Source: Acidiferrobacteraceae bacterium (GTDB taxonomy: Bacteria; Pseudomonadota; Gammaproteobacteria; Acidiferrobacterales; SZUA-150). Taken from it: DNA of 34,529 nucleotides. Shown here piece by piece: positions 1 through 34,529 of the stretch. Every line of letters begins with the position of its first letter. Positions within the stretch are counted from its first letter, which is position 1. The stretch lies in assembly GCA_003228915.1 (NCBI GenBank), contig QIGL01000008.1, forward strand, positions 1-34,529. The letters run 5' to 3'. A program made the translations under genes and the position numbers. The notes below the pieces were generated by a model. The model had not been told where the DNA came from and made no database searches. It was given only the letters and a program-made list of their open reading frames with translations.

Positions 1-1
1 A

Positions 2-1150
2 GAACCGGGGTCGTGCCCCAAGTGCGGCATGAACCTGGAACCCCGTCAGGGCAAACCAAAACAATCACATGATCATGCCGGTATGGATCACAGCACGATG
101 GAACACGGTGAAGCATTCATGTCCATGATTGATGTCACCAAAGACCTGCCCCTTAGTGGTGATGGTTTGGCAATGGACTGGATCGATGTGCCCTTCGGTC
201 CTTTTTTCCCGGGGTTACCCGGTGGCCTGTTGCTGACCCTGACACTTGACGGCGACACCGTGGCAGGCTCCAGCGCCAGTACCCTCGTTGGCAACCAACC
301 GCTGTTACTGGAAACCGGGATGGATTTCAACAGCTTTAGCAAACGGCTGGCAAGCCTGGCGCCACTAACACCGATTAGCTATCAAGTGCTTGCCTGCCTG
401 GCGTTTGAAAATGCTATCGGTTTAGAAGTTGAAAAACAAATTGCACTGGCGCGCGTGGTTGCTTTGGAACGTGAACGTATCGTCAGTCACCTGGGCTGGC
501 TGGTTTTGTTTGCAGAACAAACCGGCTTTGATTGGTTACAACACCGCGCCACCTTATTGCAGCAGAATTTACTGCGAGGGGATATAAAACAGAAACAGGT
601 TTCTGAATTAAAGTCGGGAATAATTACACTGAATAAACGATTACGGCGGACACCCTTATTAAAATCTCGCACCACCGGGATTGGCAAACTTATTGGCCAT
701 GCTGATATAACCTTGCTTGGCCCGGTGGCTCGCGCTTCGGGAATTAATAAAGATGCTCGCAGTAACGACAATATTTACCTGGGCCTTGGGTTCACCCCGA
801 CCAGCGGGGAAAATGGTGATGCCCGGGCGCGCTTACAACTTCGTCTTGACGAAATTAGCCAGAGCCTGATGTTAATTGAAAAGGCGGGTTTTACTACCAG
901 CGCCGACATTTTTAATAGTAATGGGATTAGTGAAAACAGTGGCACAGGTGAAGCAGTACTCGAAACACCCCGCGGCCTGGCGCACCTGCAGGTGAGTTTG
1001 AAAAACGGCCAGGTGATTGATGCAAAACTGGAGACGCCGTCAACCCACCATCTTGGTTTAATCGAGCAACTCACTGCCCAACAAGAACTGGGTGATGCAC
1101 TAATCACAGTAGGCTCACTTGATCTGTCACCCTGGGAAATTCGGTTGTGA
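2..1150 (+). CDS. NuoD-like complex I subunit fused to a heavy-metal-binding (HMBD) segment, 5' partial
   Basis: The reading frame is open from the left edge, so the true start lies outside the window. The first codons read EPGSCPKCGMNLEP, the C-terminal half of an HMBD metal-binding domain as found in copper ATPases and CusB-like proteins. A His/Met-rich linker (SHDHAGMDHSTMEHGE) follows. The rest aligns by eye with NuoD, the 49-kDa complex I subunit: GPFFPGLPGGLLLTLTLDGD matches the GPQHPSxHGvLRLvLeLDGE region, a helical core (LARVVALERERIVSHLGWL) follows, and the end is GSLDLSPWEIRL where NuoD has SLDPVxGEvDR. The quinone-site His residues of the GPQHPSxHG motif are replaced by Phe and Pro. 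The stop overlaps the next gene by GTGA. The family assignment rests on these motifs; the redox partner is unknown. A hydrogenase large subunit is unlikely because the nickel-ligand cysteines are absent. Confidence 0.72.
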   Translation, partial: EPGSCPKCGMNLEPRQGKPKQSHDHAGMDHSTMEHGEAFMSMIDVTKDLPLSGDGLAMDWIDVPFGPFFPGLPGGLLLTLTLDGDTVAGSSASTLVGNQPLLLETGMDFNSFSKRLASLAPLTPISYQVLACLAFENAIGLEVEKQIALARVVALERERIVSHLGWLVLFAEQTGFDWLQHRATLLQQNLLRGDIKQKQVSELKSGIITLNKRLRRTPLLKSRTTGIGKLIGHADITLLGPVARASGINKDARSNDNIYLGLGFTPTSGENGDARARLQLRLDEISQSLMLIEKAGFTTSADIFNSNGISENSGTGEAVLETPRGLAHLQVSLKNGQVIDAKLETPSTHHLGLIEQLTAQQELGDALITVGSLDLSPWEIRL

Positions 1151-2043
1151 CCACGCTGCTTATCGTACTTTTACTAATAGCTGGGGCATATTTTGTTGCA
1201 GTCCTCGAGGCCTGGATAAGCACTGGACGTTTTCAACTTTCGGCACCATTACTCGCTGGCATTGCTTTGCTCGGGCGGGAATCCAATTTACCGCGCAAAC
1301 CAGACCGGATTTTCTTCGAGGTCGGCCCGGTTTTGTTATTGTTATCGGGCTTACTGGCAGCCACAGTCATACCGCTGACGCCCAATTTAATTATTGCCGA
1401 TCTTGCTACCGGCGCCTTGTTCATCAATGCAGCACTGGTTTATGTGCTGGTCGCTTTATTGATGGCTGGCTGGGGGCCAGACGGTGCTTACGCGATGGTG
1501 GGTGGCTGGCGTTTCTTGGGCCAGTTGATTGCTTATGCCATGTTGATTGTAATGCCCATCACCGCAGTTGCCATGCGCGCCGAATCATTATTGTCGACAC
1601 AGATTGTGATTTCCCAGGCAAGTTTGTGGAACATTGTTTACCAACCGTTGGGATTTATATTATTTTTTATCGCATCCATGGCGCTGGCCTTTTTACCGCC
1701 GTTCGACATGATGATTGCCAAAGGTGAACTGGCCGGTGGTGTCGAGGCAGAGTACACGGGCATACGACTGGCCGTGTTCCGACTTGGCAGGTTGGTATTA
1801 ATAATTACCCTGGCGGCTGCCACCGTCGTTTTTTACCTGGGTGGCTGGCAAGGGCCCTGGTTACCACCCTGGGCATGGAGCGCAATAAAAATTCTGGCGG
1901 TCGCCGCAACTATGTTGCTCGCGGGGCGTTACATGCCACGCATCCGCGAGGCACACCTACTTTCCTGGTGTTGGATACTGGGCATCCCCCTGGCACTGAT
2001 CAACATTCTAATCGTTGGCATACTGGTGCTGGAGTTTCCATGA
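1147..2043 (+). CDS. nuoH: NuoH-like membrane subunit of a complex I-like enzyme
   Basis: A 298-residue hydrophobic protein with about eight membrane segments. NuoH/ND1 joins the membrane arm to the redox arm and lines the quinone tunnel. The best match is the C-terminal half, where PFDMMIAKGELAGGVEAEYTG parallels the family pattern PFDLPEAEqELvaGyhtEYsG, followed by an RLGR loop and further helices. Near residues 28-50 the usual loop with RxGPNRVGPxGxLQPxAD is not present; the protein reads QLSAPLLAGIALLGRE instead. Two acidic residues of the EAE triplet are also changed (IAK). It starts with GTG overlapping the upstream stop, which implies translational coupling to the NuoD-like gene. This is a divergent NuoH, so the symbol indicates homology and not proven quinone chemistry. 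Confidence 0.75.
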   Translation: MTTLLIVLLLIAGAYFVAVLEAWISTGRFQLSAPLLAGIALLGRESNLPRKPDRIFFEVGPVLLLLSGLLAATVIPLTPNLIIADLATGALFINAALVYVLVALLMAGWGPDGAYAMVGGWRFLGQLIAYAMLIVMPITAVAMRAESLLSTQIVISQASLWNIVYQPLGFILFFIASMALAFLPPFDMMIAKGELAGGVEAEYTGIRLAVFRLGRLVLIITLAAATVVFYLGGWQGPWLPPWAWSAIKILAVAATMLLAGRYMPRIREAHLLSWCWILGIPLALINILIVGILVLEFP

Positions 2044-2558
2044 CCGCGCAAATGTTTTTTATCGGTTTTTTTGGGCTCGCTGGCGTCTGGTTTGGCATTG
2101 TAGTGTTTCGTACTTATTCAATGGTGCGCTCGGCACTAGCACTATTGTTTTCGCAAACGGCACTGGGTGCAATGTTCCTGAGCATGGAGGCGGAATTCCT
2201 GGGTGTCTTGCAAATTATGATGATGGCCACTGAAATGAGTATTATGGCGATTTTCATGGTGATGTTTATGATGGATCCAGGTGGTCTGGGCACCATGGAC
2301 ATGACCCATCAGAAACGTTTGTCATTAATAACGGGCTTTGTTTCGTTTGTGGCCGCCGTTCTTGTTGCCGTGTTCGTAGACTGGGGACCGGTCGCGACAA
2401 GTTTTCCCGATGCAGCGCAACAAACTGTCGATCTCGGACTCGAGTTATTGAATCGTTCGATGCTGATTTTTGAAATGGCGGGCGTCACTATTCTGACTTC
2501 AATGATTGCCGCCACCGCCGTCGCCATACAACCGGTAAAAAGGAAACAGAAACAATGA
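2040..2558 (+). CDS. nuoJ: NADH-quinone oxidoreductase subunit J-like protein
   Basis: A 172-residue protein with about five membrane helices, the usual length for NuoJ. The conserved third-helix region is visible as AEFLGVLQIMMMATEMSIMA, which aligns with the A(D/E)F(I/L)xxxQxxxYxGAIMVLFLF pattern. The Tyr-Ala-Gly of the classical pi-bulge is replaced by MATEM, a divergent feature. The start is taken as the ATG that overlaps the nuoH stop (ATGA), since the frame is open much further upstream only inside nuoH. In complex I, NuoJ sits between NuoH and NuoK and helps couple redox change to proton channels. Confidence 0.8.
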   Translation: MTAQMFFIGFFGLAGVWFGIVVFRTYSMVRSALALLFSQTALGAMFLSMEAEFLGVLQIMMMATEMSIMAIFMVMFMMDPGGLGTMDMTHQKRLSLITGFVSFVAAVLVAVFVDWGPVATSFPDAAQQTVDLGLELLNRSMLIFEMAGVTILTSMIAATAVAIQPVKRKQKQ

Positions 2559-2866
2559 GTCCTGAACTTATTATTGCCCTGGTTTCGGGTGCTGCATTGT
2601 TTGGTGTCGGCATCTATGGTGCACTGTCCCAGACCAACCTGGTCATGATTATGATGGGGGTAGAATTAATTCTTGCCGGCGCCATGGTTAACATGGTGGC
2701 ATTCTGGCGTTACCTGCACCCGGACAACCCCGCCGGACAAATGTTTGTATTAATTATCATGACCGTCATGGCCATCGAAATGGCAGTGGGTTTTGGTGTG
2801 GCCATTGCCCGCTTCCGTGCTAAAGGCTCGGTTGAAATGGAAGAAGCAACGGAGTTAAAGGGATGA
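2555..2866 (+). CDS. nuoK: NADH-quinone oxidoreductase subunit K-like protein
   Basis: A 103-residue, three-helix protein of normal NuoK length. Both membrane glutamates known to matter for proton transfer in NuoK are present: Glu37 in MMGVELILAGAMVN and Glu75 in TVMAIEMAVGFG, matching E. coli Glu36 and Glu72. The start overlaps the nuoJ stop by ATGA and the stop overlaps nuoL in the same way. Retention of these residues suggests the proton path at the base of the membrane arm is functional. The family also includes MnhC/MrpC-type antiporter subunits, but the flanking J and L genes favour complex I. Confidence 0.9.
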   Translation: MSPELIIALVSGAALFGVGIYGALSQTNLVMIMMGVELILAGAMVNMVAFWRYLHPDNPAGQMFVLIIMTVMAIEMAVGFGVAIARFRAKGSVEMEEATELKG

Positions 2867-4704
2867 ACCTGATTGCCGTCGCTATTCTCGCACCACTTTC
2901 TGCAACACTGCTGATCATGTTATTGCGGCGCTTCCCCGCAACACTGGCGTTGTTAGGTGCCGCTATCGGTCTGGTCGGCAGCCTGGAATTATTGGCCAAT
3001 GCATATAATGGCCTGAGCCAAGAAATAATTTTGCCCGGTTTGCCGGGCATGCCGCTGCGCCTTGTGGCCACGCCCTTGACCGCATTGCTCTCAACCCTGG
3101 TCGCCGTGGTCTGCACCCTGGTGATGGTTTATGCAGTGGGTTACATGAAAAAGGATCGGGAACAGGTACGTTTTTTTGCCACCCTGTTGTTATTCGCCGC
3201 TGCCATGCAGACACTGGTGCTTGCCGGTGACTGGATATTATTACTGTCGGCCTGGGAACTCATTGGCCTGAGCAGTTACCTGTTAATCGGCTTCTGGTAC
3301 CGCAAGCCGGGGGTTAAATCGGCCGCCATGCGCGCATTCCTGGTTACCCGCAGTGCTGATCTGGGGCTCTATGTTGCCGTTTTTATTCTTATCACCAATG
3401 CCGGTAGTAGTGATATTGCAAGTACGTTAAATACAAGCGGCGGTCCTGCCATTGCTGCCGGGTTATTATTATTGATCGCGGCCATGGGAAAATCTGCACA
3501 AACGCCATTACATGACTGGTTACAACGCGCCATGGCAGGGCCGACACCGGTATCGGCGCTGTTACATTCGGCGACACTGGTTGCCGCAGGAGCGATTCTG
3601 CTGATTCGTACTGCACCAATGTTAGCGCCTGAAACACTATTAGTTATTGGCATTGTTGGTGGCGTCACTACTGTCGTCACTGGCCTGATTGCACTGGCTG
3701 AATCGGATCTTAAACGCATGCTGGCTGCATCAACCTCCAGTCAATATGGACTGATGTTGATTGCCGTAGGCGCTGGTGTGCCCATGGCTGCCCTGCTACA
3801 CCTGATTGCCCATGCGGCAATTAAAAGCAGTTTGTTTCTTGGCGCCGGTGTATTCCAGCACAGTCGCGACAGCACCATGCTGGATAAATTACAGGGCGTT
3901 GGCCGTAATCAACCAAAAATATTTTTCGGTTTCGCACTGGCCGCACTGGCACTGGCCGGCATTCCGCCGCTGAGTGGTTTCTTTTCTAAAGATGCCATTA
4001 TCGCTGCCACACTCAGCTCGGATCATATCTGGATACTGTTGCCCCTGGCCCTGGCCGGTACTTTATTAACAGGTGGCTACATGGCCAGGGCCCTGCGCAT
4101 TCTTTGGCTAAAAAATGGCACAAGTCAGCCCGTAAGCGGGCTTGCCTGGATGGGTACCGGGCTGGGCGGACTGGTTTTACTAGCCGTTATTTTAGGTGCC
4201 GCGTTCCCAGGCCTGGAATTATTGCTGGAATCAGCACTGAATATTCGGCTAACCGAAAATACCATAACCCGATTCATTCCCGAGATACTAGGGTTGAGTG
4301 CAGCCCTGGGTGGCCTGCTGCTGGGCTGGTTTTTTCCTGTCCAGGTTTTACTTGGACCAATACTGCCCTGGGCAAAACGGGGTTTTGTGGTAGCGGGCGG
4401 TTTCGATAACTTGATGGTGCGTCCCGCGCTCGCCATTGCTCATGGCTGTGAAAAACTGGAGCGCCTTCTATATAAAGGGGTGCTGGCAACGGGGCGGCTC
4501 GGACTCAGGCTCGGCAAGGCCGCTCGCCGTAATGATGAGTCCGGTATCGACGGCATGATATTTTCTTTTGTACGTGGCACGGTCAATCTTGGCGGCAAAG
4601 CCCGTACCCTGCAAAACGGTTTGATTCACAAGGAACTGGCCATTAGCACCATCGCCAGTGCCGTGATTTTAGTTTTCATGTTCATTGTTTTACTAACGTA
4701 CTAA
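2863..4704 (+). CDS. nuoL: NADH-quinone oxidoreductase subunit L-like proton pump
   Basis: 613 residues, the normal NuoL length including the C-terminal lateral helix. NuoL is the distal antiporter-like subunit of complex I. The TM5 glutamate is present (Glu132 in LLLSAWELIGLSSYLL). The lysine and broken-helix region is also present: AAMGKSAQTPLHDWLQRAMAGPTPVSALLHS, then HSATLVAAGAILL. A long hydrophilic/amphipathic stretch near residues 490-590 precedes the last membrane helix (SAVILVFMFIVLLTY), as expected for the lateral helix. The start overlaps the nuoK stop by ATGA. DabB or Mrp A/D-type relatives are less likely given the length and the gene order. Confidence 0.9.
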   Translation: MNLIAVAILAPLSATLLIMLLRRFPATLALLGAAIGLVGSLELLANAYNGLSQEIILPGLPGMPLRLVATPLTALLSTLVAVVCTLVMVYAVGYMKKDREQVRFFATLLLFAAAMQTLVLAGDWILLLSAWELIGLSSYLLIGFWYRKPGVKSAAMRAFLVTRSADLGLYVAVFILITNAGSSDIASTLNTSGGPAIAAGLLLLIAAMGKSAQTPLHDWLQRAMAGPTPVSALLHSATLVAAGAILLIRTAPMLAPETLLVIGIVGGVTTVVTGLIALAESDLKRMLAASTSSQYGLMLIAVGAGVPMAALLHLIAHAAIKSSLFLGAGVFQHSRDSTMLDKLQGVGRNQPKIFFGFALAALALAGIPPLSGFFSKDAIIAATLSSDHIWILLPLALAGTLLTGGYMARALRILWLKNGTSQPVSGLAWMGTGLGGLVLLAVILGAAFPGLELLLESALNIRLTENTITRFIPEILGLSAALGGLLLGWFFPVQVLLGPILPWAKRGFVVAGGFDNLMVRPALAIAHGCEKLERLLYKGVLATGRLGLRLGKAARRNDESGIDGMIFSFVRGTVNLGGKARTLQNGLIHKELAISTIASAVILVFMFIVLLTY

Positions 4705-4750
4705 TAATTGATTTATAAAAATAACATTTATTAACCAGGAGACTCATTTA

Positions 4751-6226
4751 GTGTACCCATTAGTATCCATTACTGTCTTTTTGCCACTACTTGGGGCGCT
4801 GCTTGTTTTATCCATGCGCAAGGCACCGACACAAGTTGTGCACGGAATTGGCATAACTACCAGCGGTCTAACACTACTGGGCGCCCTGCAGATGTGGTCT
4901 CGCGGGGTTAGTGAAACCGGCTTTGCCCAGGTTGAACAAATTGACTGGATGCCCTCCATTGGCGCTGCTTATCGTGTTGGTGTTGACGGTATTAGTTTGC
5001 CCCTGGTGCTGCTTTCAGCGCTGCTGTTTTTTGTGACCTTTATTTATTCGGCCAAGGTGCGCAAACAACCCCATGCTTTTGTAGCACTGATGCTGTTACT
5101 GGAGACGGCCTCCATCGGCGCCTTCACCGCGCTGGATGGAATTTTATTCTACGTATTCTTTGAGGTGTCACTGGTTTCCATGTACTTCATGATTGCTGAA
5201 TGGGGTCATGAAGATCGCCAACGTGCGGCGCTAATGTTTTTTATCTATACTTTTCTTGGCAGCCTGCCATTACTACTCGCCATTCTTGGCTTGTACCTCG
5301 GTAGTGAGACCTATACTTTTGATATGCGCGCATGGATCAGTGATCCACCCCTGGATGGGACAGCGGCGATGCTGGCACTGGTGGCCATGTTGATTACCTT
5401 TGCTGTCAAGACGCCGGTGTTCCCGTTTCATACATGGTTGCCGGCAGCCCATGTCCAGGCACCGGCCGCGGGCAGTGTGATTCTCGCCGGGGTGATGTTG
5501 AAATTCGGTACTTACGGAATAATAAGGTTTGCTTATCAAATGACACCAGATGCCTTTCGTGATGCCGGTTTGGTTATCCTGGCATTCGGTGTGGTGGCCG
5601 CGCTTTATGGCGCTTTCGCAGCACTGGCACAAAGCGATCTCAAACGCCTGGTGGCTTATACCTCGATCAACCACATGGGTTACATAATTGTCGGGGTGGC
5701 GATCGCGGCATTGGCAACCGAGCCTGCAATTCGGGCAACCGCACTCGACGGCTCGGTATTGCAAATGGTCAGTCACGGGTTGGTTACCGGCGCACTATTC
5801 ATGCTGGTGGGTATGTTGCAGGATCGTGCCAATACCCGGGAGATGGATCAATTTGGTGGATTACTCAAAGTGGTACCGATACTGGGCTGGTCCTTCGTGC
5901 TTGCCGCATTCGCCTCATTAGGTTTGCCGGGGCTAGCGCATTTTCCAGCAGAGTTCCAGATTTTCCTGGCAACACTACAAGTCGAGCCGATCGCCATTAT
6001 TGTTATTCTTGGCATCGTGGTCACGGCGGGCCTGTACCTGCGCGCCATCGCCCAGGTTTTTCTGGGTGAGGTTGGCGAAAAGTGGACAACAAAAACCATG
6101 CCTGATTTAAGTGTCCGCGAATTGCTGGCACTGGGCCCGCTTTTATTGCTCACCATTGCACTGGGTGTCGCACCGGCATGGGTGCTGGATGTTATTCATA
6201 AAACCACAGCGAACTGGCAATTCTGA
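4751..6226 (+). CDS. nuoM: NADH-quinone oxidoreductase subunit M-like proton pump
   Basis: 491 residues with about 14 membrane helices, typical for NuoM. Visible family motifs are Glu138 in FYVFFEVSLVSMYFMI, the segment KTPVFPFHTWLPAAHVQAP AAGSVILAGVMLKFGTYG, and the second-half motif QSDLKRLVAYTSINHMGY. It starts with GTG preceded by an AGGAG ribosome-binding site at 4737-4741. A 46-base AT-rich gap separates it from nuoL, the only real gap in the operon. The stop overlaps the nuoN start (TGATG). The usual Asp of the LPDAH motif is Ala here (LPAAH), a small deviation. Confidence 0.9.
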   Translation: MYPLVSITVFLPLLGALLVLSMRKAPTQVVHGIGITTSGLTLLGALQMWSRGVSETGFAQVEQIDWMPSIGAAYRVGVDGISLPLVLLSALLFFVTFIYSAKVRKQPHAFVALMLLLETASIGAFTALDGILFYVFFEVSLVSMYFMIAEWGHEDRQRAALMFFIYTFLGSLPLLLAILGLYLGSETYTFDMRAWISDPPLDGTAAMLALVAMLITFAVKTPVFPFHTWLPAAHVQAPAAGSVILAGVMLKFGTYGIIRFAYQMTPDAFRDAGLVILAFGVVAALYGAFAALAQSDLKRLVAYTSINHMGYIIVGVAIAALATEPAIRATALDGSVLQMVSHGLVTGALFMLVGMLQDRANTREMDQFGGLLKVVPILGWSFVLAAFASLGLPGLAHFPAEFQIFLATLQVEPIAIIVILGIVVTAGLYLRAIAQVFLGEVGEKWTTKTMPDLSVRELLALGPLLLLTIALGVAPAWVLDVIHKTTANWQF

Positions 6227-7647
6227 TGGAGCGTGATCTCGCTTTACTGATCCCGGAGATCATTATCCTGCTAACCGTGGTTTTTGCCCTGGTGGCCGAA
6301 ATGTTGCGCCTGCCTCGAATTGCACTGGCTATTATTATTGCCGGTCTGCTGCTCGCGACTGTTCAAACCCTGCCATTACTCGATGTAAACACGACAGTCT
6401 TCGGCGGCACCTTTCGTATAGATACGCTAAGTGTTTGGGCCAAACTTATTTTACTGCCCGCTACCGTATTATCACTGTTACTGGCGCGCGCCGAACTCGC
6501 AGGCACTGATCGTGAAGGTACAGTTTATGTGCTTGTATGCCTGGTGAGCCTGGCTTCGGTGCTGTTGGCAGGTGTGGGCGACACCATGGTGCTGGTATTG
6601 GGTATTTTGTTATCCAGTCTCGGTTCCTTTGCATTGGTTGCTTATCCACGCGATGATTTCGCAACCGAGGCCGCCATGAAGTTTTTTGTGTTCGCATCAG
6701 TCACCACCAGCGTGATGATTTTTGGTCTCAGTTACTGGTTCGGCGGGACCGGTTCAACCTTGCTTAGCGAGCTTTCACGTCTGGATTCATCCCCGGTTGT
6801 TGCTGTGATTGGTTTGTTTGCTGTTATTATTGGGCTCGGTTACAAAGCCTCGTTAGTACCGTTCCACTTCTGGGCACCGGACGCTTACGAGGGTGCGCCC
6901 GTTTCAATTGCCGCTTACCTGTCGGTGGTGCCCAAGATCGGCGCCATCCTGGCTTTTGCCCAGATCGTACGAGACTTGCCCATAACAATGGCCTGGCCAC
7001 TAATCATCGCCGTGATCGCGGTTTTGAGCATGACTTATGGCTACCTGGCCGCCCTGGTGCAAAACAATATCGTGCGTTTACTGGCTTATTCATCAATCGC
7101 ACAAGCAGGATATTTTTTACTGGGTATTGTGGCAGTCGGCACGAGTCCACTAGCCTTGCCATCTTTAATTATTTTTTCTGCCGCCTATGCCGCAATGAAC
7201 CTGGGTGCGTTTGCCGTTGTCATGGTGGTTGGCCGTACCCTTGAAACATTTAAAGGCATTGGCCGTAACAAGCCCGCGTTGGGCGTCGCCATGGTGGTAT
7301 TTCTTTTGTCACTGGTCGGCATACCGCCACTAGCCGGTTTCGTCGGCAAGTTTTTATTATTTGGTGCCGCCATCGAGGCCGGTTTCACCTGGCTGGTTGT
7401 AGTGGCTATACTTAATAGCGTATTATCTCTGGCAGTTTATTTGCGCATTGTGGTACCGATGTATCAGAAGCAGCATGATGACTCGTCTGTAGCCATGTCG
7501 ACACCGTTGATCTCGTTGGTGTGGGTTATTGCATTACTTCTCACTATTGCTATTGGACTGGGTGCGCAACTGCTGTTTGGACAATTAAATGAATATTTAA
7601 CAGGCGAATCATTACATTGCGCTACCTCCCTTTCATATTTATCGTAA
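6226..7647 (+). CDS. nuoN: NADH-quinone oxidoreductase subunit N-like proton pump
   Basis: 473 residues, normal length for NuoN. Conserved regions are GLGYKASLVPFHFWAPDAYEG, the following PKIGAILAF lysine, VQNNIVRLLAYSSIAQAGY, and VGIPPLAGFVGKFLLFGAAI with the TM12 lysine. The TM5 position that carries Glu133 in E. coli NuoN (GIEL) reads GILL here (Leu128), so the charged residue thought important for proton transfer is missing, unlike in the neighbouring L and M subunits. Its 3' end overlaps the start of the next gene by 31 bases in another frame, so translation of the two is probably coupled. Confidence 0.88.
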   Translation: MERDLALLIPEIIILLTVVFALVAEMLRLPRIALAIIIAGLLLATVQTLPLLDVNTTVFGGTFRIDTLSVWAKLILLPATVLSLLLARAELAGTDREGTVYVLVCLVSLASVLLAGVGDTMVLVLGILLSSLGSFALVAYPRDDFATEAAMKFFVFASVTTSVMIFGLSYWFGGTGSTLLSELSRLDSSPVVAVIGLFAVIIGLGYKASLVPFHFWAPDAYEGAPVSIAAYLSVVPKIGAILAFAQIVRDLPITMAWPLIIAVIAVLSMTYGYLAALVQNNIVRLLAYSSIAQAGYFLLGIVAVGTSPLALPSLIIFSAAYAAMNLGAFAVVMVVGRTLETFKGIGRNKPALGVAMVVFLLSLVGIPPLAGFVGKFLLFGAAIEAGFTWLVVVAILNSVLSLAVYLRIVVPMYQKQHDDSSVAMSTPLISLVWVIALLLTIAIGLGAQLLFGQLNEYLTGESLHCATSLSYLS

Positions 7648-9209
7648 TCCTGACGTTATTGATCCCGGCATTGGCTCTTGCCTGGGATACTAGCTGGTAC
7701 TGGTTACTAATAATTACACTACCGCTGACACTTCTGGGTTTTCGAGATATTTTTCAATCACGCCATAGCCTGCTACGAAATTATCCCTTGATGGCACACT
7801 TTCGTTGGCTCTTCGAGGGGATTCGTCCCGAAATAAGACAATACTTGCTTGAAAGTGACTCCGAGGCCATTCCTTTTAGCCGTGAACAACGGGGCCTGGT
7901 GTACGAGCGGGCCAAGAACACCGTTGATGTCCATCCCTTCGGCACTGACCTGGATGTTTATGATGAGCGATATGCCTGGCTTAACCATTCGACCGCACCG
8001 GCTAAAAAACAAGTGTCCTGTTTCAATATCAAGGTGGGAGGACCACAATGTAACAAGCCTTATCATGCATCCGTGTATAACATTTCTGCTATGAGTTTTG
8101 GTGCCTTGAGCGCTAATGCTATCCGCGCCTTGAACAAAGGCGCGAAAATGGGGAATTTTGCTCACGATACCGGCGAAGGCAGCATTAGTCGTTACCATCG
8201 TGAATTCGGCGGTGACTTGATCTGGGAAATCGGCACTGGCTACTTTGGTTGTCGCAACAAGGACGGTAGTTTTAATCCGGAAATATTCGCTGAACAAGCC
8301 AGTAATGATCAAGTCAAAATGATCGAAATCAAACTTTCCCAGGGCGCGAAACCCGGACACGGTGGCGTCCTCCCCGGCCACAAGGTCAGTGCAGAAATTG
8401 CTGCTACCAGGCATGTAACAGCCGGTGAAGACTGCCTGTCGCCATCGGGGCACAGCGCCTTTAGCACACCGATTGAATTACTGGAGTTTATTAAACAGTT
8501 GCGCACCCTGTCCGGTGGCAAACCTGTTGGTTTTAAACTTTGCCTTGGCCACCGTTGGGAATTTCTGGCCATCGTCAAGGCAATACTGGAAACCAGTATT
8601 GTTCCAGACTTCATTGTTGTTGATGGCGCCGAGGGTGGTACCGGTGCAGCACCTTTGGAATTCTCCAATCACATTGGCACACCTTTACTGGAAGGATTGT
8701 TATTTGTCCATAATGCGTTGTATGGCACCCGTTTGCGCGACCAGATAAAAATTGGTGCCAGCGGTAAAATTGTATCAGCGTTTGATATGGTGCGAGTCAT
8801 GACCCTGGGTGCAGATTGGTGTAACGCGGCACGGGGATTCATGTTTGCCCTGGGCTGTGTGCAGTCACGCAGTTGTCATACCAACCGGTGCCCGGTCGGT
8901 GTGGCTACCCAGGACCCGCGACGACAACGCGCCCTGGTCGTTGCAGACAAGTCAGACCGTGTTTACCATTTTCATAAAAACACACTAAACGCCCTGGCCG
9001 AAGTTATTGCCGCTGCTGGTCTTGAGCACCCCTGCCAACTTCGTCCCTACCATTTCCACATACAGTCAATGCAGAAAAAATCCTTGCCAGGCAATATGGT
9101 GCTTGATTTTCTTGAGCCTGGTGAACTACTGGAAGGTACTGAAAATCCCCTATTCAAGATCAACTGGGCGCTGGCACAGGCAAGTTCCTTCGCACCGCTA
9201 AAACCATGA
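7617..9209 (+). CDS. Membrane-anchored FMN-binding glutamate synthase-like protein
   Basis: 530 residues belonging to the central/FMN domain family of glutamate synthase large subunit (GltB domain 2). Two N-terminal hydrophobic helices (residues 3-45) should anchor it in the membrane. The (beta/alpha)8 FMN barrel covers roughly 140-460, with ISAMSFGALSANAIRALNKGA, a GEGSISRYH substrate loop, QGAKPGHGG and DGAEGGTGAAPLE. The 3Fe-4S ligands are seen as Cys414, Cys420 and Cys425 (CVQSRSCHTNRC, spacing C-x5-C-x4-C as in GltS). The glutaminase domain is missing, so it is not a complete glutamate synthase. It starts with TTG inside nuoN, which places it in the complex I-like operon. The reaction in vivo is unknown; a redox partner of the pump is an inference. 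Confidence 0.88.
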   Translation: MRYLPFIFIVILTLLIPALALAWDTSWYWLLIITLPLTLLGFRDIFQSRHSLLRNYPLMAHFRWLFEGIRPEIRQYLLESDSEAIPFSREQRGLVYERAKNTVDVHPFGTDLDVYDERYAWLNHSTAPAKKQVSCFNIKVGGPQCNKPYHASVYNISAMSFGALSANAIRALNKGAKMGNFAHDTGEGSISRYHREFGGDLIWEIGTGYFGCRNKDGSFNPEIFAEQASNDQVKMIEIKLSQGAKPGHGGVLPGHKVSAEIAATRHVTAGEDCLSPSGHSAFSTPIELLEFIKQLRTLSGGKPVGFKLCLGHRWEFLAIVKAILETSIVPDFIVVDGAEGGTGAAPLEFSNHIGTPLLEGLLFVHNALYGTRLRDQIKIGASGKIVSAFDMVRVMTLGADWCNAARGFMFALGCVQSRSCHTNRCPVGVATQDPRRQRALVVADKSDRVYHFHKNTLNALAEVIAAAGLEHPCQLRPYHFHIQSMQKKSLPGNMVLDFLEPGELLEGTENPLFKINWALAQASSFAPLKP

Positions 9210-9356
9210 AGGACAACGAGCGAATGGAATTAGGTGCATACCCCTGAGCAGGTCAATTCAAAAATACTGGCAACAAATACGAAAACTGGTCAAAGATTGA
9301 AACGAGCGTTTCGCGTTATAATATACAGGCTCCGGATGAACCGAATGAAGCAGAAG
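9210..9356. other. Intergenic gap between convergent genes
   Basis: These 147 bases lie between two convergent genes. A TATAAT hexamer occurs at about 9317, but no well-placed -35 box fits, and a plus-strand open frame here only reads into the antisense of the permease. No convincing terminator hairpin was found. Confidence 0.4.
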
Positions 9357-10541
9357 TTAACCCGCTGGCACGGCAAAAATCAGAACAAAGCCAAGGACAA
9401 GTGCAATAAATACAAAAAAGCTCCGTTCACGGTGATTACGACAGACAGAAAACGCAACCACGCACTGTAACAGGTAGTAAAATGCAAAGGCGCGTGAGGC
9501 CAGGGCGATAATCTCAAAGGTAGAACCGGACCAGGATAGCGCCATCGCAGAGACGCCAACGAGAAAATAACCCCAGCGTGCACTAATACGCCGACGACTT
9601 ACTTCTCTCATATTGGCGGTGGCGGCAAGGGTATCAGCGACGGCGGCGGAAAACTGCGACAGACTCGCAGCTATTACCAGGGGTAAAGGCAAAAGCAAAG
9701 AGGCAGTTGCCGCCAGTGTGATCAGGCTATTGTCACCATAATTTCCATTAAGCACTGCAACAATTGGTTGCGCCAGCGCCACAAACAGCACGTAAACACT
9801 GAGTGAAAAATACTGTGACCAGCGTGATGCCCGGATACGAGTAACCGTATCAAATTCTTCGCCCAGGTAGCGAGGTGTTTCAAAACCCTGCACAACAATC
9901 AGCGTGCCTGCCACGATGGTTGCAATTTCCCATACAGTTCGTTGTGGCATTGCTGGCAACGTAAAATAGCCCTGTGCCAGGAACTGTCTGAAATCATAAA
10001 CGCCAAATACGATAAGCAGTAGCGCAAGCAGTAGAATGGTCAGATAAAGCGCCCAGCTTTCCAGTTTTTCCAGTGGCTTCAACCCCCCCAACAGGCCAAC
10101 GATAGTGATTACACCAATTATAATGCTGGTCAACAGGCTTTTGTTGAATGCCGTGTCCAATTCAAAGCTGGCGAGAACAAACGCAGACATGATATGAATG
10201 TACAGGCACACTGAGATCACATAGGCAGCGACCAGTGAAAAATCAGAAAGTCGTTCGACAACAAAAGTAAATTTTTTGTTTCCTTTTTTCAGTGCGGGTT
10301 CGGCGCAGAGTATATTATGCCGAATAATTTTACCGACCAAAAAGGCGATAAACGCCACAACTACCATTGCAACTATTGCATAGGGGCCAACAGCACTTGC
10401 AAGAACAGGTACAACAATAAGAAACCCACTACCAAATATGGATGCCAGCGGTGTGCTCATTGCGGGGACAATGTTTCTCATTGCTGCTTTATTTGTTTCG
10501 ATAGTACAGCTAGGCTGGTCAGATTGGTGGTTTGGTAGCAT
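9357..10541 (-). CDS. APC-superfamily-like membrane transporter
   Basis: 394 residues with about eleven hydrophobic helices and short loops. The first helix contains SIFGSGFLIVVPVLASAVGP, whose small-residue GSG break resembles the unwound TM1 of APC-fold amino-acid permeases. A conserved-looking QGFETPRYLGEEF segment between helices 6 and 7 is also reminiscent of permeases of this fold. The substrate cannot be told. The start is uncertain: the Met at residue 1 precedes a polar stretch of 20 residues, and Met21 (MRNIVPAMSTPLAS) is an alternative. It is transcribed divergently from cti and convergently with the GltB-like gene. Confidence 0.6.
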   Translation of the reverse strand: MLPNHQSDQPSCTIETNKAAMRNIVPAMSTPLASIFGSGFLIVVPVLASAVGPYAIVAMVVVAFIAFLVGKIIRHNILCAEPALKKGNKKFTFVVERLSDFSLVAAYVISVCLYIHIMSAFVLASFELDTAFNKSLLTSIIIGVITIVGLLGGLKPLEKLESWALYLTILLLALLLIVFGVYDFRQFLAQGYFTLPAMPQRTVWEIATIVAGTLIVVQGFETPRYLGEEFDTVTRIRASRWSQYFSLSVYVLFVALAQPIVAVLNGNYGDNSLITLAATASLLLPLPLVIAASLSQFSAAVADTLAATANMREVSRRRISARWGYFLVGVSAMALSWSGSTFEIIALASRAFAFYYLLQCVVAFSVCRNHRERSFFVFIALVLGFVLIFAVPAG

Positions 10542-10758
10542 GTAAATTCCAACATGGTAGTGGCGGTTGTTGAAAGAAGTCGCACAGTCTATTTAATCTG
10601 TTTGATCAAAGCCTACCCTCATGGGCATCTTCATGTCTTGATGCTATAGATTAACATGGGTTGAACCCGGTAACAGTTTTATGCTGATTTAATCGGTTTC
10701 GTCTTTTACGCAAAGATATTATCACATAATTTAAGGTTTTTCTGGTAGCATACAGCTT
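10542..10758. promoter_or_regulatory. Divergent promoter region between permease and cti
   Basis: This gap must carry promoters for both flanking genes. Two short perfect palindromes are visible: TTTGATCAAA at 10601-10610 and GGGTTGAACCC at 10658-10668. Either could be an operator, but neither matches a consensus I can name with confidence. Assignment of -35 and -10 boxes is ambiguous. Confidence 0.35.
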
Positions 10759-13185
10759 ATGACGGGATGGAAAAAAATATCAAAGAATACCCGGGTACTG
10801 ATAATCTTATCTGTTGTATTGTTACTGGGCGTATTCATTTATAAAGTTTTTGAGTGGCCACTCACAACTAACAACGAAACCAAAGCAATAGAATCGGAAT
10901 TATCATCACTTCAGCTCGATACACCGGTAAATTACGAACAACAGGTCAAGCCTGTTTTAGAGCGACGTTGTGTGGTGTGCCATGGTTGTTACGATGCACC
11001 CTGCCAGTTAAAACTATCCTCCAATGAAGGCCTGCAACGCGGCGCCAATAAAGAACGTATTTATGATGCCCAGAGAATTGAAAGCATGCCCGCCACCCGC
11101 TTATTTATTGATGCTAAAAGTACTGTAGAGTGGCGTGCCCGTGGATTCTCTCCCGTAATCAACGAAGGTACGCAAAACCCTGAAAATAATTTGTACAATT
11201 CAGTGTTATATCGCCTGCTGCGTCTGAAAAAGCAACATCCACAACCGCGTGCTGGTAAGTTGCCGGATAATTTCACTCTGGATCTGGACCGTGAGCAGAC
11301 CTGTACAACCCTGGAATCGGTTAACAAATTTGCCGAGCAACACCCGCTATGGGGCATGCCCTATGCCATGCCTGATTTACTGGATTCAGAATACCAGACA
11401 CTGGTTTCCTGGATAGCTCAGGGCTCACAGGCACCGCCCCCCTCTGATCCCTCAGCGATAGTACGCCCACAAATAAAAAAATGGGAATCTTTTTTTAATC
11501 AACCATCACGAAAACAGAAACTGGTGAATCGTTATCTCTATGAGCATCTGTTTCATGCACACATACATTTTACCGGGTCACCGGAGCGAGAGTTTTACCG
11601 TCTGGTACGTTCGAAAACACCGCCTGGTAAGGTGATTGATGAGATAGCGACACTACGCCCCAATGATGATCCTGGTACCAGTACTTTTTATTACCGACTG
11701 TTACCGTATCACCCTAGCATTGTGAATAAAAATCATATCGTTTATGAATTTTCAGATAAACGACTGCAACGATTTCACGAACTCTTTTTAACGCCCGATT
11801 ACACCGTATCACAACTACCCTCCTATGAGCCGGGAACCGCTTCCAATCCATTCAAAGTTTATGCGGCCATACCGGCAGTGTCACGATATCGTTTTATGCT
11901 GGATGATGCATATTTTTTTATTGAGGGTTTTATCAAGGGACCGGTTTGTCGGGGGCAACTGGCATTGAATGTTATTGAAGATCAGTTTTGGGTGGTTTTC
12001 TTTAATCCAGATAAACCTATCATTACCAACAGTAGCCAGTTCCTGGAAAAGATGGCGCCAGAATTACAATTGCCCGCCGACTTTAATAATAATCTTGATT
12101 TAGTGCGTATCTGGACGGAGTACTGGAAAGGACAAAGACGCTACATGGAACACAAGCAGGCCTGGTTTAAGACAATTGGCACCCATAAACTGGATCATGC
12201 CATGGATTTTATCTGGGACGGAGACGGTAAAAACCCCAATGCCGCTTTGACTATATTCCGGCATTTTGACAGTGGTTCAGTCGCTTACGGACTGGTCGGC
12301 AATGACCCGGAAACTACCTGGGTCATCGATTTTCCGTTACTAGAACGCATCCATTATTTACTAGTGGTTGATTTTAATGTCTATGGCAACATAGGTCACC
12401 GAATGAGTACCAGAATCTATATGGACTTCCTGCGCATGGAAGGCGAGGATTCATTTTTGGCTTTTTTGCCCGTAAACAGGCGAAAAGAAATACGTGATAA
12501 ATGGTATGTTGGCCAACGTAGTAGTATAGAAAAATTATTTTCTGCGCCGCAGGAATGGTTAAGCACGGAGGCAGTAGAAGGTTACCAGACAGCGAATCCG
12601 CAACAAGAACTATACCAACGCATCAAAGATCGATTTAAAGTTTTGTCGCAACATGCAAAAGCCATGAACCATTGTGGCAGTATCGGTTGTAAAAACCTGA
12701 TAGCGAAATCTGCCATAAAACGTGCAGACAACGCCATGATTAAGATTGCGCAACTGCAAGGTAAAAATTTGCATTCCTTTCCAGATGTCGCTTTTGTGCG
12801 AGTCAAGACAGATAAACCGGAAGATGATCTTACTTACAGCTTAATACGCAATAAAGCTTATAAAAATGTGACTTCATTTCTTGCGGACGAAAGTGAACGA
12901 GACCGGGCAGATATTGATCACGATACGATGACGGTGGTGAAGTGGCTGGAAGGATCCTATCCAAATTTCTTTTTTTCCGTAGCGTTATCAGATATTGAAG
13001 AATTTTCCAAACGATGTGCTGCGATACGAAATAACAAGGATTATGAAAAGTTTGTAGATCAGTATGGCGTTCGACGAACCAACCCTTTATTCTGGGAATT
13101 GGCCGACTGGTTCCAGGATGACTACAAACGAAAAAAACCCATTTCATCGGGATTATTTGATTTGAATCGGTATCATAATCGTTAA
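10759..13185 (+). CDS. cti: Fatty acid cis/trans isomerase (cytochrome c type)
   Basis: 808 residues, close to the usual size of Cti. Cti converts cis-unsaturated to trans-unsaturated acyl chains of membrane phospholipids in the periplasm, a rapid response to solvents, heat or salt. An N-terminal hydrophobic anchor/signal (residues 12-32) is followed by a covalent haem site CVVCH at residues 71-75 inside RCVVCHGCYDAPCQLKL, the hallmark of this family. The rest contains family-like blocks such as FHAHIHFTGSPEREFYRLVRS and HFDSGSVAYGLVGNDPETTWVIDFPLLERIHYLLV (split here by reading, around residues 265-540). It stands alone with its own upstream region. No ribosome-binding site is clear before the ATG. 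Confidence 0.93.
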   Translation: MTGWKKISKNTRVLIILSVVLLLGVFIYKVFEWPLTTNNETKAIESELSSLQLDTPVNYEQQVKPVLERRCVVCHGCYDAPCQLKLSSNEGLQRGANKERIYDAQRIESMPATRLFIDAKSTVEWRARGFSPVINEGTQNPENNLYNSVLYRLLRLKKQHPQPRAGKLPDNFTLDLDREQTCTTLESVNKFAEQHPLWGMPYAMPDLLDSEYQTLVSWIAQGSQAPPPSDPSAIVRPQIKKWESFFNQPSRKQKLVNRYLYEHLFHAHIHFTGSPEREFYRLVRSKTPPGKVIDEIATLRPNDDPGTSTFYYRLLPYHPSIVNKNHIVYEFSDKRLQRFHELFLTPDYTVSQLPSYEPGTASNPFKVYAAIPAVSRYRFMLDDAYFFIEGFIKGPVCRGQLALNVIEDQFWVVFFNPDKPIITNSSQFLEKMAPELQLPADFNNNLDLVRIWTEYWKGQRRYMEHKQAWFKTIGTHKLDHAMDFIWDGDGKNPNAALTIFRHFDSGSVAYGLVGNDPETTWVIDFPLLERIHYLLVVDFNVYGNIGHRMSTRIYMDFLRMEGEDSFLAFLPVNRRKEIRDKWYVGQRSSIEKLFSAPQEWLSTEAVEGYQTANPQQELYQRIKDRFKVLSQHAKAMNHCGSIGCKNLIAKSAIKRADNAMIKIAQLQGKNLHSFPDVAFVRVKTDKPEDDLTYSLIRNKAYKNVTSFLADESERDRADIDHDTMTVVKWLEGSYPNFFFSVALSDIEEFSKRCAAIRNNKDYEKFVDQYGVRRTNPLFWELADWFQDDYKRKKPISSGLFDLNRYHNR

Positions 13186-13439
13186 GTGTTATGCCTGCTT
13201 TACGTTTGGTCATCATTTTCGCCTCATGACATCATTCCAGCAATTATTATTATCGTATACGACGCCTTATTTAAAATTTTTTTAAACATGGATTGGCAAC
13301 ACTCTCACCACATAAACAACTTCCTGATACCATTTTTTTCTCCCCTGTATGACTTTGACTTATGGGCTGGCAACCCTGTGGAAAAATTACCCCAAACAGT
13401 ACTGGCTGCCCATGTTAGTATGCGGGATGGAGTTTTAAC
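13186..13439. other. Intergenic region with no convincing gene
   Basis: 254 AT-rich bases between cti and the methyltransferase. One open frame covers it but has low-complexity, unfamilial sequence and no ribosome-binding site. A 29-codon frame at 13349-13438 ends just before the next ATG and could be a leader peptide, though nothing supports its translation. The sequence GGAG at 13429-13432 serves as ribosome-binding site for the downstream gene. Confidence 0.4.
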
Positions 13440-14096
13440 ATGAACGAAGAATTTTCACATTCCGGCGTCTGGCCTATTGCGATACTTATGATTGTCGTCG
13501 CTTCGTGGGTTTTTTATCGATATTTCGCCCCAAAATCATGGCGTGAATGGGCCAGCGCAGGTTTGGTCCAGGCATTTATTATTGCTTTATATGCCGAGAT
13601 GTATGGTTTTCCGCTGACGATTTATTTTTTGGTACGGTTCTTCGGGATTGACGCGCCAAACCTTAGCGCCAACCTCTGGTCTTCGTTAATTGGTCTTGGC
13701 GAACTCGGTATGTTGATCTCGATGATTCTAGGTTACCTGTTGTTATTCATAGGCATTGGTATTTTTGTTCAGGGCTGGCGTGAACTCTACCGTGCCCGAC
13801 AACAAAACCAGCTTGTCACCACAGGCTTATACCGTTTCGTCAGGCATCCACAATATACCGGCTTGTTCATTGGCCTGTTTGGTGAAGGCGTGGTGCATTG
13901 GCCAACATTGTTTTCTGTTGCAATTTTCCCGGTTATTGTTCTTGCTTATTTTTTATTATCGCGCAGCGAAGAAAAAAAGGTGCTCGAACAATTCGGAGAA
14001 GCGTATCGCGCTTATCAAAAGCAAGTACCAATGTTTATTCCACGATCAGGACAATGGAAAAAATTCGTGGCCAGTCGCAAGCGCAAGCAAGACTGA
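13440..14096 (+). CDS. Isoprenylcysteine methyltransferase-like membrane protein
   Basis: 218 residues with about five membrane helices. The C-terminal half carries the signature of the ICMT/PEMT-like membrane methyltransferase group: LVTTGLYRFVRHPQYTGLF (residues 125-143, with Arg135-His136-Pro137), then the Glu177-Glu178 pair in SRSEEKKVLEQFGEAYRAY. These elements bind S-adenosylmethionine in the family. Bacterial members often have unknown substrates, and some act on isoprenoid or lipid groups or accompany metal-resistance loci. The start ATG has a GGAG box seven bases upstream. It is convergent with the GH130 gene, with a 35-base gap. Confidence 0.8.
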   Translation: MNEEFSHSGVWPIAILMIVVASWVFYRYFAPKSWREWASAGLVQAFIIALYAEMYGFPLTIYFLVRFFGIDAPNLSANLWSSLIGLGELGMLISMILGYLLLFIGIGIFVQGWRELYRARQQNQLVTTGLYRFVRHPQYTGLFIGLFGEGVVHWPTLFSVAIFPVIVLAYFLLSRSEEKKVLEQFGEAYRAYQKQVPMFIPRSGQWKKFVASRKRKQD

Positions 14097-14131
14097 ATTA
14101 GTTATATCTACGACCGGGTCTTGTATTACCG

Positions 14132-15079
14132 CTAGTAAGGTGGGCGGTTATTACCAAGACATAAATCAACCAGGTCGTTGATGCGGGCAGTGCCGGCACA
14201 CATCACGGTATCGGCACCGCCCCAGTAAATTATGATGCCGCCGTCGCCATCCTCTACCGCACCACAGGAAAAAACGACATTGTGTACATAACCGGTCAGC
14301 TCCCAGGGATCTTCCGGGGCCAGTATCCATTCATCAGCAACGCCGATAATTTTTGCTGGGTTCTGCAAATCATGTAATGCCACGCCCAGGCGATAAACCG
14401 CACCGTCCATGGTTTCGAATACGCCGTGATAAATACAAAGCCAGCCGCGATCAGTACGAATCGGGGTCGCAGAAGGACCGATCTTGCTTTCATCCCAGTG
14501 ATACTGCACCGGTTTCAACACCACTTGAGAATCACCCCAGTGGATTAAATCCGGCGACCATGACAACCACACCGACCAGGGACTGATCTCCGTATGGGGA
14601 CGATCGAGGCGGGCATAGCGACCATTAAAACGTTCGGGGAAAATAACAACATTGCGCATGTCCGCCTGTGTGATGAGTGCAACCCTTTCCACGCTTCGAA
14701 AATCCCGTGTTCTGGCCAGACCGATACGGACACCATGAGCTGAATAGGCGCTGTAGGTAATCAGGTACTCGCCATCGATACAACAAATTCTGGGGTCTTC
14801 CAGTCCATAAGCCTCGTACTCAGCAAAGCTGCCTTCTTCAGATGGAATCATGAATGGTTTCGGGCCAACCGTAAATTTGAAGCCATCTTCACTTTCGGCA
14901 ATCCCTATAATAGAACGACCGCTGCGCAGGTGCGACCGAAACAACATAATAATACGGCCGTCATAGCGGGTAATACCGGCATTGTGCACGGTTTCTACCG
15001 GGTAAGGGATGTCGTCCTTTGTCAGGATCGGGTTGGCCTGGCAACGCTCGATAATGGGTTGTTTAGGTGCAGCGGTCAT
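14132..15079 (-). CDS. GH130 family glycoside phosphorylase (mannoside type)
   Basis: 315 residues forming the five-bladed propeller fold expected for GH130. Many members are beta-mannoside phosphorylases that release mannose-1-phosphate. The catalytic Asp lies in YGLEDPR (Asp95). Residues corresponding to the phosphate ligands of characterised mannosyl-glucose phosphorylase are kept: Arg142-Asn143 in MRNVVIFP, Lys199 in SKIGPSATPI, and His218 in CIYHG, with the same 19-residue Lys-to-His spacing. The ATG at 15079 is preferred because AGGA lies five bases upstream; earlier in-frame starts exist at 15085 and 15115. It overlaps the end of the GT4-cupin gene by 17 bases, so the two are co-transcribed. 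The exact linkage and acceptor are unknown. Confidence 0.85.
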   Translation of the reverse strand: MTAAPKQPIIERCQANPILTKDDIPYPVETVHNAGITRYDGRIIMLFRSHLRSGRSIIGIAESEDGFKFTVGPKPFMIPSEEGSFAEYEAYGLEDPRICCIDGEYLITYSAYSAHGVRIGLARTRDFRSVERVALITQADMRNVVIFPERFNGRYARLDRPHTEISPWSVWLSWSPDLIHWGDSQVVLKPVQYHWDESKIGPSATPIRTDRGWLCIYHGVFETMDGAVYRLGVALHDLQNPAKIIGVADEWILAPEDPWELTGYVHNVVFSCGAVEDGDGGIIIYWGGADTVMCAGTARINDLVDLCLGNNRPPY

Positions 15080-16412
15080 AGTCATCCTGCAGGCGAATAA
15101 TATCGTCCTCGCCAAAATAATCTCCCATCTGGACTTCTACTATAACCAGCTGGGTAAGGCCGGGGTTCATGATCCGGTGTACAGCACCCCTTGGTATATC
15201 CACTGATTGCCCTGGTTTGAGCAGAATTTCTTTTTCTCCCACGGTGACCAGGGCTTCGCCACTCACCACGGTCCAGTGCTCGGCACGGCGCCGATGCTTT
15301 TGCAAACTTAATCGTTCACCTGGGCTAACGATGAGTTCCTTGATCTTGTGGTCTGCGCGCTCAAGTAAATTGTCATAGTGCCCCCAGGGACGGTAGTGCT
15401 CCCGTTGCTCGAGAATCCTGTGGTAAACCGCCACGTATTCGTGTGCCATACGCCGACTCGTAAAATGCTGCTCGACACTATCCCGGCAGGCCTGTCTGTC
15501 GATTGTGTTAATTTTGCCCACGGCCTGCACGGCCGCGTCCAGGTCATTAACTAAAAATCCATTGCTGCCGTCTTGAATAATTTCCGGCATTGAGCCACGA
15601 TCATATGCAATGACCGGTGACCCGCAGGCCATGGACTCAACCACACTCAGACCAAACGGCTCATCAAAATTAATCAGGTGTAACAAGGCCAGCGCACTTG
15701 CCATCACTTGCTGGCGCTGTTCCGGTCCGACAGAGCCTATGTATTCCACTTTTGATCCATCAATAAAGGGTTCGACCCGTTCCTTGAAATAAACTTCGTC
15801 TTGTATGATGCCGGCAATCACAAGACGTTTACCGGTTAAACGCGCAACCTTTATGGCATCATGCACGCCTTTATCAGGATGAATGCGCCCAAAGAACAGG
15901 AGATAGTCTCCCGCATGCTGCTGAAAGGTAAATTGACCAAGATCAATCCCGTGGGGGATAGTGGCAATGTAATCAAGTTCAGCAGATTTGTCGGCCTCAC
16001 TGATGGCGACATAATAAGTGCTGTCATTGTACTTTTTGTAAACTGGCAATATGGCTGATGAAGAAAACCCGTGTATGGTGGTGACAACGGGTGTATGTGT
16101 GAAGCCACTGTAGCTGAGTGGCAGAAAATCGTAGTGATTGTGAATCAGGTCGAATTCGTCTGCTCGTTTGAACAACTCGGCAATATGCAGACTCTCCCAT
16201 ACTTTTGGATCAATGGTGGGATCTTCTGAATAGGGTCGTGGACAGACTGATACGAGCTTGCCAGTGGTGATGGAATCGCCGCTGGCAAACAGGCTTACCT
16301 CAATACCCATTGATACCAGCTGTTCAGTGAGCAGGCTGACTACATTCTCCCAGGGCCCATAATGACGTGGTGGCGTACGCCATGATAATGGACTTAACAT
16401 CGCAATTTTCAT
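15063..16412 (-). CDS. GT4 glycosyltransferase fused to a phosphomannose isomerase-type cupin
   Basis: 449 residues in two parts. Residues 1-340 form a GT-B glycosyltransferase of family 4, with a glycine-rich N-terminus (PLSWRTPPRHYGPWENVV), the HNHYD and TTIHGF segments, FGRIHPDKGVHDAI, and the EX7E donor motif in EPFGLSVVESMACGSPVIA. Residues about 345-449 match the C-terminal domain of ManC/AlgA-type bifunctional enzymes: RPWGHYDNLL, SPGERLSLQKHRRRAEHW, VVSGEALVTVGE, IPRGAVHRIMNPG, EVQMGDYFGEDDIIRLQDDY. That domain isomerises fructose-6-phosphate and mannose-6-phosphate; the metal-binding His and Glu residues are present. The start is the Met of MKIAMLSPLSW. The fusion links mannose supply with a glycosyl transfer step. 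Confidence 0.88.
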   Translation of the reverse strand: MKIAMLSPLSWRTPPRHYGPWENVVSLLTEQLVSMGIEVSLFASGDSITTGKLVSVCPRPYSEDPTIDPKVWESLHIAELFKRADEFDLIHNHYDFLPLSYSGFTHTPVVTTIHGFSSSAILPVYKKYNDSTYYVAISEADKSAELDYIATIPHGIDLGQFTFQQHAGDYLLFFGRIHPDKGVHDAIKVARLTGKRLVIAGIIQDEVYFKERVEPFIDGSKVEYIGSVGPEQRQQVMASALALLHLINFDEPFGLSVVESMACGSPVIAYDRGSMPEIIQDGSNGFLVNDLDAAVQAVGKINTIDRQACRDSVEQHFTSRRMAHEYVAVYHRILEQREHYRPWGHYDNLLERADHKIKELIVSPGERLSLQKHRRRAEHWTVVSGEALVTVGEKEILLKPGQSVDIPRGAVHRIMNPGLTQLVIVEVQMGDYFGEDDIIRLQDDYDRCT

Positions 16413-16520
16413 GAAGCATCTGCCTGCATGGTTATCACCCAGTATTTTCGATCTTGGTATTGTCAATATTGCATAGGGGGCTAAATGCACTATTACAGTA
16501 ACACGATTCACCACATGAAC

Positions 16521-16555
16521 AATAAAAGAAAAAAACTGCCCCGGTAGCGGGCTGG
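16521..16555 (-). terminator. Candidate intrinsic terminator upstream of the GT4-cupin gene
   Basis: Read on the minus strand, a GC-rich hairpin (GCCCGCTACCGGGGC, 16552-16538) is followed by AG and a run of seven T, then CTTTT. The stem is only four to five GC pairs. It lies about 110 bases before the GT4-cupin start and points towards it, yet no gene on this strand precedes it. It could end a small RNA or act as an attenuator. Confidence 0.4.
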
Positions 16556-16672
16556 AGACATAGCGTGTTCTTGCTACATTGAATGGGTGTAACTATGATA
16601 GCCATGGTCGTGATCAGAAATACGGCAAAGCAGTACCCAAAAGAGACAAAAATAGTCTATCTTATTAGTAAC

Positions 16673-16701
16673 TTAACTATTGTTTTAAAGCGGATTATGT
16701 A
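16673..16701 (+). promoter_or_regulatory. Candidate sigma70 promoter of the plus-strand GH130-like gene
   Basis: A TTAACT box at 16673-16678 and a TATGTA box at 16696-16701 are spaced by exactly 17 bases. Transcription would start near 16708, giving a leader of about 19 bases before the ATG at 16727. Confidence 0.4.
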
Positions 16702-16726
16702 GTCTGCGACGCATTTGGACACACCT

Positions 16727-18214
16727 ATGGCAGAATCCAACAACACTCCCCCACCCCTCCAGGCACGACGCAAACCCATTGTGATCAATGCGAATATCGG
16801 TCGCGTTATTACCCGTCCCTATATTCCGCCTACTGAAGCGCGTATCTGTAATATTATCAATCGTGTACTGGACCTTGACGAGGACCAGGCATGTACATTA
16901 CTCGATGGCATCATGCACGACTTTCCTAATCGTCACCGTTATTTTCGAGAGACTTTATTACGAAATTTTGAAAGAGTGGCCAACCACGTGCCCGACGCTG
17001 ACAAGTTGTCTGAGCAACGACAACTTTTGATCGGTTCATATTTCACTGCGGAATACTCGGTGGAGGCCGCGGCCCTGTTCAACCCCTCCATGGTTCAGGT
17101 TCAGAACCAGGAAACGGATCCCGAAGGATCCTGCCGCTTCATCATGAGCTTTCGTGCTATTGGTGAAGGTCACATCTCGTCTATCGAATTTCGTAGCGGT
17201 TTTATTGATCAAAACAATGATATCTACTTTGACCCCCTGAGCAACTACGTACGCACCCCAAAGATCCATACTGACTCAAGCTATAACCTGGAACTTTTTC
17301 ATTTAAAGCTTAAGGACCTGGGTGTCAGTAAAAGAGTATCGCAATGGTTGCTTGGCGATTTGCCCGACCAATTCACTTTCAATGATTTGCAAGATAAAAT
17401 TACCGACCATAATAACGGTTACAAAATTCGGGCACGAGATAAAATCGAAGCCATTGAAAATGCGATGTGGCTGGCGCGTTCCAACTATGAAGTTTTATTT
17501 CGACCCGATCACCAGATTTCTGAACGGGTGATTTTTCCCAGGTCAGAGTCCGAAAGACGGGGCATTGAAGATGCCCGTTTCGTACGTTTCGTCGACGATG
17601 ATGGTGCAGTAATCTACTACGCCACCTACACAGCATACAGCGGCGAAACAATCCTGCCGCAACTCATCAAGACCACAGACTTTCTCTCATTCAAGATTGA
17701 TACCTTGTATGGAAAACAGGTGCATGGCAAAGGCATGGCCCTGTTTCCGAGAAAAATTTCTGGAAAGTACGTCATGCTGTCACGCCAGGACGGAGAGAAC
17801 AACTTCATTATGTTCTCTGACGATGTATATTTCTGGCAACATGCCAAGAAACTTCAGGCACCCAGGTTCCCGTATGAATTTTTTCAGATTGGCAATGGTG
17901 GCTCACCTATTGAAACACCGGGGGGTTGGCTGGTTATCACCCACGGCGTTGGCCCGATGCGAACCTATAGTCTCGGTATTGAACTGCTGGATCTGAATGA
18001 TCCGACCCGGATTATTAGCCGAATCGACGAACCGATCCTGGCACCAAATGAGCATGATCGTGAAGGTTATGTGCCGAATGTAGTTTACAGTTGTGGTGCC
18101 ATGATTTTTCAGGACGAGTTAATTATCCCTTACGCCTCGGCCGACCAGCGCTGTGGCATTGCGACGTTACAAATGACAGAGGTTATGGCCAAGCTTGAAG
18201 CCTGTCGGCTTTGA
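16727..18214 (+). CDS. GH130-like protein with long N-terminal extension and altered phosphate ligands
   Basis: 495 residues. The first ~245 residues form a mostly alpha/beta region I do not recognise. From about 245 on, the GH130 propeller is evident: RRGIEDARFVRF (catalytic Asp282), ALFPRKISGKYVMLSRQDGEN, GNGGSPIETPGGWLVITHG and SLGIELLDLNDPTRI. Compared with the neighbouring GH130 protein, the phosphate-binding Arg-Asn is Lys335-Gly336 and the Lys is Gln387, while His406 is kept at the same spacing. In this family, loss of these basic residues is known in beta-mannosidases that hydrolyse instead of using phosphate. An in-frame TTG at 16715 would add four residues; ATG is preferred. The precise activity is not known. 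Confidence 0.82.
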   Translation: MAESNNTPPPLQARRKPIVINANIGRVITRPYIPPTEARICNIINRVLDLDEDQACTLLDGIMHDFPNRHRYFRETLLRNFERVANHVPDADKLSEQRQLLIGSYFTAEYSVEAAALFNPSMVQVQNQETDPEGSCRFIMSFRAIGEGHISSIEFRSGFIDQNNDIYFDPLSNYVRTPKIHTDSSYNLELFHLKLKDLGVSKRVSQWLLGDLPDQFTFNDLQDKITDHNNGYKIRARDKIEAIENAMWLARSNYEVLFRPDHQISERVIFPRSESERRGIEDARFVRFVDDDGAVIYYATYTAYSGETILPQLIKTTDFLSFKIDTLYGKQVHGKGMALFPRKISGKYVMLSRQDGENNFIMFSDDVYFWQHAKKLQAPRFPYEFFQIGNGGSPIETPGGWLVITHGVGPMRTYSLGIELLDLNDPTRIISRIDEPILAPNEHDREGYVPNVVYSCGAMIFQDELIIPYASADQRCGIATLQMTEVMAKLEACRL

Positions 18215-18286
18215 TACTGGTGGGCCGCTGATATAACAACACTGTTCTAATAACTTAAGCAAAGTCGGTAACTGACTAAAGCCCCG

Positions 18287-20620
18287 TTACGCCTTGGAGA
18301 CTTCCCCTTGCGACTGCTCTTCTTCAGGCATGATTCTGCCAAACCCACGGTGGTTATAAATATCGAGCAATGTCATAAGCCAGGAAAGAGTAGATTCAGC
18401 CCCCTGGTTTTCATTCACCCCCCCGGCTTGCAGGCCATCTCGACAACCACCAGTTGCATGATCATAGAGTGGAATCCGTAAGTCATTTTCACCCAGGTAC
18501 CAGTTGAAACAGCGATAGGCATTGGTGAGCCATAATTCATCCCGCGTGGCATTAAATGCCTCGATACAGGCATCTACCATGGCCGCCGCTTCAACGGGCT
18601 GCTGATCGAATTGCGCTTTTTTGCCGTCTTTCGGGTACCAGCCGTCATTGCCAATCGCAGCAAAATGGTCTCCCGTTTCGTCGGTCTGAATTTTTGATAA
18701 CCAGGACAGTGCTCGCAAACCTGTTTCCAGCATTTCGTTGTTAGAAAATCGCTGCCCGGACAACAACAAGGCCTGGGGCAAACGGGCATTGTCGTAATTC
18801 AGGGTTGCTTCACACCAGGGCCAGTCTTCACTGGCCGAGATTCGGAACCATCCAAGCAGTTTATCCGAGAGCATGCTGCCTATCTCTTGCGCCTGGCCCG
18901 CTTCACTATAATGATTCAGGTATGCATGAACACCAATAATAGTAAAAGCAATGGCTCTCGGTGAAGTGAAATGCTCAACCGCGCCCAGGGAACGCTTGAA
19001 CAAGTCGGCCGCCAAATTCACGTGGCCCTCGTTTTTGCCCAGTGCCACAGCAATTCCCAGGCCCCAGATTGCCCGGCCATGAGAATCTTCTGAACCCGTT
19101 TCCTCAAGCCAGCCACGCTCATAAGACATAAAATTCCGGAACCGTTTGATTTCGTTATTGAAGGCATGATCCAGGAAGCTTAGATAAACAGTCGCGAGCT
19201 CATTGAGCGAATCATCCTGGGGAGACAAGTTCTGTGCTTTGATAGCAACAATCAGTGCGCGCGCATTGTCATCGACGCAGTAACCGTGCGTCCGATCAGG
19301 TACTGTGAACCGGGAGTGCTGAAGAATACCGGTTCCATCCGTCATGCGTCGCAGGTGGTCAAGCTTGATCTCCGGTAACACCTGTTGACGCAGTTCAAGG
19401 GTCTTGGGCGTCTGCAACGGAACACTTTTCCGCAATCGTTGCTGTTTCGCTTTGGCAAATGTCTCCAGGTAACGCAAACCGACCTCGCTCCAGACCATTT
19501 TTCGACCGTACTGGTAGGCCTTTAGTTGCATACTGCGACGCTCGTCAGGATGGTTGAGCAAATCGTTAATCTCACGGCCAAGCTGCAAGTGATCGCGAAA
19601 CGGAAATAGACGACCACGACCCTCGTTTAGTAATTCCTGCGCGTGCCAGTAAGGTGTTGATACGACTGCCGTGCCCATACCAAGTGCATAAGCGAGCGTA
19701 CCAGAAATAATCTGCGCTTCATTCAGGTAGGGCGAGATATAAATATCGGCCGCGCCGATGAACTCCGGCAACTCCTCATCTGAGACAAAGTGGTCATGAA
19801 AAATAATATGGTCTGCCACGCCCAGTTGTTTGGCGCGCAGGTGCAATCCTAACCTGTAATCCTCCCCCTGTTCAGCCTTGAGATGGGGATGGGTGGCGCC
19901 GACCACCATGTAAATAACTTGTGGGTGTGCTTTTACTATTTCTGGCAGGGCATCAATAACCGTTTCGATGCCCTTGCCCGGTGACAGCAGTCCAAATGTG
20001 AGTAAAACCTGCTTTTCGGATACGTCGAACTTGCCTTTGTAGGTTGCAGATTCAAGCATGGGAACATCAGGAATGCCGTGATAAATCAGGATAATTTTTT
20101 CCTCGGCTACCTGGTAAATATTACGTAAAAAATCCACAGAACGTTCGCTCATCACCACTAACCGGTCGGAAAGTTCGGCCAGTTGCGTGATAATGTATCG
20201 TTCATCTTCGGTTGGATCTTCCAGTATGGTGTGCAGGGTCGTAATAATCGGCATCTTGAGCTCACTCAACAATTCGATAATAAAACTTCCCCGCTGACCA
20301 CCAAAAATTCCGTACTCATGCTGAATACAGACGATATCCACGTTGTTTTGGTTGAGCAGGTCAGCCGCCAGACCGTAATCATTCAGTTGTTCCTGGTTAA
20401 TCTCGAATCGGACCTGGGGCGGATATGAATAACCTTCCTTTATGTCATTAATCGCAACCGCCCAACAGTCAATATCAGGCGTATTCTGCGCGACGGCTTC
20501 AAGCAAGTGTGTGGTAAAAGTGGCCAGACCGCACTGCCTGGGGAGATAGTTGCCGATAAAGACAATTGAATTACTGGTTTTACCTTCTGGTAATGAATTT
20601 TTTGCGCCAACGGGTGCCAT
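18287..20620 (-). CDS. Two-domain GT4 glycosyltransferase with large helical C-terminal domain
   Basis: 777 residues. Residues ~18-390 are a GT-B glycosyltransferase of family 4: GNYLPRQCGLATFTTHLLEA, QHEYGIFGG, TTLHTILEDP, YHGIPDVP, LLTFGLLSPGKGIETVIDAL, and the donor region NEAQIISGTLAYALGMGTAVVS. In that region the usual EX7E motif keeps the first Glu but has Leu at the second position. Residues ~420-765 form a separate helical domain with TDGTGILQHSRFTVPDRTHGYCVDDNARALIV, WCEATLNYDNARLPQALLLS and VNENQGAESTLSWLMTLL (each read in pieces). Its repeating helix pattern suggests an alpha/alpha toroid such as many glycosidases use, but I cannot name the family. It lies convergent to the GH130-like gene, in the same locus. 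Confidence 0.8.
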   Translation of the reverse strand: MAPVGAKNSLPEGKTSNSIVFIGNYLPRQCGLATFTTHLLEAVAQNTPDIDCWAVAINDIKEGYSYPPQVRFEINQEQLNDYGLAADLLNQNNVDIVCIQHEYGIFGGQRGSFIIELLSELKMPIITTLHTILEDPTEDERYIITQLAELSDRLVVMSERSVDFLRNIYQVAEEKIILIYHGIPDVPMLESATYKGKFDVSEKQVLLTFGLLSPGKGIETVIDALPEIVKAHPQVIYMVVGATHPHLKAEQGEDYRLGLHLRAKQLGVADHIIFHDHFVSDEELPEFIGAADIYISPYLNEAQIISGTLAYALGMGTAVVSTPYWHAQELLNEGRGRLFPFRDHLQLGREINDLLNHPDERRSMQLKAYQYGRKMVWSEVGLRYLETFAKAKQQRLRKSVPLQTPKTLELRQQVLPEIKLDHLRRMTDGTGILQHSRFTVPDRTHGYCVDDNARALIVAIKAQNLSPQDDSLNELATVYLSFLDHAFNNEIKRFRNFMSYERGWLEETGSEDSHGRAIWGLGIAVALGKNEGHVNLAADLFKRSLGAVEHFTSPRAIAFTIIGVHAYLNHYSEAGQAQEIGSMLSDKLLGWFRISASEDWPWCEATLNYDNARLPQALLLSGQRFSNNEMLETGLRALSWLSKIQTDETGDHFAAIGNDGWYPKDGKKAQFDQQPVEAAAMVDACIEAFNATRDELWLTNAYRCFNWYLGENDLRIPLYDHATGGCRDGLQAGGVNENQGAESTLSWLMTLLDIYNHRGFGRIMPEEEQSQGEVSKA

Positions 20621-20642
20621 AGTTTCTATTTTTGACTACAGA

Positions 20643-20672
20643 ATTATCTAGCCAGACTAGTCTTTTTTGTCT
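20643..20672 (-). promoter_or_regulatory. Upstream element of the GT4 gene with palindrome
   Basis: A perfect palindrome AGACTAGTCT (20654-20663) lies 34-43 bases before the start codon. Read on the minus strand, the element is AGACAAAAAAGACTAGTCT, similar to AGACAAAAATAGTCTAT upstream of the GH130-like gene. A GATAAT box (20643-20648) could be the -10 of a promoter. No ribosome-binding site is obvious before the ATG at 20620. Confidence 0.35.
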
Positions 20673-20697
20673 TAATAATCTAATAAAATGTGGGGTA

Positions 20698-20734
20698 CCG
20701 GGAAATTCAGTCCAGCTTTCCGGGATGGCTTTTT
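20698..20734 (+). other. Imperfect hairpin followed by a T run
   Basis: CCGGGAAA (20698-20705) and TTTCCGGG (20717-20724) form an eight-base stem with one mismatch, and TTTTT follows after five bases. On the plus strand it resembles a weak terminator; on the minus strand it would sit in the upstream region of the GT4 gene. Function unclear. Confidence 0.25.
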
Positions 20735-20847
20735 AGTTTCGTAAAATGGGGTTTTGTCGGTAATAATACCGGCATAGAACAACTAAGGAAGCTCTAATCA
20801 ATATATGTTTTTCATTCCCATATATATTTATTATTCCGACATATACT

Positions 20848-21080
20848 TGTCATTCCGACCGAAGCGGAGGAATCTTGTCACTTCCTGATACTGCTGAAGT
20901 TCCGTAGTATGAGATCTCTCGGCAACTGCTCCATGCGCCGGGCATGGATGCCCAAGTGCCACGTAGCACAAGGAAGTGCGAGAGCGTGGTCGTTGCTCTA
21001 GCTCCTCCATGGCCCAGACCAGCCTCTCGACCTCCGGTCTCACCTTCTCCATGGAGTCGTCCACTGCGGTCGAGATGACA
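20848..21080. repeat. Interspersed repeat, long copy with internal insert
   Basis: The element begins TGTCATTCCGACCGAAGCGG and ends GGTCGAGATGACA, imperfect terminal inverted repeats. Its first ~75 bases and last ~15 bases match the short copy at 21143-21234. The middle holds about 141 additional bases, rich in short inverted repeats. The layout is that of a miniature mobile element or REP-like repeat without coding capacity. Confidence 0.65.
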
Positions 21081-21142
21081 GCTGGTCTGATCACTATCAT
21101 GTTTGCCATTCCGACATGTGTTTGTCATTCCACGTTAATTTT

Positions 21143-21234
21143 TGTCATTCCGACCGAAGCGGAGGAATCTTGTCACTTCCTGATACTACTGAAGTCCCAT
21201 TGTATGAGATCTCTCCGCTATGGTCGAGATGACA
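21143..21234. repeat. Interspersed repeat, short copy
   Basis: 92 bases with the same TGTCATTCCGACC and GGTCGAGATGACA ends as the longer copy at 20848-21080, and about 90 percent identity over the shared left part. Extra partial copies of the end sequence (CATTCCGACAT) lie just before each element at about 20832 and 21109, suggesting nested or repeated insertion. Confidence 0.65.
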
Positions 21235-21286
21235 ATTGATCAGAGTTTTCTTAGTTGTGAACTCAGCATGAATGAGCAATCGGAAC

Positions 21287-21313
21287 AACAGGATGGGCGT
21301 AACCCATCCTGTT
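21287..21313. other. Perfect 11-bp stem hairpin
   Basis: AACAGGATGGG and CCCATCCTGTT are exact inverted repeats around a five-base loop (CGTAA). It lies about 150 bases beyond the CDGSH gene on that gene's downstream side. There is no T run on either strand, so it is not a typical intrinsic terminator, but it may end or protect the transcript. Confidence 0.4.
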
Positions 21314-21340
21314 CACTGCCACTGTTTTGCGCGCTCAAAT

Positions 21341-21440
21341 CTGTTCGTGACTACCATCACAAAAAGGTTGTGCGCCGGTTTTCTTGCAACCACACAAATA
21401 AACGGTTTCACTTTTTTCCGCAGTAAAGGCAACCGGTTCC
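21341..21440 (-). pseudogene. Tandem duplicate of the 3' end of the CDGSH gene
   Basis: These 100 bases are about 94 percent identical to 21473-21572, the segment coding for the second CDGSH motif and the stop of the neighbouring gene; the offset is 132 bases. Translated, it still reads a complete motif (CGCKKTGAQPFCDGSHEQ) with its own stop. It lies after the gene's stop codon and has no start or ribosome-binding site, so it should be untranslated. Confidence 0.7.
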
Positions 21441-21466
21441 TTTACTGACCCCTATTGTGCCCACGA

Positions 21467-21697
21467 TCAAAGCTGTTCGTGACTACCATCACAAAACGGT
21501 TGTGACCCGGTTTTTTTGCAGCCACACAAATAAACGGTTTCACTTTTTTCCGCAGTAAAGGCAACCGGTTCCTTCTCTGTGCCTTTATGCGAACCGTCAC
21601 AAAAAGGCTGGTTGTTACTAAGACCACAACTACACCAGTAATATTCCTTGCCCGCTTCCACTGCGACTGCATTTGGTTTATTTTTGTCTTCGCTCAT
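21467..21697 (-). CDS. Double CDGSH iron-sulfur domain protein
   Basis: A 76-residue protein with two CDGSH-type 2Fe-2S motifs. The first has ligands Cys22, Cys24, Cys33 and His37 (CSCGLSNNQPFCDGSH). The second has Cys58, Cys60, Cys69 and His73 (CGCKKTGSQPFCDGSH). CDGSH proteins bind a redox-active, labile 2Fe-2S cluster and take part in electron or cluster transfer; the bacterial two-motif type is of uncertain role. The start is the ATG with GGAG seven bases upstream; a GTG just before it is less likely. It lies downstream of the marR-type gene in the same direction, and the gap contains TACTAAT/TTAGTAC sequences like those before that regulator, which suggests control by it. Confidence 0.88.
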   Translation of the reverse strand: MSEDKNKPNAVAVEAGKEYYWCSCGLSNNQPFCDGSHKGTEKEPVAFTAEKSETVYLCGCKKTGSQPFCDGSHEQL

Positions 21698-21721
21698 CAC
21701 TTATCTCCATAGTTAAGATTA

Positions 21722-21745
21722 TTGGTACTAATACGTACTATTAAT
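21722..21745 (-). promoter_or_regulatory. Candidate MarR-type operator upstream of the CDGSH gene
   Basis: On the minus strand the sequence reads AATAGTACGTATTAGTACC, two TAGTAC half sites close to those found before the regulator gene. It lies 25-48 bases before the start codon, where a promoter is expected. Confidence 0.45.
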
Positions 21746-21755
21746 TTAAAAAAAA

Positions 21756-22211
21756 TCAGAATACTTGTTTTATTTTTTTCAATAAAAGCACGGCCTTCCT
21801 CATATCTGATTTGGTCATGCTGTTGAATTGCTGTCGTAGTTTGTTGATGTGTATAGGAAATACTTTTTTGAAAAATTTTTCGCCTTTTTTTGTCAACAAT
21901 ACATACATCTGACGCCTGTCTTTAGGGCATAACGAGCGTTTCACCAGCCCTTTTTGTTCCAGGCGATCGACAATGCCGGTTAACGTGCCCTTGGTGGTGA
22001 GCGTGTGTTCGCCCAGCTCCTTGAAAACCATGCCCTCGGTATTACCCAGTGTAAAAATGACGTCTGCCTGGGGCGTGGTAAGCCCATATTGTCGTATATG
22101 CCTGGCATCAAAGGTCACAAATGCCTGGTAGGCCCTGACCAGCTCCCGTATCACTGCTACAAAAGGCTGCCTGGCGGCATTTTTTTCATTGAGTTTTAAT
22201 AATTGGGCCAT
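21756..22211 (-). CDS. MarR family transcriptional regulator
   Basis: 151 residues with the winged-helix fold of MarR proteins. The DNA-binding part spans about residues 40-110: LTTPQADVIFTLGNTEGMVFKELGEHT, the recognition helix region TLTTKGTLTGIVDRLEQKGLV, and the wing with the family's DRR motif (CPKDRRQMYVLLTKKGEKF). N- and C-terminal helices would form the dimer interface. MarR proteins usually repress their own and adjacent genes and release DNA on binding small phenolic or oxidant signals. A Cys within the wing (Cys95 region) could be redox sensitive, but this is speculation. Its promoter carries a perfect palindrome that fits an operator. Confidence 0.9.
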   Translation of the reverse strand: MAQLLKLNEKNAARQPFVAVIRELVRAYQAFVTFDARHIRQYGLTTPQADVIFTLGNTEGMVFKELGEHTLTTKGTLTGIVDRLEQKGLVKRSLCPKDRRQMYVLLTKKGEKFFKKVFPIHINKLRQQFNSMTKSDMRKAVLLLKKIKQVF

Positions 22212-22231
22212 TTTCTTTGAATCTTGAAAAT

Positions 22232-22280
22232 TACTAAATTTAGTACTTGTTAGGATAGTCCTTATTAGTACTATTTACAA
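22232..22280 (-). promoter_or_regulatory. Promoter and operators of the MarR-type gene
   Basis: On the minus strand TTGTAA (22280-22275) and TATCCT (22257-22252) are spaced by 17 bases. The spacer holds TAGTACTA (22266-22273), and the perfect 14-base palindrome TACTAAATTTAGTA (22232-22245) lies at the expected transcription start. This layout fits autorepression. Confidence 0.55.
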
Positions 22281-22394
22281 GCCCTGGTTTCCAGATCACC
22301 AACCGGTTACACGGTTGTATTTGGATTGGGTAAAAATTGTCTTAAATCAGCATAGTGCCGGTCAAACCATATTGGCGTTGGAATTGCTGATGTT

Positions 22395-22418
22395 GTAGGG
22401 TAGCCCGCATATCCCTAC
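22395..22418 (+). other. Short inverted repeat just before the xseB ribosome-binding site
   Basis: GTAGGG (22395-22400) and CCCTAC (22413-22418) are exact inverted repeats with a 12-base loop, four bases before the GGAGG site at 22423-22427. A modest effect on translation is possible. Confidence 0.25.
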
Positions 22419-22432
22419 TCCCGGAGGCTACT

Positions 22433-22672
22433 GTGGCCAAGAAAAAAAGCGCAATACCTGATTTTGAAGCTGCCCTGGCAGCGCTTGAGACCCTGGTCGA
22501 AAAAATGGAAAGTGGCGAGCAAAGCCTGGAAGACGCCCTGGCCTCTTTCCAGCAGGGCATAGAATTAACCCGCACCTGCCAGCAAGGTCTTAAGGAAGCC
22601 GAACAAAAAGTCGAAAAGTTAATCAAACAAACTGTTGATTCAGGCACCGAGCCTTTTTTTGAAGATGAGTAA
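22433..22672 (+). CDS. xseB: Exodeoxyribonuclease VII small subunit
   Basis: 79 residues, typical for XseB, which binds the large subunit XseA to degrade single-stranded DNA. The family signature is clear: FEAALAALETLVEKMESGEQSLEDALASFQQGIELTRTCQQGLKEAEQKVEKL (read in pieces), a helical hairpin. It starts with GTG behind a strong GGAGG. It is followed after 14 bases by ispA, the common gammaproteobacterial order xseB-ispA-dxs. Confidence 0.95.
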   Translation: MAKKKSAIPDFEAALAALETLVEKMESGEQSLEDALASFQQGIELTRTCQQGLKEAEQKVEKLIKQTVDSGTEPFFEDE

Positions 22673-22686
22673 CCCGGTATAGAATA

Positions 22687-23595
22687 TTGAACAAAACCGC
22701 CCCCCAGACCGTACCAGAGTTACAATCGACCTTATTAAGCTACCAGGCCAGGGTCGAACAGGCACTGAGCCGAAGTTTGCCCGCCACCCGTGAATCACCA
22801 AAACGACTCCATGAGGCCATGCACTATGCCACCCTTAATGGTGGTAAGCGGATTCGTGCTGCCCTGGTTTATGCCGTAGGCGAAACCCTGGGCTGTAATA
22901 ATGACTTATTGCTCGATGATGCGGCCTGTGCCGTAGAGCTCATTCATGCCTATTCACTGGTCCACGATGACCTGCCCTGCATGGATGATGATGACCTGCG
23001 CCGGGGTCAACCCACTTGTCACCGCGCTTATGACGAAGCCACCGCCCTGCTGGTAGGTGATGCTTTGCAGGCACTGGCTTTTGAGATTCTGTCAGGCCAT
23101 AAACAACACAGCGACCAGCGCATTAAAATGATCAACATCCTGGCCTGTGCCAGCAGCTCCAGGGGCATGGCCGGCGGGCAGGCAATTGACCTGGAAAGTG
23201 TGGGTAAAACACTGGACCTGGAGCAGCTGGAAGATATGCATAATCGTAAAACCGGTGCCCTGATTCTGGCGTCAGTGCAGCTGGGTGGATTGGCGGCCAA
23301 TGCCGATCGCCCCGCTACGACTAGCCTGGAAAACTACGGCCGGGCCATCGGCCTGGCATTTCAGGTGGCCGATGACATCCTGGATGTAGAAGGAGACACT
23401 GATGTTTTAGGCAAAAAAGCGGGTGCCGACGCCGCCCTCGGCAAACCCACTTACCCGGGTTTAATGGGCCTGGAACAGGCCAAGGCGCAGGCAAACAGGC
23501 TGCGGCGCAACGCCCTCGAAAGTGTGGCCGATTTGGGGGATAATGAAGGATTGCTAAGCAGCATCGCCAACTACATTGTTGAGCGTGCCAACTAG
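22687..23595 (+). CDS. ispA: (2E,6E)-farnesyl diphosphate synthase
   Basis: 302 residues. The enzyme condenses isopentenyl diphosphate with dimethylallyl/geranyl diphosphate to make C15 farnesyl diphosphate in the cytoplasm. The first aspartate-rich motif is HDDLPCMDDDDLRRG (Asp94-Asp103), with the two-residue insertion typical of bacterial short-chain synthases, and the second is FQVADDILDVEGD. The NGGKRIRAALVYAVGE region binds diphosphate. It starts with TTG and has only a weak ribosome-binding site, so it may rely on coupling with xseB. The product goes to quinones, undecaprenyl phosphate and possibly hopanoids. Confidence 0.95.
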   Translation: MNKTAPQTVPELQSTLLSYQARVEQALSRSLPATRESPKRLHEAMHYATLNGGKRIRAALVYAVGETLGCNNDLLLDDAACAVELIHAYSLVHDDLPCMDDDDLRRGQPTCHRAYDEATALLVGDALQALAFEILSGHKQHSDQRIKMINILACASSSRGMAGGQAIDLESVGKTLDLEQLEDMHNRKTGALILASVQLGGLAANADRPATTSLENYGRAIGLAFQVADDILDVEGDTDVLGKKAGADAALGKPTYPGLMGLEQAKAQANRLRRNALESVADLGDNEGLLSSIANYIVERAN

Positions 23596-23619
23596 CTTGC
23601 CCTGGTATTAATGTAAAAT

Positions 23620-25515
23620 ATGAAATCCGAACCCACCTACCCGTTGCTGGAAACTGTTGATCTACCTGCAGATTTGCGGGAGCTGGATGAAGCCCAGTTA
23701 CCGGCACTGGCAGATGAGTTACGTCGATTTCTGATTGCAACCGTGGCCAAAACCGGTGGTCACCTGGCGGCAGGTCTGGGTACGGTCGAGCTGACCCTGG
23801 CACTACACTATATATATGACACTCCCGGCGACCGGTTGGTCTGGGATGTCGGCCATCAAACCTATCCCCATAAAATTCTCACCGGCCGTCGCCAGCTAAT
23901 GCATACCTTGCGTCAACAAGGCGGGTTGTCCGGTTTTCCAAAACGGGAAGAGAGTGAATACGATACCTTTGGTGTTGGCCATTCCAGTACCTCGGTTAGC
24001 GCAGCCCTGGGTATGGCGGTGGCTGCTGCCCGCCTGGGTCTGGACAACAAGGCCGTGGCCATTATTGGTGATGGCGCCCTGTCCGCTGGCATGGCTTTCG
24101 AAGCGCTCAATAATGCCGGTGATGTCGACGCTGACCTGCTGGTAATTCTTAATGATAATGATATGTCGATTTCCAATAATGTCGGCGCCATGTCCAGTTA
24201 CTTGACGCGTATATTGTCTGGCAAGGTTTACACCAGTATGCGCGAAGGTAGCAAAACTGTGCTGAGCACCATGCGCCCCATGTGGGAGTTGGCCAGGCGG
24301 GCCGAGGAACATGTCAAAGGCATGATCATGCCCGGCACCTTGTTTGAAGAATTAGGCTTTCAATATTTTGGTCCCATCGATGGCCACGACCTGAAAACCC
24401 TGATCCCGACACTGCGCAATTTATCGAAACAAAAAGGTCCCCGCTTTTTACACGTGATCACCCACAAGGGCAAAGGCTTTGAACCCGCGGAAGACAATCC
24501 CTGCTTTTATCACGGGGTCACGCCGTTTGATCCCGTCACTGGCGAAATAAAATCCAAAAAATCGGGCGCCAAAACTTATACTCAAATCTTTGGTGACTGG
24601 TTGTGCGATATGGCCGCCCGGGATGATCGCCTGGTTGCCATTACCCCGGCCATGTGTGAAGGCTCAGGCATGGTTGAATTCTCCAAACAGTTTCCCGACC
24701 GGTATTTTGATGTCGGCATTGCCGAACAACACGCCCTGACTTTTGCTGCCGGACTTGCCTGTGAAGGTGTCAAACCAGTCGTCGCAATTTATTCGACCTT
24801 CCTGCAGCGGGCCTATGATCAACTGATTCACGATATTTGTTTGCAAAATTTGCCGGTACTGCTGGCGATTGACCGGGCCGGTATTATCGGCGCTGACGGC
24901 GCTACCCATGCCGGCAGTTTCGATATCAGCTTTTTACGCACCGTGCCCAACATCACCATTATGGCACCGGCCGATGAGAACGAATGCCGGCAACTGCTCA
25001 CCACGGGTTTCGAACTGGATGGTCCTGCTGCCATTCGTTATCCCCGCGGTGCCGGTACTGGTGTCGAGGTTGCCTCCAAACTGGAACCGTTGCCAATTGG
25101 CGAGGGAGAAATTCGACGCCAGGGCCAAAAAGTTGCCATCCTGGCCTTTGGACCGGTGTTAGCGGCGGCCCTGGTAGCGGCTGAAAAAATAAATGCCACG
25201 GTGGCAAATATGCGATTTATCAAACCACTGGATGAGACCTTGATTAAAGAACTGGCCAAAAAACATGATCTTTTGGTCACTATTGAAGAAAATGCCATCG
25301 CTGGCGGTGCCGGCAGCGGTGTTGCCGAATACCTGGCTGGCGCGGGAATTAATATCAAGATTATTCATCTCGGCCTGCCTGATAAATTTGTCAGCCATGG
25401 CAGCCAACAGGAATTACAGGCTGAATTTGGTCTCGACGCGGAAGGTATTCACCGGCAAATACTCCGGGCACTGCCGGCACAGCTTGATGGTATATTAGAA
25501 TCCGCTTACACTTGA
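23620..25515 (+). CDS. dxs: 1-deoxy-D-xylulose-5-phosphate synthase
   Basis: 631 residues, the usual length. Dxs joins pyruvate and glyceraldehyde-3-phosphate with thiamine diphosphate, the entry step of the MEP isoprenoid pathway. Features: [16 protein letters not shown] near the N-terminus, the thiamine-diphosphate motif [18 protein letters not shown], then [18 protein letters not shown], the pyrimidine domain with [17 protein letters not shown], and [15 protein letters not shown]. It lies 24 bases after ispA, so both steps are in one operon. Confidence 0.97.
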
Positions 25516-25606
25516 TTCATTACCCGACTTAACAAGTCAACAATTTACCATCGGCCAAAATAGCACCTTGAAATCGATTGGCAACAGGCCCAAGAAAAAA
25601 CCAACT

Positions 25607-26431
25607 ATGCAAACAAAAACCAAATCTCAAATCAGTCCTGCTACCAGTAATATCGCTGATGTTCAGGCCACCCCTGATACCCGTCAATTACAAATCGATA
25701 AGGTCGGTATTAAAGATATTCGCCACCCGGTCCGGGTTAAAGACCGTAGTGAGGGCGAGCAGCACACGATCGCCACTTTTAACATGTTTGTTGAGCTGCC
25801 CCATAATTTTAAGGGCACCCACATGTCTCGTTTCGTGGAAATTCTCAATAACCACGAACCGGAAATTTCCGTGTCATCTTTTAAGGATATGCTGACCGAA
25901 ATGGCAGAGCGCCTGGAAGCCAATACCGGCCACATTGAAATGAACTTTCCTTACTTTATTAATAAAATTGCGCCAGTATCAGGCGTCAATAGTCTAATGG
26001 ATTACAACGTTACCTTTATCGGTGAAACAAATAATGGTATTGGTGATTTAACCATTAAAGTTGTGGTGCCTGTAACCAGTCTCTGTCCCTGTTCCAAGAA
26101 AATATCTGATCGTGGCGCCCATAATCAACGTTCGCACGTGACACTTTCTGTTCGTACTAATAGCTTCGTCTGGATCGAGGATATAATCGACCTGGTGGAA
26201 AAAGAAGCCAGTTGTGAGCTGTATGGTTTGCTCAAGCGGCCCGATGAAAAATTTGTCACCGAACGTGCGTATGATAATCCAAAGTTTGTTGAAGACATGG
26301 TGCGCGATATCGCCACCAAGCTGAATGCCGATGACCGGGTGGATGGTTACGTGGTTGAATCAGAAAATTTTGAATCTATCCATAATCATTCTGCCTATGC
26401 CATGATCAAACGGGATAAAACCATAAGGTAA
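25607..26431 (+). CDS. folE2: GTP cyclohydrolase FolE2 (type IB)
   Basis: 274 residues from the chosen ATG; an in-frame TTG at 25568 would add 13 residues of Lys-rich sequence. FolE2 makes 7,8-dihydroneopterin triphosphate from GTP, the first step of folate (and queuosine) synthesis, and works with metals other than zinc. Family features: [61 protein letters not shown] with the conserved Cys and His, and the end [21 protein letters not shown]. In many bacteria folE2 backs up folE under zinc limitation; no Zur-type palindrome is evident here, only a weak GACTT/AAGTC repeat at 25527-25539. Confidence 0.95.
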
Positions 26432-26487
26432 CATTTCTAGTCACTATTACTTCTTAAAAGTAACGCAACAATCTCGGTATTTCCTGG

Positions 26488-26507
26488 ATTCCCGCTTCCG
26501 CGGGAAT
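26488..26507. repeat. Hairpin repeat, copy 1
   Basis: ATTCCCGC and GCGGGAAT form a perfect eight-base stem around TTCC. The same stem recurs at 26630-26649 in the opposite orientation and, split, at 26763-26847. It resembles the common GGATTCCCGCTTNCGCGGGAATGAC intergenic repeat of proteobacteria. Confidence 0.7.
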
Positions 26508-26523
26508 GACGGCCAACCACTGT

Positions 26524-26764
26524 CGCGTTATTTCCCTGTCCTTCACACTCATTAAACCAGGATCCAGTGCTTAATATCTCATCTCCGGCACTGTGGGTAC
26601 TGCCCACTATCAACGTCATCCCCAACGTCATTCCCGCGGAAGCGGGAATCCAGATAACCATAACCACTACCGCGTCATTTCCCTATCCTTCATTCCAATT
26701 TAACCGGAATCCAGGGTTTAATCTCATCTCCGGCACTGTGGGTACTGCCCACTATCAACGTCAT
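26524..26764. repeat. Tandem duplication of about 145 bases
   Basis: Two direct copies with an offset of 145-147 bases: 26524-26619 and 26671-26764. The best-conserved part is identical over about 40 bases (ATCTCCGGCACTGTGGGTAC and onwards, at 26581 and 26726); the rest has small differences. Copies of the hairpin repeat flank and separate the units. Confidence 0.65.
26630..26649. repeat. Hairpin repeat, copy 2
   Basis: ATTCCCGC-GGAA-GCGGGAAT, the reverse-complement orientation of copy 1, preceded by ACGTC and followed by CCAG. Confidence 0.7.
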
Positions 26765-26847
26765 TCCCGCGCGACCAGAAACATCGGAGATGGTTTAGGA
26801 AGTCCATGATAAAACTCCGCTAGGAGGTTTTATGGGAAAGCGGGAAT
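26763..26847. repeat. Hairpin repeat, copy 3, split by a ~65-base insert
   Basis: The left arm ATTCCCGC (26763-26770) and the right arm GCGGGAAT (26840-26847) are separated by 69 bases where intact copies have 4. The insert contains its own imperfect hairpin around GATAAAACTCC and GGAGGTTTTAT. A second, smaller insertion into the repeat is the simplest reading. Confidence 0.6.
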
Positions 26848-26891
26848 CCAGAATTTTGAATTACAAGCCGTAACAATAAATATTTATAAAT

Positions 26892-27584
26892 TTAGTATTT
26901 TTTCATTAACTCCATTTTATTACCTTCCTGTTTCACTTTCAGTTTGCCAAGGAACGACATACCCAACAACACCTCGGTTGGGTGCGTGCCCTCAATCACA
27001 CCAGCATCTACGTTATACAAGGTAATGGCGCCCACCTTGACCGTCGTCAGCTTTACGCTGTACATGCGAACATAACCAGAAGCCGTTGAGGCCACGCTCG
27101 GGCGACCCAGCGAGAGATAATCCAGGCCAATTTTTTTTGCGGTAACACTGCTCAGGGCAATGGTGCTGGCACCGGTATCGACGAGGAACCGCACTAACTT
27201 GCCATTGATGTGGCCATCGGTTTGGTACTGGCCAATATTATCTGTATATAATGTTACTTTTGGCGTCTTGCCTTTCTGGAAATTAGAGCCCAGCATCGAG
27301 TTCAGGCCCAGCTCCTGTTCTTTACCGTCAACCCGAATGGTTACAATCTCATTGGCAGTATTTGTTTTAAGCAAGGTAACGCCTTCGGGACTGGTCTGGC
27401 CAATTTTCAGTACCCGCCGTTTTTTCTCGATTACCAGGATAGCCTTGCCTTCTGACACGGCAAACAAATTTATCTTGTTGCCTGGGCGAGTTTTCTCGTC
27501 CGCATAACCCGACCCGGCCGGTATCGTACCGAGCAACACGCCGACGAGCATTATCAATACTGGAACGAAGTTTCCTGATTTCAT
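26892..27584 (-). CDS. Retropepsin-like aspartic protease, exported
   Basis: 230 residues from the chosen ATG. A signal peptide is evident (positive start MKSGN, hydrophobic VPVLIMLVGVLLGTIPAG, then AGSGYADE). The C-terminal half is a single-domain aspartic protease of the clan AA type found in bacteria: active-site FLVDTGASTIALS with Asp136-Thr-Gly, followed by GYVRMYSVKLTTVKVGAITLYNVDA and VLLGMSFLGKLKVK. Such proteins act as dimers. The middle (residues 38-110) reads like a small beta domain. A GTG at 27611 would extend the N-terminus by nine residues. The target is unknown; it probably acts in the periplasm. Confidence 0.85.
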   Translation of the reverse strand: MKSGNFVPVLIMLVGVLLGTIPAGSGYADEKTRPGNKINLFAVSEGKAILVIEKKRRVLKIGQTSPEGVTLLKTNTANEIVTIRVDGKEQELGLNSMLGSNFQKGKTPKVTLYTDNIGQYQTDGHINGKLVRFLVDTGASTIALSSVTAKKIGLDYLSLGRPSVASTASGYVRMYSVKLTTVKVGAITLYNVDAGVIEGTHPTEVLLGMSFLGKLKVKQEGNKMELMKKY

Positions 27585-27642
27585 TTCACAACCAATTTCA
27601 TGTCTGGCCACAATTTTTCTCTAATTACGGTGAATGTCACGT

Positions 27643-27648
27643 TATAAT
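27643..27648 (+). promoter_or_regulatory. TATAAT -10 box candidate
   Basis: A consensus TATAAT ends seven bases before the A of the ATG at 27655, which would be the transcription start. No good -35 box is seen at 16-18 bases upstream, so this is tentative. Confidence 0.3.
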
Positions 27649-27654
27649 GGTGCT

Positions 27655-28365
27655 ATGAAACCAGTCATTATTTTTCGCCATGCGGCCAATGAGGGTCCGG
27701 GTACGATCGAATCATTCCTGATAAAAAAGAACATACCTTATACTATAGTAAAAATAGATCAGGGTGCGAGCCCCATAACCGATATAAAACGCTGTTCCGG
27801 CCTTGTTTTTATGGGCGGTCCCATGAGCGTTAATGACGATTTGCCCTGGATACCGGGCTCCCTGGCCCTGATTCAAGCGGCCCTGGCAACACAATTACCC
27901 GTTATGGGCGTATGTTTAGGGGGTCAATTAATCGCCAAGGCCATGGGCGCAGTTATTTCCCAAAACCCGTTGCCTGAATTTGGCTGGTTACCGGTAACAG
28001 CCGTGAAAACTGCAGAAAATGTTAAGAGTCGAGACTGGCTCGGTAATATTCCCGCGAAATTCGATGCCTTTCACTGGCATGGTGAAACCTTCACCTTGCC
28101 AGCTGATGCAATACCCCTGTTAACAAGTGAAGCCTGCGCCAACCAGGCTTTTATATCCGGTAATTCCATTGCCATGCAATGTCATATTGAAATGAATGAA
28201 GCACTGGTACGAGACTGGGCAGCTAATAATACGGATTTACCGCCGCCCGCTGCCACAATCCAGACACGGGAAACCATGGTAACCAATCTCAATCAAAGGC
28301 TGGCATCCCTACAGACAGTGGCCAACAATTTATTCAGTCGTTGGGCGGTTGGGCTAAATAAATGA
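27655..28365 (+). CDS. Class I glutamine amidotransferase (GMP synthase-like)
   Basis: 236 residues from the chosen start; an in-frame ATG at 27634 would add seven residues. It is a stand-alone class I glutamine amidotransferase with the nucleophile Cys87 in MGVCLGGQLIAKAMG and the His177-x-Glu179 pair in AMQCHIEMNEALV, completing the triad. The GGPMSVND oxyanion-region motif is also present. Such proteins are annotated as GMP synthase-like but the acceptor of the ammonia, or a peptidase role on gamma-glutamyl compounds, is unknown. The stop overlaps the ROK kinase start (ATGA), so the two are co-translated. Confidence 0.88.
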   Translation: MKPVIIFRHAANEGPGTIESFLIKKNIPYTIVKIDQGASPITDIKRCSGLVFMGGPMSVNDDLPWIPGSLALIQAALATQLPVMGVCLGGQLIAKAMGAVISQNPLPEFGWLPVTAVKTAENVKSRDWLGNIPAKFDAFHWHGETFTLPADAIPLLTSEACANQAFISGNSIAMQCHIEMNEALVRDWAANNTDLPPPAATIQTRETMVTNLNQRLASLQTVANNLFSRWAVGLNK

Positions 28366-29267
28366 CCATTACTCGCCAAGTCGTTCAGAAATTTCGTATT
28401 GGTATTGACCTGGGTGGCACCAAAACCGAAGGTGTCGTGCTCGATGATCAGGGCATTGAATTGTTTCGTGAACGCAGAGCCACTCCCCAGGCCGAAGGTT
28501 ATGATGCGGTGATTAATAATATCGTACAACTGGTGCTGGATCTTGAACAACAAGCAGGACAAGACTGTTCAGTTGGCATTGGTACACCGGGCGCGCTTTC
28601 GTCTATTGATGGCAAGTTAAAAAATTCCAACACCACCTGCCTCAATGGTCAACCGGTATTGCAAGATTTGGAACAAAAACTGGGTCGCAGCATAAAAATA
28701 CAAAACGATGCCAATTGTTTTTCCCTGAGCGAAGCCATGGACGGTGCTGGTAAAGAATATAATGTAGTGTTCGGTGTAATAATGGGTACTGGTGTTGGCG
28801 GTGGCATTATTTTTAACAAACAGGTCCATGATGGCATGCAACACATAGCCGGCGAATGGGGGCATAACATACTCGAACCAGGTGGGCCTGAATGTTATTG
28901 TGGGCGCAGGGGTTGTGTCGAAACGTTTATCTCCGGCCCCGGACTGGAACGGGATTATTCAAGTCATGGCGGGCAAAAAAATAAAACGGTAGCGGAAATC
29001 TTACAGCTGGCTGCAAACGGGGATAAAATCGCCACAGAAACCATGGAACGTTTTTATGATCGTTTTGGCCGGGCCATGGCCGTAGTGATAAACATTCTTG
29101 ATCCCGATGTCATTGTACTGGGCGGTGGCCTGTCGAATATTCAACAGCTCTACACAACGGGCCGAGATCGAATCGCTGCCCATGTGTTTAATGACGAGTT
29201 AAAAACAAAAATCTTGCCCAATGCCCATGGTGATAGCAGTGGTGTCCGGGGTGCAGCCTGGTTATGA
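28362..29267 (+). CDS. ROK family sugar kinase
   Basis: 301 residues. ROK kinases phosphorylate sugars such as fructose, glucose or N-acetylglucosamine. The ATP motif GIDLGGTKTEG lies at 14-24, the catalytic Asp116 in QNDANCFSL, the second phosphate motif MGTGVGGGIIF at 141-151, and the zinc site with His168 and Cys178, Cys180, Cys185 (CYCGRRGC). The segment HIAGEWGHNILEPGGPECYC is close to that of NagK and fructokinase Mak types. The substrate cannot be settled by eye. It overlaps the amidotransferase gene upstream. Confidence 0.9.
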   Translation: MTITRQVVQKFRIGIDLGGTKTEGVVLDDQGIELFRERRATPQAEGYDAVINNIVQLVLDLEQQAGQDCSVGIGTPGALSSIDGKLKNSNTTCLNGQPVLQDLEQKLGRSIKIQNDANCFSLSEAMDGAGKEYNVVFGVIMGTGVGGGIIFNKQVHDGMQHIAGEWGHNILEPGGPECYCGRRGCVETFISGPGLERDYSSHGGQKNKTVAEILQLAANGDKIATETMERFYDRFGRAMAVVINILDPDVIVLGGGLSNIQQLYTTGRDRIAAHVFNDELKTKILPNAHGDSSGVRGAAWL

Positions 29268-29286
29268 CCAAAAGATAACTTCTCGC

Positions 29287-29910
29287 CTAAAAAAAGAATC
29301 CAATTCCAAGCATCAGACGCGGTCCGTTTGACGATGGGTATAAATTATCTCTATGATTACTCTCGCTACTATTGATATTAGAATTGCCATCCATACTGAA
29401 CCACTGTGAATCCAGAAATATAGCGTGCGTATCGAATCTCCATTCAATTCCAAGCGTACCAAGTAGAGTAAACAAGGCGTCGCCATCTGTCCGCCCCTCA
29501 AGATTTTTCGTATAACGACTCTCGATTCGAGACACACCAAGTCCGCCACCGCCGTAAAAAAACAGGTCTTTAGCAAGTCTGAAATATTTTTTAATTTCCA
29601 CAGAAACTGTTAATATTTTGTAAGAACCATCAGTACGGGTACCGGGTTGCCTGGCTTTCCATTCATTCTCGAAACCGGTAATCGAAACACCCCATGTGAA
29701 ATACTGTAACCTGGTGTCAAAACTGATCCCGAAAACATTGGCACGCCCGTCTTGCTCGGCCTCGGTTTTGGCTATTTCGACATCCTGATTAAAATATTGC
29801 GATCCTGCCTTAATTGATATGAATTTGGTGCTTGCACTCGCCTCTACGGTGACCGCAAAAATCAGCAAAATGAAACTACCAAAAATTAGTATAGATTTAT
29901 TTTTAAGCAT
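29287..29910 (-). CDS. Outer-membrane beta-barrel protein, unknown role
   Basis: 207 residues with a signal peptide (LKNKSILIFGSFILLIFAVTVEASA, about 25 residues). The mature part alternates hydrophobic and polar residues in about eight strands (for example TWGVSITGFENEW, YKILTVSVEIKKYF, LFFYGGGGLGVSRIESRY) and ends in GIGFFF, a terminal Phe as in Bam-dependent outer-membrane proteins. It looks like a small OmpW/OmpA-like eight-stranded barrel. It lies 28 bases downstream of the ankyrin gene in the same direction, and both are AT-rich. Confidence 0.7.
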   Translation of the reverse strand: MLKNKSILIFGSFILLIFAVTVEASASTKFISIKAGSQYFNQDVEIAKTEAEQDGRANVFGISFDTRLQYFTWGVSITGFENEWKARQPGTRTDGSYKILTVSVEIKKYFRLAKDLFFYGGGGLGVSRIESRYTKNLEGRTDGDALFTLLGTLGIEWRFDTHAIFLDSQWFSMDGNSNINSSESNHRDNLYPSSNGPRLMLGIGFFF

Positions 29911-29938
29911 AATTTTATTTAAATATAATTTGGAAGGT

Positions 29939-31126
29939 TTAAATACGACAAAATGATTTATAGGATCTTGATATGTCCTTTTTTAACTTCTCTTTTTGCT
30001 TATCCAGTTGCTTTTCCAGCGCTTCGGGCGCTAGTTTTGTATTTTTTGCATCACTACTCAGGTAAATTCTGCCATATTTCCAGTCGTCAAAATATTTTAT
30101 TACAACTTTTCTGTGTATTAGACCATCGTTATACTCGGCACTAATGTACTCCTTGTTATGGATACGAATATTCTTCCAATGATTTTTGCGTAAGCCAATT
30201 AATGGCACCGCCAGTCTAATATCGGGTTTGTTTTCGCAGGCGTCAGTTTTAAAAATTATTTCGTCGTCATATTCATTTTCGTCGATGAGCAACTTATCTG
30301 TCGTATCAGGAATTTCACATAAATATTCATATGTTGATTCCGAGTGCCTGGCAATCCTCTTTAATATGTCTAATCTCCCTTGCTTGTATCTATAACCAAC
30401 AAGCATTACTACCTGGTTATTTTCAGAGCTGAAATTTATTTCTATGGAATAACCTCTACGATTAGAAAAGACAACTGAATCATTTAATTTTTTGGATCGT
30501 CGCCATTTATTCTTATAAAGTCCCCACCAGGCAGATAGTATTTTATATTGTTTGTCCTGGTCGCATTTTTTTAACGCTAAAATGACAGTGTTCTTGTCAT
30601 ACCCGGTCAACAATTTACCTGTTACCACTTCATCGAGATACCCGTCCTGGTTCTTGTCAGAGACAACCGCGGGCGCTGCTGATTTTATATTATTTTGATT
30701 TTTGAATACTTCTTTGCCTAATAATTCTTTACCGGGACTATAAGAATTTTCAAGAAAACGGGCAATCTTGTAATTATCAAACCTGGCTGCAAGTTGTATC
30801 GCATCCAGGCCAGCATTATTTTTTATCCCGATTCGGGCGTTGGCACTAACCAATAGCCTGGATATTTCCAGGTAATTATATCGAGCGGCCCACATAAGCG
30901 GCGTATAACCTGAATCATCTGCCTGGTTAACGTCTACACCGCCATTAATTAACGATATCACCAGCTCTTGATTCCCGTCTCTTGTCGCTTTAATTAATGA
31001 TTGCTTTTCATCAGCAAACACTTGTCCAGATATGACGAGAACCAGTAAAAAGACTGCTATTAACTGGAAAACGGATCGAGCAGGCTTGATTGCATTAAGG
31101 CCGGTAGGCATCTGAGTGATAAACAT
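29939..31126 (-). CDS. Exported ankyrin-repeat protein with a Ca-binding-like loop
   Basis: 395 residues. After an N-terminal signal (hydrophobic VFQLIAVFLLVLVISGQVFA, ending near residue 38), two to three ankyrin repeats cover residues ~41-127 (NGGVDVNQADDSGYTPLMWAA is the clearest, then NAGLDAIQLAARFDN). A loop DKNQDGYLDE at 157-166 matches the Asp-x-Asn-x-Asp-Gly pattern of EF-hand/dockerin-type calcium sites. The remaining ~225 residues have no recognisable domain and are Lys/Asn-rich. Base composition is clearly richer in A and T than in the neighbouring housekeeping genes, as in the adjacent barrel gene; recent acquisition is possible. Met6 is an alternative start. Confidence 0.75.
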   Translation of the reverse strand: MFITQMPTGLNAIKPARSVFQLIAVFLLVLVISGQVFADEKQSLIKATRDGNQELVISLINGGVDVNQADDSGYTPLMWAARYNYLEISRLLVSANARIGIKNNAGLDAIQLAARFDNYKIARFLENSYSPGKELLGKEVFKNQNNIKSAAPAVVSDKNQDGYLDEVVTGKLLTGYDKNTVILALKKCDQDKQYKILSAWWGLYKNKWRRSKKLNDSVVFSNRRGYSIEINFSSENNQVVMLVGYRYKQGRLDILKRIARHSESTYEYLCEIPDTTDKLLIDENEYDDEIIFKTDACENKPDIRLAVPLIGLRKNHWKNIRIHNKEYISAEYNDGLIHRKVVIKYFDDWKYGRIYLSSDAKNTKLAPEALEKQLDKQKEKLKKDISRSYKSFCRI

Positions 31127-31278
31127 CCTGTTTTATTGTCCGTCAGTGTTGCGATGGCGTTAGAGAGTGGGCGCTATTTTAGTCATAAATAACCTGTTTA
31201 TTCAAGCCATTGAATAGTAAAAGTGTTTTTCCCATGTTATGTTTGCCGATATCAACTTCCGGCCCGTTGGAGAAATAA

Positions 31279-31773
31279 ATGAGACAGTTTTTAATAATTT
31301 TTATATCCGCCATGATTGTCAGCCTGCCTGTCACCGCTGACGAGACCGCCAAACCCTTTCTTAAAAAAGATCACATGGTGGTCTATAAAAAGAAGGTAAA
31401 ATTTAAGGACGCAATGGATGCAGTTAAGGAAGCGATTACTGGCCAGGGCCTGGTGATCAATAACGTCTCCCATATTGGCCATATGCTCGAGCGTACTGGC
31501 AAAGACCTGGGTGAATCAAAACGGGTTTACCTTGATGCCGAATCTCTGGAATTCTGCAGTGCCGGCACATCCCGTAGAACAATGGAGGCCTCGCCCCATA
31601 ATATTGTTTTTTGTCCGTATATTATCTCGGTTTATGTTTTACCCGGCGAGCCGGACATGAGCTATCTCGCTTATCGCCGCCCGCAAATCGTTGGCACCAA
31701 GGCGTCAAAAAAATCATTAATCGCCGTGGAAAAATTGCTTGATAGTGTGGTACAGGAAGCCCTGTCCTGGTAG
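31279..31773 (+). CDS. DUF302 domain protein, exported
   Basis: 164 residues with an N-terminal signal peptide (MRQFLIIFISAMIVSLPVTADE). The C-terminal part matches DUF302 proteins: FKDAMDAVKEAITGQGLVINNVSHIG, then PHNIVFCPYIISVYVLPGEPDMSYLAYRRP. The domain's role is not established; it is often found in sulfur- or metal-related contexts. GGAG six bases before the ATG supports the start. It lies divergent to the ankyrin gene and upstream of proS. Confidence 0.85.
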   Translation: MRQFLIIFISAMIVSLPVTADETAKPFLKKDHMVVYKKKVKFKDAMDAVKEAITGQGLVINNVSHIGHMLERTGKDLGESKRVYLDAESLEFCSAGTSRRTMEASPHNIVFCPYIISVYVLPGEPDMSYLAYRRPQIVGTKASKKSLIAVEKLLDSVVQEALSW

Positions 31774-31787
31774 CCATATATAAGGTA

Positions 31788-31816
31788 TTAAACATCCGGG
31801 CCTGTTAGTGCATAAT
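31788..31816 (+). promoter_or_regulatory. Candidate promoter of proS
   Basis: TTAAAC at 31788-31793 and CATAAT at 31811-31816 with a 17-base spacer. A TTGCCG/CGGCAA inverted repeat (31816-31821, 31831-31836) follows, near the predicted transcript start. Confidence 0.4.
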
Positions 31817-31857
31817 TGCCGTATCAAAACCGGCAACCCACTATTAAAGAGTAAACA

Positions 31858-33597
31858 ATGCGAACATCGCGCTATTTGATCGCCACGGTCAAGGAAACAC
31901 CGGCTGACGCCGAAATCATCAGTCATCAACTCATGTTACGCGCCGGTTTAATCCGCAAACTGGCCGCCGGGCTTTATACCTGGCTGCCCATGGGTTTACG
32001 GGTATTACGAAAGGTAGAAAACATTGTCCGCGAGGAAATGGATCGTGCCGGTGGCCAGGAGGTATTAATGCCGGCAGTACAACCGGCTGAACTCTGGCAG
32101 GAATCCGGGCGCTGGGAAGAGTACGGGCCAGAATTGTTGCGCATGACCGATCGCCATCATCGAGAGTTTGCCTTTGGTCCAACCCATGAAGAAATTATTA
32201 CTGATTTGATTCGCAAGGAAATTCGCAGCTATCGCCAGCTACCCGCCACCTTTTATCAAATTCAAACCAAGTTCCGGGACGAAATTCGGCCCCGTTTCGG
32301 CATTATGCGTGCCCGTGAGTTTTTAATGAAAGACGCCTACTCGTTCCATATTAACGAGGCATCACTGGCAGAAACCTACCAGCTCATGTTTGATACCTAT
32401 ACAACAATATTTACCCGCCTTGGTCTCAGCTTTCGGCCGGTGCAGGCCGACAGTGGCACCATTGGTGGTAGCGCCTCACACGAATTTCACGTGCTGGCCG
32501 ATTCCGGTGAAGACGCGATCGCCATTTGTGACAAATGTGATTTTGCCGCCAACGTGGAGTTGGCGCCCGCCCTGCCCCCAATTGGAAAACGTGAAAAGGC
32601 CACGGCCAAAATGAAAGAAGTAAAAACCCCGGGCAAATACAGTATTGACGATGTCAGTCAATTTTTAAAAGTAAAGCCCGCACAAACCGTCAAGACCCTG
32701 CTGGTAAAAGGGGTTGGCGGTGTCGTCGCCCTGGTATTGCGCGGTGACCATGAACTAAATACGATCAAAGCGGAAAAAATTCCAGAAGTCGCCAAACCCC
32801 TGGAAATGGTTAGTACTGAAGAAGTTGAGCTGGTGGCCCATTGTCAGCCGGGCTCTATTGGCCCGGTTGGATTAAAACTACCAATCATTGCTGATGAAAG
32901 CGCCTTACGATTAGCCAATTTTGTCTGTGGTTCCAATGAAAATGACAAACACCTGATCAATGTTAACTGGGGTCGTGATTGCCCGGAACCGGAAGTGGCC
33001 GATTTACGCAGTGTGGTTGATGGTGATCCCTGCCCCCACCCCCACCCGGTCGGCAGTGAATGTACTGGCAAACTGGCCATTAAGCGTGGCATTGAAGTGG
33101 GCCACGTATTTCAGCTGGGCACCAAATACAGCGAGGCCTTAAAAGCTACCTGCCTGGACGAAAATGGTGCCAGCGTGGTGATGCCCATGGGTTGTTACGG
33201 TATTGGTGTCTCTCGTGTGGTAGCGGCAGCCATTGAACAAAATCACGATAACGGCGGTATCATCTGGCCCGTTGCGCTTGCGCCGTTCCAGGTGTGTATT
33301 GTACCAATCGGATTTCATAAATCTGAAGCAGTTGCCAAAGCGTGTAATTCATTATACGAATCACTGCAAGAAGCTGGTTTTGACGTGTTGCTTGATGACC
33401 GCAACGAACGACCGGGCGCCATGTTTGCCGACATGGATTTAATTGGTATCCCCTATCGCCTGGTGATTGGTGATCGTGGACTGAAGAATAAACTTGTTGA
33501 ATACAAATCAAGACGAGATACGGAGTCTCAGGATATTGCGCTGGACCAGGTGGTGTCGTTTATATCGGAAATGATTACTGCTGAATTAGATAAATAG
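31858..33597 (+). CDS. proS: Prolyl-tRNA synthetase
   Basis: 579 residues, matching bacterial-type ProRS (class II) that contains an inserted editing domain. It attaches proline to tRNA-Pro in the cytoplasm. Motif 1 region [28 protein letters not shown], motif 2 region [26 protein letters not shown], editing (INS) domain about residues 225-400, [14 protein letters not shown] just before it, motif 3 [22 protein letters not shown], and the anticodon-binding C-terminal domain with [30 protein letters not shown] (all read in pieces). A short AAAGAG box precedes the ATG. Confidence 0.97.
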
Positions 33598-33628
33598 GTA
33601 TTTATTAAGTCACGACCATGATTAAAAC

Positions 33629-34216
33629 ATGATTAATAATTGGAAATCATATTTATTGGTAACTATTTTTTCTTTTTTTAGTGCCAGTAATTATTTATTG
33701 GCAGCCGAAAAAACCAGTGATATTAACCCGGAACTCAGGGCGCTGCTAAAAAAAGCAGCCAACGAATCAGACAGCTTCAAGGATCACTTCGATGCCCAGG
33801 TCTGGCTGGTTGATATGTCAAAACGGCTCAGCAAAAAAGTACCCGATGATAAAAAACGTATTAACATGCTCAAAATTATTCACTACGAGGCAACCCGCGC
33901 CAAACTAAAGCCAGAGCTGGTGCTGGCGATAATTGATGTCGAGAGTAATTTTCAGCCCTATGCGGTATCCCGCGCCGGCGCCCATGGTTTGATGCAGGTC
34001 ATGCCATTCTGGCTAAAAGAAATTGGCCGCCCCGGCGATAACCTGTTTCGCATCCAGACCAACCTGCGCATGGGCAGTACCATTCTCAGGTATTACCTGG
34101 ACAAGGAAAAAGGCAACCTGACTCGCGCATTAGGTCGCTACAATGGCAGCCTCGGAAAATGGAAATATCCGAACAAGGTTTATCGCGCATATGAAAAACG
34201 CTGGTATAGTCAGTAG
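33629..34216 (+). CDS. Lytic transglycosylase, SLT domain
   Basis: 195 residues. A signal peptide or anchor (SYLLVTIFSFFSASNYLLAA) leads to a C-terminal lysozyme-like domain: the catalytic Glu105 in LAIIDVESNFQPYAVSRAGAHGLMQVMP, then the NLRMGSTILRYYLD and LGRYNGSLGKWKYPNKVY parts typical of Slt/MltC-type enzymes. It would cleave peptidoglycan glycan strands to 1,6-anhydro products in the periplasm. It follows proS by 31 bases in the same direction. Confidence 0.88.
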   Translation: MINNWKSYLLVTIFSFFSASNYLLAAEKTSDINPELRALLKKAANESDSFKDHFDAQVWLVDMSKRLSKKVPDDKKRINMLKIIHYEATRAKLKPELVLAIIDVESNFQPYAVSRAGAHGLMQVMPFWLKEIGRPGDNLFRIQTNLRMGSTILRYYLDKEKGNLTRALGRYNGSLGKWKYPNKVYRAYEKRWYSQ

Positions 34217-34250
34217 AATCACACTGGAATCACGTTGTAATTACATTGGA

Positions 34251-34529
34251 TCAGGAACGAATACCGAACCCGTGCAACTGCCCGTGTTCAAGTTCGCTTT
34301 CAGACTCACTTTCATCAAGGGCTTCTGTCACTACTTCGCTAACCTTGGCATAAGCTGGCCCCTGCCAGAGCCAGGCCGCTAACACTTTTAATTGCGAGAC
34401 TTCGCCACAGGCCAACACCTCAACCCGGCCGTCGGCTAAATTTTTCGCCCAGCCAGTCAAACCCAGCGACCGTGCCTTATCCCGGGTCGAGACACGATAA
34501 AATACTCCCTGGACACGACCGGCAACCAG
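34251..34529 (-). CDS. acyP: Acylphosphatase, 5' partial
   Basis: 93 codons are present; the start lies beyond the right edge, and almost all of this small protein (normally ~90-100 residues) is here. The active-site signature GRVQGVFYRVSTRDKARSLG is complete, with the substrate-binding Arg, and GLTGWAKNLADGRVEVLACG contains the catalytic Asn. The enzyme hydrolyses acyl phosphates such as carbamoyl or acetyl phosphate. The C-terminus has an acidic run (EALDESESESELEHG), longer than usual. It is convergent with the transglycosylase gene. Confidence 0.9.
   Translation of the reverse strand: MVAGRVQGVFYRVSTRDKARSLGLTGWAKNLADGRVEVLACGEVSQLKVLAAWLWQGPAYAKVSEVVTEALDESESESELEHGQLHGFGIRS

Follow-up and report, generated by a model that had tools for sequence, protein, structure and literature searches.

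Organization of the locus

The window, that is, the whole stretch of 34,529 nucleotides analysed here, constitutes one contig (C16) of a draft genome of 2.66 Mb in 116 contigs. It opens inside a gene: frame +2 runs uninterrupted from base 2 into a stop codon at 1148-1150, and its translation within the window comprises 382 residues, which lead from a metal-binding domain of the HMBD family through a linker into a NuoD-like domain and are followed by genes for membrane subunits of the complex I type (Table 1). Pfam finds Complex1_49kDa in this frame (E 1.4e-17) as well as the last 14 of the 28 HMBD profile positions (PF19335), the latter with 20.9 bits, just under the cut-off of 23.6 because the contig starts there.

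Table 1. Features of the fusion operon in the window, with the basis of each assignment
Feature	Position	Strand	Basis
3' part of the nuoB-(HMBD)n-nuoD fusion gene	2..1150	+	open frame; 51-base overlap; complete fusions in 70 relatives
C-terminal half of the last HMBD (EPGSCPKCGMNLEP)	2..43	+	Pfam PF19335; complete HMBDs on C51
His/Met/Asp-rich linker (SHDHAGMDHSTMEHGEA)	44..115	+	sequence
NuoD-like domain without quinone-site His and Tyr, from the invariant FMSM	116..1147	+	PF00346; alignment; fold of relative L072
FGPFFPGLPGG region, in place of FGPQHPAAHGV of ordinary NuoD	188..220	+	alignment
NuoH-like subunit, many quinone/E-channel residues lost	1147..2043	+	PF00146; residues; tree
NuoJ-like subunit	2040..2558	+	PF00499
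Methionine ladder of NuoJ helix 3 (MMMATEMSIMAIFMVMFMM; M60-M78)	2217..2273	+	invariant Met; co-occurrence
NuoK-like subunit; E37 kept in all, E75 kept or Asp; added M31, M69, M72, M76	2555..2866	+	Pfam; residues
NuoL-like subunit, proton-path residues kept	2863..4704	+	Pfam; residues
NuoM-like subunit, most proton-path residues kept	4751..6226	+	Pfam; residues
NuoN-like subunit, four key Lys kept, E133 lost	6226..7647	+	Pfam; residues

The 5' part of the gene resides on another contig, C51 (15062-15891 of locus L004), whose last 51 bases (25840-25890) are identical to the first 51 of the window. The end of C51 carries nuoA (PF00507, E 1.7e-24), followed by an open frame that encodes a NuoB-like domain and, behind it, HMBD repeats, to which PF19335 matches with 131.7 bits, over the cut-off. 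Joined by the overlap, the two contigs yield a stop-free frame of 642 residues with three HMBDs. The window thus begins inside a tandem HMBD repeat, the exact number of which cannot be read here because the assembly broke within it; near-identical repeats at C51 25744-25890 and C16 1-51 mark the break point, and the contig of the nearest relative (L053) likewise begins within an HMBD. With the start of the gene on C51, what remains for positions 1-1150 is just a piece of the last HMBD, the linker and the NuoD part. The 51-base identity and 70 relatives encoding the complete fusion in one frame rule out an assembly chimera, an error that the first-pass annotation of this DNA had itself considered. 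Its description of one open frame running from a metal-binding module via a linker into a NuoD-like core agrees with the frame, the Pfam matches and the relatives, and the two analyses it had suggested, leftward extension of the contig and a profile search with HMBD and NuoD models, gave the results above. The fusion of HMBD and NuoD therefore holds, but the N-terminal partner is not an HMBD alone: it is a NuoB-like domain followed by HMBD repeats.

Downstream of the operon, a protein with a glutamate synthase domain (PF01645; 7617-9209) starts inside the end of nuoN and is possibly co-transcribed; it is not among the recurrent neighbour clusters of other loci. The stretch that follows, 9357-14096, encodes a membrane protein that matches no Pfam family, a fatty acid cis/trans isomerase (CTI) and a methyltransferase resembling ICMT/PEMT; each of the three has relatives that turn up repeatedly close to the operon in further genomes. 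The region 14132-20620 encodes a GH130-type phosphorylase and glycosyltransferases, one of them fused to a mannose-6-phosphate isomerase domain. On C51, a beta-propeller protein (L004 6263-7498) bears a His/Met/Lys-rich insert, and a propeller of the same kind is found near the operon in eight other loci.

A widespread family with a conserved architecture

Among 369 gammaproteobacterial genomes searched, clear relatives were found in 13 others, with 48-70% identity over most of the query, one fragmented copy excepted. A scan of GTDB genomes, in which FGP-[FL]-F-P-G-L-P served as one search pattern, returned 138 relatives, 80 of which were kept; their hosts include Marinobacter, Halomonas, Alcanivorax, Brevundimonas, Rhodanobacter, Sulfitobacter, Rubrobacter and many MAGs. 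In these 80 loci the gene order is nuoA-[B-(HMBD)n-D]-H-J-K-L-M-N wherever the contig is long enough, and Pfam matches together with gene order establish the membrane subunits A, H, J, K, L, M and N; none of NuoC, NuoE, NuoF, NuoG and NuoI is present in the operon within the fetched loci. The one exception to the order is a degenerate copy in Marinobacter salarius R9SW1 (L128 8742-14060), in which NuoH is split, NuoL truncated and NuoM and NuoN are missing, and which adjoins genes for CopA and CopB. The architecture is otherwise conserved from Gammaproteobacteria to Rubrobacter, such that the family spans at least two bacterial phyla, Pseudomonadota and Actinomycetota. Plasmids of Roseovarius, Paracoccus, Sulfitobacter, Nitratireductor, Thioclava and Rubrobacter carry the fusion as well, annotated there as 'heavy metal-binding domain-containing protein'; no relatives were found on viral contigs.

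One to ten HMBDs are present in 69 of the 70 complete fusions, and PF19335 scores over its cut-off in 40 of 41 relatives. In four loci (L054, L057, L108 and L126) the frame is interrupted, either at the passage from HMBD to D or inside the HMBD stretch; in two of these, both from Rhodanobacter MAGs (L108 and L126, about 9160-11011), B-HMBD and D lie in different frames at the same place, representing either a real split or a shared frameshift. The NuoH proteins of the family form a single clade (support 100/97) in a tree with few outgroup types. Supposed relatives in the same order proved to be large subunits of the Hyf/Ehr type with only about 30% identity and were rejected as family members.

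Loss of the redox sites and retention of the proton path

The NuoB domain matches NuoB/PSST both by profile (E 3e-7) and by fold (Z 12.4). The cysteine set that ligates Fe-S cluster N2 (CC...C...C) is found in none of the 79 NuoB domains of the family, and the domain encoded on C51 is free of cysteines altogether. In the NuoD part, GPFFPGLPGG aligns with GPQHPAAHG of ordinary NuoD, bearing out the earlier claim that both quinone-site histidines are lost; the quinone tyrosine is replaced too, and a run of some 60 residues of ordinary NuoD has no counterpart here. The structural comparison that had been proposed points the same way, as the corresponding part of relative L072 superposes on NuoD with Z 37 and an rmsd of 2.0, supporting both the fusion and the loss of the histidines. 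The changes extend into the membrane arm, where the NuoH equivalents of E. coli E36, R37, R46, D63, E157 and E241 are lost in nearly all of 24 sequences, and where Y59 of NuoJ, a tyrosine in 22 of 22 canonical proteins, is methionine in all 24 family copies.

In the remaining subunits, residue alignments reveal E36 and E72 of NuoK to be kept, the second site sometimes as Asp, along with E144, K229, H254, H338, K342 and K399 of NuoL, E144, K234, K265 and E407 of NuoM, and K158, K217, K247 and K395 of NuoN, which has lost E133 and H305. With the quinone-end residues lost and most of those in NuoK, NuoL, NuoM and NuoN kept, the proton-moving end is intact and the quinone end is not. In 10 of 36 carrier genomes there is no canonical NuoB anywhere, and there the complex must therefore stand alone; NuoF matches (PF01512) in these ten genomes fall in longer frames of the Rnf or formate dehydrogenase kind and thus do not serve as a marker for complex I. 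The genome of the window also possesses an ordinary nuo operon.

How does this assembly relate to known systems? With respiratory complex I it shares homologues of NuoA, B, D, H, J, K, L, M and N, the NuoB and NuoD folds and the proton-path residues of the antiporter-like subunits. It differs in lacking NuoC/E/F/G/I, the N2 ligands and the quinone His and Tyr, in its altered NuoH and Met-lined NuoJ, and in the fusion of B and D through HMBDs. The Ehr complexes and the group 4 [NiFe]-hydrogenases (FHL/Hyf, Mbh) are likewise membrane complexes related to complex I, with a NuoD-like large subunit. The family, in contrast, has the subunit set of complex I and a B domain without Fe-S cluster, and its D alignment contains no invariant or nearly invariant cysteine and hence no CxxC pair of the [NiFe]-hydrogenase type. 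Mrp cation/proton antiporters provide a precedent for complex I-related ion transport without redox chemistry. To our knowledge, however, Mrp has neither a NuoB/NuoD cap nor a metal-binding domain, and the family operon, with its NuoB and NuoD domains and NuoH, falls outside the MrpA-G set.

Losses on this scale could also be read as the decay of a complex I remnant which has no function and carries a metal domain only incidentally, and the degenerate copy in M. salarius would fit such a fate. Given an operon and dozens of residues that are invariant across Pseudomonadota and Actinomycetota, we consider this very improbable.

The HMBD resembles a copper-sensing domain

Across 60 HMBD sequences, C148, M150, H151, C162, C165 and M167 are invariant (L072 numbering). 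A gapless alignment is obtained with the metal-binding domain of the Legionella copper ATPase LpCopA (8ovl, 3rfu), with C42, M44, H45, C56, C59 and M61 in register. By NMR, Ag(I) is bound in the LpCopA domain by M44, C59 and M61, and a copper-sensing role has been assigned to it (PMC11970713); these three sulfur ligands correspond to M150, C165 and M167 of the family. All the residues by which the LpCopA sensor ligates Cu(I)/Ag(I) are thus present in the family HMBD, a putative binding site for these ions. While in LpCopA the domain regulates a P-type ATPase, here it sits in a complex I-like complex. In a Rubrobacter copy (L129 4358-6124) all HMBD cysteines are lost, with the acidic/His-rich linker and the methionine ladder of NuoJ (see below) retained, indicating that the ladder is the more conserved of the two.

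A methionine ladder in the gate helix of NuoJ

A comparison of 83 family NuoJ sequences with 22 canonical ones yields 12 invariant methionines specific to the family. Methionine accounts for 10.9% of NuoJ as against 4.8% in canonical proteins, the ranges not overlapping, and for 9.4% as against 4.5% of NuoK, whereas NuoL, NuoM and NuoN contain less methionine than their canonical counterparts (Fisher p 3e-4). In the numbering of the window NuoJ (ATG at 2040), computed angles place M62, M66, M69, M73 and M77 on one helix face; M86, M88 and H90 are located in the loop following helix 3. In complex I, the central axis is gated by this helix, whose loop communicates with that of NuoA at the quinone cavity (PMC10212512). 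The ladder co-occurs strictly with the fusion: a DNA pattern for its MMMA-[TS]-EM motif is found in 14 of the 369 gammaproteobacterial genomes, which are exactly the fusion carriers, and the reversed control pattern in none of the 369.

Copper context and earlier reports

Copper or heavy-metal genes (metal P-type ATPase, multicopper oxidase, CopB, CusA or CDF) lie within 10 kb in 31 of the 66 loci with enough neighbours. Of 20 canonical nuo regions taken as control, two have a CusA-type match, in flanks that are shorter and thus allow only a rough comparison. CopA scores over the cut-off in 24 of 36 carrier genomes versus 1 of 14 control genomes, and the plasmid-borne fusions share their plasmids with copper-resistance genes. 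No evident copper genes adjoin the window copy or its nearest deep-sea gammaproteobacterial relatives.

Could the physiological metal of the same design be zinc, silver, mercury or another soft metal, with the copper linkage incidental? HMBDs occur in transporters of other metals too, and the neighbours include P-type ATPases and CDF transporters without an assigned metal. The Met-rich sites and the CopA and CopB neighbours, in turn, point to Cu(I)/Ag(I), and we judge another metal to be improbable. Of the copper- or zinc-binding domain put forward by the first-pass annotation, the metal-binding domain thus stands, with the metal narrowed to most likely copper.

In Marinobacter atlanticus, a nuoADHJKL cassette inside a copper operon was found to be co-expressed with copper genes; copper redox was proposed as an energy source, and a quinone-binding NuoD was assumed (Eddie et al., 2021; PMC8233155). 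That paper mentions no HMBD fusion, NuoB part, loss of redox sites or methionine ladder. As the M. salarius copy is degenerate in the same manner, with NuoL truncated and NuoM and NuoN absent, the M. atlanticus cassette very likely is a degenerate form of the same family. Our literature search found no paper on the fusion, the NuoB part, the lost redox sites or the ladder, leaving Eddie et al. (2021) as the direct prior art; the earlier statement that such a protein is not described was therefore nearly right, in that a copper-linked cassette had been reported, without the fusion. A pump in which oxidation or reduction of copper at the cap drives proton pumping, along the lines proposed for Marinobacter, would account for the copper linkage, the co-expression and the copper ligands in the former place of N2. 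But the operon offers no quinone site, no Fe-S cluster and neither NuoE/F/G nor another acceptor, and soft sulfur ligands favour copper staying as Cu(I), all of which renders copper redox quite improbable.

Discussion

What can be concluded about the role of the fusion protein? We give roughly even odds (about 0.5) to its forming the cap, on the cytosolic side, of a membrane machine which derives from complex I, performs no redox chemistry and handles Cu(I) instead. All sites needed for electron transfer have been lost, and a copper-sensor-like domain and a methionine helix have been gained; this relative of complex I therefore probably moves or responds to copper rather than respiring. That the complex is redox-dead and handles copper is much better supported than any direction of transport. 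For the latter, proton-coupled export of Cu(I) appears most likely and copper-gated ion flux second, transport being what we infer from the features of the complex.

Our tentative picture is of a complex I turned into a proton-driven exporter of Cu(I), in which the HMBDs replace Fe-S and quinone chemistry, the Met-lined gate helix carries copper and the antiporter subunits supply the power. The HMBDs and the His/Met-rich linkers would bind cytosolic Cu(I) at the place formerly occupied by N2 and quinone chemistry. From there, copper would enter the Met-rich loop and helix 3 of NuoJ, passing M88, M86, M78, M77, M73, M69, M66 and M62, jointly with added methionines in NuoA, NuoK and NuoH; this path is putative. 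Along the former central axis, copper entry would be linked to the movement of protons in NuoN, NuoM and NuoL, such that the proton motive force would drive Cu(I) out of the cytosol, as in a complex I running in reverse with copper in lieu of quinone.

A copper-gated ion channel or antiporter would employ the same parts differently. Here, copper at the HMBDs would relieve autoinhibition, as in LpCopA, whereupon the membrane arm would move H+ or Na+/K+ and restore ion balance under metal stress; copper itself would not be transported, and the NuoJ methionines would form a second sensing site in the gate helix. Such gating would be in keeping with the LpCopA domain being a sensor rather than a donor (PMC11970713), with helix 3 of NuoJ being the gate of complex I (PMC10212512) and with the intact antiporter subunits. 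However, 12 invariant methionines look like more than a sensor needs, and up to 10 HMBDs suggest scavenging or delivery, so that we hold gating to be conceivable but on the unlikely side.

For genome annotation, the 10 of 36 carriers which have 'nuo' genes but no canonical NuoB imply that complex I may be wrongly credited to such organisms. The coupling of redox chemistry to proton movement has long been a question in the study of complex I, and the gate formed by NuoJ helix 3 is central to it. As the family has kept the proton path, swapped the chemistry and rebuilt the gate with methionine, it could allow gate and proton path to be studied without electron transfer. If Cu(I) export by this complex holds true, it would represent a new class of metal transporter, separate from the P-type ATPases and RND pumps and present on mobile plasmids and in marine bacteria.
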